Virus record (IMG/VR): IMGVR_UViG_3300025083_000103 | Location: 1 to 36,542 of that record | Source of the DNA: a virus | Reading direction: 5' to 3' (one strand) | Length of the DNA stretch: 36,542 nt | Part shown: positions 1 through 36,542 of the stretch, piece by piece | Layout of the letters: each line of letters begins with the position of its first letter | How positions within the stretch are numbered: position 1 is the first letter of the stretch | Made by a program: the position numbers and the translations under genes | Notes under the pieces: model-generated | The model's input: only the letters and a program-made list of their open reading frames with translations | Told to the model about the DNA's origin: nothing | Databases searched by the model: none

Positions 1-273
1 GGATCATACGCGCGTCAGACTGCGGCGTTTACTGTGAGCGGCACAAGCCCGACAGAGGCAACAACGGGTTCAGCTATTGAGTTTCCCACGGCGACAGCTT
101 CTTGGGGTACGGTGACATACGCGGGCGTGTACGACGCGTCTACTGGCGGCAACTTGCTTGCGTATGCTGAGTTGACCGATCCAAGCGACTTCTCGACTGC
201 GCTGCCCAAAGCGATTGATACGGGCGACATTTTCCGCATTTCGGCAGGTAATCTTAAAATACGATTGGACTAA
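1..273 (+). CDS. Gp80-like tail appendage protein, C-terminal part (5' truncated)
   Basis: The reading frame is open from base 1 to a TAA at 271-273 and begins inside the protein, so the 5' end is missing. It matches residues 48-137 of the complete copy at 34993-35406 almost exactly, and the first 119 bases are identical to that copy. The protein resembles small phage tail proteins of the Gp80-like type that sit just before a fibre gene. The internal ATG at 34 is not a real start, because the homologous copy runs through it. The fibre gene begins 3 bases after its stop. What I see is the homology; the tail-appendage role is inferred from family resemblance and position. Confidence 0.75.
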   Translation, partial: GSYARQTAAFTVSGTSPTEATTGSAIEFPTATASWGTVTYAGVYDASTGGNLLAYAELTDPSDFSTALPKAIDTGDIFRISAGNLKIRLD

Positions 274-395
274 TCCATGGCTACTCTTGTTACACGTTCT
301 GGGAAGGGGTCTCCGCTTACCCATGCTGAAGTTGATGCCAACTTTACAAACCTAAACACGGATAAGCTGGAGCTATCTGGCGGCACCATGACGGG
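1..395. repeat. long direct repeat, copy 1 (partner 35134-35528)
   Basis: Bases 1-119 are identical to 35134-35252. Alignment continues without gaps, with scattered substitutions, to 395/35528, then fades within the fibre genes. The constant offset is 35,133. It covers the end of the Gp80-like gene and the fibre anchor. It could be genome-end overlap of a circular map or a tandem duplication. Confidence 0.95.
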
Positions 396-2466
396 TAACT
401 TATCCTTCGGCGACAACGACAAAGCCATATTCGGTGCTGGGTCTGATTTGCAGATTTACCATGATGGGACTAGTAGTTATATTGAGGATGCAGGAACAGG
501 TTGGTTACTTTTAAAAGGTAATGATAGTGGTGTAGCGGCTCAAGACGGTTCAGGTAACTATGTTTGGTATGCAAACCAAAATGGTTTCGGTGCTTACTAT
601 AACAACGCAGTCAAACTCGCCACCACCAGCACAGGTGTAGACATCACTGGGACTTTGACCAGCGATGGTTTGTCAGTCGATGGCGGCACGATCAAGCTGG
701 ATGGGAACTATCCTGTTGGTACAGGCAACGTGGCGTTGGGCAATGCTGCGTTAGATGATGGTTCCTTGAGTGGTGGGTATAATGTTGCCGTAGGAAATAC
801 TGCTCTTACGGCTAATACTACAGGTGATAATAGTGTTGCCATAGGTTATGCTTCTTTATCCTCAAACACAACAGGTAACTATAACGTCGCATTGGGTGGG
901 AACTCTTTAGAAAACAACACAACAGCAAGTAATAACAGCGCAGTCGGCCTTCAGGCACTACGTGCTAATACATCGGGTGCAAACAATACAGCAGTTGGTA
1001 TGCAGTCTCTACTCTCCAACACCACCGCAAGCAACAACACCGCAGTTGGGTATCAGGCGGGATATAGTAATACTACAGGTACACGCAATGCGTTCTTTGG
1101 TAAGTCGGCGGGTCAAGCAACTACCACAGGTAACTATAATGCGTTTATTGGAATGGATGCTGGCTATGAAAATACGACAGGTTCTAGCAATACGGCTTTG
1201 GGAAATTCTGCCTTAGAGCATAACACCACCGCAAGTAACAACACAGCGGTTGGGTATCAGGCTGGGTATAGCTTTACCACAGGTGGTTACAGCACTGTAA
1301 TGGGATATCAAGCAGCACAAAATGCCACCGCTGGTGGTACAGTTGCTATAGGTCATTCCTCTGCTAAAAATAACACTGGCGCAGGGATTACTGCTGTTGG
1401 TTCTAATGCTTTGACTACTAATACAAGTGGTACAAGTTCTACTGGCATAGGCACCAATGCCCTAAATGACAACACAACAGGCAGCTATAACGTAGCTTTA
1501 GGCCGTGATGCTTTGTACAACAACACCACCGCAAGCAACAATACAGCAGTTGGGTATCGGGCAGGGTATAATACAACAGTAGGTTTCAACAACACTCTGT
1601 TTGGTGATAGAGCAGGATATTCAAACGTAGGCAATCGTGGCAATACGTTCCTTGGTCAAGAAAGTGGATACAGCTATAACAAATCTGGAAACAACGACAC
1701 CTTCAACACTTTTGTTGGATACCGTGCAGGATACTCTCAAAGCACAGATGGTTTGTATAACACTTATGTTGGCTTATTTAGTGGTCAACACATAACAACA
1801 GGCTCCAAGAACACTATCATCGGTGGCTACAACGGCAACCAAGGCGGCTTGGACATCCGCACCTCAAGCAACAACATCGTGCTGTCGGATGGGGATGGTA
1901 ATCCTAAATTCCAAATGGACTATCATGCTAGATCAATCATTCAAGCTACATACGGTACAGGTTATGGTTTAAAAATTAATAACTCTGCCTCATCTGGTTT
2001 AGTTGAAGGTATTGAAATAAATACAACAAATGTATCTACTGACAGCTCTTCTGGACATTACTTAAAGTGTAACGACAGCACCACAACACGTTGCGTTATT
2101 GACTTAAATGGTAACTTGCGAAACCACGACAACAGTTATGGCGCTATCTCTGACCAACGTGCAAAACAAGACATTGTCGATGCGGCAAGTCAATGGGATG
2201 ACGTTAAGGCCATTCAGGTTCGTAAATACAAAAAGATTGATGATGTAACAGCGTATGGTGATGCTGCGCCAGTAGAGATTGGTGTAATTGCGCAAGAGTT
2301 AGAAGCATCTGGAATGGGTGGCCTTGTTGATACACCTGAAAATGAAGACGAAATGAAGTCCGTCAAATACTCCATCCTCTACATGAAAGCAGTCAAGGCA
2401 CTGCAAGAGGCAATGGATCGGATTGAAACCTTAGAGGCAAAAGTAACTGCCCTAGAAAACGCATAA
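277..2466 (+). CDS. tail fibre with left-handed roll repeats and C-terminal S74 self-cleaving chaperone
   Basis: A 729-residue fibre. Residues 1-40 (VTRSGKGSPLTHAEVD, LELSGGTMTG) form an anchor module shared with the fibre at 35410. Residues about 145-520 are many degenerate repeats of the form N-T-A-V/I-G-x-x-A/S-L/G, as in YadA-head/LbR-type beta rolls of adhesins. The last ~105 residues are an intramolecular chaperone of the peptidase S74 family, starting SDQRAKQDI. Ser625 and Lys630 have the five-residue spacing of the S74 catalytic dyad, so the tail should cleave itself off before Ser625 after trimerisation. The C terminus is a predicted coiled coil. It follows the Gp80-like gene by 3 bases. 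Exact host-binding specificity cannot be read. Repeated DNA blocks within the gene are listed separately. Confidence 0.9.
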   Translation: MATLVTRSGKGSPLTHAEVDANFTNLNTDKLELSGGTMTGNLSFGDNDKAIFGAGSDLQIYHDGTSSYIEDAGTGWLLLKGNDSGVAAQDGSGNYVWYANQNGFGAYYNNAVKLATTSTGVDITGTLTSDGLSVDGGTIKLDGNYPVGTGNVALGNAALDDGSLSGGYNVAVGNTALTANTTGDNSVAIGYASLSSNTTGNYNVALGGNSLENNTTASNNSAVGLQALRANTSGANNTAVGMQSLLSNTTASNNTAVGYQAGYSNTTGTRNAFFGKSAGQATTTGNYNAFIGMDAGYENTTGSSNTALGNSALEHNTTASNNTAVGYQAGYSFTTGGYSTVMGYQAAQNATAGGTVAIGHSSAKNNTGAGITAVGSNALTTNTSGTSSTGIGTNALNDNTTGSYNVALGRDALYNNTTASNNTAVGYRAGYNTTVGFNNTLFGDRAGYSNVGNRGNTFLGQESGYSYNKSGNNDTFNTFVGYRAGYSQSTDGLYNTYVGLFSGQHITTGSKNTIIGGYNGNQGGLDIRTSSNNIVLSDGDGNPKFQMDYHARSIIQATYGTGYGLKINNSASSGLVEGIEINTTNVSTDSSSGHYLKCNDSTTTRCVIDLNGNLRNHDNSYGAISDQRAKQDIVDAASQWDDVKAIQVRKYKKIDDVTAYGDAAPVEIGVIAQELEASGMGGLVDTPENEDEMKSVKYSILYMKAVKALQEAMDRIETLEAKVTALENA
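1018..1566 (+). repeat. three dispersed ~40-bp direct repeats inside the fibre gene
   Basis: Near-identical DNA blocks starting AACACCACCGCAAG and running to TTGGGTATC occur at about 1018-1058, 1222-1262 and 1522-1562, with a weaker relative near 916. They encode the repeat NTTASNNTAVGY. The distances of 204 and 300 bases are multiples of three, so recombination between copies would delete or add whole beta-roll coils in frame. Confidence 0.8.
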
Positions 2467-2490
2467 CATTAGTCAAAAAAGGAGAAAGAC

Positions 2491-2712
2491 ATGACTGATA
2501 CATCAACTGCGGAAGAAATCGCACAACACTATTTAGCTATGGGACATAGCGTAGAGTTACTAAACGCTGGACAACCAGAGGACATGGAAGATGCCGATTG
2601 GGCTGACACTGTGTCACGCAACGTAGAGCATTTACAGCTAATGGTTGCTAAAGACTTCTGGACTACAGAAGACATGACAGCGGTCAACGCAGCTATTGCA
2701 GCAAACTCATAA
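2491..2712 (+). CDS. small acidic fibre-locus protein, unknown
   Basis: A 73-residue acidic protein with a clear ribosome site (AAAGGAGAAAGAC) before its ATG, 24 bases after the S74 fibre. It has an amphipathic helical N-terminal half (EEIAQHYLAMGHSVELL) and is rich in Asp and Glu. I recognise no domain. Its place between the fibre and a DUF6447-like gene suggests a virion or fibre-assembly accessory. That is inference from position only. Confidence 0.75.
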   Translation: MTDTSTAEEIAQHYLAMGHSVELLNAGQPEDMEDADWADTVSRNVEHLQLMVAKDFWTTEDMTAVNAAIAANS

Positions 2713-2723
2713 GGAACAGACAG

Positions 2724-2957
2724 ATGGCGAAAGACGAAAAGAAAACCATCACGGTCAATGACGTAGAATACAACTTGGGTGACTTCACAGCGGAGCAATC
2801 AGCAATGCTGAACCACATCCAAGACTTAGACCGCAAGCTAAGTAACGCACAGTTTAACCTAGATCAGCTTATGGTTGGTCGTGAGGCGTTTGTAGCGAGG
2901 CTGGCGACATCACTGGAAGCTGAACCAGAGGAAGCCGAAGAAATCGCGGCTGAGTAA
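2724..2957 (+). CDS. DUF6447-like small protein
   Basis: A 77-residue protein starting at ATG after AAGGAACAGACAG. The pattern ITVNDVEYNLGDFTAEQ followed by a helix of the type LNHIQDLDRKLSNAQFNLDQL fits the DUF6447 family found next to fibre genes in marine and cyanobacterial phages. A short beta hairpin is followed by a coiled coil and an acidic tail. No enzymatic residues are evident. Function is unknown; a trimeric or coiled-coil structural role near the fibres is plausible. Confidence 0.75.
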   Translation: MAKDEKKTITVNDVEYNLGDFTAEQSAMLNHIQDLDRKLSNAQFNLDQLMVGREAFVARLATSLEAEPEEAEEIAAE

Positions 2958-2962
2958 AAAGC

Positions 2963-3817
2963 ATGACCGCATACTACGTACAGCCAGAACCCAGTGCATC
3001 GGGCGGCGAGGCATACTGGTTGGAAGGGTATGCGGTTGGCGATGCCAAGTTTGCCGCAGCGCAGTCTGACGGCACAAGCACAACGCTTATTGCGTCATCT
3101 CGCGTAAAACAAACGGGGCTGCGCTCTGACGGCACATCATCATCACTCTTTGGCGGAAATCGTGTTGTCGCAGGCGCACTTGTTCAGGAGCCAGTGACGG
3201 CAACTGTGACAGGCGTTACGCGCGTTCGGCAGGGGGCAATACGCGCGGACGGCACAAGCACTACGTTGATCGCCTCTGTGCGCGTTCGCAACCCTGCGGC
3301 GATCTCACAGTCGCGCTATGTACTCGCGGACTACTGGGAATACGGCTACGCTGACTACGGTCAAAACTCAGACGTGCGCATTGCTGGCAACAAGACGACA
3401 GACAGCGGCATACTCTCTGCGGGATCGGCGACATCTCTTATTGGCGTTACGCGCGTCAAACCGTCTAGCATGCTTGCGATTGCAGAGGCAGAGGTTGACG
3501 TAGTAGGCGGGGCAATACGCACAAACATCGGCGTTCTTAGTGATGCAAACGGCATATTCGTTATTAATGGAAACGTGTCCTACGACAGCAGCGCGGTATC
3601 TGAGGCTGTGTCTGAGGCTCTGGGGGCGCTTACGATCAAGTGGCTTGACCAAGCAGAAGATGCAGACGTTTGGACAGATCAAGCCGAAGATGGCGACACT
3701 TGGGCAAATGTGGTAGAAGCAAGCGGAACGTGGACAACTGTATCTGAGGACACCGACATTTGGACTGACGTATCTGAGGACACAGACACTTGGACTGACC
3801 TAAGTCCGCTAACATAG
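2963..3817 (+). CDS. repeat-rich tail/fibre-associated structural protein
   Basis: A 284-residue protein of beta-type repeats. Units of the form DGTSTTLIASxRV recur at residues about 36-50, 56-70, 96-110 and more loosely at 140-160. The C terminus (about residues 232-282) is a tandem array of roughly 13-residue units with the pattern W-T/A-x-x-x-E-D/A-x-D/G-x-W, ending DTDTWTDLSPLT. It lies between the DUF6447-like gene and another fibre-like gene. The repeated architecture and position suggest a fibre or decoration component. No ribosome site is obvious. No named family is recognised. Confidence 0.7.
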   Translation: MTAYYVQPEPSASGGEAYWLEGYAVGDAKFAAAQSDGTSTTLIASSRVKQTGLRSDGTSSSLFGGNRVVAGALVQEPVTATVTGVTRVRQGAIRADGTSTTLIASVRVRNPAAISQSRYVLADYWEYGYADYGQNSDVRIAGNKTTDSGILSAGSATSLIGVTRVKPSSMLAIAEAEVDVVGGAIRTNIGVLSDANGIFVINGNVSYDSSAVSEAVSEALGALTIKWLDQAEDADVWTDQAEDGDTWANVVEASGTWTTVSEDTDIWTDVSEDTDTWTDLSPLT

Positions 3818-3867
3818 ACGCGAGGCAAGGAATGCTATATATTGCCAGTAACGCATAGGAGATTTAG

Positions 3868-4653
3868 ATGGCTATAACCATTACAAAGCCAACCGTAGGC
3901 GGTTCTGAGGATAGTTGGGGGACAACCATCAACACCGCGTTAGATGACATTGTTTTAGAGATAAACAGCAATGCTGACGGTACAAATACAGTCACACCTA
4001 ATCTTGGGTCGGGTTGGGAGGTTGGTGGCGTAGCAGTTACGTCAACTGCGGCAGAGCTAAACATCTTAGACGGTGACACAGCAGCAACATCTACAACAGT
4101 CGTTGATGCTGACCGCGTTGTATTCAACGACGATGGCACAATGAAGCAGGTCGCTATGAGCGATCTTAAAACCTACATCAATGCCTCTGTGGGTTCTGGA
4201 TCAGTAACAAGCGTTGCAATGTCAGTGCCGACAGGTTTGACGGTTAGCGGATCACCAATTACAACAAGCGGCACGTTGGCGGTTTCACTGCAATCAGGTT
4301 ACAGCATCCCAACAACGTCAAGCCAATCAAACTGGAACACGGCGTATGGCTGGGGCGATCACTCCACGCAGGGATATGCAACAGGCACGATCCCGACAAA
4401 CAACAATCAGCTAACCAACGGGGCTGGATACATCACATCTGTCCCGACAACAGCAGCCGCCGTTGGGACTTACACTTTTGCTCTTTCAAGCAGTGTTCCA
4501 AGTCCGATCCCAGCAGGTACTGTGAGCGGAAGCCAGTTGACGTATTCTGATGGATCGGGGACTAACAACGTAGGCACTAGCCCCAATGTGGGTACATGGC
4601 GTTTGATGGCGCACTACGTCAATCGTTCCTCGCTATTTGTCCGTGTGTCATAG
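3868..4653 (+). CDS. fibre-like protein with Ser/Thr/Gly-rich repeats
   Basis: A 261-residue protein with a good ribosome site (AGGAGATTTAG). The N terminus (MAITITKPTVGGSEDSWGT) resembles the start of phage fibre proteins that carry the GSEDSWGTTIN motif. Residues 110-200 are low-complexity Ser/Thr/Gly (SGSVTSVAMSVPTGLTVSGS, then WGDHSTQGYAT), typical of phage tail-fibre shafts. No S74 or other chaperone domain is visible. The gene that begins at 36525 starts with the same MAI and may be an allele of it. Likely a second fibre or fibre extension. Confidence 0.75.
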   Translation: MAITITKPTVGGSEDSWGTTINTALDDIVLEINSNADGTNTVTPNLGSGWEVGGVAVTSTAAELNILDGDTAATSTTVVDADRVVFNDDGTMKQVAMSDLKTYINASVGSGSVTSVAMSVPTGLTVSGSPITTSGTLAVSLQSGYSIPTTSSQSNWNTAYGWGDHSTQGYATGTIPTNNNQLTNGAGYITSVPTTAAAVGTYTFALSSSVPSPIPAGTVSGSQLTYSDGSGTNNVGTSPNVGTWRLMAHYVNRSSLFVRVS

Positions 4654-4662
4654 GAGATTTAA

Positions 4663-5070
4663 ATGAGTGTAGACATTACAGAGTATCGCAATGCTAGTTC
4701 GCTGAACGCAGAAAATACTATGATGGACGTAGAGATCAATCACCCAGTGTATGGGTGGATACCTTACACTATACACCCTGATGACACGGACATGACCATA
4801 GATAACGCAGCGTTGTTATCTCTTGTGGGTAATGACTTTGCAGCATTTTCTCAGGCTGACCATGATGCGCGTGTCGCGGTATCCGTTAGAGTTCAGCGTG
4901 ACGCAAAACTAAGCAGCGAAGTAGACCCAATCGTAAGCAACGCACTACGCTGGGCAGACTTAACCGCAGAAAAACAAAACGAGTGGACACAGTACCGCAC
5001 TGATTTGCTCAACGTCCCACAGCAAGCAGGCTTTCCAAACACCATCAACTGGCCCACTAAACCAGAGTAA
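4663..5070 (+). CDS. tail fibre assembly chaperone-like protein
   Basis: A 135-residue protein, 9 bases after the fibre-like gene, with ribosome site AGGAGATTTAA. The C-terminal third reads RWADLTAEKQNEWTQYRTDL then VPQQAGFP and INWPTKPE. This is the signature of the phage tail assembly chaperone family (Phage_tail_APC), whose members lie immediately downstream of fibre genes and help fibre maturation. The N-terminal half is not recognised. Chaperone activity is inferred from family and position. Confidence 0.8.
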   Translation: MSVDITEYRNASSLNAENTMMDVEINHPVYGWIPYTIHPDDTDMTIDNAALLSLVGNDFAAFSQADHDARVAVSVRVQRDAKLSSEVDPIVSNALRWADLTAEKQNEWTQYRTDLLNVPQQAGFPNTINWPTKPE

Positions 5071-5075
5071 CGCGC

Positions 5076-6575
5076 ATGGCTCTCATACCGCTTAAAATCC
5101 CCGCAGGCTTCTACCGCACAGGTACGGAGTTGGACGCTTCTGGTCGCTGGCGTGATGGCTCACTTGTTCGCTGGCGTGACGGGTCACTGCGCCCTATCGG
5201 CGGTTGGCGTGTAAACGAAAACATTGCGAGCATTACGGCAAATGCGCCGCGCTCTATGCACACTTGGGAAAGCAACAACGGCACACGTTATGTTGCAGCG
5301 GGATCATACAATGAGCTATTCGCAGTTGTTTCTGGTGGTACGGCATACGACATTGCGCCCACAGACCTAACAGCAGGGTCAGAGGATGCTGCGGTCAATA
5401 TTGGTTATGGGTACGGCTTTTATGGTGCAGGCGCATACGGCACACCGCGTCCTGACACTGGCAACCTTGTTGCTGCAACTACATGGTCGCTAGATAACTG
5501 GGGCGAGTACCTTGTCGCGTGTTCCACAGCAGATGGGCGCATACTTGAATGGCAGCTTGGTACTACGTCTGACGCGGCGGTCATTGCAGGCGCACCAACA
5601 AATAACAGCGGCATAATCGTCACAGAGGAACGCTTTATCTTTGCACTAGGTGCAGGCGCAAATCCACGCAAGGTGCAGTGGTGTGACCGTGAGGACAATA
5701 CAACATGGACACCCGCAGCAACCAACGAGGCTGGCGACATAGAATTGCAAACCTCTGGGCAAATCCAGACTGCTATTCGTACACGCGGTCAGACGTTAAT
5801 CATTACAGACATTGACGCACACACAGCGCGTTACATCGGCCCACCCTATGTGTATGGGTTTGAGCGTGTTGGCACATCTTGCGGCATCATTTCACGTCAG
5901 GCGGCGGCAGACGTTGACATGGGCGTGTTCTGGATGGGCAACGGTGGTTTCTATCGCTTTGATGGTAACTTGGTTTCTGAAATACCGTGCGATGTTCACG
6001 ATTATGTGTTCGGAGACATCAATACCTCTCAGAAAAGTAAAACGTGGGCGTTTACCAACGGTCAGTTTGGCGAAATTTGGTGGTTCTATGCATCTTCTAA
6101 TAGCACGGAGATTGATCGCTATGTGGCGTTTGATTACAAGGAAAGCCACTGGCTGATTGGCAATCTATCCCGCACCTCTGGCGCGTCACGCGGCGTGTTT
6201 GAGTATCCAATGTTGATGGATGCAAATGGCGCGATGTATGACCATGAGGTAGGCTTATCCTACGCGGTCAGTGGCGCAGAGCAAGCTGTATTCGCAGAAA
6301 GTGGCCCGATCAGCATTGGCAACGGCGATAACATCATGCAGGTTACAGACCTAATTCCTGACGAAAAGACGCAGGGCGATGTAGATGTAATCTTCAAAAG
6401 CAGATACTACCCCAACGACACAGAATATACGCATGGGCCGTATACACCGTCTAGCCCGACAGCGGTGCGCTTCTCAGGTCGCCAGATCAGAATGCGCGTA
6501 GAGGGCGATGCACCATATGCAGCGTGGCGTGTTGGCACAATGCGGGTAGACGCAAAAGCGGGTGGGCGTAGGTAA
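5076..6575 (+). CDS. large tail/stabilisation-type virion protein
   Basis: A 499-residue protein rich in aromatic beta strands. It begins with IPLKIPAGFYRTGTELDASG and then has the duplicated motif GRWRDGSLVRWRDGSLRPIGGW. Features such as the NGGFYRFDG and ERFIFALGAG segments suggest a beta-propeller-like or tubular tail protein. Proteins of this size and position in podoviruses are tail-hub or tail-needle-associated stabilisers. I do not recognise a defined Pfam family with confidence. It overlaps the next gene by one base (TAATG), implying translational coupling. Confidence 0.75.
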   Translation: MALIPLKIPAGFYRTGTELDASGRWRDGSLVRWRDGSLRPIGGWRVNENIASITANAPRSMHTWESNNGTRYVAAGSYNELFAVVSGGTAYDIAPTDLTAGSEDAAVNIGYGYGFYGAGAYGTPRPDTGNLVAATTWSLDNWGEYLVACSTADGRILEWQLGTTSDAAVIAGAPTNNSGIIVTEERFIFALGAGANPRKVQWCDREDNTTWTPAATNEAGDIELQTSGQIQTAIRTRGQTLIITDIDAHTARYIGPPYVYGFERVGTSCGIISRQAAADVDMGVFWMGNGGFYRFDGNLVSEIPCDVHDYVFGDINTSQKSKTWAFTNGQFGEIWWFYASSNSTEIDRYVAFDYKESHWLIGNLSRTSGASRGVFEYPMLMDANGAMYDHEVGLSYAVSGAEQAVFAESGPISIGNGDNIMQVTDLIPDEKTQGDVDVIFKSRYYPNDTEYTHGPYTPSSPTAVRFSGRQIRMRVEGDAPYAAWRVGTMRVDAKAGGRR

Positions 6576-7234
6576 TGGCAGCACCCGTACTCCCACCGAT
6601 TGGCGACAACGTAAAGGCTTGGGGTAATAACCTTACTGCGTATCTGCGCAGGCAGCTTCCGCGCTTGTACTTTAAGACAGCAGACGACAACCCATCAGAG
6701 AACGGCGTTATCTTGTGGGACGATGAGGCGGGTTATCCTGTCGTGTCCAAGAACGGCGCGTTTGTGCAGATCATCTTGGAAGATGGTCACGCCTCGCTTT
6801 ACCGCACAACTGACGTTACGGCGGCTGCGGCGAATACGGCGTACGCAATAACGTACGATGCGCCTACGGGGAATGTCGGCATAGATCGGGATGGAGCTGA
6901 TCCAAGCAAAATCGTGTTTAGTGAAGCTGGTGAGTACCTTTTGATGTTTTCTGCGCAAATTTCGTCAACATCAGGCAGCACAGTAAAGTTCTACTTCTGG
7001 CCAAGGCTAAACGGCACAGATGCGCCCAACAATACTATGGTTAACACGCTGCACCAAAACAACGCCACGCTTGTTGCTTCACGCAGTGCAAAGTTTGATG
7101 TTAGTGCTGGCGATGAATTGCAAGTTATGTGGGCGGTGGATAGCACGAATGGCTTTTTGGATGCGACTGCGGCGACTGCGTTTAGCCCAGCGGCACCAGC
7201 GACTACGCTTCACATTACGAGGATGCATGGATGA
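6575..7234 (+). CDS. virion protein with TNF/C1q-like C-terminal jelly roll
   Basis: A 219-residue protein coupled to the preceding gene by TAATG. Residues about 1-75 are an N-terminal anchor. The C-terminal ~130 residues show the strand pattern of C1q/TNF-like phage fibre tips: AYAITYDAP, then FSEAGEYLLMFSAQISSTSG, VKFYFWPRLNG, and a final VSAGDELQVMWAVDS. Such domains trimerise and bind surface ligands. Domain assignment is by pattern only. Confidence 0.7.
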   Translation: MAAPVLPPIGDNVKAWGNNLTAYLRRQLPRLYFKTADDNPSENGVILWDDEAGYPVVSKNGAFVQIILEDGHASLYRTTDVTAAAANTAYAITYDAPTGNVGIDRDGADPSKIVFSEAGEYLLMFSAQISSTSGSTVKFYFWPRLNGTDAPNNTMVNTLHQNNATLVASRSAKFDVSAGDELQVMWAVDSTNGFLDATAATAFSPAAPATTLHITRMHG

Positions 7235-7605
7235 ATGCGCACGCAGACATAAATCCGCTAGAGCGCTGCAAGCCTTGGATTGAGGCTGCATTGGAGCGCT
7301 CAGGTGGTCACAATACGTGGGACGAAGTATGCTCAGGTATACGCTCAGGCAAGATGCAATTATGGCCCGCAGAGCGTGGGTGCATAATTACAGAAATCGT
7401 GGTATATCCTAGTACAAAAGCCTTGCATGTGTTTCTTGCAGGTGGTGAATTGGATGAAATTTTACAAATGACTGAAAATGTGAAAGAATGGGCAAAATTG
7501 CAAGGCTGTTCATTTGCTTCATTTGATGGTCGTTTTGGATGGCAGAAACCTTTGGAGAAATTGGGCTGGAAGCCTCACTCCATAACAATGCATTTGGAGT
7601 TTTAG
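7231..7605 (+). CDS. GNAT-like virion-cluster protein
   Basis: A 124-residue protein starting in an ATGA overlap with the previous stop. The sequence runs IITEIVVYPSTKALHVFLAG, then a helix (LDEILQMTENVKEWAKLQGC), then FASFDGRFGWQKPLEKLGWK. This is compatible with the core of a GNAT acetyltransferase fold (strand, helix, strand, terminal GWK). The canonical acetyl-CoA loop Q/RxxGxG/A is not evident, so it may be a degenerate, non-catalytic member. It is embedded among virion genes. Similar small proteins occur in the morphogenesis clusters of alphaproteobacterial phages. Confidence 0.65.
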   Translation: MNAHADINPLERCKPWIEAALERSGGHNTWDEVCSGIRSGKMQLWPAERGCIITEIVVYPSTKALHVFLAGGELDEILQMTENVKEWAKLQGCSFASFDGRFGWQKPLEKLGWKPHSITMHLEF

Positions 7606-7606
7606 C

Positions 7607-8269
7607 ATGGGTAGCAAGTCTACACAATCAACTCAAATCCCAGAGTACGTTGAGGAAGCTGGTAAGCTGGCTCTGCAGCGCGCTCAGGAAATCCAAGCGA
7701 TGGGATATGTTCCCTACACGGGGCCAGAGGTTGCAGCCATTAATCCTTACGAACAGGCTTCTGCTGCAAACGTTGGCGGCATGGCGGCAGCGCTTGGCAT
7801 GCAAGCACCTGTAGGGGTGGACATGGGCGGCATGCCAACAGTCACTCAGGGCGGCATGACAGGGTATAGCTCTTACCCAGCTTACATGGCGTCACTTGAA
7901 AGATTGCGTGAAACGCGCCCAGAGATGTATCAATACTTCTCAGGCATGACGCGGTTTGACCCGATCACTGGTGCGCTAAACCCTGAATACGATGCGCGTA
8001 TGCAGGCAGCAATTGCTCCACAAGTAGCAGCGCCAGTTTCAGGTGGTGGCGGCAGTAATAACGATGGGCTAAGTCATGCTGAAATCATGGAAATGCATTA
8101 TGGTAACCCTGCTGGCTCAAATGCGAACCTTGGCCCGCGTGACAGCAGCCCGCGCCCAGTTTTACGTAGTCAATCTACTGGTGGAAGCGGTAATTTGTTT
8201 AGCGGCCTGCGTGATGCTAGGGAAGAGGTTAGTAACAGAATTTATACTGCATTAGGAGGTCGCGGATAA
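7607..8269 (+). CDS. virion structural protein, unknown
   Basis: A 220-residue protein starting MGSKSTQSTQIPEYVEEAGK. It has an amphipathic N-terminal helix (VEEAGKLALQRAQEIQAMG) followed by YVPYTGPEVAAINPYEQAS, a pattern common in internal virion proteins of marine phages that begin with helix-rich adhesion segments. The middle is Gly/Met-rich (GGMPTVTQGGMTGY). It overlaps the next gene by one base (TAATG). A role as an internal or ejection protein is inferred from sequence style and context. Confidence 0.7.
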   Translation: MGSKSTQSTQIPEYVEEAGKLALQRAQEIQAMGYVPYTGPEVAAINPYEQASAANVGGMAAALGMQAPVGVDMGGMPTVTQGGMTGYSSYPAYMASLERLRETRPEMYQYFSGMTRFDPITGALNPEYDARMQAAIAPQVAAPVSGGGGSNNDGLSHAEIMEMHYGNPAGSNANLGPRDSSPRPVLRSQSTGGSGNLFSGLRDAREEVSNRIYTALGGRG

Positions 8270-9210
8270 TGGGACGTTCAAGCTCACAGCCTACGCAGGC
8301 ACCAACAACCGCGCCAAACTTAGGCCCAATCATAAATACAGGTCCAAAATTTGGCGCAACTCCATACAACCCTCCAGCGCCAACGCCAGAACCTGCTCCA
8401 GCGCCAACGCCAACGCCAGAACCTGCTCCTGCGCCAACCCCAATGGTGCAACCAACTGGCCCTAATGTATTTCAGCAATCTGCTGACTACATGAAGCAAG
8501 CGGGCGAAACATACGGTGGCTTGGCGGGCTTCCAAGCTCCAGCAGCACAAGCTGCGCAGATTGGCCCAGTTGGATCACTAGCTGCGGCAAATATGCAACA
8601 GTATATGTCACCATACACTCAGCAAGTTATTGAGCGTGGTGAAGCAGACATTGCACGCCAGCGCGAGCAAGCCATGAACCAGCTAGGTGCGCAGGCCACT
8701 GCGGCGGGCGCTTTCGGTGGATCACGCCAAGGCGTGGCTGAAGGTGTAACAATGGGCGAATATGGTCGTATGGCTGGCGACTTTGCGGCGCAGCAGCGCG
8801 AGAAAGCATATCAGCAAGCCCTTGGCGCTGCTCAGTACGACATTGGGCAATCGCAACAGCGCGCACTCCAGCAGGCAAGTTTGCAGCAGCAAGCGGCGCT
8901 TGCAAACCAGCAGGCGGCTCTATCTGGCGCAGGCGTGCAGCAGGCAGGCGCAGCGGGTCTTGGCGGTCTTGCGGGCCAAGCGTTTGGCATGGGCCAGCAG
9001 GCGCAGCAGGCGATTGGGCAGCAGGCTGCTTTACAGCGTAGCCTGCAACAACAAATGATTGATGCTCAGCGCCGACAGTTCGCAGGCGCAACTGGCGCAC
9101 CTCTGGCTGGGCTTGGTGCGTTGTCGCAGGTCTTAGGGACAACGCCTACGCCAACAACAACTACAACCAACCAAGGCTTTAACCCCGCATCTCTACTAAT
9201 GTTATTGTGA
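8269..9210 (+). CDS. internal virion protein with Pro repeat and Gln/Ala-rich helices
   Basis: A 313-residue protein. Residues about 25-62 are a Pro-Ala-Thr repeat (PTPEPAPAPTPTPEP). From residue ~105 comes MSPYTQQVIERGEADIARQ, then QLGAQATAAGAFGGSRQGVA, a motif seen in internal proteins of many marine phages. Residues 160-275 are Gln/Ala-rich helix, likely a coiled coil. The stretch TPTPTTTTTNQ near the C terminus is another low-complexity linker. Location between structural genes and the SleB-domain gene supports a DNA-ejection protein. Specific function is inferred. Confidence 0.72.
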   Translation: MGRSSSQPTQAPTTAPNLGPIINTGPKFGATPYNPPAPTPEPAPAPTPTPEPAPAPTPMVQPTGPNVFQQSADYMKQAGETYGGLAGFQAPAAQAAQIGPVGSLAAANMQQYMSPYTQQVIERGEADIARQREQAMNQLGAQATAAGAFGGSRQGVAEGVTMGEYGRMAGDFAAQQREKAYQQALGAAQYDIGQSQQRALQQASLQQQAALANQQAALSGAGVQQAGAAGLGGLAGQAFGMGQQAQQAIGQQAALQRSLQQQMIDAQRRQFAGATGAPLAGLGALSQVLGTTPTPTTTTTNQGFNPASLLMLL

Positions 9211-9216
9211 TCTGAT

Positions 9217-10692
9217 ATGGCGCTAAATGACAGAGAATTATTAGCAAAGACGCTGCAAGCTGAAGCTGGCAATCAAGGCATTGGCGGCATGCTTGCTGTT
9301 GGCTCTGTCATAAGAAACCGCATGGCACAAGGTGGAAGTCTGAGTGACGTTATTCTTGCCCCTGCGCAGTTTTCTGCTTGGAACAAGGTAACTGGCGCGG
9401 TTGGCGGAGAGCAGGGGCAGGACATGGCTGCGCTAAAGCCAAGCGAAGATGCCTACTCTGCTGCAGATGCAATACTCTCTGGGAATGCCCCAGATTTAAC
9501 TGGCGGCGCTACGCACTACTACAACCCGTCTATCTCAAACCCCGCTTGGGGCAAGGAGAAAGCTGGCGGTGATTGGACCAAGATTGGCGCGCATATTTTT
9601 GGCAAAGCTGGTGATTTCAAAACAGGAGCCGCAAAGATGAACGGTGAACAGACACAAAAACCTCAAGGCTTGCTGGGTGGCTTGCTTGGCGGGCAGGGCA
9701 TAGGTGAGCGCTTAGGGCTAAGCCCAGAGTTTAGCGATAAACTCGCAATGGCTGTCATGGCTGGGACAGGTGATGCGCGATTGCAGCCTTTGATTGCGCA
9801 GCGTGCGGCAGGCATGAAAGAGCGTAGAGGTGAGGCTAAGGAACAACGCCAGCGTAATAAGAGTATTGAATTTTTGCAAAGCCGTGCTGATGCGGGTGAT
9901 GCAACCGCGAAAGAAATTCTTGGGGCGGTTTCAACTGGCGTCCTGCCTGTAGGGATAGGCGTATCTACTTATTTGACGCAATCTCTGACTGCGCCGAAGG
10001 ACGAGAGAACGGCCTTGATGAAGGAATATGATCTGTCCAAAACAGACCCAGAATTTGCCAAGCTTTTGGGCTTGAGGAACGCGCCAGAAGCCCCCGCGGG
10101 GTTAAAAGCGCTAGATACTGAATTTGCCAAAACTCTTGGCGAAGGTGGCGGCGCGCAAAACGTAGCAGCGGCTATGCAGGATTTAGCGTCGGTTCAGACA
10201 GTCCTAAATAAACTTGAGGCTGGCGAGGAGCTAACTGGCCCATTTATTGGATCGCTACCTGAGAGCGTTAGAGCATTCATAGCCCCTGAAGGATTGCAGG
10301 CGCAGCAGCTTGTTGAAAGCGTTGTCCAAAAGAACCTTAGAGCAATTCTTGGTGGACAGTTTGCGCAAAAAGAAGGCGAGCAACTTGTTAGACGCGCATA
10401 CAATCCGTCACTTACCCCCGCGCAAAATGCGGCAAGGCTAAGAGCCTTAATACCGACACTGCAGGCTGCTGCTGAAAATAAACTGGCGATGACTGAGTAC
10501 TTCCTTGATCCAAATAACAATTATTCGCTTAAAGGGTTTTCTGGACTTGTTGGTGTTCCAAGTGTTTCAGTGTTTATGAATGCTCTTGATGAAGGTGAAA
10601 GTAACTTATCTTCATCGGGGAAGGGCGCTCAACCCGCACCAGCGGCAAAACCAGTAGTAATAAATGGCTACACAATCGAAGAGATTGAATAA
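9217..10692 (+). CDS. virion-associated cell-wall hydrolase (SleB-like) fused to internal protein
   Basis: A 491-residue protein. Residues 1-135 look like a cell-wall hydrolase of the SleB/Hydrolase_2 family: ELLAKTLQAEAGNQGIGG contains the catalytic Glu of the AEAxG motif. It is followed by VGSVIRNRMAQG, APAQFSAWN and THYYNPSISNPAWG. The remaining ~350 residues are helical and match nothing I know, as expected for an ejection protein. It probably opens peptidoglycan locally during DNA entry, separately from the endolysin at 18825. It overlaps the next gene by one base (TAATG). Confidence 0.82.
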   Translation: MALNDRELLAKTLQAEAGNQGIGGMLAVGSVIRNRMAQGGSLSDVILAPAQFSAWNKVTGAVGGEQGQDMAALKPSEDAYSAADAILSGNAPDLTGGATHYYNPSISNPAWGKEKAGGDWTKIGAHIFGKAGDFKTGAAKMNGEQTQKPQGLLGGLLGGQGIGERLGLSPEFSDKLAMAVMAGTGDARLQPLIAQRAAGMKERRGEAKEQRQRNKSIEFLQSRADAGDATAKEILGAVSTGVLPVGIGVSTYLTQSLTAPKDERTALMKEYDLSKTDPEFAKLLGLRNAPEAPAGLKALDTEFAKTLGEGGGAQNVAAAMQDLASVQTVLNKLEAGEELTGPFIGSLPESVRAFIAPEGLQAQQLVESVVQKNLRAILGGQFAQKEGEQLVRRAYNPSLTPAQNAARLRALIPTLQAAAENKLAMTEYFLDPNNNYSLKGFSGLVGVPSVSVFMNALDEGESNLSSSGKGAQPAPAAKPVVINGYTIEEIE

Positions 10693-12149
10693 TGGCAACA
10701 TTTCAAATCACAGCGCCTGATGGGAAAAAATACAGAGTTACTGGCGAAAATGCTCAGGGCGCTCATGCTGCTTTAATGGAGATGCTTGGTGGGCAAACTG
10801 CTGAACCTGCCCCAGAAGTTTCGCGCGGTGAAGATGTAAAGATGGCACTGAAAAGCGGCTTGCGTGAGGGCGCTATTGCTGTTCCAGAAACGCTTGAGAT
10901 GTTGGGTCGCCTTGGTGTGCGCGGTTTCCAAGAGGCTAAGGATTTACTTGGCTATGAGGTCGGGGACAAGGTTCCAGTGCTGGACACCTTCTCAGGCGAC
11001 ATTCTACGTGAAGCGTTCCCCGCAGAAGAGTACGAGCCTCAAACAACTGCTGGGGAATACGCCCAAACTATAGCAGAGTTTTTGCCTTCTGCAGCAATTG
11101 GTGGCCCTGCTGGCCTCGCACGCCGTGGTGTAACAATGGCAACGGCGGGCGCTGGCAGCGAGGCTGCGGGTCAGGCGGCAGAAAAGTACGCGCCGTCTAT
11201 GGAGTTGCCAGCGCGCCTAATTGGAGCGCTTGCTGCACCATCTGCAGGCAAAAAGGCGCTTAATAAAACATTTCAGCGCTCAATAGACCGCCCAACTCTG
11301 GAAAGCCTGCAAACAGCAAAGAATGCGGCATACAGCGCAGTGGACAAGGCTGGTGTGAAATTCAAACCAAACGAAATGAACCAGATTGTTGCGAAATCTA
11401 ACGCAGCAGTCGCTAAATTCAATTATGTTCCTGAAGTTGACCTGCAGACAAAAGCTGCGCTCAAAACAATCCAATCTCAAATGGACAACACAATGACTGT
11501 TGGGCAGTTAGATAAGTTGCGCCAAGGCTTGTATAAGCGCTACAGCGCAGCGCGCAACGAGCAGGGTATAAGAGAAATCATTGATGTTATTGATGAGGCG
11601 ATAGAAGCAAAAGCTCCAGCAAACCGCCTTATGACAACCGCGCGCCAAGCCAACAAGCGCTACAAAAAGCTAGAGATGCTTGAGGATGCGTTTAGGAAAG
11701 CTGAACTAGATACGGCGGTAAGTGGTTCTGGTGGAAATTTGGTTAATAACTATCGTCGTGCCGTTAAGAACATTCTGGCAAGTAAAAACAAAACAAAGTT
11801 TTTTGACGATACAGAGTTAAAGGTTATGGAGCAGTTTGTTCGTGGCAGCATGAGTGAAAATACACTGCGCCTAATTGGTAAGATGTCACCGTCTGGGGGT
11901 GGTCTTATGCAGGCGCTTAATGTCGGTGCAATAGCTTACAATCCTGCAATGGCTGGCGTCAGCGTTGCTGGAATGGCTGCAAAGGGAATATCTGAAGCAA
12001 AGGCCATAAAATCCGCAGAGCAAATAAAGAACATGCTTGCTACTGGGGTTGCACCTAATAAGTCAATTAGCTTGAAAGAGATACGAACTTTGATGGGCTT
12101 GGAAGCAGGCAATGAAACTGGCTTGATGCCGCAACCACAAGGACAATAA
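10692..12149 (+). CDS. internal/ejection protein, unknown family
   Basis: A 485-residue protein. The N terminus (FQITAPDGKKYRVTGENAQG, then AHAALMEMLGG) is the short beta-beta-alpha module found at the start of many phage ejection proteins. The next ~170 residues contain hydrophobic Gly/Ala-rich helices (AEFLPSAAIGGPAGLARRG, LIGALAAPSAGKKAL), followed by long charged helices. The C terminus has another Ala/Gly-rich hydrophobic stretch (about residues 405-435). Such membrane-active helices fit a DNA-ejection conduit. It sits directly upstream of the portal gene. Confidence 0.72.
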   Translation: MATFQITAPDGKKYRVTGENAQGAHAALMEMLGGQTAEPAPEVSRGEDVKMALKSGLREGAIAVPETLEMLGRLGVRGFQEAKDLLGYEVGDKVPVLDTFSGDILREAFPAEEYEPQTTAGEYAQTIAEFLPSAAIGGPAGLARRGVTMATAGAGSEAAGQAAEKYAPSMELPARLIGALAAPSAGKKALNKTFQRSIDRPTLESLQTAKNAAYSAVDKAGVKFKPNEMNQIVAKSNAAVAKFNYVPEVDLQTKAALKTIQSQMDNTMTVGQLDKLRQGLYKRYSAARNEQGIREIIDVIDEAIEAKAPANRLMTTARQANKRYKKLEMLEDAFRKAELDTAVSGSGGNLVNNYRRAVKNILASKNKTKFFDDTELKVMEQFVRGSMSENTLRLIGKMSPSGGGLMQALNVGAIAYNPAMAGVSVAGMAAKGISEAKAIKSAEQIKNMLATGVAPNKSISLKEIRTLMGLEAGNETGLMPQPQGQ

Positions 12150-12150
12150 C

Positions 12151-14202
12151 ATGCAGCCACAAGCAAAAGACAGACGCGAGATTGAAGCTATCGTGCAAGA
12201 CGCTATGGCACAGGCTGTAGACTTTGTTGAGAGTGAAATCACAGATGAACGCATCAAGGCTCAGCGCTACTTTGACGGTCAAGTTGACATTGGTTACGAA
12301 GATGGGCGCAGCAGAGTTGTAGCGACTAAGGTGCGAGACACCATTCGCTCAGTCAAGCCAAGCATCATGCGTGTATTTATGTCCACAGCGAAGCCTGTTG
12401 AGTTCTTACCAAAAGGCCCAGAGGATGTTGCTGCAGCAGAACAAGCCACGCAGTACATCCACTATGCATTCACCAAGAACGACGGGTATCGCGTGCTAAA
12501 CGATGCGATCCATGACGCGCTGATTAAGAAAACAGGTATCGTCAAAGCGTACTACGAGGATAGCTATAAAGCTGAGATATTCACGTATGACAACCTGACA
12601 GATCAAGAGTACATGCTGCTTGTCTCTGATGACGATGTAGACGTGATTGAGCATGGCGTAGAAATGACTATGAGCATGGATGAGTTTGGCGCAGAGGTAG
12701 AGGCACCAGTTCATTCTCTAAAAATCAGCAGACAAATCCCTAACGGTCAGCTACGCCTAGAGAGCGTACCGCCAGAAGAGTTTTTCATTAACTCACAGGC
12801 GCGTAACATAGATGACGCATATATCGTAGCGCACCGCACAGAGATGCGCGTGGGCGAGCTTGTAGAGATGGGCTATGACTTTGAGGACGTATATAAGCTA
12901 GATGGCTTGTATGGCGCATCAGACATCTCTGAGGCAGAAACTATAGAGCGTCAAGGCTACTCACAGGATGACTATGAGGATCAAGAGGGCGATCCTGCAA
13001 TGCGCTCTGTTGCAGTCACGGAAGCCTACATGAAGATCGACGCGGATGGCACGGGCGTACCAGTTCTGCATCGCTTTATCTGCGGTGGCACAAGCTACCA
13101 GCTATTGGACTTTGAGCCTTGGGATGAGGTGCCGTTTGCTGTGTTCGAGATTGACCCAGAGCCTCACACATTCTACGGACGTTCTCTTGCAGAAATCATC
13201 ATTGATGACCAAGACGCAGCAACAGCAATCCTGCGCGGCGTGTTAGATAACGTAGCCATGACGAATAACCCTCGCATTGGTATTGTTGATGGTGCGGTTA
13301 ATATTGACGATGTGCTGAACAATGAGATCGGCGCAATCGTACGCATGCGTCAAGCTGGATCAGTTCAGGAGCTTACAGTTCCATTTACCGCAGGCCAGAC
13401 GCTAGGTGCGCTAACCTACATGGATCAGGTCGTAGAGAACAAAACTGGCGTGTCTCGCGCAAGCATGGGGCTAGACCCAGACGCAATGCAATCCACTACA
13501 AAGGCTGCGGTTCAAGCTACAATCCAATCACAGGCTGGTCAGATTGAGGTAATGGTGCGCAACCTTGCAGACGGTATGAAGCGCCTATTCGGCATCATGC
13601 TACGCGCAGCAATCAAGAACACAGACGAAGAGCAGCTTGTGAAGATGGGCGGGCAGTTCGTGCAGGTTGATCCTCGTGTTTGGCGCTCTGACATGGACAT
13701 CGGTATCAACGTAGGTCTAGGCACAGGCCGCGAAGAAGAGAAGATGATGGCGCTGCAGCAAGCGTTCCAAATCCAGCAGCAAATTTATACGCAGTATGGG
13801 CCATTTAACGGCATGGTGAGCTTGACGAACATACGCAATACGTTGTCTGATATGTTAGCTGCTGCTGGCATTCGCAACTCTGACAGATATTTTGCTCCAA
13901 TCACGCCAGAGGTCGAGCAGCAGCTACTTCAAATGCAGCAGCAAGCGCAGGCTCAGCAGGCTCAGGGTACTGATCCTAACCAAGCCTACTTACAGGCAGA
14001 GCAGATGAAAGCGCAAGCCAATATGCAGTCAGACATGGCTAAACTGCAGCTAGAACAGCAAAAACTTGCTATGGAAGATGATCGCAAGCGTGACCAGATG
14101 GATCAAGACTTGCTGGTTGATGCTGCGAAGGTGTTGGGCCAGTATGGCACTCAGGTTGACGTAGCTGCGATCAGAGCAGCGCAACAAGCGGCGAGAGGAT
14201 AA
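12151..14202 (+). CDS. portal protein
   Basis: A 683-residue protein. The N-terminal half (RYFDGQVDIGYEDGRSRVV, then IMRVFMSTAKPVEFLPKGPE and AYYEDSYKAE) is the stem and wing organisation of podovirus-type portals. It includes PPEEFFINSQAR and YGRSLAEIIIDDQDAATAIL. The C-terminal ~100 residues are a Gln-rich coiled helix (QQLLQMQQQAQAQQAQG), as in portal barrel extensions. Length and neighbours (scaffold and capsid downstream) agree. It forms the dodecameric DNA gateway that docks the terminase. A one-base TAATG overlap leads into the next gene. Confidence 0.92.
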   Translation: MQPQAKDRREIEAIVQDAMAQAVDFVESEITDERIKAQRYFDGQVDIGYEDGRSRVVATKVRDTIRSVKPSIMRVFMSTAKPVEFLPKGPEDVAAAEQATQYIHYAFTKNDGYRVLNDAIHDALIKKTGIVKAYYEDSYKAEIFTYDNLTDQEYMLLVSDDDVDVIEHGVEMTMSMDEFGAEVEAPVHSLKISRQIPNGQLRLESVPPEEFFINSQARNIDDAYIVAHRTEMRVGELVEMGYDFEDVYKLDGLYGASDISEAETIERQGYSQDDYEDQEGDPAMRSVAVTEAYMKIDADGTGVPVLHRFICGGTSYQLLDFEPWDEVPFAVFEIDPEPHTFYGRSLAEIIIDDQDAATAILRGVLDNVAMTNNPRIGIVDGAVNIDDVLNNEIGAIVRMRQAGSVQELTVPFTAGQTLGALTYMDQVVENKTGVSRASMGLDPDAMQSTTKAAVQATIQSQAGQIEVMVRNLADGMKRLFGIMLRAAIKNTDEEQLVKMGGQFVQVDPRVWRSDMDIGINVGLGTGREEEKMMALQQAFQIQQQIYTQYGPFNGMVSLTNIRNTLSDMLAAAGIRNSDRYFAPITPEVEQQLLQMQQQAQAQQAQGTDPNQAYLQAEQMKAQANMQSDMAKLQLEQQKLAMEDDRKRDQMDQDLLVDAAKVLGQYGTQVDVAAIRAAQQAARG

Positions 14203-14432
14203 TGCAGAGCATTCGCATACAGGCAGACGAAGCTAAGCGTTTAAAGAACGACACTGCTTTCCAGCAGTTTGTCCAAGATGTTCGTGATGTGCAGATCAGC
14301 ATATTCACAAACACAACTGCTCAGGAGATTGAGCAGCGTGAAGAGGCGCACGCAATCATGCGCGCGTTAAACCAGATCGAAATGCAGCTTGACGCAGCGA
14401 TTGCTGCAGAGCGCATGTTAGATCGCAAATAA
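14202..14432 (+). CDS. small helical protein between portal and scaffold
   Basis: A 76-residue charged, wholly helical protein, coupled to the portal stop by TAATG. The sequence (IRIQADEAKRLKNDTAFQQF, then RALNQIEMQLDAAIAAERML) has an amphipathic pattern. Small proteins like this between portal and scaffold are common in marine podoviruses and may aid head assembly. No domain is recognised. Confidence 0.75.
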   Translation: MQSIRIQADEAKRLKNDTAFQQFVQDVRDVQISIFTNTTAQEIEQREEAHAIMRALNQIEMQLDAAIAAERMLDRK

Positions 14433-14443
14433 GGAGTAGCACC

Positions 14444-15424
14444 GTGGAAGCGACTACTATTGAGAGTGCAGTGGAGAGCCTTTTGGCACCACAGGATAAT
14501 TCCGAAGAAACAGTTGAAGCTACAGAAGAGCCAACTCAAGACGTTGAGAGCGATTTTGAAGAAGAGGCTGTGGAAGAGGAAGTCATCGAAGCATCTGACG
14601 ATGATGGTGAAGCCGAATACGAAGATGATGCAACTGAATATACTGACGAAGTAGAAGCCGTTGAGGATGACAGTGAAACTCTGTACGACATCACTATTGA
14701 TGGTAAGCCAGAGCGCTGGACCCTTTCCCAACTAAAGCAGTCTGCTGCGGGTCAGGGCTATATTCAGCAAAAAATGCGTGAAAACGCTGAGCAATCTAAG
14801 CAGATTGATGCAGCAAAAGCGCACTTAGCTCAGCAGTTAAACATGCTGAACAATTTAACCCAGCAAGCGCAGAGTGGCGAACTTGCTCCACCCACGCCGC
14901 CATCAAAGGAACTTCTTGAGAGTGACCCGATTGGGTACATGCAAGAGAAGGAAGCCTACGAAGCGGCAATGGGTGAGTACAACGTCAAGATGCAACAAGT
15001 GCAGCAACTGCAAGCACAGCAGGCGCAACAGTCGGAGCAGCAAAAACAGCAGCACCGTCAGGAGCAAATGCAGTTATTGCAGCAACGTGTGCCTGATTTC
15101 GCTGACCCTCAGAAATACGAGAAGGCGGCTCAGGATATGCTACGCGGTGGGCAGGAGTATTACGGGGTTCCACAGGAAGCTCTAATGCAACTCACTGACG
15201 CTGTAGAGATTGAAATCCTGTATGACGCGATACGCTATCGCAGACTGCAGGCCAATCGCAAAAACGTAGACCAGAAAGCTAAGAAAGCTAAGCCTATGGT
15301 CAAAGCTGGCGCTAAAAAGGTTCAGGATAGTGCGGCTGCAACTCGCAGAAAACAGCAAGCCAAAGCTATGAAGTCTGGGAATATCGCAGACATGGCAGAC
15401 TTGCTACTAGACCCTAAACTTTAG
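14444..15424 (+). CDS. scaffolding protein
   Basis: A 326-residue protein beginning at GTG (14444), chosen because AAGGAG stands 8 bases upstream. Residues about 18-85 are extremely acidic (Glu/Asp runs). They are followed by YDITIDGKPERWTLSQLKQ and a long Gln-rich coiled coil (QQVQQLQAQQAQQSEQQKQQ). The C terminus (about residues 280-318) is Lys/Arg-rich, as in scaffolds whose basic tail binds the capsid shell. Position directly before the major capsid gene is diagnostic. It should guide procapsid assembly and leave the head. Confidence 0.88.
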   Translation: MEATTIESAVESLLAPQDNSEETVEATEEPTQDVESDFEEEAVEEEVIEASDDDGEAEYEDDATEYTDEVEAVEDDSETLYDITIDGKPERWTLSQLKQSAAGQGYIQQKMRENAEQSKQIDAAKAHLAQQLNMLNNLTQQAQSGELAPPTPPSKELLESDPIGYMQEKEAYEAAMGEYNVKMQQVQQLQAQQAQQSEQQKQQHRQEQMQLLQQRVPDFADPQKYEKAAQDMLRGGQEYYGVPQEALMQLTDAVEIEILYDAIRYRRLQANRKNVDQKAKKAKPMVKAGAKKVQDSAAATRRKQQAKAMKSGNIADMADLLLDPKL

Positions 15425-15440
15425 TAAAGGAAAGTGAACT

Positions 15441-16397
15441 ATGGCACAGCCAAGCAACACATTCGACAGCTATGATGCAGTCGGCATTCGTGAAGATTTG
15501 AGTGATGTAATCACCAACATCTCACCAGAAGAAACACCATTCCACACGAAGTCTGCAAAGACCCGTGCGCGCAATACATTGCATGAATGGCAAACAGACA
15601 GCCTACGCGCGTCTACAGCAAATGCTCACATTGAAGGTGACGCAACAACTGCGGAAGCACGTTCAGCGACAACTCGCTTGGGCAACTACACACAAATCTT
15701 TAAGAACGCAGTTGTCGTACCTGACACTGACGAAGGTTTGGATAAAGCAGGCCGTGCGCGTGAAATTGCGTACCAAACGCTAAAAATTGCCAAAGAGCAA
15801 AAATTGGACATCGAAAAAGCACTTTTCGACAACAATGCTCGTGCAGCGGGTAACTCCACAACTGCGCGTGAGCTTGCTGGTGCGCCTGCATGGTTGACAT
15901 CAAACACAGACTTTGGTGCTAACGAAGGTGCAGACGCAACGGGTGACGGTACAGACGCACGTACAGATGAGACAACAACTCTTATCGCGTTTGACCAAGA
16001 CCGCTTTGATGGCGTAATGCAGTCAATCTGGGAAAACGGTGGAAACCCAGACACTGTATATCTATCAGCGTTCCAAATGAACAAGGCGTTGGCTTTCACA
16101 GGCAACAACAACCAGCGTTCAGCGGTACAAGCTGGTGACGAGCGTGTCATCAAATCACTTGCAGTATACGTTACACCTTGGGGAACTATTGAGTTCATGC
16201 CAAGCCGTGAGAACCGTTCTCGTGACGTATTCATCATGCAGGATGATATGTGGGAAGTCGCAACATTGCGTCCAACCAAAAACGTTGCACTTGCAAAAAC
16301 TGGCGACAACACAACTCGCCAAGTTGTTACAGAACTTACATTGGTCTGTAAGAACGAAGCTGCAAACGGCGGCGTTTTCGACAACACAACGTCATAA
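15441..16397 (+). CDS. major capsid protein, SU10-like (DUF5309)
   Basis: A 318-residue protein with ribosome site AAAGGAAAGTGAACT. The pattern FDSYDAVGIREDLSDVITNI, then SPEETPFHTKSAKTRARN and LHEWQTDSLR is the start of the SU10-like (DUF5309) HK97-fold capsid family. Later segments agree: TVYLSAFQMNKALAF, YVTPWGTIEFMPSRENRSRD, and LRPTKNVALAKTGDNTTRQV. Length is normal for the family. No protease or N-terminal cleavable delta domain is visible, in line with the separate scaffold gene. A strong hairpin terminator follows 16 bases after the stop. Confidence 0.93.
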   Translation: MAQPSNTFDSYDAVGIREDLSDVITNISPEETPFHTKSAKTRARNTLHEWQTDSLRASTANAHIEGDATTAEARSATTRLGNYTQIFKNAVVVPDTDEGLDKAGRAREIAYQTLKIAKEQKLDIEKALFDNNARAAGNSTTARELAGAPAWLTSNTDFGANEGADATGDGTDARTDETTTLIAFDQDRFDGVMQSIWENGGNPDTVYLSAFQMNKALAFTGNNNQRSAVQAGDERVIKSLAVYVTPWGTIEFMPSRENRSRDVFIMQDDMWEVATLRPTKNVALAKTGDNTTRQVVTELTLVCKNEAANGGVFDNTTS

Positions 16398-16412
16398 CGT
16401 CATAACGTTACT

Positions 16413-16441
16413 GAAGGGGCGGCAACGCCCCTTCTCTTTAT
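16413..16441 (+). terminator. intrinsic terminator after the capsid gene
   Basis: A perfect 9-bp stem GAAGGGGCG / CGCCCCTTC closes a GCAA tetraloop (GNRA type) and is followed by TCTTTAT. The hairpin lies between the capsid stop (16397) and the next ribosome site (AGGAGG, 16443). It should set high capsid mRNA stability or reduce read-through into downstream genes. The U-tract is interrupted by C, so termination may be partial. Confidence 0.85.
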
Positions 16442-16453
16442 CAGGAGGCAGTA

Positions 16454-16762
16454 ATGAGAGTTTTAGTTAAGTATCGCAGCATGTCCACAAGTGTAGGGCG
16501 CGTGCGCAACGGCGATATAATTGATATTCCAGAAGCAGAATATAAAAAGATTTGCACAACGAAACCGATGGCGTTAGAGGCTTTGCCTGAGCTTCCGCTT
16601 GAAGAGCCTAAAAAGGTACAAAAAGTTGTACAGAAACCTGTACAAAAGAAAGCACCTGCGAAGCGCAAGCGGGCGCGCAAGGCTGACGGTACGCTGAAAG
16701 CTGATGATCCATCCACACCAGACGTAAATGAGGCTTGGGAAGATGGCAAACACCTCAACTAA
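16454..16762 (+). CDS. small Lys/Arg-rich protein after the capsid gene
   Basis: A 102-residue protein with ribosome site AGGAGGCAGTA. Residues 1-40 form a small beta domain (MRVLVKYRSMSTSVGRVRNG, IIDIPEAEYKKI). Residues 50-80 are highly basic with a repeated KKVQKVVQKPVQKK pattern, and the end is acidic. It resembles phage head-completion or decoration adaptors with a disordered, DNA-binding tail. No specific family is recognised. It overlaps the next gene by 20 bases. Confidence 0.72.
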   Translation: MRVLVKYRSMSTSVGRVRNGDIIDIPEAEYKKICTTKPMALEALPELPLEEPKKVQKVVQKPVQKKAPAKRKRARKADGTLKADDPSTPDVNEAWEDGKHLN

Positions 16763-17045
16763 AATCAAAGAAACTATTAAGTTTGAAGATGATAAGCTCA
16801 TCATCAAAAAGACGCATGACGCATCTGTAGCGCTGAAAGATGCGCAGCAAGCGCGTGAGCTATCCCCTAACGCATTCGCATCAGACTACAAGCATGTCGG
16901 CAATGTGGACATGGCTATGCTAAATAATTGGCTAAAAGAGGCTGGAGTAGCATGGACAGATACACAAGCAGTAAAAGATGTGATAAAAAGGAAGTTAATG
17001 AGTAACGAATTTTCTGGACTGCGGGTTTGGGAAGGTAAGTGGTAA
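16743..17045 (+). CDS. small virion-region protein, unknown
   Basis: A 100-residue protein. I take the start as the ATG at 16743 (MANTSTKIKETIK), with GGGAAG upstream, rather than the earlier in-frame TTG/ATG. It has a beta hairpin (IKFEDDKLIIKKTHDASVAL) and the helical segment VDMAMLNNWLKEAGVAWTDT. The closing LRVWEGKW lies two bases before the next ATG. No family is recognised. Its position between head and lysis genes suggests a minor virion protein or packaging accessory. Confidence 0.68.
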   Translation: MANTSTKIKETIKFEDDKLIIKKTHDASVALKDAQQARELSPNAFASDYKHVGNVDMAMLNNWLKEAGVAWTDTQAVKDVIKRKLMSNEFSGLRVWEGKW

Positions 17046-17046
17046 G

Positions 17047-17283
17047 ATGGAAGTGAACTTTGAGATGATTGATGCGATCATGCAGTGGGTTGTCCTGCCT
17101 GTAGCGGGTGTTGTTATTTACATGTTCAACCGCCAAGGTCAGCACCATACTGACATTGCAGTTCTTAAAGCTCAGCACGAAGCCACCAGAACCTCACATG
17201 ATCGTGAGATGAAGGAAATGAAAACCACTATCGCCGCGATTTTCACAAAGCTCGACAATATAGAGCAAGCGTTAAGAAAATGA
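17047..17283 (+). CDS. single-pass membrane protein with coiled coil
   Basis: A 78-residue protein. Residues about 8-28 (IDAIMQWVVLPVAGVVIYMF) are one membrane segment. The rest is a charged helix (LKAQHEATRTSHDREMKEMK, ending LDNIEQALRK) with heptad spacing. This layout recalls small holin-accessory or XhlA-like proteins. It opens the membrane-protein cluster that ends with the endolysin, so a lysis or membrane role is likely. Exact function is not determined. Confidence 0.7.
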   Translation: MEVNFEMIDAIMQWVVLPVAGVVIYMFNRQGQHHTDIAVLKAQHEATRTSHDREMKEMKTTIAAIFTKLDNIEQALRK

Positions 17284-17284
17284 C

Positions 17285-17752
17285 ATGGCTATCCTTGAGA
17301 GCATTGCAGCAGCAAACGCAGCGTATAACGTCATAAAGACCGCGCTGGGCAACGGCAAAGAAACTGCTGGTGTCATTAGCTCTATAGGTAAATTCCTTGC
17401 AGCAGAAGATGATATTAAGCAGGCAGTTCAAAAGAAAAAGAACAGCCCGCTTACAGCCATAACTGGTGGAGATGAGGGTGATTGGGAAGAGTTCCAAGCC
17501 CTTGAAAACATTAAACAAAAACGCGCTGAGCTAGAAAGCTACTGCAGACTGTACGCCCCTGCAGGCACTTGGGATCGCTGGATCGCTTGGCAGAATGAGG
17601 CGCGTAAGCAACGCCAAGCCGCACGCAAGGCTGCACAGTTAGCACATGAGAAAAAGATGGAGCAAATCCAGATTGCGGCAGGTGTCATGCTTGCAGTCAC
17701 TGGGGTTGTTTTGGCAATCTATTATCTTGGCGTTTATATGGAAAAGTGGTGA
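17285..17752 (+). CDS. helical protein with C-terminal membrane anchor
   Basis: A 155-residue protein. The N terminus is a small-residue-rich amphipathic helix (LESIAAANAAYNVIKTALGN). The middle is charged and contains YCRLYAPAGTWDRWIAWQNE. Residues about 132-150 (AAGVMLAVTGVVLAIYYLGV) form a membrane segment near the C terminus. Similar proteins sit beside lysis genes in marine podoviruses. It could be an internal-membrane or spanin-like component. It ends TGATG, overlapping the next start. Confidence 0.7.
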   Translation: MAILESIAAANAAYNVIKTALGNGKETAGVISSIGKFLAAEDDIKQAVQKKKNSPLTAITGGDEGDWEEFQALENIKQKRAELESYCRLYAPAGTWDRWIAWQNEARKQRQAARKAAQLAHEKKMEQIQIAAGVMLAVTGVVLAIYYLGVYMEKW

Positions 17753-17916
17753 TGTGGATATTAGTGTGGCTTAGCTTCATAGATAATCGCTTTGAGTATT
17801 ATCAGCTAGGTACGTTTGGCACAGAGGCACACTGCAACAAAGCAAAGGCTAAGGCAGAGGTAATGGTTAAGAATGTCGGGCAAGCAGTCACCTGTTTTGC
17901 GATTGATCGAAATTAA
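17752..17916 (+). CDS. tiny exported Cys-pair protein
   Basis: A 54-residue ORF that starts inside the previous stop (TGATG). It has a short hydrophobic N terminus (MWILVWLSFIDNRFEYYQLG) followed by Cys28 and Cys48. The layout matches the 63-residue protein at 32900-33091: hydrophobic start, aromatic segment, two cysteines about 20-30 residues apart. The N terminus could act as an uncleaved signal or an anchor. The coupling and conserved layout make it a likely gene despite its size. Confidence 0.6.
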   Translation: MWILVWLSFIDNRFEYYQLGTFGTEAHCNKAKAKAEVMVKNVGQAVTCFAIDRN

Positions 17917-18016
17917 GCCAAATGTCTGGTGTGTATACAAAAACGGAAAAGTCCTTATAATCACCACGCATAAACGAATAGCGGAGCGTATTTATGGCAC
18001 ACACAGTAGTAGATGA
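17873..18016 (+). CDS. tiny overlapping ORF of the lysis region
   Basis: A 47-residue ORF in a different frame, overlapping the end of the 54-residue gene by 44 bases and the start of the next gene by 23. It contains IEIKPNVWCVYKNGKVLIIT then HKRIAERIYG. This looks like a real compact beta-beta-alpha domain rather than random sequence. It fills the otherwise empty 17917-17993 gap. The ribosome site is weak (GAGG is about 12 bases away). Moderate confidence only. Confidence 0.5.
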   Translation: MSGKQSPVLRLIEIKPNVWCVYKNGKVLIITTHKRIAERIYGTHSSR

Positions 18017-18245
18017 TTGGAAAATCGTGCCGCGCCTAATGATGATCGCGGTTACAGTTCTAACCTATAAAGCAGTCTTGTGGTTTATGACATTGCCTGA
18101 CCCAACAGTAGCCCAAAGCGGGCTTGTAAGTGTCTGCATGGGCGCTCTTACAGGCTGTTTCGGCATCTGGATGGGCAAGGAAGCAAAGACAACCGTAACG
18201 CAGACCCAGACAAGCTCTAAGGTAGAGTATGATGTGGACAAATGA
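17994..18245 (+). CDS. two-pass membrane protein, putative holin
   Basis: An 83-residue protein with GCGGAG ahead of its ATG. Two membrane segments (about residues 13-33, LMMIAVTVLTYKAVLWFMTL; and 43-62, LVSVCMGALTGCFGIWMG) flank a short loop. The C-terminal tail is polar (TTVTQTQTSSKVEYDVDK). This is the class II holin layout. It lies three genes before the endolysin, alongside a separate 3TM-type holin. It may be the holin, an antiholin or an accessory pore protein. Confidence 0.65.
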   Translation: MAHTVVDDWKIVPRLMMIAVTVLTYKAVLWFMTLPDPTVAQSGLVSVCMGALTGCFGIWMGKEAKTTVTQTQTSSKVEYDVDK

Positions 18246-18330
18246 GGAACTAGTTACGCATGTAATTGTTAAGCTCTTGGAGCTTATCTTGGGCGTTGAG
18301 ATGACGCTGTATCAGGGAGTAATGGTATAA
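18232..18330 (+). CDS. tiny ORF bridging the two holin-like genes
   Basis: A 32-residue ORF that overlaps the previous gene by 14 bases and shares one base with the next start (TAATG). The sequence MWTNEELVTHVIVKLLELIL is an amphipathic helix. It could exist only to carry ribosomes from one holin gene to the next. AAGGTAGAGT upstream is a weak ribosome site. Real coding status is uncertain. Confidence 0.45.
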   Translation: MWTNEELVTHVIVKLLELILGVEMTLYQGVMV

Positions 18331-18734
18331 TGCTTGATTTACTTGGAAAGCTGGTAGACCCAGTAAGCAATATCCTCGACAAAGTTATTGAGGACAAGGA
18401 TCAGAAAGCCAAACTTGCGCACGAAATCGCAACAATGGCAGAGCGCCACGCACAGGAGCTTGCTAAGGGTCAAATCGACATCAACAAAGAGGAAGCGAAG
18501 TCACGCAATATCTTTATTGCAGGCTGGCGTCCGTTTGTCGGTTGGACTTGCGGTTTAGCTCTTTTCTGGCACTTCTTGGGTCTACCTGTCACGCTGTTCA
18601 TCACTGGATGGTTTAACCTGCAGCACCCGCCATTGCCAGAGTTTGACATGAATAGCCTAATGACTGTTTTGCTTGGTATGCTGGGGCTTGGTGGTATGCG
18701 CAGCTTTGAGAAGTTTAAGGGACTTACGAAATAA
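18330..18734 (+). CDS. holin, 3TM gene-transfer-agent type
   Basis: A 134-residue protein. It begins with an amphipathic helix and long charged helix (LGKLVDPVSNILDKVIEDKD; HEIATMAERHAQELAKGQID). Then comes NIFIAGWRPFVGWTCGLALF, membrane segments at about residues 66-92 and 107-125, and a terminal LGLGGMRSFEKFKG. The WRPFVGW signature is that of the GTA_holin_3TM family, common in alphaproteobacterial phages and gene transfer agents. It should form the inner-membrane lesion that releases the endolysin. It sits just upstream of the endolysin gene. Confidence 0.85.
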   Translation: MLDLLGKLVDPVSNILDKVIEDKDQKAKLAHEIATMAERHAQELAKGQIDINKEEAKSRNIFIAGWRPFVGWTCGLALFWHFLGLPVTLFITGWFNLQHPPLPEFDMNSLMTVLLGMLGLGGMRSFEKFKGLTK

Positions 18735-18832
18735 TGGAAATGTGGCAGTGGATAATGCTGTTTTCAGCGGTAAGCCTTAACACGCTGGTTAATTGCTGGC
18801 GACTTTACTTGGAGATGAAAAGACATGGCTAA
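18734..18832 (+). CDS. tiny membrane protein between holin and endolysin
   Basis: A 32-residue ORF that starts in the holin stop (TAATG) and ends 8 bases inside the endolysin gene. Its core (WQWIMLFSAVSLNTLVNCWR) is one membrane helix with a basic end. It fills the whole gap between holin and endolysin in a coupled arrangement. It may be a lysis accessory or antiholin. Supported by layout, not by family recognition. Confidence 0.55.
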   Translation: MEMWQWIMLFSAVSLNTLVNCWRLYLEMKRHG

Positions 18833-19451
18833 GGGCGACGCACTAAAGATGCTGCAAAAGAAATGCGGCGTAACTCCCGATGGCGCGTTTGGGCCAAACA
18901 CCGCCTGCGCTATCGCAAACCATTACAAGATGAATGCAGTGCGTGGTGCGCACTTGCTAGGCCAAGCTGCACATGAAAGCATGAACTTCTTGGTGTCTGA
19001 AGAAAACTTAAACTACCGTGCAGCAACTATGTGCCGCGTGTGGCCCTCGCGGTTTGCATCTGAGGCAGAAGCTGCACCATACGCTATGAACCCAGAGAAA
19101 CTGGCAAACAAAGTGTATTCAGGGCGCATGGGGAATGGCTCAGAAAGCTCTGGTGATGGCTGGAAGTACGCAGGCAAGGGCTTTATCCAGCTTACAGGTA
19201 AGGACAACACACGCGAGTTTGCAGAGCATATAGGCCGCGATGGTTTGGTTGATGATCCTTCACCGATTGCGGATGAGTTAGCTATGGACAGCGCAATATT
19301 CTTCTTTGAGAAAAACGGGCTGTTCAAACTTGCGGATCAGGGTGTCAACGATGACATAATCAAGCAAATCACAAGGCGCGTCAATGGCGGCTATCATGGG
19401 CTTGATGATCGCATGAAGAAAACCAAAGACATTTACCGCTGGCTAAGCTAG
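18825..19451 (+). CDS. endolysin, glycoside hydrolase family 19
   Basis: A 208-residue enzyme. Residues about 5-30 (MLQKKCGVTPDGAFGPNTAC) resemble a peptidoglycan-binding repeat. The GH19 lysozyme/chitinase core follows: LLGQAAHESMNFLVSEENLN with catalytic-type Glu51 and Glu59/60, YAGKGFIQLTGKDNT, then ITRRVNGGYHGLDDR. Phage members cleave the glycan chain of peptidoglycan. No signal peptide is evident, so export depends on the holin. The stop codon lies in CTAG, shared with the end of the converging minus-strand gene. Confidence 0.93.
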   Translation: MAKGDALKMLQKKCGVTPDGAFGPNTACAIANHYKMNAVRGAHLLGQAAHESMNFLVSEENLNYRAATMCRVWPSRFASEAEAAPYAMNPEKLANKVYSGRMGNGSESSGDGWKYAGKGFIQLTGKDNTREFAEHIGRDGLVDDPSPIADELAMDSAIFFFEKNGLFKLADQGVNDDIIKQITRRVNGGYHGLDDRMKKTKDIYRWLS

Positions 19452-19636
19452 TGCAGCGTTTCTGCGTCACCTGTCTCACCTGAGATAAGCGCCAGTACAA
19501 CAACGATTGCAGCCATAACCTCTTCAGGCTGCACTCCCTGCTCTACACGTTCATCCATGTAGTCTAGGAGCGCATCCACCTCTTCACTTGTGCTTTCTAT
19601 ATCGTCATCCATGTCGATCTTCAGGAAAGTTTGCAT
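19448..19636 (-). CDS. small acidic protein at the convergent junction
   Basis: A 62-residue acidic protein, last gene of the leftward operon. ATG at 19636 has a strong ribosome site (CAAGGAG). It is Asp/Glu-rich (IDMDDDIESTSEEVDALLDY) with a hydrophobic helix (VMAAIVVVLALISG) near the C terminus. Its stop overlaps the endolysin stop by 4 bases in a palindromic CTAG. No family is recognised. Confidence 0.7.
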   Translation of the reverse strand: MQTFLKIDMDDDIESTSEEVDALLDYMDERVEQGVQPEEVMAAIVVVLALISGETGDAETLH

Positions 19637-19686
19637 AACTGCACTCCTTGTGTTGGCTGAGGTCAGTCTACAAGGTTTTGCAGGGA

Positions 19687-19887
19687 TTAGCTAATGTCCA
19701 TCGCATCTGATCCGCGCTGTATCATATCTGCATGCATTGTTTCACATGTGCGCAGCAACGCGATATAAGCACGAACAAGGGCTTCCATTTCGTGATCGCC
19801 GCGCATCCACCTGTCTTGCGGTAAGCCGCGCTCTGCACGCTCTATAATCTTTGCTGCGATGGCAAAGTAGTCTGGTATATCATTCAT
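19687..19887 (-). CDS. small helical protein, unknown
   Basis: A 66-residue helical protein beginning MNDIPDYFAIAAKIIERAER. Its ATG lies within the stop region of the HNH gene (GATGAATGA; 8-base overlap), so the two are coupled, with GAGAAAAGG as the ribosome site. The helices have a regular hydrophobic pattern (MEALVRAYIALLRTCETMHA). It may work with the HNH protein. No domain is recognised. Confidence 0.68.
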   Translation of the reverse strand: MNDIPDYFAIAAKIIERAERGLPQDRWMRGDHEMEALVRAYIALLRTCETMHADMIQRGSDAMDIS

Positions 19888-20233
19888 CCTTTTCTCCCTC
19901 TAATTCCATCCAGTGATAAATCCTGTGACAATTACAGCACAGTGGGATGCATTTCTCAACTTCCTCCCACATTCGCTTAAACTGACCTTGCTGCAACAAC
20001 TTACTTACCTTTGGGTCGTTGTTCTGGTCGGGGTGGTGAAAATCTATTGCAGCAGGATGAGAAAAGCCACAAAAAAAGCAGGACAAGCCTGCTTTGTAGT
20101 CTCGAAACTTCTGTCTTTGCTCTTTCTTTCGCTTTCGCGTTCGTTCAAGCGTGCGTTCTCTGTTGCGCTGATACCAATCAGCACCGTACTTCTTGTTATA
20201 CTCCCTGCGCTTCCCCTTGTCTTTGTACGGCAA
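19880..20233 (-). CDS. small HNH endonuclease-like protein
   Basis: A 117-residue protein. A very basic N-terminal helix (YNKKYGADWYQRNRERTLER) is followed by a zinc/HNH core: CFFCGFSHPAAIDFHHPDQN, then CIPLCCNCHRIYHWM. Two CxxC pairs and the HH...H set fit a ββα-metal nuclease. Small phage HNH proteins act in packaging (next to terminase) or as free-standing or homing nucleases. This one is in an accessory operon rather than near terS, so a homing or DNA-processing role is more likely. Catalytic activity is inferred. Confidence 0.8.
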   Translation of the reverse strand: MPYKDKGKRREYNKKYGADWYQRNRERTLERTRKRKKEQRQKFRDYKAGLSCFFCGFSHPAAIDFHHPDQNNDPKVSKLLQQGQFKRMWEEVEKCIPLCCNCHRIYHWMELEGEKDE

Positions 20234-20278
20234 AGGTCAATCTTCTTATGTTGGCTACACGCCTGAAATATAACATAT

Positions 20279-20494
20279 TTATTCAGGACGTAAAACAGGG
20301 GCAATGGACTTTGATAACTTGTCAGTCTTAATGCACCACATATTAACGTCACCGTCTGCAAACATATACTCTGCCATGTCCTCGTTGTCGCGGATCATAA
20401 CCTGACACGCCTCATAGCTGGGCAACAGTATATACGACTGTATATCCATGCCTCTCACTGCGTATTCAATGTAAAACGCGGTAAAAAATTCCAT
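20279..20494 (-). CDS. small protein, unknown
   Basis: A 71-residue protein. I choose the ATG at 20494 (MEFFTAFYIEYAVRG) because CAGGGAG lies 9 bases upstream; the longer frame has only a TTG start without a site. It is acidic with mixed strands (DIQSYILLPSYEACQVMIRD, DGDVNMWCIKTDKL). No family is recognised. It follows the transporter gene after a 123-base gap in which I see no gene. Confidence 0.65.
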   Translation of the reverse strand: MEFFTAFYIEYAVRGMDIQSYILLPSYEACQVMIRDNEDMAEYMFADGDVNMWCIKTDKLSKSIAPVLRPE

Positions 20495-20617
20495 TGCGCT
20501 GGCTCCCTGTTTTGTTAGATTGTCGCGGTGGGGCGAAAGTGACTGTGCGATTACTGTGTTATTGCGCAATCAGGCTTGTTGATCGGCAAAATCTCGCACA
20601 AGTCCGCCCCACACGAT

Positions 20618-21130
20618 TTACTTTTTAATTGCGTATTTTATTGCGGCGGCTGCGATTAAGCTAATCACTAGCTTTCCGAATATTTGACCCTCGACATACG
20701 CGAGAGAACCAAAGGCTATATATAGGAAAACTATGCTGTCCATGACTGCCCCAGCTAGGCCAGATGCAGCAACAGCCAAAGCCCTGCCATATTTGCGCAC
20801 ATATGTGTAAGCGCCAAAGTCCACCAATTCTGACGCGCCAAATGCCAAGATGCTTGCAAGCGCAATAAATGGATCGGCAAGCAGGTATGACAAGATTGCG
20901 CCCACTATTATACCACCCAACGCCCATTTCACACCTAGATGCTCTTGGACTTGATCGCGCAAAACCAAAGCCGCGCCTACCATCAAAACACCACTAGGCG
21001 CTGTCATGCCAAATCCAACTGGGATCATGCACGGCCCATCTGTTATGCAGAACGTGCCAACATTACCAATCATCCAGTTTGCTGCGGGTATTGTTGCTAT
21101 ATACCCTGCTAAATATCCCCACTTTTTCAT
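20618..21130 (-). CDS. yhhQ: VUT/YhhQ-family queuosine-precursor transporter
   Basis: A 170-residue integral membrane protein with about five to six hydrophobic segments. The family signature is clear: AALVLRDQVQEHLG (the RDxVQ motif), LADPFIALASILAFGASELV, DFGAYTYVRKYGRAL, and AVMDSIVFLYIAFGSL followed by GQIFGKLVISL. This is the VUT (COG1738) family, whose E. coli member YhhQ imports the 7-deazaguanine precursors preQ0 and preQ1. It is shorter than YhhQ (about 220 residues). The gene starts 14 bases after dpdA with GAGAGGATATTGAC as ribosome site. It should sit in the host inner membrane and bring in preQ0 for the adjacent transglycosylase. Substrate is inferred from family. Confidence 0.9.
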   Translation of the reverse strand: MKKWGYLAGYIATIPAANWMIGNVGTFCITDGPCMIPVGFGMTAPSGVLMVGAALVLRDQVQEHLGVKWALGGIIVGAILSYLLADPFIALASILAFGASELVDFGAYTYVRKYGRALAVAASGLAGAVMDSIVFLYIAFGSLAYVEGQIFGKLVISLIAAAAIKYAIKK

Positions 21131-21144
21131 GTCAATATCCTCTC

Positions 21145-21747
21145 TTATATCATGTTGAGCATGGGTTGCTCGTTAAGCCAGCGAAGCCACTTATCTAGCT
21201 TTGCTCTATTCTCGTCTGGCGCAAATGCAAGCATAGTTCCGTCCACGCTGTCACACCCTATTGCAGCCGCAAGACGCATTCTTTGGTAGCTATTCACTCT
21301 ACCCATATGCACCCACTTATCTCGGCGTTTGGCTTCTGCCACAAGATCAGCGGCAGCTTGGCTCAGTTTCCACTCTGTGCTGCCACCAATAAATATTGCA
21401 TCTAACTTTGACCACTCAACTGTGTTGGGCAGCTCACCATCTTGGCAGACATAGGCAGCCTTAAAGCCTAACTTTTGGATGCGTGGCAGCATTGGGTAGG
21501 CTCGATCTTTTGTTGCTGCTGCGTCACCAACCACATCAGGTGCTGCGGCAAACAAGCAAGCGTCACGATCTAACTTATCAAGCCAAGCAAGAAAGCCATC
21601 GTTGCTGTACTTGCCTGCCTGAACAAAACATCCATTGTCAGCGGCGAACAAGCTGTGACCATGAATTGACTGCTTGCCAGCGTTGAAACTAAGCATAACA
21701 CCAAGCTGGTCGGTGCATTCTACTTTTTTGCCGCTTAGATAGATCAT
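21145..21747 (-). CDS. dpdA: DpdA-like 7-deazaguanine DNA transglycosylase
   Basis: A 200-residue enzyme of the tRNA-guanine transglycosylase (TGT) superfamily, of the short phage DpdA type that exchanges guanine in DNA for a 7-deazaguanine such as preQ0. Motifs: FAADNGCFVQ (residues 34-43) matches the TGT DSGGFQ loop with base-binding Asp37. PDVVGD is at 70-75. FIGGSTEWKLS (119-129) parallels the TGT GG segment. HMGRVNSYQR (147-156) and GCDSVDGT (164-171) match the region carrying the catalytic Asp. It lacks the C-terminal zinc site of bacterial TGT. Its start overlaps the HTH gene stop (ATGA), and the YhhQ-type transporter follows directly. No preQ0 biosynthesis genes (folE, queD, queE, queC) are in the window. 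Confidence 0.85.
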   Translation of the reverse strand: MIYLSGKKVECTDQLGVMLSFNAGKQSIHGHSLFAADNGCFVQAGKYSNDGFLAWLDKLDRDACLFAAAPDVVGDAAATKDRAYPMLPRIQKLGFKAAYVCQDGELPNTVEWSKLDAIFIGGSTEWKLSQAAADLVAEAKRRDKWVHMGRVNSYQRMRLAAAIGCDSVDGTMLAFAPDENRAKLDKWLRWLNEQPMLNMI

Positions 21748-22010
21748 TTCATAAAATACTTAGCTTTCCAGTAACGCACGCTGCTTTCAGATATGCCTAG
21801 CTCATTGGCGATATCTACCGTGCGGAAACCTTCCTCTACCAGTTCCTTAATTAACGCCAAGCGCTCTGGGTTATATGTTCCATGCGGTCTTCCCTTCTGC
21901 GTTGGCTTCGGCTGTTCGCGTTTTTGTTGTTGCAGTCCTGTACCCCATTTCTTGCGGTACGCAGCATTTTCCTGCTTGGCTAGTGCGGCCCATGCTGTTG
22001 CTATTGTCAT
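21744..22010 (-). CDS. small HTH protein
   Basis: An 88-residue protein. The C-terminal half is a helix-turn-helix of resolvase/HTH_38 type: LALIKELVEEGFRTVDIANE followed by LGISESSVRYWKAKYF. The N-terminal half is basic (NAAYRKKWGTG, KPTQKGRPHGTY) and could make minor-groove contacts. Overlaps of ATGA at both ends link it to the 22007 gene and dpdA. It may regulate the accessory operon or direct a DNA-modification event. Both are inference. Confidence 0.8.
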   Translation of the reverse strand: MTIATAWAALAKQENAAYRKKWGTGLQQQKREQPKPTQKGRPHGTYNPERLALIKELVEEGFRTVDIANELGISESSVRYWKAKYFMK

Positions 22011-22192
22011 ACTGGTGTTCCTGTTACATCTTCACGCTCTTCTTTGAGCTTATCTAAAACGTGCTTCATCCTAGAGTGTATCGCATCAATATGCACTAAT
22101 GCTGATGTAGGGTTTGCTCGTGCCGCTATGCAGTCTTTTATCGTGTGTTCCAGATACTTCGCGATCTGATTGTCAGTCATCATCTTCCTCAT
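22007..22192 (-). CDS. small helical protein, unknown
   Basis: A 61-residue helical protein. Three nearby ATGs (22192, 22183, 22180) are possible. GAGGAA places the ribosome best for 22183/22180, giving 57-58 residues (MTDNQIAKYLEHTIKDCIAA). It overlaps the zinc-motif gene by up to 20 bases and the HTH gene by ATGA. The sequence has two amphipathic helices. No family is recognised. Confidence 0.65.
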   Translation of the reverse strand: MRKMMTDNQIAKYLEHTIKDCIAARANPTSALVHIDAIHSRMKHVLDKLKEEREDVTGTPV

Positions 22193-22352
22193 GTTTATTT
22201 GTTTCTATCTCACCATCACCTTGGCATAACTCGCACACCTCATCGTATGCAACTAAATCTGGCGGGGTGTCTCTGTCGATCCAAGGCGCAACGCGCTCAC
22301 GCTCTATATAGCCTGTGCCATTACACTCTGGACATGCGATGTAACCTATCAA
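22173..22352 (-). CDS. DnaJ-type zinc-motif small protein (TTG start)
   Basis: A small protein with two CxxCxGxG motifs: CPECNGTG near the N terminus and CELCQGDG near the C terminus, as in the DnaJ central zinc domain. I choose TTG at 22352 because it overlaps the preceding TGA (TTGA) and AAGGAG lies 10 bases upstream. The TTG at 22361 is only one base from that site. The result is about 59 residues ending in an acidic EEDDD. Such zinc mini-proteins are common in phage early regions. Function is unknown. Confidence 0.72.
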   Translation of the reverse strand: MIGYIACPECNGTGYIERERVAPWIDRDTPPDLVAYDEVCELCQGDGEIETNKHEEDDD

Positions 22353-22444
22353 AACGGGCAATCTCCTTGATCTCGCTTGGGATGCCAGATGACCGACACC
22401 CCATGCATTTGCTCTATGAACTCAACGAGTATGCTGGACCACAT
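22349..22444 (-). CDS. tiny overlapping ORF (31 aa)
   Basis: A 31-residue ORF, MWSSILVEFIEQMHGVSVIW then HPKRDQGDCPF. It overlaps the end of the preceding gene by 23 bases and its stop overlaps the next gene's TTG start. It fills what would otherwise be a gap in a fully coupled operon. Coding status rests on this arrangement only. Confidence 0.5.
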   Translation of the reverse strand: MWSSILVEFIEQMHGVSVIWHPKRDQGDCPF

Positions 22445-22595
22445 TGCGGTTAGCATCCATTAAGTCGATTGATTGGCAAATCTCCTCTATCCATGACAGC
22501 GGCACAGTTTCGCCTTGCGCAATTGTACTACGCACAGCTTCTGCTCTGCTATATGCCTGATAGTAGGCTTGCACATATTTATTGTGTTTTTCCAT
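22422..22595 (-). CDS. first gene of the leftward accessory operon, unknown
   Basis: A 57-residue helical protein beginning MEKHNKYVQAYYQAYSRAEA, with ribosome site AAGGAAGGAAGCA immediately upstream. It is the first gene after the divergent control region at 22.6 kb. Segments such as PLSWIEEICQSIDLMDANRN suggest two helices. No family is recognised. Confidence 0.7.
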   Translation of the reverse strand: MEKHNKYVQAYYQAYSRAEAVRSTIAQGETVPLSWIEEICQSIDLMDANRNVVQHTR

Positions 22596-22618
22596 TGCTT
22601 CCTTCCTTGTAAATATTT

Positions 22619-22673
22619 AGTCAATCCCTAGTTGACATCTAATTAATATCAGTGTTAAGAAACGAATGTCAAC
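22619..22673. promoter_or_regulatory. face-to-face divergent promoters with TTGACA dyad
   Basis: GTTGACAT (22631-22638) and its exact reverse complement ATGTCAAC (22665-22672) face each other across 26 bases. Read rightwards, TTGACA at 22632 has a weak TAAGAA box 18 bases on, serving the gene at 22695. Read leftwards, TTGACA at 22671-22666 is followed after 18 bases by TATTAA, serving the gene at 22595. Each consensus -35 box is therefore inside the other promoter's transcribed region. A third half-site GTCAA is at 22620. The dyad could also be the operator for the RHH protein encoded next door. Confidence 0.65.
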
Positions 22674-22694
22674 AATTTTTTTTGTGAGGTAAAA

Positions 22695-22886
22695 ATGAAT
22701 AGCGACACAAAGCCATGCATGCTGCACCTAAGTAAGACTGCAGACGAAGTAATAGAGCGACTGCGATTTGATGATGTGTACAAACCACAGGGCCGCAGAA
22801 AGCACAGCCGCAGCGACTTTGTAGAAGACGCAATCCTGTTTTACGCGAAACACTTGGAAGCGCAGCTAGATGGTCAACGGGCGTAA
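22695..22886 (+). CDS. ribbon-helix-helix (Arc/CopG-like) small regulator
   Basis: A 63-residue protein with ribosome site GTGAGG. The N-terminal strand (KPCMLHLSKTADEVIERLRF) is followed by a basic turn (GRRKHSRSDFVEDAILFYAK) that resembles the second helix of RHH regulators, where S-R-S-x-F-V-x-x-A is typical. It is the first gene right of the dyad promoter, a usual place for an autoregulator. Assignment is by pattern and position. Confidence 0.7.
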   Translation: MNSDTKPCMLHLSKTADEVIERLRFDDVYKPQGRRKHSRSDFVEDAILFYAKHLEAQLDGQRA

Positions 22887-23268
22887 TAAGGGCGCATCGT
22901 TTGAGCGCAGCATAGCAAACATGCTATTTGCTGATCTGGGGCTAAACGCAAAGCGCGATATTGAGCAGTACCGTGCAGCGGATCATGGGGACATCGTAAC
23001 AGACGATGAGAGCTGGCCCTATGTCATCGAATGCAAACGCTATGGGGGCAAACACTTCACGTTTCGCCCAGAGTGGTGGGTGCAAGTCGAGAAAGCTGCC
23101 AATGCTGCAGGAAAAGAACCTGTGCTTGTCTATAAGTATGACCGCCAGCCAATCACGGTTGTCATGCGCCTAGAATACTTAATGGGTGACGGAGTACATC
23201 ACGAAGAAAAAGTACGCATGGATTGGGATGCGTTTATCTACATCGCAAGGGAGAATTGGGATGGTTAA
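22870..23268 (+). CDS. PD-(D/E)XK nuclease, Holliday-junction-resolvase-like
   Basis: A 132-residue nuclease. Residues fit the Hjc/VRR-like archetype: GASFERSIANML with Glu12, the GDI strand with Asp41, and VIECKR with Glu54 and Lys56. They are followed by a helix with conserved Gln (WWVQVEKAANAAGKEPVLVY). It probably resolves branched DNA formed during recombination-dependent replication or before packaging. The start overlaps the preceding gene by 17 bases. It overlaps the next gene by 8 bases. Confidence 0.82.
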   Translation: MVNGRNKGASFERSIANMLFADLGLNAKRDIEQYRAADHGDIVTDDESWPYVIECKRYGGKHFTFRPEWWVQVEKAANAAGKEPVLVYKYDRQPITVVMRLEYLMGDGVHHEEKVRMDWDAFIYIARENWDG

Positions 23269-23545
23269 ATTTGAGCTTATAGAGCCAGAGAATAAAAATC
23301 ATATTTGGTCACTACAGCGTGTCGTGCCAACTGACATAGGAACATGGACCGCGAGTGAGGAGCCTTTTCTTATCTTCCATCTAAACAGTGTCGAGAGTGC
23401 AGGTTCCACGGAAGCGCACCGCCTTGGCTATGAGGTTTTTCAAATAAACTTCAAAAGCGGCAAAACTATTTGGGTAGAGGTTCCAAAAGAAAAGAAAAAA
23501 ACGCTTCTGGAAGAACTTATTTGGTGCATAGGGAAAACAAAATGA
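23261..23545 (+). CDS. small protein of the recombination operon, unknown
   Basis: A 94-residue protein. ATG at 23261 is preferred to the upstream in-frame start because AAGGGAG lies 7 bases before it. It has mixed strands (MVKFELIEPENKNHIWSLQR; YEVFQINFKSGKTIWVEVPK) and a C-terminal basic helix. It is coupled at both ends (8-base overlap before, ATGA after) to nuclease genes. It may be an accessory of the RecE-like enzyme. No family is recognised. Confidence 0.7.
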   Translation: MVKFELIEPENKNHIWSLQRVVPTDIGTWTASEEPFLIFHLNSVESAGSTEAHRLGYEVFQINFKSGKTIWVEVPKEKKKTLLEELIWCIGKTK

Positions 23546-24366
23546 CACAAATTGAATACAACCTGCCAGACTATGAGTATCACGATAAAGCGATACATCC
23601 GCATATCTCAAGCAGTGACGTAAAGACCGTCCTAAGCAAATCCTTGCTACACTGGGCAGGTCAAGAGCGTAAAGAGAGTATTGCCTTTGACATAGGCAAA
23701 GCTGTGCATGCGTTAATCCTAGAGCCTGAAAAGGATTTAGTTGTGCGCGGTCCAGAGGATAGGCGCGGCAGCAAATGGAAGGATGCCAAAGCAAAGGCTG
23801 AAAAAGCTGGCAAAGTGTTGCTGACGGAAAAAGACTACGACACTTGCATGGCTATGGCGACAAACGCATTCATGCACTGCGACTTCCTCAAGGAAACTGT
23901 GTACTCTGATGCATTCGTCGCAGAGGCCAGCATCTTCACAACCTGCAGCAAAACTGGTGTGGACATAAAGGTACGCCCAGATGGGCTAATCATGCCGCAA
24001 AAGAAAACGGATGAGCCTTACATAATTGACATCAAAACCACGCAGGACGCATCGCCAGAGGCATTTCATAAAGAAATTCGGCGGTATAACTATGATGTGC
24101 AGATTGCTTTCTACCTGCACACTATGTGGGAAGCGGGTTTGCCCTGCAAAACCATGTATCTCATTGCAGTTGAGAAAAATGCACCATATGTCACGACTGT
24201 GCATGAACTAAGTGAACTACACCTAGCGCACGCACACAAACGCATGCTTGCCACATTGGAAAAGATCGGCAATGCTATGCGAACAGGGGAATTTACGACA
24301 GATTGGCCTGACGTAAATCAAGTCTTTCTTCCTGCATGGATGGAAGATGGAATAGAAGCATTTTGA
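23542..24366 (+). CDS. RecE-like exonuclease (PDDEXK, DUF3799 type)
   Basis: A 274-residue protein, ATG at 23542 in an ATGA overlap with the previous stop. It has the RecB-type nuclease motifs in order: GKAVH (His56), RPDG (Asp147), DIKT (Asp163, Lys165) and QIAFY (Gln187, Tyr191). RecE-type exonucleases degrade one strand to leave 3' ends for annealing. The PDDEXK domain in phages is usually paired with a single-strand annealing or binding protein, and here an SSB-like gene follows. Likely used in replication or recombination. Confidence 0.87.
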   Translation: MTQIEYNLPDYEYHDKAIHPHISSSDVKTVLSKSLLHWAGQERKESIAFDIGKAVHALILEPEKDLVVRGPEDRRGSKWKDAKAKAEKAGKVLLTEKDYDTCMAMATNAFMHCDFLKETVYSDAFVAEASIFTTCSKTGVDIKVRPDGLIMPQKKTDEPYIIDIKTTQDASPEAFHKEIRRYNYDVQIAFYLHTMWEAGLPCKTMYLIAVEKNAPYVTTVHELSELHLAHAHKRMLATLEKIGNAMRTGEFTTDWPDVNQVFLPAWMEDGIEAF

Positions 24367-24383
24367 GAGAAGGAGACAAGACC

Positions 24384-25025
24384 ATGAAAATGCTAACACC
24401 AAACCAAGTTCTATTCGAGAACGTAACCGCGCAATACCCGCGCATCAACCAAACCTATCGCTTTGACAACATGGAAAACAAAACTGTGCCATGCAAGCCA
24501 GAGGAAGATGGGGCCGCATATGAGGTTTCATTCTTGATGAGCAATGAAGATGCCACGGAATTTCTGAAGAAATGCGATGAGATTTACGCGGAGACTGCGG
24601 GTGCGGACACAAAGCGCAAGTGGAAGCCCAAGCCTATGTATTACCCATATAAGGAGCTAGATGACGGGCAACCGCAAGGCAAAGCCAAGCTCAAAGGTGC
24701 TTACAATGGCGAAGCAACAAAGCCACCTCTGCAAAAAGACGCAAACCGCAACTCTTTGCCACCTGATTTTCGCCTAACCTCTGGCAGCAAAGTCAACGTA
24801 TGGGGGCAGCTATTCGCGTATAATACGGGGGCTGTGTCTGGTGTTGGGCTTCGGTTGCGCGGCGTGCAGGTCTTGGAACTGCAAGAGGAAGCGTCAAACG
24901 ATCCTTTCAGCGCGACTGATGGATTTACTGCAGCAAAGCAAGAGGATGATCCCTTTGGCTTGCCGCCAGTGACCAAGGCACCACCCGCGCCAAGCGCAGA
25001 GTTTAGCGACGAAATCCCATTCTAA
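24384..25025 (+). CDS. single-stranded DNA-binding protein (DUF2815/gp2.5-like)
   Basis: A 213-residue protein with ribosome site AGAAGGAGACAAG. The core resembles phage OB-fold ssDNA-binding proteins of the DUF2815 / T7 gp2.5 kind. It has LFENVTAQYPRINQTYRFDN, PMYYPYKELDDGQ and SGSKVNVWGQLFAYNTGAVS, then GVGLRLRGVQVLEL. The C terminus (about residues 165-213) is disordered, acidic and ends SDEIPF, the classical tip used by SSBs to recruit partners. It lies between the exonuclease and the primase-helicase, as expected. Confidence 0.87.
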   Translation: MKMLTPNQVLFENVTAQYPRINQTYRFDNMENKTVPCKPEEDGAAYEVSFLMSNEDATEFLKKCDEIYAETAGADTKRKWKPKPMYYPYKELDDGQPQGKAKLKGAYNGEATKPPLQKDANRNSLPPDFRLTSGSKVNVWGQLFAYNTGAVSGVGLRLRGVQVLELQEEASNDPFSATDGFTAAKQEDDPFGLPPVTKAPPAPSAEFSDEIPF

Positions 25026-25027
25026 GC

Positions 25028-25060
25028 AAAAAAATGCCCCGCGTGGGATAAGCGCGGGGC
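25028..25060 (-). terminator. terminator-like hairpin active on the minus strand
   Basis: GCCCCGCG (25036-25043) pairs with CGCGGGGC (25053-25060) around a 9-base loop, a perfect 8-bp GC stem. On the minus strand it is followed by A and seven T, a textbook intrinsic terminator. On the plus strand no T-tract follows, so it is not a good rightward terminator. It sits three bases after the SSB stop and could protect or shape the plus-strand mRNA as well. It may end leftward transcripts coming from 29.3 kb through 27.6 kb, antisense to the primase gene. Confidence 0.75.
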
Positions 25061-25116
25061 AGTTCATCATCGAGACAAGAAAACAAATAACCGTGTGAGG
25101 AGCATTTGTTAGCACA

Positions 25117-27051
25117 ATGATAGGGCAAGATGTAGGCAAGATCAAGTACCCAGAACCAACATATAGCGTATACGCGCCGCAAATCATAAGCGCGCTACAG
25201 CTTAAAAAGACAAGCCACCAAGAACACCACGGGCCTTGCCCGAATTGCGGGGGTGTTGATCGGTTTTGGATTAGCGAATATCAAGGAAATCTAAAGGTCA
25301 ACTGTCGGCAATGCGAGGATTGGAAAGAGATCATCCAAATATTGCGTGAGCGTGGCCTGTATCCAGACAAGGAAATCATAAGCGAAACGAGCGGCGCAAT
25401 GAACAAAACCCCAGATAACGTGGTGAAGCTACCTGAAAACCCAGAGCTACACCCGTATTTAACCAGAAAGCGCATAAAGCAACACGATGCAATCATTGAT
25501 GAGGGCGATCTGCACATCCGCATCATCAACAATCAAGGCAAGGTAGTCGGCACGCAATTCATAGACGAAAGCGGCAAAAAGAAATTTAACTACGGGCTAG
25601 ACTATAAAGGGTGCTTCCATGTTATCGGCGGCACAATAAAAGATTTCGCTTATCTTTGCGAAGGTTTTGCCACGGCTGCGGCTGTACATGAGGCCACGGG
25701 TAAGCCTGCGGTGCATTGCCTGAACGCCAGTAATATAACAAATGTTATAACCGCGCTTCGTGAGGTTAAACCTGATACGCGCTTTGTGGTTGCGGGTGAC
25801 AATGATCCAGCAGGGATAAAAGCCTGCGAACAAGCATTCAAGGAGCATGGCGTGGAGTGCGTCCTGCCAGACAGCGAAGGCTTAGACTGGAATGACGTTT
25901 GGGTAGCGCGGGGGGCAGAAGCTACACGCAAGAAGCTAGAGCCGCGCAACGTGCTAGACGATGTAATATTCCCAAGTGATGCAAGGCCACAACTGGACAG
26001 CACATACATAATCAAGAACTGGATCACGGAAAATTCAATCAGCGTGGTGTACGGCCCGTCAAACGTGGGCAAATCCTTTTTCTGCATGAGCCTCGCATAT
26101 CACATCGCTGCGGGTCAGGAATGGGTCAACAATAAGATCAAACGCGGGTCAGTCTTATATCTAGCCACAGAGGGCGGCAGAGCATTCGAAAACCGACTGT
26201 ATGCGCTACACGAGGCGCATGGGTTCAACGATGTATCACTGGCGGTCAGACCCTCGCCCATCAATCTATATGACGCGGATGAAGATATAGCCAAGATCGA
26301 AGCTATCATGAGCGAAATAGGGAAGCGCATGGAACCTGTCACAGTTTTGGTCATCGACACACTGGCACGCGCTACGGCTGGGCAGATGGACGAAAACAAT
26401 AACAGCGAAATGAGTAAGCTGATTGCAGGACTGGACGCCATACGAGAGCGAACAGGGGTGCACATTATGCTGGTCCACCATAGCGGCAAGGATGCGTCAA
26501 AAGGTGCGCGGGGTGCGTCTGCATTGCGAGCGGCCTGTGATACTGAGATTGAACTTTCATACGACGAAGAAACGCGCGTTAGGACTGCAAGAGCAACGAA
26601 ACAGCGCGACATGGAGACTGGCGCGGAGATTAACTTTGTTCTGCAGATAGTTGAGCTAGGAGAGGACGCAGACGGGGATCAAGTCACAACTTGTATCATA
26701 CGCGAAGCCACGCAAGAAGAAATGGAAGAAGCGCAGAGCGACAATAAGCCAACGGGGAAAAACCAGAGGCTATTCGTGAAATGCTTCATGCAGCTACGCG
26801 GGGAGCGCGTGGGTTCGCCTAATCCAAGCGGCGCGGGCTGGCCTGAACCAAGGAAATTCTGGTGTATGGATTTGGAAACGCTGGGGGAACACTTTAAGGG
26901 AAAGGTGGCAACTGATAGGCCTCAACAAACATGGACGCAGACCTTGAACGGAATGCACGAAAAGGGCTTGGTTGAGATAAACGAGGGCAAAATATGGCTG
27001 ACGGGCAAGTCTGGAAAGGTCAGCGATGGGGAAGCTGATGCACCGTTTTGA
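25117..27051 (+). CDS. primase-helicase (zinc ribbon, TOPRIM, RecA-like ATPase)
   Basis: A 644-residue fusion. The N-terminal zinc ribbon uses Cys41, Cys44, Cys63 and Cys66 (CPNCGG, CRQC). The TOPRIM domain carries LCEGFATAAAV (about residue 181) and VVAGDNDPAGIKA (about 225-237). A RecA/RepA-type ATPase follows, with Walker A GPSNVGKS near 313, Walker B-type VLVIDTLARA near 410, and HIMLVHHSGKDASKGARG. The C terminus ends in a winged-helix-like segment. It should make primers and unwind DNA at the fork. GAGGAG lies ~15 bases before the ATG, longer than usual, and no alternative start exists. Confidence 0.9.
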   Translation: MIGQDVGKIKYPEPTYSVYAPQIISALQLKKTSHQEHHGPCPNCGGVDRFWISEYQGNLKVNCRQCEDWKEIIQILRERGLYPDKEIISETSGAMNKTPDNVVKLPENPELHPYLTRKRIKQHDAIIDEGDLHIRIINNQGKVVGTQFIDESGKKKFNYGLDYKGCFHVIGGTIKDFAYLCEGFATAAAVHEATGKPAVHCLNASNITNVITALREVKPDTRFVVAGDNDPAGIKACEQAFKEHGVECVLPDSEGLDWNDVWVARGAEATRKKLEPRNVLDDVIFPSDARPQLDSTYIIKNWITENSISVVYGPSNVGKSFFCMSLAYHIAAGQEWVNNKIKRGSVLYLATEGGRAFENRLYALHEAHGFNDVSLAVRPSPINLYDADEDIAKIEAIMSEIGKRMEPVTVLVIDTLARATAGQMDENNNSEMSKLIAGLDAIRERTGVHIMLVHHSGKDASKGARGASALRAACDTEIELSYDEETRVRTARATKQRDMETGAEINFVLQIVELGEDADGDQVTTCIIREATQEEMEEAQSDNKPTGKNQRLFVKCFMQLRGERVGSPNPSGAGWPEPRKFWCMDLETLGEHFKGKVATDRPQQTWTQTLNGMHEKGLVEINEGKIWLTGKSGKVSDGEADAPF

Positions 27052-27068
27052 ATTTACTGCAGTTTCAA

Positions 27069-27180
27069 TGGGTTATGATGGGTTTCCGTTCAGTTCCGTT
27101 CAAAACCGTGCAAAAACGTGCACTGACCATGCACTGCACGGAAACACGGAACTATATATAAAATAGTTCCGTGTACGTGC
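27069..27180. promoter_or_regulatory. candidate origin: short repeats plus 12-bp perfect hairpin
   Basis: After the primase-helicase gene, words such as CCGTTC, CCGTG, CACTG and GCACGG recur within about 70 bases. They are followed by ACACGGAACTAT (27144-27155), the loop ATATAAA, and ATAGTTCCGTGT (27163-27174), a perfect 12-bp inverted repeat. The centre is AT-rich. No T-run follows, so it is a poor terminator. Repeats plus a hairpin by the replicative helicase gene are typical of a phage replication origin or an operator. Function is not shown. Confidence 0.5.
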
Positions 27181-27202
27181 ATTCGGTGCTTCGGGCATAA
27201 GA

Positions 27203-27475
27203 TTGGATTTAGATTTGCAGAAGAAAGAATTTCCTAAATGGTTGCGGGATAGAATTGCTGCAGGAACAGCGAGGGTTTATCCGCATGGCACGTTTAAGGT
27301 GCGGCGCGGTTTAACGCTGCATGACAAGCTGCAGAGCGTGACAACGCTTGAGGAATTAGAGGGTTTCGCCAATCGGCGCAAATACGGCGCACAGGTGGAG
27401 CCGTGGGCAGAGCAGGAGCGAAGGGAAATACTATGGCGAAAGACAGAGCTGACGAACAAACGCAAACGCCGCTAA
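27203..27475 (+). CDS. small basic protein, unknown (TTG start)
   Basis: A 90-residue basic protein with predicted helices (KKEFPKWLRDRIAAGTARVY, then LHDKLQSVTTLEELEGFANR). The only start for the full frame is TTG at 27203, without a clear ribosome site, so the true start may differ. It overlaps the next gene by 43 bases. Basic helices could bind DNA or RNA. No family is recognised. Confidence 0.55.
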   Translation: MDLDLQKKEFPKWLRDRIAAGTARVYPHGTFKVRRGLTLHDKLQSVTTLEELEGFANRRKYGAQVEPWAEQERREILWRKTELTNKRKRR

Positions 27476-27606
27476 GGTGGAGCGTTTACGATGACGGATT
27501 GCGCATTTGGTCAAGCGAGCGCGGGCAATATATCGGAACGATACCCACCCGCGAATTGAAATACATTTTGCGCGACATGGCGCGGCGATTGGCTGAATTG
27601 GACTAA
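27433..27606 (+). CDS. small protein at the second convergent junction
   Basis: A 57-residue protein. I prefer the ATG at 27433 (MAKDRADEQTQTPLRWSVYD), with GAAGGGA 8 bases before, over the upstream GTG at 27403. The core (GLRIWSSERGQYIGTIPTRE) is a small beta sheet with a final helix, LRDMARRLAEL. Its stop overlaps the stop of the minus-strand gene at 27603 by a few bases. No family is recognised. Confidence 0.65.
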   Translation: MAKDRADEQTQTPLRWSVYDDGLRIWSSERGQYIGTIPTRELKYILRDMARRLAELD

Positions 27607-27950
27607 ACGCCGTGCGGATGCCAGTCATCCACGGTTTCGTCGCTTAGTTCCACTTCGGACCACGTTTGCGTCTCGTAGTCCCACTCAAGGTTGTGCGCCT
27701 CAATTTGCTCAAGCTGATGTTCGTTCGGCTCAAGGTTTTCAAAGGCGTGATGCATTTTCCAGAATGCGGTATCAATGGCGCGGCAATCGCTTAGGCATAA
27801 ATCAAAATCTTGGCCTAGGGTATTTGTTGCGCCGCGTAGGGCGTCTATGGCATCACGAATGGCCTCTTGCTGCGTTCCTGTTAGGCCGCGCAATGCTTGG
27901 CACTCGCTCTGCATGCGGTTCAAGGTGTTTACCCAGTTATGCTTTTCCAT
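27603..27950 (-). CDS. acidic helical protein, unknown
   Basis: A 115-residue protein with AAGGATCAGAGACA before its ATG. It is helical in the first 75 residues (LRGLTGTQQEAIRDAIDALR, then DFDLCLSDCRAIDTAFWKMH) and acidic with several Trp at the end (LEWDYETQTWSEVELSDETV). It is the last gene of the leftward orphan block. No family is recognised. Acidic, Trp-rich tails occur in DNA-mimic or inhibitor proteins, but this alone is not evidence of such a role. Confidence 0.68.
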   Translation of the reverse strand: MEKHNWVNTLNRMQSECQALRGLTGTQQEAIRDAIDALRGATNTLGQDFDLCLSDCRAIDTAFWKMHHAFENLEPNEHQLEQIEAHNLEWDYETQTWSEVELSDETVDDWHPHGV

Positions 27951-27962
27951 TGTCTCTGATCC

Positions 27963-28076
27963 TTATGATGTGAATATTATATGTGCGCATGTGATTAGTG
28001 TAAGGAATACAGCCCACGTTGCGCATAGTTTTTCTGCGGTGTTCATGTTGCGGAATATTTGGATGTAGGTTTTCAT
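27963..28076 (-). CDS. tiny single-pass membrane protein
   Basis: A 37-residue ORF starting in an ATGA overlap with the previous stop. It has a basic N terminus (MKTYIQIFRNMNTAEKLC) followed by one membrane helix (ATWAVFLTLITCAHIIFT). The tight coupling supports it as a real gene. Small membrane proteins in early phage regions often modify the host membrane; this role is only suggested. Confidence 0.6.
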   Translation of the reverse strand: MKTYIQIFRNMNTAEKLCATWAVFLTLITCAHIIFTS

Positions 28077-28273
28077 CTCGCTCTCTCCAGTTCGTCTATT
28101 AGCCTTGAGAATAGCTCTAAGGCGTTGTCGATGTATTGCGCTTGCTGCGCATCTGCGTGGGTGTAGTCATCCATGATGACTTGCCATGCGTCCTCGTTTA
28201 GTTGCTCCTGCATCTCGATTAGCTTGCGGCGGGTTTGATCTACCGCAAGCGTTACGTTTGGGCGTATGGTCAT
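28073..28273 (-). CDS. small helical protein, unknown
   Basis: A 66-residue helical protein (AVDQTRRKLIEMQEQLNEDA then ALELFSRLIDELERAR). Its ATG overlaps the stop of the preceding gene (TAATG), and its stop overlaps the next start (ATGA). No family is recognised; it belongs to a tightly coupled run of small orphan genes. Confidence 0.68.
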   Translation of the reverse strand: MTIRPNVTLAVDQTRRKLIEMQEQLNEDAWQVIMDDYTHADAQQAQYIDNALELFSRLIDELERAR

Positions 28274-28572
28274 TATGCTGCGTCCTCTGATTGGTTTTCT
28301 GTGAATGTCATGCGCTCATCGGCTGCAGCGTTTACATTGACGAAAACATAACCTGTGTCGCCATTGTCGCCGCCAGCCCAATCGCCATGCCAGCCCATTT
28401 TAGCAGCGAATGCGATTGCTGCCGCCTTGTGGTTATGCTCTACGTTTAAGCTGTAATCCCAATCAATGGTTACTGATTTGGGTGCGCCAGCATATGATGC
28501 AGATTGACGTGCCTTAATACGTGATCCGCGATGATTAGTTGGCCCAAGGTATTTTGTGATGATGGTTTGCAT
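28273..28572 (-). CDS. conserved small protein (TKYLGPTNHRG family), unknown
   Basis: A 99-residue protein. The ATG at 28572 (MQTIITKYLGPTNHRGSRIK) has AAAGGACAAGCGACA upstream and is preferred to the earlier in-frame start. This opening motif is seen in many small proteins encoded by phages and plasmids of Gram-negative bacteria, typically of unknown function. Later segments include SVTIDWDYSLNVEHNHKAAA and MGWHGDWAGGDNGDTGYVFV. No activity is assigned. Confidence 0.75.
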   Translation of the reverse strand: MQTIITKYLGPTNHRGSRIKARQSASYAGAPKSVTIDWDYSLNVEHNHKAAAIAFAAKMGWHGDWAGGDNGDTGYVFVNVNAAADERMTFTENQSEDAA

Positions 28573-28639
28573 TGTCGCTTGTCCTTTGTTGTGTTGTGGT
28601 ATCACCATGCAATCACAGCGATACCTTGTCTATTGTTGC

Positions 28640-28687
28640 GTAGCGTCATTTTAAATCATTCGCTACATTTACGGGGAATGTTTCCCC
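28640..28687 (-). other. two small stem-loops between minus-strand genes
   Basis: GTAGCG (28640-28645) can pair with CGCTAC (28661-28666), and GGGGAA (28673-28678) with TTCCCC (28682-28687) around TGT. On the minus strand the second hairpin lies four bases after the stop of the 45-residue gene. No clear T-tract follows. They could attenuate transcription or protect an mRNA end. Confidence 0.35.
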
Positions 28688-28690
28688 ATG

Positions 28691-28828
28691 TTACATCATG
28701 CAATCAACTGCTGCGATCTTTGCCGCGTCTAGTGTGTCGTAACGAGTGTTGCACAATGCTGCTGGAACGCGGCCCACAAAGATAAATTTGCCAGTCGGTG
28801 CCTTAGTAATTACTGCTGCCTTGAACAT
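28691..28828 (-). CDS. small protein (45 aa), unknown
   Basis: A 45-residue ORF with a strong ribosome site (GAAAGGAAAGACC). It starts MFKAAVITKAPTGKFIFVGR and continues VPAALCNTRYDTLDAAKIAA, a compact beta-beta-alpha pattern like small phage proteins that end in a DAA-rich helix. It lies in line with the other orphan genes with similar spacing, so I accept it. No function is assigned. Confidence 0.68.
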   Translation of the reverse strand: MFKAAVITKAPTGKFIFVGRVPAALCNTRYDTLDAAKIAAVDCMM

Positions 28829-28846
28829 GGTCTTTCCTTTCGTGTG

Positions 28847-29089
28847 TTAAAGGTTGCTTGTGTTTACTGCGCGGATAACACCGTGACGCGTCATCCATGC
28901 TGTGTTGTTAATTAGGAACCGTTCACCGTCGTTTTGCGTGACGTTCAACCCCTCTTGCTGCGCGGCTTGCGCCATTGCATCGGTGTCACCATAGGGCAGG
29001 TCAAACGCGCCAGACTGAATAAGGTAGTAATTGACGATTGATCCGTGGTTTGCTGCGCGATGCATTGTCTTTGTGATGATGTTATTCAT
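28847..29089 (-). CDS. small protein, unknown
   Basis: An 80-residue protein. ATG at 29089 (MNNIITKTMHRAANHGSIVN) with AAAAGGATAAGACC upstream is preferred to a longer frame that begins inside the neighbouring gene. It contains DLPYGDTDAMAQAAQQEGLN and FLINNTAWMTRHGVIRAV, which suggest a small alpha/beta fold. No family is recognised. Confidence 0.68.
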   Translation of the reverse strand: MNNIITKTMHRAANHGSIVNYYLIQSGAFDLPYGDTDAMAQAAQQEGLNVTQNDGERFLINNTAWMTRHGVIRAVNTSNL

Positions 29090-29109
29090 GGTCTTATCCT
29101 TTTCTATGG

Positions 29110-29325
29110 TTAGCAAATGCAAAATGCATCGGTCTTGAATGGTGTTCCGTATGTCCGCGCACGTTCGCCAAATGAAAACCATTCATCAAACTGGCGATAC
29201 ACAACTGATCCGTCATCAAGTATCTCAAATACGCGGACGTCTAGTCCCTTATACTTTGGCTGTTCAATTAGTCCGTGATAGCCTGTGCAAGATTGCCCGA
29301 TTTTAACTTCTATCTGATTGGTCAT
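29110..29325 (-). CDS. first gene of the leftward orphan block, unknown
   Basis: A 71-residue beta-rich protein (QIEVKIGQSCTGYHGLIEQP, then LDVRVFEILDDGSVVYRQFD). It has AAAGGATACACC before the ATG. It ends in an unusual FCIC with two cysteines. It is nearest to the 29.3 kb control region and so is likely expressed first in this block. No family is recognised. Confidence 0.68.
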   Translation of the reverse strand: MTNQIEVKIGQSCTGYHGLIEQPKYKGLDVRVFEILDDGSVVYRQFDEWFSFGERARTYGTPFKTDAFCIC

Positions 29326-29510
29326 GGTGTATCCTTTCCATTACTTGTGATACCAAGATAATATTAATGAGATACTAAAGCAAGAGCATAAGCACAAAGT
29401 TACGTAACGTCATAAAACAGGACGCATCACACAATAAAACGCAGGTTGCAGGCGGGCGCGCGCGAATAGAACAAGTGTTCAATTAAGTCAAGCATTCTGG
29501 CGAATTGGGG

Positions 29511-29638
29511 AAAACTGGACTTAAACCATATTGCTAAACTGGACCTAAATCAGGTAAGCCATTGATATTGCACAATAATAAATTTAACATAATCGACATT
29601 ATACGTAATATCGGAAAAGTATTGCTTAATCTGGCCTT
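29511..29638. repeat. iteron-like repeats AAACTGGACYTAAA
   Basis: AAACTGGACTTAAA (29512-29525) and AAACTGGACCTAAA (29536-29549) are two 14-base copies 24 bases apart. A third, weaker relative is centred on AATCTGGCCTTAGT near 29629-29642. TATTGCT stands before the second and third copies. They could be sites for the small terminase or a regulator. Confidence 0.5.
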
Positions 29639-29651
29639 AGTTTTGCTGTGA

Positions 29652-29683
29652 CCCCCCCCCTGTCTGGCCCCACCCCACCCCCT
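29652..29683 (-). other. G-quadruplex-forming C/G tract upstream of terminase
   Basis: The minus strand here reads G5-T-G4-T-G4, a seven-base spacer, then G9, meeting the usual four-run rule for a G-quadruplex. A second run of nine C lies at 29797-29805, with C4-5 runs around it. Such poly-C runs are unusual for this genome and stand in front of terS. Homopolymer lengths may also be sequencing-uncertain. Confidence 0.6.
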
Positions 29684-29871
29684 ATTATTATTATACATTC
29701 CCACACAGAAAAATTCGTGTTATACAATTCGCAGGGGTGCTACCTCGTGATGTGCCTTACCCTCCCTGTGGCGCAACCCATTTCCTTCCTGTAGCACCCC
29801 CCCCCACACCCCCGTATTGCTTTATTGTGGTATCATGTTAAAATTTCCGAAAAATCAAAGAAGGATTTGGT

Positions 29872-30366
29872 ATGGCTGGCAATGCTTTACGTCAAAAGCG
29901 CACTGCTGAAATTATGCGCAGGGGTGGCGGTGAATATTTGCTTGAGTGGATTTTAGAAGCAAAATCTTTGCGCAGCTTGGCGACTGACTTAGATATGTCG
30001 GAGGGTGCGCTTAGAGTTTTAATAATGAAAAACCCAGAATTAACTGCGGCAGTCAATGAGGCGCGCAGGGACGCTGCTGATGCATACTTTGACAAGAACT
30101 TTGAGTTAATTGAGAATATGTCTGATCGCAGACAGCGTGAGGTTTTTGAGGCGCTGAGTGGCGAGGAAACGCGAGACGCAAGTGAGGCTAATGTATCGCA
30201 GATTGATTTGGGTATATTGAAGCAGCAGGTAGGCCAGAATAACCTTGCTGCGGCTGCTTGGAACCAGCAAAGGTATGGCAATAAGGGCAACCAGCAAATC
30301 AACATTAATATCGGTGATTTTCATTTAGATGCGCTGCGTAAAACAAAGGTGATTGACCATGAGTGA
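29872..30366 (+). CDS. terS: terminase small subunit
   Basis: A 164-residue protein with ribosome site AAGAAGGATTTGGT. The N-terminal half (EYLLEWILEAKSLRSLATDL, then DMSEGALRVLIMKNPELTAA) is a helix-turn-helix DNA-binding domain of small-terminase type. It is followed by a helical oligomerisation region and a basic, Asn/Gln-rich C terminus (WNQQRYGNKGNQQININIGD). It recognises the packaging site and stimulates the large subunit. Its end overlaps the terL start by 8 bases. Confidence 0.82.
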   Translation: MAGNALRQKRTAEIMRRGGGEYLLEWILEAKSLRSLATDLDMSEGALRVLIMKNPELTAAVNEARRDAADAYFDKNFELIENMSDRRQREVFEALSGEETRDASEANVSQIDLGILKQQVGQNNLAAAAWNQQRYGNKGNQQININIGDFHLDALRKTKVIDHE

Positions 30367-31765
30367 GAATGCGCAGAACACGATGCTGCAGTTCGTTGAG
30401 CGGTACGGCAAAAAGCCTGCTTTATTTGTGCAGGAAGTGCTTGGCGTGGAGCCATTGCCGTATCAGGCGGAATTTCTGGAAGCGATTGCGTCTGGCGAAC
30501 GCAAGATTAGCATTCGGTCTGGTCATGGTACTGGTAAGTCTACAGCAGCATCGTGGGCAATGCTATGGTATTTTTTGATGCATTACCCAAATAAAGTTGT
30601 TGTAACTGCGCCAACTTCTAGTCAGCTTTTTGATGCGTTGTTTGCAGAGCTAAAGCGCTGGATAAATGAGCTTCCAGAGGGCTTGCAGAGCATACTGAAC
30701 ACCAAGTCTGACCGTGTTGAGCATACCTCTGCACCTGCAGAGATGTTTATATCTGCTAGAACAAGCCGTGCAGAAACGCCAGAAGCCTTGGCTGGTGTTC
30801 ACTCAGAGCATGTTATGTTGGTGGTGGATGAAGCCTCTGGTGTGCCTGAGCAGGTATTTGAGGCTGCTGCTGGGTCTATGTCAGGTCATAACGCGACTAC
30901 GATTATGCTGAGCAACCCTACGCGAAGCAGCGGTACGTTTTTCGAAAGCCAGACGCGCATGGCAGATAGCTGGTGGACACGCCGTTGGTCATGCGTGGAT
31001 AGCCCCTTAGTTAGCGATGAGTTTGTTGATGAGATGCGCTTGCGCTATGGTGAGGAAAGCAATGCGTTTCGCATTCGTGTTCTGGGCGAGTTTCCTCTTG
31101 CGGATGATGACACGATTATCCCGTTTCATCTTGTGGAGGCAGCAACTCATCGTGACGTTGAAGTAGACATAGAGCGAAAACCTGTTTGGGCTGTCGATCC
31201 TGCTCGTTTTGGTTCTGATAGAACTGCGTTTTGCAAGCGTGTAGGCAATGTTATCACTGAAGTTAAAAGCTGGCGTGGCTTAGATTTGATGCAAACTGTT
31301 GGTCGCGTGATGGCGGAATATGAAGCACTAAATCCAAGCGCAAGACCTTCAGAGATATTGGTTGATAGTATCGGCGTTGGCGCTGGAGTTGTTGATCGGC
31401 TTAGGGAGCTAGGTGCTCCTGTGCGAGGTGTAAATGTTGCCGAAAGTCCAAGTATGGGCGAAACTTACAATAATCTTAGAACTGAGCTTTGGTTTAAAAC
31501 GAAAGCGTGGTTAGAGGATCGTAGCTGCAAGGTACCAAAAGATGACGAGCTTTTGGCTGACCTTACAAGCATACGTTACAGTTTTACTTCTTCAGGGAAA
31601 ATGGCAGCGGAAAGCAAGGATCAGATGAGAAAGCGCGGGCTTCGATCTCCTGACCTTGCGGATGCTGTGTGTTTAACTATGGCATCAGATGCCGCAACTG
31701 CCCTTTCTGGTCCAATGACGACTTGGCGTGGCGAGCTGCGGCGCGGTTTAAAGGGCATTGCTTGA
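30359..31765 (+). CDS. terL: terminase large subunit
   Basis: A 468-residue packaging motor. ATG at 30359 (MSENAQNTMLQF) is preferred to the upstream TTG because AAGGTGA lies 7 bases before it. Walker A is SGHGTGKST (residues about 53-61). Walker B-type VMLVVDEASG is near 152-161. The coupling motif follows in TIMLSNPTRSSG. The nuclease domain has AVDPARFGSDRT with the first metal-binding Asp, ILVDSIGVGAGVVDRLRELG, and the C-terminal DLADAVCLT Asp. It cuts and translocates DNA into the procapsid through the portal. Confidence 0.95.
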   Translation: MSENAQNTMLQFVERYGKKPALFVQEVLGVEPLPYQAEFLEAIASGERKISIRSGHGTGKSTAASWAMLWYFLMHYPNKVVVTAPTSSQLFDALFAELKRWINELPEGLQSILNTKSDRVEHTSAPAEMFISARTSRAETPEALAGVHSEHVMLVVDEASGVPEQVFEAAAGSMSGHNATTIMLSNPTRSSGTFFESQTRMADSWWTRRWSCVDSPLVSDEFVDEMRLRYGEESNAFRIRVLGEFPLADDDTIIPFHLVEAATHRDVEVDIERKPVWAVDPARFGSDRTAFCKRVGNVITEVKSWRGLDLMQTVGRVMAEYEALNPSARPSEILVDSIGVGAGVVDRLRELGAPVRGVNVAESPSMGETYNNLRTELWFKTKAWLEDRSCKVPKDDELLADLTSIRYSFTSSGKMAAESKDQMRKRGLRSPDLADAVCLTMASDAATALSGPMTTWRGELRRGLKGIA

Positions 31766-32239
31766 TTAGCTGCCATGCCTATCAGAAAACCCGCCTAGTT
31801 GTTGTTCGGCGGCTTTTCTTGCTGCAATAGCTTGTTGCTTTGTCTTAAATGTTCCAATCTGCTTTTCTTTTATTTTTGCGATCCACTTGTCTTTCTTTTT
31901 ACTTACACCAACGTGCCCGCTTGTATTATCTGATCTAAGTTTGGCATTTCTTTGATTTTCGGACCTTGTGACAACTCGTAGATTTTTAAATCTATTGTCG
32001 GAGCGATTTCCATTTATATGGTCGACTTCGCCATTAGGCCATTCTCCTAAAGTAATAGCCATAGCAACTCTATGAGCAGTAAGGGTTTTGGTTCCTATAG
32101 CTCCCTTGAGATATCCACTGTGATGTACGTTTGTAAAAACTTGTTTCTTAGTTCGCCGCGAAAACAAAAATCCTGTATCTGGATCGTAGCTCAGCTTATT
32201 GCGCAATTCTTCAATGCTTGGTAAGTTTTGTTTAGCCAT
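31766..32239 (-). CDS. HNH homing endonuclease with AP2-like DNA-binding tail
   Basis: A 157-residue protein. The N-terminal part has YDPDTGFLFSRR and TAHRVAMAITLG. The HNH core is GEVDHINGNRSDNRFKNLRV with His in DHINGN and the helix VTRSENQRN. The tail (SGHVGVSKKKDKWIAKIKEK, then IGTFKTKQQAIAARKAAEQQ) is an AP2/NUMOD-like DNA-binding module. It is the only minus-strand gene in the late block and abuts the terL stop with no gap. This is typical of a mobile homing endonuclease inserted next to terminase. Strong ribosome site AGGAGGGGCGTT. Confidence 0.9.
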   Translation of the reverse strand: MAKQNLPSIEELRNKLSYDPDTGFLFSRRTKKQVFTNVHHSGYLKGAIGTKTLTAHRVAMAITLGEWPNGEVDHINGNRSDNRFKNLRVVTRSENQRNAKLRSDNTSGHVGVSKKKDKWIAKIKEKQIGTFKTKQQAIAARKAAEQQLGGFSDRHGS

Positions 32240-32269
32240 AACGCCCCTCCTATGGGCTGGTTGGTTAGA

Positions 32270-32328
32270 GGCTTACTTATGCGTCAACATAAGTGAGCCT
32301 TGCTGGTATGTTATCAAACCTTTAAATT
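32270..32328 (+). promoter_or_regulatory. hairpin and candidate promoter for the small basic-protein genes
   Basis: GGCTTACTTATG (32270-32281) pairs with CATAAGTGAGCC (32288-32299) over 11 of 12 positions. Just after it, TTGCTG (32300-32305) stands 17 bases before TAAATT (32323-32328), a moderate sigma70-type promoter reading right toward 32409. A promoter here would restore transcription after the minus-strand insertion. Not experimentally supported. Confidence 0.45.
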
Positions 32329-32408
32329 ATTTCAATAAATATAAGAAAAATCACGGACGTTGATGCAAAACAAGTAATGTGATACGTTTGCAGCAAAAGG
32401 AGATCACT

Positions 32409-32513
32409 ATGGCCTATAAGTCTAAATCTTTTTCACCGCCCAAGAGTTGCCCGATGAAAGCTGCGTGTAAACGTGCTGGTAAGTGCCTTGGTATGAAGCA
32501 TAGCAAAAAGTAA
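32409..32513 (+). CDS. tiny basic Cys-containing protein
   Basis: A 34-residue ORF with strong ribosome site AAGGAGATCACT: MAYKSKSFSPPKSCPMKAAC then KRAGKCLGMKHSKK. It is Lys-rich with three cysteines six residues apart, as in small zinc-binding or DNA-binding phage peptides. It shares one base with the next start (TAATG). Coding status is supported by ribosome site and coupling. Confidence 0.65.
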   Translation: MAYKSKSFSPPKSCPMKAACKRAGKCLGMKHSKK

Positions 32514-32674
32514 TGCCTGCAGCAAAAAAGAAATCGTCTAGCCCAAAGCCCAAAAACCCAGCGCTGTATGCTAGGGTAAAGGCAGAGGCTAAGAAGAAGT
32601 TTAAGGTTTATCCTTCTGCGTATGCCAATGGCTGGCTGGTGCGTGAGTATAAGAAGCGTGGTGGAAAATACTGA
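32513..32674 (+). CDS. DUF5872-like small basic protein
   Basis: A 53-residue protein. The core (NPALYARVKAEAKKKFKVYP, then SAYANGWLVREYKKRGGKY) fits the DUF5872 family found in marine phages and giant viruses. The N terminus is Lys/Ser-rich. Coupled to both neighbours by TAATG and TGATG. Function is unknown; DNA association in the virion is plausible from its charge. Confidence 0.78.
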   Translation: MPAAKKKSSSPKPKNPALYARVKAEAKKKFKVYPSAYANGWLVREYKKRGGKY

Positions 32675-32895
32675 TGGCTAAGAAGCCTAAAGGTGGTTTA
32701 ACCAAGTGGTTCAAGGAAGATTGGCGCGATGTTAAAACAGGTAAGAAATGTGGTCGAAGCGGCAAGAAAGATGCTGGCAGACCTTATCCTGCGTGTCGCC
32801 CAGCAAGTAAAGCTAAGTCTGCATCGGCTAAGTCTGCTGCTAAAAAGAAAACAGGACCAGCAAGAATAAGCTGGAAGAAAAAAGGTAAGAAGTAA
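32674..32895 (+). CDS. DUF6321-like small basic protein
   Basis: A 73-residue protein. Its N-terminal part (GGLTKWFKEDWRDVKTGKKC, then GRSGKKDAGRPYPACRPASK) fits the DUF6321-like motif with WF...W, CGR and YPxCRP, which usually neighbours DUF5872 genes in phages and giant viruses. The C terminus is a Lys/Ala-rich tail. Start in a TGATG overlap. May condense or protect DNA; inference only. Confidence 0.75.
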   Translation: MAKKPKGGLTKWFKEDWRDVKTGKKCGRSGKKDAGRPYPACRPASKAKSASAKSAAKKKTGPARISWKKKGKK

Positions 32896-32899
32896 TGTG

Positions 32900-33091
32900 A
32901 TGTTTACTGCATTTGTTCTCTTATGCGCCCAGAATTACTGCTTTGCAGTCGGTGGTCCTGCGTATGTCGATGAGAATGAATGCATAGCGGATTTCATGCA
33001 GAACGGGGTTCCCTCTTTGCAGTTGAAATATCCAACGTATACAATCACGCAGGTTAAGTGTTATGAATGGGAAAAACAGATAAGGTCGTAA
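32900..33091 (+). CDS. small exported Cys-containing protein
   Basis: A 63-residue protein. ATG at 32900 is preferred to the GTG one codon before. The N terminus is a short hydrophobic signal-like segment (MFTAFVLLCAQNYCFAVGG). The mature part has ENECIADFMQNG and ITQVKCYEWEKQ, a probable disulfide pair. The layout resembles the 54-residue protein at 17752. It could be secreted to the periplasm; function is unknown. Confidence 0.62.
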   Translation: MFTAFVLLCAQNYCFAVGGPAYVDENECIADFMQNGVPSLQLKYPTYTITQVKCYEWEKQIRS

Positions 33092-33092
33092 A

Positions 33093-34154
33093 ATGAAAGC
33101 AGGAGCAGCATTAGGATTACTCGCTGGCTTAGGTGCGTTGAATGCACTGGGTGGTGGCAAAAACGGCACAGGCAAGCGCTTCACTGGCTTGATGGACATG
33201 CTAGACGGTGGTGGCGCAGGTGCGTCTGGAGATAAGTTTGAGGGCGGTGGCTTGCTGTCCATGCTAGGCAATCTCTTTGCTAAACCGCTTGAAGCGCAGG
33301 ATAATGTTGAGCGCATTGCTGCTGACACGAATGCGACTAAAGCTGTGACAAAAACGCTTGAGGATATGGCTAAGGGCGGCGCACTTACATCTCGACTAGA
33401 CGGTAAGGACGGCTTACTTTCACCTGTTGTCCCCGTTGCGTCTGATCCTCGCAGCTTTCAGCAAGGAACGGAGCCATCTACGCTTACTGAGGCGCAAAAA
33501 GAAGCTATTGTTATGGGACAGGCCATGCCTTCTGCTGAATTTGATCCTCGTAATTTTCAGCAAGGGACAGAGCCGTCAACTCTCACAGAAAATCAACGTA
33601 TGCGTGCTGCTGGCATTCTTGCTGGGCAAGCGGCTATGGCACCTGTTACGCAAGCCCAGCTTCAAGGCGGCGCTGAAAGCCTTGCAAATGCGTCTAATGT
33701 TTTAAATAGTCAGGGCGCTATTGAAACGCCAACAATGCCAAAAACTCCTGACCCTATGGGGTTATTCGCTCGCCAAACAATGATGCCACCAGCAGCAACC
33801 AATATGGATACCCCTGACGTAAGCGCCCTGCTTGACGTTCCTTCCACGCCACCAAATGAAGCGCAAGCAATGCTGCAGTCCTTGTCAGCAACAATACCTC
33901 AGAGGGCAATGGAAAATGATCCTGCAATTGTACAAGGGTACAAGGATTATGTAATTTCTGGCGGCAGAGATGACTACTCGACTTACTACAAAGGTCGCCC
34001 TGAGTATCAGGCGGAGCGTCAATTATTTACTGAAACAGGCGGCACTTTATTTGATTTGCCTGAAACAGAGCGCAAACGCCTTATAGCTGAGCGTGCTGAT
34101 ATTATTCGCAGAGAGGCACAAAAACCAATGCCATTTACAGGACCAGCATTCTAA
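33093..34154 (+). CDS. virion protein with internal repeat, unknown
   Basis: A 353-residue protein. The N terminus is Gly/Ala/Leu-rich (MKAGAALGLLAGLGALNALG), a likely membrane-interacting helix. A 16-residue unit, DPRSFQQGTEPSTLTE, occurs at residue 118 and again (one change) at 151, exactly 33 residues later. The C-terminal part (YKDYVISGGRDDYSTYYKGR) is mixed. It lies between small basic genes and the adaptor, so a virion or ejection function is plausible. It ends by overlapping the next ATG by one base. Confidence 0.68.
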   Translation: MKAGAALGLLAGLGALNALGGGKNGTGKRFTGLMDMLDGGGAGASGDKFEGGGLLSMLGNLFAKPLEAQDNVERIAADTNATKAVTKTLEDMAKGGALTSRLDGKDGLLSPVVPVASDPRSFQQGTEPSTLTEAQKEAIVMGQAMPSAEFDPRNFQQGTEPSTLTENQRMRAAGILAGQAAMAPVTQAQLQGGAESLANASNVLNSQGAIETPTMPKTPDPMGLFARQTMMPPAATNMDTPDVSALLDVPSTPPNEAQAMLQSLSATIPQRAMENDPAIVQGYKDYVISGGRDDYSTYYKGRPEYQAERQLFTETGGTLFDLPETERKRLIAERADIIRREAQKPMPFTGPAF

Positions 34155-34372
34155 TGCCAGTTAAGCGCAAAAAAATACCTGCAAGCAGAAAGTACGCTAA
34201 TGGCACGACTTACAAAGACAGTCAGGGCAAAACTCATAAGCGTACATCTGCTAAAGGTACAAAGCGTGGTGACGCTTATTGCGCTCGTTCTAGCGGTCAA
34301 AAGCAAACTGAAAAAGTTAAGGTTCGCCGCAAGGCTTGGGGCTGTCGCGGTAAAAAATCAGTGAGAAGTTAA
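34154..34372 (+). CDS. small basic protein related to GTKRGDAYCARS family
   Basis: A 72-residue protein coupled to the preceding gene (TAATG). It is strongly basic with MPVKRKKIPASRKYANGTTY and TKRGDAYCARSSGQKQTEKV, the latter a motif seen in small phage proteins near DUF5872/DUF6321 genes. It ends AWGCRGKKSVRS with the second cysteine. Together with 32409-32895 it makes four Lys-rich small genes around one virion gene. DNA-binding is inferred from charge. Confidence 0.7.
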   Translation: MPVKRKKIPASRKYANGTTYKDSQGKTHKRTSAKGTKRGDAYCARSSGQKQTEKVKVRRKAWGCRGKKSVRS

Positions 34373-34993
34373 ATGGCTATTACAACCTATGCAGAACTTA
34401 AAACCGCAATAGCCAACTGGCTAAACCGTGATGATCTTACGAGTGTTATCTCTGATTTCATCAGTCTGGCTGAAGCCGACATGGATCGCAAAGTGCGTCA
34501 CTGGCGTATGGAGAAACGCGCGACTGTGCAGCTAGATGACCAGTATTCGCGCGTACCCTCCGATTGGCTGGAAAGCATTCGCTTTTACCTGTCTGGCGGT
34601 CAGACGTATGAGCTGCGTCAAACCTCGCACTCTGACATGATTAATCGCCGCATGAACGCTGCAAACGTGGCGGGTCGTCCCCAGTATTTCACGATGAGCG
34701 ATGGCGCGTTTGAAATCTTTCCAACGCCTGACACTGCGTACACGGCAGAGCTTCTGTATTACGGCAGAACGGCTGCGCTGTCTGACGGCAACACGAGCAA
34801 CTGGGTTCTTGAATATGCGCCTGATGCGTATCTGTATGGTGCGCTTGTGCATTCCGCGCCTTATCTTGTTGACGATCAGCGCACTCAGATTTGGGCATCA
34901 CTCTATCAATCTGCCATAGACAATGTTAATATGGCATCGGACAAAGCGCGTAGTACGACTTCGGGTATGCGCATGAGCATTAGGAGTTACTGA
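34373..34993 (+). CDS. head-tail adaptor protein (SU10-adaptor-like)
   Basis: A 206-residue helical protein beginning MAITTYAELKTAIANWLNRD, then ISDFISLAEADMDRKVRHW. This pattern is typical of the SU10-type adaptor (gp4/gp11-like connector family), which forms the ring below the portal. It continues VPSDWLESIRFYLSGGQTYE and a beta segment (YTAELLYYGRTAALSDGNTS), and ends in helices. Correct length and near structural genes. It overlaps the next gene by one base (ATGA region). Confidence 0.82.
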   Translation: MAITTYAELKTAIANWLNRDDLTSVISDFISLAEADMDRKVRHWRMEKRATVQLDDQYSRVPSDWLESIRFYLSGGQTYELRQTSHSDMINRRMNAANVAGRPQYFTMSDGAFEIFPTPDTAYTAELLYYGRTAALSDGNTSNWVLEYAPDAYLYGALVHSAPYLVDDQRTQIWASLYQSAIDNVNMASDKARSTTSGMRMSIRSY

Positions 34994-35406
34994 TGAGCTT
35001 TACAGATTATCTTGAGGACAAAATCCTTGACCACGTTTTTGGCGGCAATGCTTATACTGCGCCAGCTACGCTTTACGTTGGCCTGCATACATCTGCCTCT
35101 AGCGATAGCGCGGCGGGTACGGAAGTGTCTGGCGGATCATACGCGCGTCAGACTGCGGCGTTTACTGTGAGCGGCACAAGCCCGACAGAGGCAACAACGG
35201 GTTCAGCTATTGAGTTTCCCACGGCGACAGCTTCTTGGGGTACGGTGACATATGCAGGCGTGTATGACGCGTCTTCTGGCGGCAACTTGCTTGCTTATGC
35301 TGAGTTGACCGATCCAAGCGACTTTACGACTGCGCTACCTAAAGCAATAGACACGGGCGACATATTCCGCATTTCGGCAGGTAATCTTAAAATACGATTG
35401 GACTAA
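34993..35406 (+). CDS. Gp80-like tail appendage protein (complete copy)
   Basis: A 137-residue protein: MSFTDYLEDKILDHVFGGNA, then YTAPATLYVGLHTSASSDSA, then TEVSGGSYARQTAAFTVSG. This is the full-length homologue of the fragment at 1-273. The family occurs just before fibre genes and resembles mycobacteriophage Gp80-type tail proteins. It starts one base inside the adaptor stop and leads into the fibre at 35410 after 3 bases. From residue 88 on it differs from the first copy mostly at silent or conservative positions. Confidence 0.8.
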   Translation: MSFTDYLEDKILDHVFGGNAYTAPATLYVGLHTSASSDSAAGTEVSGGSYARQTAAFTVSGTSPTEATTGSAIEFPTATASWGTVTYAGVYDASSGGNLLAYAELTDPSDFTTALPKAIDTGDIFRISAGNLKIRLD

Positions 35407-35528
35407 TCTATGTCTACGATTGTTACACGTTCTGGAAAGGGTTCGCCGCTAACCCATGCCGAAGTTGATAGTAACTTCACTAATCTAAATACGGATAAGC
35501 TGGAGCTATCTGGCGGCACCATGACGGG
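35134..35528. repeat. long direct repeat, copy 2 (partner 1-395)
   Basis: The partner of the repeat at the window start, with the full Gp80-like gene upstream. The first mismatch is at 35253 (T versus C at 120). The shared part ends in the fibre anchor (LELSGGTMTG), after which each copy continues into a different fibre body. Confidence 0.95.
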
Positions 35529-36495
35529 CGATGTAGGCCACGGCGATAACGTCAAGGCGACTTTTGGTGCATCTGCGGATTTGCAGGTGTATCACACAGG
35601 TTCTGCGTCTTTTATTGATGATCAGGGGACAGGTAGTCTTAACATACGAGGCAATAACCTAAACTTGCAAAACGCTTCAGGTGAAGCCTATGTATCCTGC
35701 GTATCTGATAGTCATGTTTACTTGTATCACGACAATACTTGGAAACTTCGTATTGATGCCACAGGAATTAACGTGGCGGGTACTGTCGTTGCTGATGGTG
35801 CGGCAATAGGCGAAAGCACAGCCAACACAACAGTTACAGTCGGTGGGTCATATGCTAACGGCATTGAACTTGCGCAAAATGGAATTGATGCAACTTCATC
35901 TGCTCGTCTATTCTTTGATAGCACAACAGACGCATCGGCTATCTATAACTCTGGCGGCGACTTAACGATTGCTAAAGCCGCAACAGTTGGCAGTTCATCT
36001 GGCAACAAGAGCATGACTTTAGGCTCCAACGGCGACATCAGCTTCTACGAGGACACAGGCACGACTGCAAAGCTAATTTGGGACGCTTCCGACGAAGCAC
36101 TTGAGTTTGGCGACAACGTAAAGGCGACTTTTGGTGCTTCAGCAGATTTGCAGGTGTATCACGATGGGTCTAATAGTTATATTGCAGACACTGGGACAGG
36201 CAACCTAATTATTAAGGGGACAAACCTTCAATTAAAGTCATATTTTGCAGATGAAATGTTTCTTGCTGGAAATCAAAACGGTGCAGTGACAATTTATTAT
36301 GACGGAGTAGCCAAACTCGCCACCACCAGCACAGGCATCTCAGTCACAGGCTCAGTAGAACTCAACGGATGGACAGTCACCGAAAGCGGCGGTTCCCTTT
36401 ATTTCGCCACAGGCGGCACCAACAAGATGAAACTAGACGCATCTGGCAACTTGGATGTTGTCGGCTCAGTCAACTCTAACGCAACCATAACGTAA
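35410..36495 (+). CDS. second tail fibre, S74-lacking allele or paralogue
   Basis: A 361-residue fibre. Residues 1-40 are the anchor shared with the fibre at 277. The body has the unit FGASADLQVYHxGS twice (about residues 50-63 and 240-253), followed by TGTGxLxIxG strands. Near residue 300-312 it shares VAKLATTSTGISVTGSV with the other fibre, including a 22-base identical DNA stretch (36307-36330 versus 608-631). It has no S74 domain or beta-roll array, ending SVNSNATIT. The stop is followed by AGGAG and a new ATG at 36525. Confidence 0.82.
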   Translation: MSTIVTRSGKGSPLTHAEVDSNFTNLNTDKLELSGGTMTGDVGHGDNVKATFGASADLQVYHTGSASFIDDQGTGSLNIRGNNLNLQNASGEAYVSCVSDSHVYLYHDNTWKLRIDATGINVAGTVVADGAAIGESTANTTVTVGGSYANGIELAQNGIDATSSARLFFDSTTDASAIYNSGGDLTIAKAATVGSSSGNKSMTLGSNGDISFYEDTGTTAKLIWDASDEALEFGDNVKATFGASADLQVYHDGSNSYIADTGTGNLIIKGTNLQLKSYFADEMFLAGNQNGAVTIYYDGVAKLATTSTGISVTGSVELNGWTVTESGGSLYFATGGTNKMKLDASGNLDVVGSVNSNATIT

Positions 36496-36524
36496 TACAC
36501 ATTAGCTAATAGGAGTATCCGAAG

Positions 36525-36542
36525 ATGGCTATAAAAGTAAGC
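36525..36542 (+). CDS. start of the next gene (truncated at window end)
   Basis: ATG at 36525 follows AATAGGAGTATCCGAAG, a good ribosome site. Only MAIKVS is visible. It shares its first 10 bases with the fibre-like gene at 3868 (ATGGCTATAA), so it may be its allele, which would then directly follow this shorter fibre. That is a weak inference from six codons. Confidence 0.5.

Follow-up and report, generated by a model that had tools for sequence, protein, structure and literature searches.

Near the opposite ends of one viral contig of 36,542 bases (an IMG/VR virus record, called here the window) lie two tail fibre genes, and they raise the question of why they share short pieces of DNA and whether they belong to one phage at all. 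A sequence-only reading placed fibre 1 at 277-2466 (+ strand, 729 aa) and fibre 2 at 35410-36495 (+, 361 aa), coordinates that we confirmed, and took the pair for a modular swap with recombination joints at shared islands.

In the Pfam profile search the portal of the window matched the SU10 portal family (PF23899, 639 bits), and the gene at 34373-34993 (+), just 5' of the fibre locus, matched the SU10 head-tail adaptor (PF24175, 125 bits; PDB 7z47, E 6.6e-13). The full gp80 copy, of 137 aa at 34993-35406 (+), matched the GP4 'fiber I' family (PF23140, 140.7 bits against a cutoff of 27; PDB 8jou_a, E 5.7e-8; we take 8jou and 8jov to be GP4 entries). Since portal, adaptor and gp80 fall in SU10, SU10 and GP4 fibre I families respectively, the window comes from an SU10/GP4-like short-tailed phage, that is, a podovirus, and its portal is 48% identical to the nearest named portal. 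The phage is marine and uncultured, its genome of about 35.1 kb is circular or terminally redundant, and the locus runs from adaptor to gp80 to fibre. The left contig end also begins with the 3' part of a gp80-like virion gene (1-273, +), the same locus as 35134-35406 (tblastn, 98%). We also observed an HNH endonuclease gene (HNH_3, homing-endonuclease-like) at 31766-32239 (-), directly after the terminase gene, and a gene at 20618-21130 (-) resembling Vut_1, a putative vitamin uptake transporter, which is possibly an auxiliary metabolic gene. A tandem pair of adaptor-like matches lay 5' of gp80 in L011, L012, L014, L016, L018, L022, L024, L026 and L027, one member being 33-37% and the other 65-70% identical to the window adaptor.

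The anchor of fibre 1 (residues 1-40; 277-396, +) is common to both fibres, as had been claimed, with 37 of 40 residues and 104 of 120 bases the same. Beyond the anchor the bodies had been described as completely different, and this did not hold. The same bead of about 88 residues occurs in both, residues ~41-135 of fibre 1 being homologous to the two beads of fibre 2 (BLASTP, 163 and 90 bits); identity was 43% between residues 1-209 of fibre 1 and fibre 2, and 39% between the bead and the second fibre-2 bead. By profile search we found 191 such beads in 129 loci. A literature search for the bead peptides found no phage paper among those listed, and the AlphaFold model of anchor plus bead was of low confidence (mean pLDDT 66).

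Two DNA islands lie in the fibre 1 bead: island 1 (GDNDKAIFGAGSDLQIYHDGTSSYIED...; 397-501, +) and island 2 (KLATTSTGVDITGTLTSDG; 601-683, +). The segment VKLATTSTG, within the second, had been credited with 22 identical bases; the island is indeed identical in DNA, but the identical word has 24 bases and lies 4-5 bases from where it had been put, at 612-635 and, in the second bead of fibre 2, at 36312-36335 (+). For two genes of this size (2190 and 1086 bases) a 24-base match is expected about 1e-8 times, which excludes chance. Viral contigs contain the 23-mer AAACTCGCCACCACCAGCACAGG in 119 stretches or more. Island 2 is kept as DNA in relatives between flanks that could not be aligned (100% over 39 nt in L010, 95.5% over 67 nt in L008). 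The KLATTSTG island is therefore part of a repeated bead that is homologous in the two fibres, and does not stand isolated among bodies without relationship. Fibre 2 has a third DNA island at 36027-36089 (SNGDISFYEDTGTTAKLIWDAS), which recurs in most close relatives with ~86-94% identity and at positions that shift.

Population breakpoints were located by fitting a two-rate changepoint over gp80 and the fibre start, and were read from those pairs, 51 in number, whose identity ahead of the changepoint was 85% or more. They clustered at shared segments, mostly in two places: fibre nt 119-122, at the end of the anchor (joint A; window 395-398/35528-35531), and nt 177-212 (joint B), which is the DLQIYHDGSNSYI island at residues ~60-70, in island 1, and was absent from the earlier reading. 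The pairs L020/L021, L018/L019 and L011/L012 were 97-100% identical before the changepoint and 35-41% after it, an abrupt drop that gradual divergence does not explain. As the relatives are metagenomic assemblies, shared words could have led the assembler to create some of these joints. The anchor and the islands are also kept conserved by constraint on the protein, so that recombination does not account for every changepoint in diverged pairs.

The breakpoint proposed at 395/35528 is supported by this clustering among the 51 pairs, but the first joint of the window's own pair lies about 276 bases before it, at 119/35252. Similarity of the two arms begins 5' of the fibre (1-300 against 35134-35433, 94% identical). 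They are exact over 119 bases (1-119/35134-35252), following DNA that is near-identical for more than 4 kb upstream, but the last 154 bases of gp80 contain 13 differences and the 120-base anchor 16, and past fibre nt 119 identity drops to about 47%. The exchanged segment in this pair accordingly starts inside gp80, and the anchor travelled with the body. The gp80 gene itself moves: in L009, L017, L020, L021 and L025 its protein is 91-97% identical while the adaptors are only 44-46% identical. The spacer between gp80 and fibre was 6 bases in all 20 sequences examined. Third-position identity correlated at 0.84 between the halves of gp80 and at 0.60-0.65 between gp80 and the anchor; the anchor and the first bead showed hardly any correlation in their histories (Mantel r 0.11 at third positions, p 0.10).

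We further examined silent sites in 127 non-redundant beads (<75% nucleotide identity), leaving out of the codon statistics the loci fetched by an exact DNA word (L159-L274) to avoid bias. Several island codons lay far above their context-matched background: A72 was GCC in 84% against 14%, T76 was ACA in 95% against 55%, and S24 was AGT in 55% against 24%. The exact 21-base word was present in 13 of the 36 beads having the KLATTST peptide, against an expectation of 6.3 and a highest count of 12 among 5000 permutations, and beads with the exact word were no more alike in their variable middle (0.36 vs 0.39). Codon context was considered as a cause of these words and rejected: ACA is favoured before Gly, yet the excess survives context-matched backgrounds.

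Synonymous linkage in the beads fell from a z of about 1.5 at 1-2 codons to 1.2 at 3-5 and 0.6 at 6-12, and then to 0.2 and 0. In a matched sample, gp80 stayed at about 0.9-1.45 out past 90 codons; the adaptor control was flat (z ~0.2-0.4), with little or no short-range linkage. The same decay was seen with one bead per contig (2.4, 2.0, 1.1, 0.2, 0.0, 0.3) and in contigs that had been retrieved by searches other than those with gp80 and the adaptor. A subsampling run of the bead linkage gave a minimum of 0.99 (its mean, with zero variance, was unusable). A codon-pair effect alone was discarded, as it would not extend to 3-12 codons. Short-tract exchange is expected to leave such a decay with distance, and the bead codons, linked over 5-12 codons and not beyond while gp80 stays linked throughout, carry its signature.

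These measurements bear on the view that no exchange takes place at the islands, the fibres diverging fast under selection while protein function alone holds the islands in place. The islands are conserved in protein, and the other fully conserved bead positions (D3, D14, G32, G82) are at background codon use, both of which suit that view. It is nevertheless quite unlikely: it does not account for pairs that are 97-100% identical, silent sites included, before they fall, nor for silent-site words (A72 GCC, T76 ACA) that beat context-matched codon use, nor for linkage that falls with distance in the beads only. Exchange at shared islands, as the sequence-only reading had it, is upheld by the changepoint clusters, by the uncorrelated anchor and bead, and by the decay of linkage within beads. 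It is possible, if somewhat short of probable, that the islands of the bead serve as standard DNA adaptors in many otherwise unrelated aquatic phages, their silent positions kept alike by constant exchange; phage groups would then draw beads and distal parts from a pool common to them all, and fibre evolution would be effectively at linkage equilibrium past ~12 codons.

How the two fibres came to lie in one contig can be seen from two relatives. L085 consists of window 32001-35133 joined straight to 1-5095 (8228 bases, 0 mismatches), and holds in one piece the adaptor, a single gp80, fibre 1 and the genes that come after it. As L085 is continuous without a mismatch, the genome closes into a unit of about 35,133 bases that contains fibre 1 and a single gp80. 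L005, which carries fibre 2, is 99.9% identical to window 30514-36532 (3 mismatches and one gap in ~6 kb). Alternative fibres are thus found at the same place on near-identical backbones; the fibre-2 form was seen joined to the upstream backbone, and the fibre-2 contigs stop soon after fibre 2. Window 1-2490 and 34993-36542 are, on these alignments, alleles of a single fibre locus and not two genes of one phage; both are present since the contig continued beyond the point where it began and there took up the other form. Where a genome is circular or terminally redundant, a contig that runs into itself at a polymorphic site would capture both alleles in this way. The claim of a fibre swap is correct in that the versions are exchangeable, but these versions are population alleles on the overlapping ends of one contig.

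The exact 119-base overlap does resemble a k-mer-limited junction, and the fibre-2 arm might be an assembly chimera joined at that stretch, with fibre 2 coming from another phage. We consider this quite unlikely, since the join is also present in L005, a contig of its own, within 6 kb of 99.9% identical DNA; a chimera would still require another phage in which 119 identical bases lie beside 8% divergence, which is itself a sign of recent exchange. A tandem duplication, with gp80-fibre 2 beside gp80-fibre 1 in one phage and the contig cut between them, would fit the finding of both versions in one contig, each behind a gp80, but is very unlikely. The single gp80 continuous with fibre 1 in L085, with 0 mismatches, refutes it for one strain, and each of the 18 related records has exactly one gp80 copy and none has two; on these grounds we rejected a tandem gene pair. 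Programmed phase variation by an invertase or retroelement, whose usual outcome is two versions with a common start, is most improbable and was rejected, as both versions have the same orientation at the same place, no inverted repeats were found flanking the fibre locus, and no invertase-type recombinase was found among the genes scanned. One fibre locus with two population alleles, swapped by homologous recombination at shared short DNA, is very probably the correct reading.

The two alleles differ in build. Fibre 1, contiguous with adaptor and gp80 in L085, consists of the anchor, one bead, a roll-like array and an S74 domain. The array (730-1870, +, limits approximate; direct repeats D2, D4 and D5) is made of ~17-residue units, xxNTAVGYQAGYSNTTG. 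We counted seven NNTAVG-type motifs in fibre 1, none in fibre 2 and none in nine sampled relatives, in line with the reported restriction of a beta-roll array to one version. The S74 intramolecular chaperone with its C-terminal coiled coil (2149-2466, +) had also been recognized correctly: PF13884 matches residues 625-677, at the C-terminus, with 34.4 bits against a cutoff of 22, and the motif SDQRAK places the SDxxxK dyad at Ser625 and Lys630. Its Ser, Asp and Lys are invariant across 13 aligned sequences, and the S74 profile matches the MYRF ICA structure 7dc3 and the tail fibre 8jov. The AlphaFold model of the S74 region was of low confidence (mean pLDDT 62), and phmmer of fibre 1 against the PDB gave no match. 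Of the two window fibres S74 was matched in fibre 1 only, the fibre-2 version being visible just to the contig end; its presence varies at the locus (12 of 22 complete fibres, relatives and window together). Fibre 1 is a one-gene fibre whose S74 domain is predicted to cut itself off at Ser625 after trimerisation. In endosialidases and MYRF, cleavage by a Ser-Lys dyad is an established mechanism (PMC3742443).

Fibre 2, which is 100% identical in L005, has the anchor, two beads and a conserved NATIT C-terminus. This C-terminal cassette (..KLDASGNLDVVGSVNSNATIT; 36349-36492, +) was 58-100% identical in the 63 loci with a match, most of which have a MAIK-type gene within tens of bases of the NATIT end. 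In the window the gene after fibre 2 begins with an ATG at 36525 and is cut by the contig end after six codons (36525-36542, +; MAIKVS). In relatives, MAIK[VI]xGTxVI.. ORFs, often of 500-1200 aa, start just past the NATIT stop; the product in L281 has a lectin-like Laminin_G_3 domain, and those of L304 and L278 are tail proteins of phrog_5939. The following gene thus probably encodes a distal fibre protein, and fibre 2 is best read as the proximal shaft, probably the first of two genes that make up the fibre, the second being interrupted by the contig end, and not as a complete chaperone-free fibre. Its two beads and conserved docking end would be completed by the distal product. The L005 copy of the MAIK-type gene departs from the window copy from about codon 3, possibly a further joint, as read from the contig's last bases only. 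The C-terminus ..LDASGNLDVVGSVNSNATIT recurs in about 60 loci (36349-36542; L299-L351), a widespread two-gene layout. In L028-L033, L035, L047-L049 and L053-L055 a short protein (72-180 aa) with a similar anchor and a conserved ..IALG C-terminus follows gp80, and is perhaps a connector for another fibre protein.

The window also carries a set of recombination genes at 22870-25025 (+): a RusA-like resolvase/PDDEXK gene (22870-23268), a RecE-like exonuclease (23470-24366) and a Gp2.5-like ssDNA annealing protein (24336-25025). By analogy, such a set could make mosaics from short, imperfect homology, and we suggest that these enzymes may act at the fibre locus. Homologous recombination, probably by the phage's own exonuclease and annealing protein, would then exchange sequence wherever different fibres share short DNA, namely in gp80, at the anchor end and at the two bead islands. 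Together, gp80 and the first 40 fibre residues would form a constant socket, with everything beyond it exchangeable, and such an exchange may change the receptor.

From one contig and its relatives, these results show at which points the host-recognition gene is cut and joined in an uncultured marine phage population. They also offer a measurable signature of exchange at shared fibre segments, namely linkage between silent sites that is lost over a dozen codons. Two cautions follow for annotation: fibre loci at contig ends may be alleles rather than gene pairs, and an apparent loss of the chaperone may be a truncated two-gene fibre.

When we compared the locus with known systems, the adaptor, portal and gp80 homologues were common to the window and the tails of the podophages GP4 and SU10 (8jou, 8jov, PF23140, PF24175, PF23899). 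The 8jov tail fibre matches the window's S74 profile, and the sequence searches that we made found no beads there. Two tandem beads were found in fibre gp28 of cyanophage P-SCSP1u (PDB 8i4m, residues 796-957, E 3.2e-16), a T7-like phage, unlike that of the window. The P-SCSP1u fibre is described as resolved at its N-terminus (PMC10575957), and therefore the bead fold is probably still unsolved. The Ser-Lys dyad SDxxxK of endosialidase and MYRF S74 (ICA) is C-terminal, as in fibre 1, where cleavage is predicted. A Rad52-like phage system makes mosaics by homology-driven exchange that tolerates divergence (PMC3945230); the window has instead a Gp2.5-like annealing protein with a RecE-like nuclease, to which we would assign a comparable role. 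Fibre exchange in near-identical marine phages and receptor-binding mosaicism are already known. Host-recognition genes, tail fibres included, vary between otherwise near-identical co-occurring marine phages (PMC3909814), and receptor-binding proteins of close relatives have near-identical N-termini with unrelated C-terminal parts (PMC10684548). The metaviromic islands were defined by read recruitment (PMC3909814), and receptor-binding domain mosaicism by protein profiles that left the genetic process open (PMC10684548); what is added here is the DNA words at the joints, the placement of those joints to tens of bases, and the linkage signature at silent sites.

Follow-up and report, generated by a model that had tools for sequence, protein, structure and literature searches.

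I-HmuI, an HNH nicking homing endonuclease of the SPO1 type (PDB 1u3e), is intron-encoded. It and the following groups are the known systems that most resemble the gene described here. The free-standing T4-type homing endonuclease genes (HEGs) of the mob/seg kind (mobE, segD, seg43) likewise lie between conserved genes, with displaced promoters within or beside the HEG; in T4 itself the intergenic HEGs displace promoters, and those of the downstream genes then sit inside the HEG (PMC2988022). HNH-AP2 HEGs (the Magnani type and the IPA-HNH of ICP1) share with our protein an N-terminal HNH and a C-terminal AP2 region and are found near essential genes, including terminase (PMC10448857). The I-HmuI-like HNHEs of lactococcal Skunavirus vary in presence between isolates and cluster by insertion site, and distinct clusters may share a site; the HNH protein encoded next to terL in Skunavirus is the universal HrdP, which is not of the homing type (PMC12724721). 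In the parts of the literature covered, no paper describes an HNH gene lying antisense at the stop codon of terL, which does not prove that none exists.

The window analysed covers positions 1 to 36,542 of a viral record (IMG/VR IMGVR_UViG_3300025083_000103). The carrier of the HNH gene at the end of its terL is a marine phage; a scan of genome contigs returned one relative, in a Rhodobacteraceae bin, too thin a basis for naming the host. The HNH gene is the ORF at 31766-32239 on the minus strand (157 aa, ATG start). terL, identified by its matches to Terminase_6N and other Pfam families and to phrog_2 (terminase large subunit, E 2e-43), closes with a TGA stop at 31763-31765, and the minus-strand HNH frame ends on the adjoining base 31766. 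The zero spacing of the original prediction is therefore correct (terL ends at 31765, the ORF runs from 31766), and so is its statement that this is the sole opposite-strand gene of the late block, since no other minus-strand ORF of at least 60 aa in 29872-36542 is free of overlap with a plus-strand ORF taken as a gene. The ribosome site said to belong to the HNH gene is present as the Shine-Dalgarno-like AGGAGGGG, 4 nt before the ATG. The features of the locus are as follows.

30353..31765, plus strand: terL (terminase large subunit), listed start TTG, with an ATG at about 30359
31766..32377, no strand assigned: whole insert, 612 bp, from the alignment with empty sites
32244..32251, minus strand: ribosome-binding-like AGGAGGGG of the HNH gene, read from the sequence
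32268..32301, no strand assigned: hairpin with a 14-bp stem, just upstream of the HNH ribosome site
32308..32335, minus strand: promoter-like boxes of the HNH gene, TTGAAA-16-TAACAT with TG
32409..32514, plus strand: first small gene behind the insert, 34 aa, starting ATGGCCTATAAG

The HNH protein matches PF13392 (HNH_3) with an E-value of 3.2e-17 and a score of 62 bits, well above the cut-off of 24.8; proteins of the IPA-HNH group, by contrast, are described as too divergent for the HNH_3 profile (PMC10448857). It also matches phrog_99 (HNH endonuclease, E 1.3e-54). I-HmuI is recovered from the single sequence with E 9e-5 and from a profile of 59 related HNH proteins with E 1.2e-7, and an AlphaFold model of the protein (mean pLDDT 85.5) has a Foldseek match to the same enzyme (E 2.7e-5). 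The catalytic HNH core is alike in the two proteins: D73, H74 and N95 align with D74, H75 and N96, the catalytic residues of I-HmuI (PMC12724721), and the alignment of the 59 proteins shows no variation at D73 and H74 and almost none at N95. Unlike I-HmuI, the window gene follows a stop codon with no intron involved, and the C-terminal region of its product is AP2-like. The 59-protein profile finds plant AP2 domains in the PDB (7wq5, E 5.1e-8; 7et4, E 7.3e-5); in Foldseek the AP2 likeness is weak on E-value (7et4, probability 0.99 but E 0.36), and a Pfam search of the protein found no AP2 match. The idea of a group I intron-encoded HNH gene was rejected because the terL frame is complete and the insert starts after its stop.

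31949..32077, minus strand: HNH_3 catalytic domain, residues 55-97, including D73, H74 and N95
31790..31918, minus strand: C-terminal AP2-like DNA-binding region, about residues 108-150

Related loci were drawn from four terL scans of IMG/VR (best 80 loci per scan) and two HNH scans. Among the matches listed, at least 295 terL loci have the stop in view, 209 of them distinct, and the 139 with a terL identity of at least 75% and at least 60 nt of downstream sequence were tallied. The region from -50 to +1200 nt of the terL stop was searched with seven protein queries (E 1e-4); a gene of the window's family stands at the stop in 5 of the 139 distinct loci and is absent from 134 (among the matches listed), a count that would miss other homing genes since all seven queries belong to one HNH family. 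One occupied locus, L306, was retrieved with an HNH query; counting only what the terL scans found, 4 loci in 138 are occupied (among the matches listed). The occupied loci are the window type (L135 group), L002, L161, L306 and L254, and all five HNH genes sit on the opposite strand. The HNH protein of L002 is 90% and that of L254 59% identical to the window's, and L161 and L306 share one identical, longer HNH. In the window, L002 and L254 the distance between the terL and HNH stops is zero, and in L161/L306 the HNH frame runs 17 nt into the end of terL (4373-4389 of L161), antisense, with its TAA stop supplied by terL codons. Judged by the recurrence of opposite-strand abutment in L161/L306 and L254, the placement at the terL end is not a matter of chance.

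Comparison with relatives that lack the gene, the check proposed at the outset, defines the insertion ends (612 bp in the window), and alignment with the empty sites bears out an insertion exactly at the end of terL. The window insert is bordered by the terL stop on the left and by TGTGATACG on the right; that of L002 measures 613 bp, and the right flank in both is TGTG(A/T)TA(C/G)G. These ends are uncertain by 3 nt, as the TAA triplet at the right end may be the old terL stop. Compared with the empty L156, its relative L161 has an insert of 600 bp flanked by TAG and TGTTGTRGCA, and L254 carries 523 bp before TGTTGCCG. In empty relatives a homologue of the small gene at 32409..32514 lies directly behind terL.

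The empty sites have a feature that the insertion disrupts. A promoter-like TTGNNN-17-TGNTANNNT motif straddles the terL stop in 61 of the 134 empty loci (among the matches listed), about 0.002 per locus being expected from mononucleotide shuffles, and in none of the five occupied ones. The insertion splits this motif, and in the window and L002 the end of the insert contributes a TTGATG whose distance to the old downstream box is again exactly 17 nt.

32360..32388, plus strand: rebuilt promoter-like element of the downstream genes, TTGATG (insert), 17 nt, TACGTT (old flank)

The window holds 4 matches to the motif against 1.58 expected. Scored strictly, the motif has no match in L161 and L254; by eye, a TTG and a TATTGT box lie 17 nt apart behind the insert in both. 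The promoter-like boxes that had been noted past the gene are thus real as a comparative feature, although a generic sigma-70 scan alone does not rise above chance (2 found, 1.5 expected; promoter scans of such size give 1.3 to 1.5 chance matches). The further suggestion that they may restore downstream transcription draws good support from the way the motif is split and rebuilt, with promoter activity as a prediction. Most T4 HEGs are co-directional with their neighbours, whereas the window gene is antisense with promoter-like boxes of its own and its insert resupplies an upstream box; segD of the T4 type is, like the window gene, antisense in a structural region (PMC2988022).

The hairpin lies between the HNH promoter-like boxes and the exposed ribosome site, an arrangement like that of seg43 in Aeromonas phage 25, where a stable hairpin immediately precedes a ribosome site that is left open (PMC2988022). 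The window hairpin withstands a folding test: for the 81-nt stretch containing it, the plus strand has a folding energy of -32.6 kcal/mol (z -3.84, matched by 1 in 200 shuffles) and the minus strand a z of -2.75. L002 retains the stem (2345-2425) with the 6-nt loop inverted (CGTCAA in the window, TTGCCG in L002), and it has equivalent boxes (TTGAAA-16-TAGTAT with TG) upstream of the HNH gene on its own strand. A search of the window for a second copy of the hairpin found none. Scans of the window and L002 scored no terminator-like site at the terL end; a CCGCC/GGCGG stem inside the HNH 3' end folds, yet received no terminator score. An operator-like copy of the homing site, as known for I-TevI (PMC2988022), was not accepted for the insert after eight comparisons, the best with 6 of 300 shuffles as good and the better cases ranging from 6 to 63.

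The end of terL itself differs between carriers and non-carriers. TerL of L002, with the gene, and of L003, without it, differ at 3 of 470 residues (465, 467 and 469), and their DNA differs at 14 of the 30 nt just before the terL stop against 16 of 570 nt further upstream. The window and L002 differ at 4 of these last 30 nt, so that the gene and the recoded terL tail form one haplotype.

31733..31765, plus strand: recoded last terL codons (GELRRGLKGIA*), without the TTGCGY box of empty relatives

At the fifth-last codon of terL, TTG is used in 77 of 77 full-length empty loci of at least 82% identity (among the matches listed) and TTA in the window and L002. This column is the least variable of 29 conserved Leu columns, the next having an entropy of 0.78 bit. 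At identities of at least 75% TTG is found in 109 of 136 empty loci (among the matches listed), and the constraint therefore belongs to the window's own clade.

Further upstream, identity to empty relatives drops inside terL from about 90% to about 70%. L002 and the empty L007 are 98.3% identical in terS, 96.1% over terL 1-750 and 70.1% over terL 821-1380, with a sharp break near terL nt 780, and identity returns to 94.4% over 500 nt beyond the insert; the window and L005 show an analogous pattern (90.4%, 69.2% and 84.6%). The drop within terL and the recovery past the insert mark the second half of terL and the insert as a tract of other ancestry.

31130..32377, no strand assigned: tract of different ancestry, second terL half and HNH insert, left end approximate

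The window, L002 and L003 share a chimeric TerL, with the break near nt 780: its first half is 96-99% identical in amino acids to the L005/L007/L043 group, and its second half is 100% identical among the three and about 91-92% like the L110/L123 group. The tract pattern fits what co-conversion during homing would leave, and ordinary recombination or gene loss in L003 would fit too. Since the same foreign half of terL is found in L003, which lacks the gene, homing is not required to explain the tract; L003 may have lost the gene, or the tract may have arrived first, and either history would fit as well as homing.

The HNH genes of the window and L002 differ by 59.7 synonymous and 21.3 nonsynonymous changes (dN/dS 0.052), and by this measure the gene is under purifying selection. 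Its dS (1.15) is similar to that of the second terL half (0.96), from which the gene is probably as old as the tract in both phages; having diverged as far as their flanks, the two copies give no sign of very recent transfer between them. Rather than being present in all relatives with neutral codon use, the gene is rare and has a G+C of 0.40 against 0.49 for terL, and in three lineages the HNH gene lies 9-10 points below its terL (0.40/0.49, 0.52/0.62, 0.51/0.60). On the terL trees the occupied state needs 3 changes (all three forced by starred branches in one tree), and L003 would add one; it is missing from both trees because its protein minus the tail equals that of L002. From one terL tree 21 rows were dropped, 20 as identical after the last 12 residues had been cut (L003 among them) and 1 as short. 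The HNH trees unite the window, L002 and L254 in one clade with support of 100/99 and place L161 outside it. All terL-site HNH genes are united in 0% and 4% of bootstrap trees; an AU test of one clade for all four does not reject it (p-AU 0.33). It is likely, on these phylogenies, that separate HNH groups colonised the same terL-end base twice.

Family, fold match, catalytic residues and presence in only 5 of 139 distinct related loci (among the matches listed) uphold the homing-type assignment, and we consider it highly probable that this is a free-standing, non-intron HNH-AP2 homing endonuclease gene; cutting, cut site, homing, immunity and promoter activity are what we infer for it. The HNH gene, with its own ribosome site and probable promoter, would be transcribed in the direction opposite to the late genes. 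When a carrier and a phage without the gene infect the same cell, the nuclease would introduce a nick or cut at the 3' end of the latter's terL, and repair templated by the carrier would then bring in the gene together with adjoining parts of terL. Carriers themselves should be immune, given their recoded terminal codons of terL and the interruption of the site, and the insert may persist because it leaves terL intact and resupplies the upstream box of the split promoter. That it targets an uninterrupted terL 3' end in rival phages, as originally proposed, is plausible in view of the recoded tail and the foreign tract. We hold as tentative, and rather doubtful, a more specific version in which the element targets a conserved late promoter across the terL stop, constrained both as TerL C-terminus and as upstream promoter box, and travels as a unit that combines the recoded tail, the nuclease gene and a substitute box; one step would then immunise the carrier, keep TerL whole and repair the promoter, and two HNH groups would have reached the same base independently.

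A position beside terL would also suit a packaging accessory nuclease that aids terminase cutting, such as HK97 gp74 or HrdP, which Skunavirus encodes between terL and portal, and roles of this sort for HNH proteins are reported or proposed in PMC12724721 and PMC10448857. HrdP, however, is found in all 89 Skunavirus genomes of one study (PMC12724721), whereas our gene is absent from 134 of 139 distinct related loci (among the matches listed), including L003 with its near-identical TerL; it is also on the opposite strand, and its product is of the I-HmuI/AP2 type. A terminase-associated HNH of the HK97 gp74 kind was rejected on the same count, as the gene is not a conserved companion of terminase. 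This rarity leads us to set packaging aside as the main explanation, and we rate it very improbable.

The gene might instead be a passive or dying passenger that entered together with part of terL when phages recombined in the ordinary way and that has ceased to home. The mosaic terL genes of these phages and the foreign terL half of L003, present without the gene, are what such a history would leave; the intact frame and catalytic residues, the dN/dS of 0.052 between the window and L002 and the occurrence of related genes at this very base in two other lineages of terL speak against it, and we think it unlikely. Least credible, to the point of being scarcely worth entertaining, is a recruited regulator, an AP2-bearing protein or antisense gene that would mainly tune terL and late transcription: the opposite strand, the hairpin and the promoter-like boxes around the gene would agree with it, but the gene is rarely present, its catalytic residues are kept and no terminator-like site is scored at the terL end. 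The homing endonuclease gene that we favour is of a well-known kind; exact stop-codon insertion in several lineages, a recoded tail and a split and rebuilt motif make it a good example and introduce no new principle. The naturally near-isogenic pair L002/L003 and the many empty sites resolved to a single base open the way to direct tests of homing, marker exclusion and promoter repair by an HEG of a marine phage. The locus also illustrates how a nuclease gene can become established next to a packaging gene and yet take no part in packaging, which matters for the annotation of HNH genes next to terL.

Behind the insert, at 32409-32895, lies a run of very short Lys-rich genes, one of them weakly DUF5872-like, whose number and identity vary strongly among relatives. 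Members of the same broad HNH family also occur elsewhere (L003 7891-8454, L073 8327-8890, L045 4891-5451, L041 5355-5855, and in L162 and L166-L172); in these other relatives they lie 2 to 3 kb past terL or some 2.5 kb ahead of it, so that the packaging region attracts HNH genes at several places.
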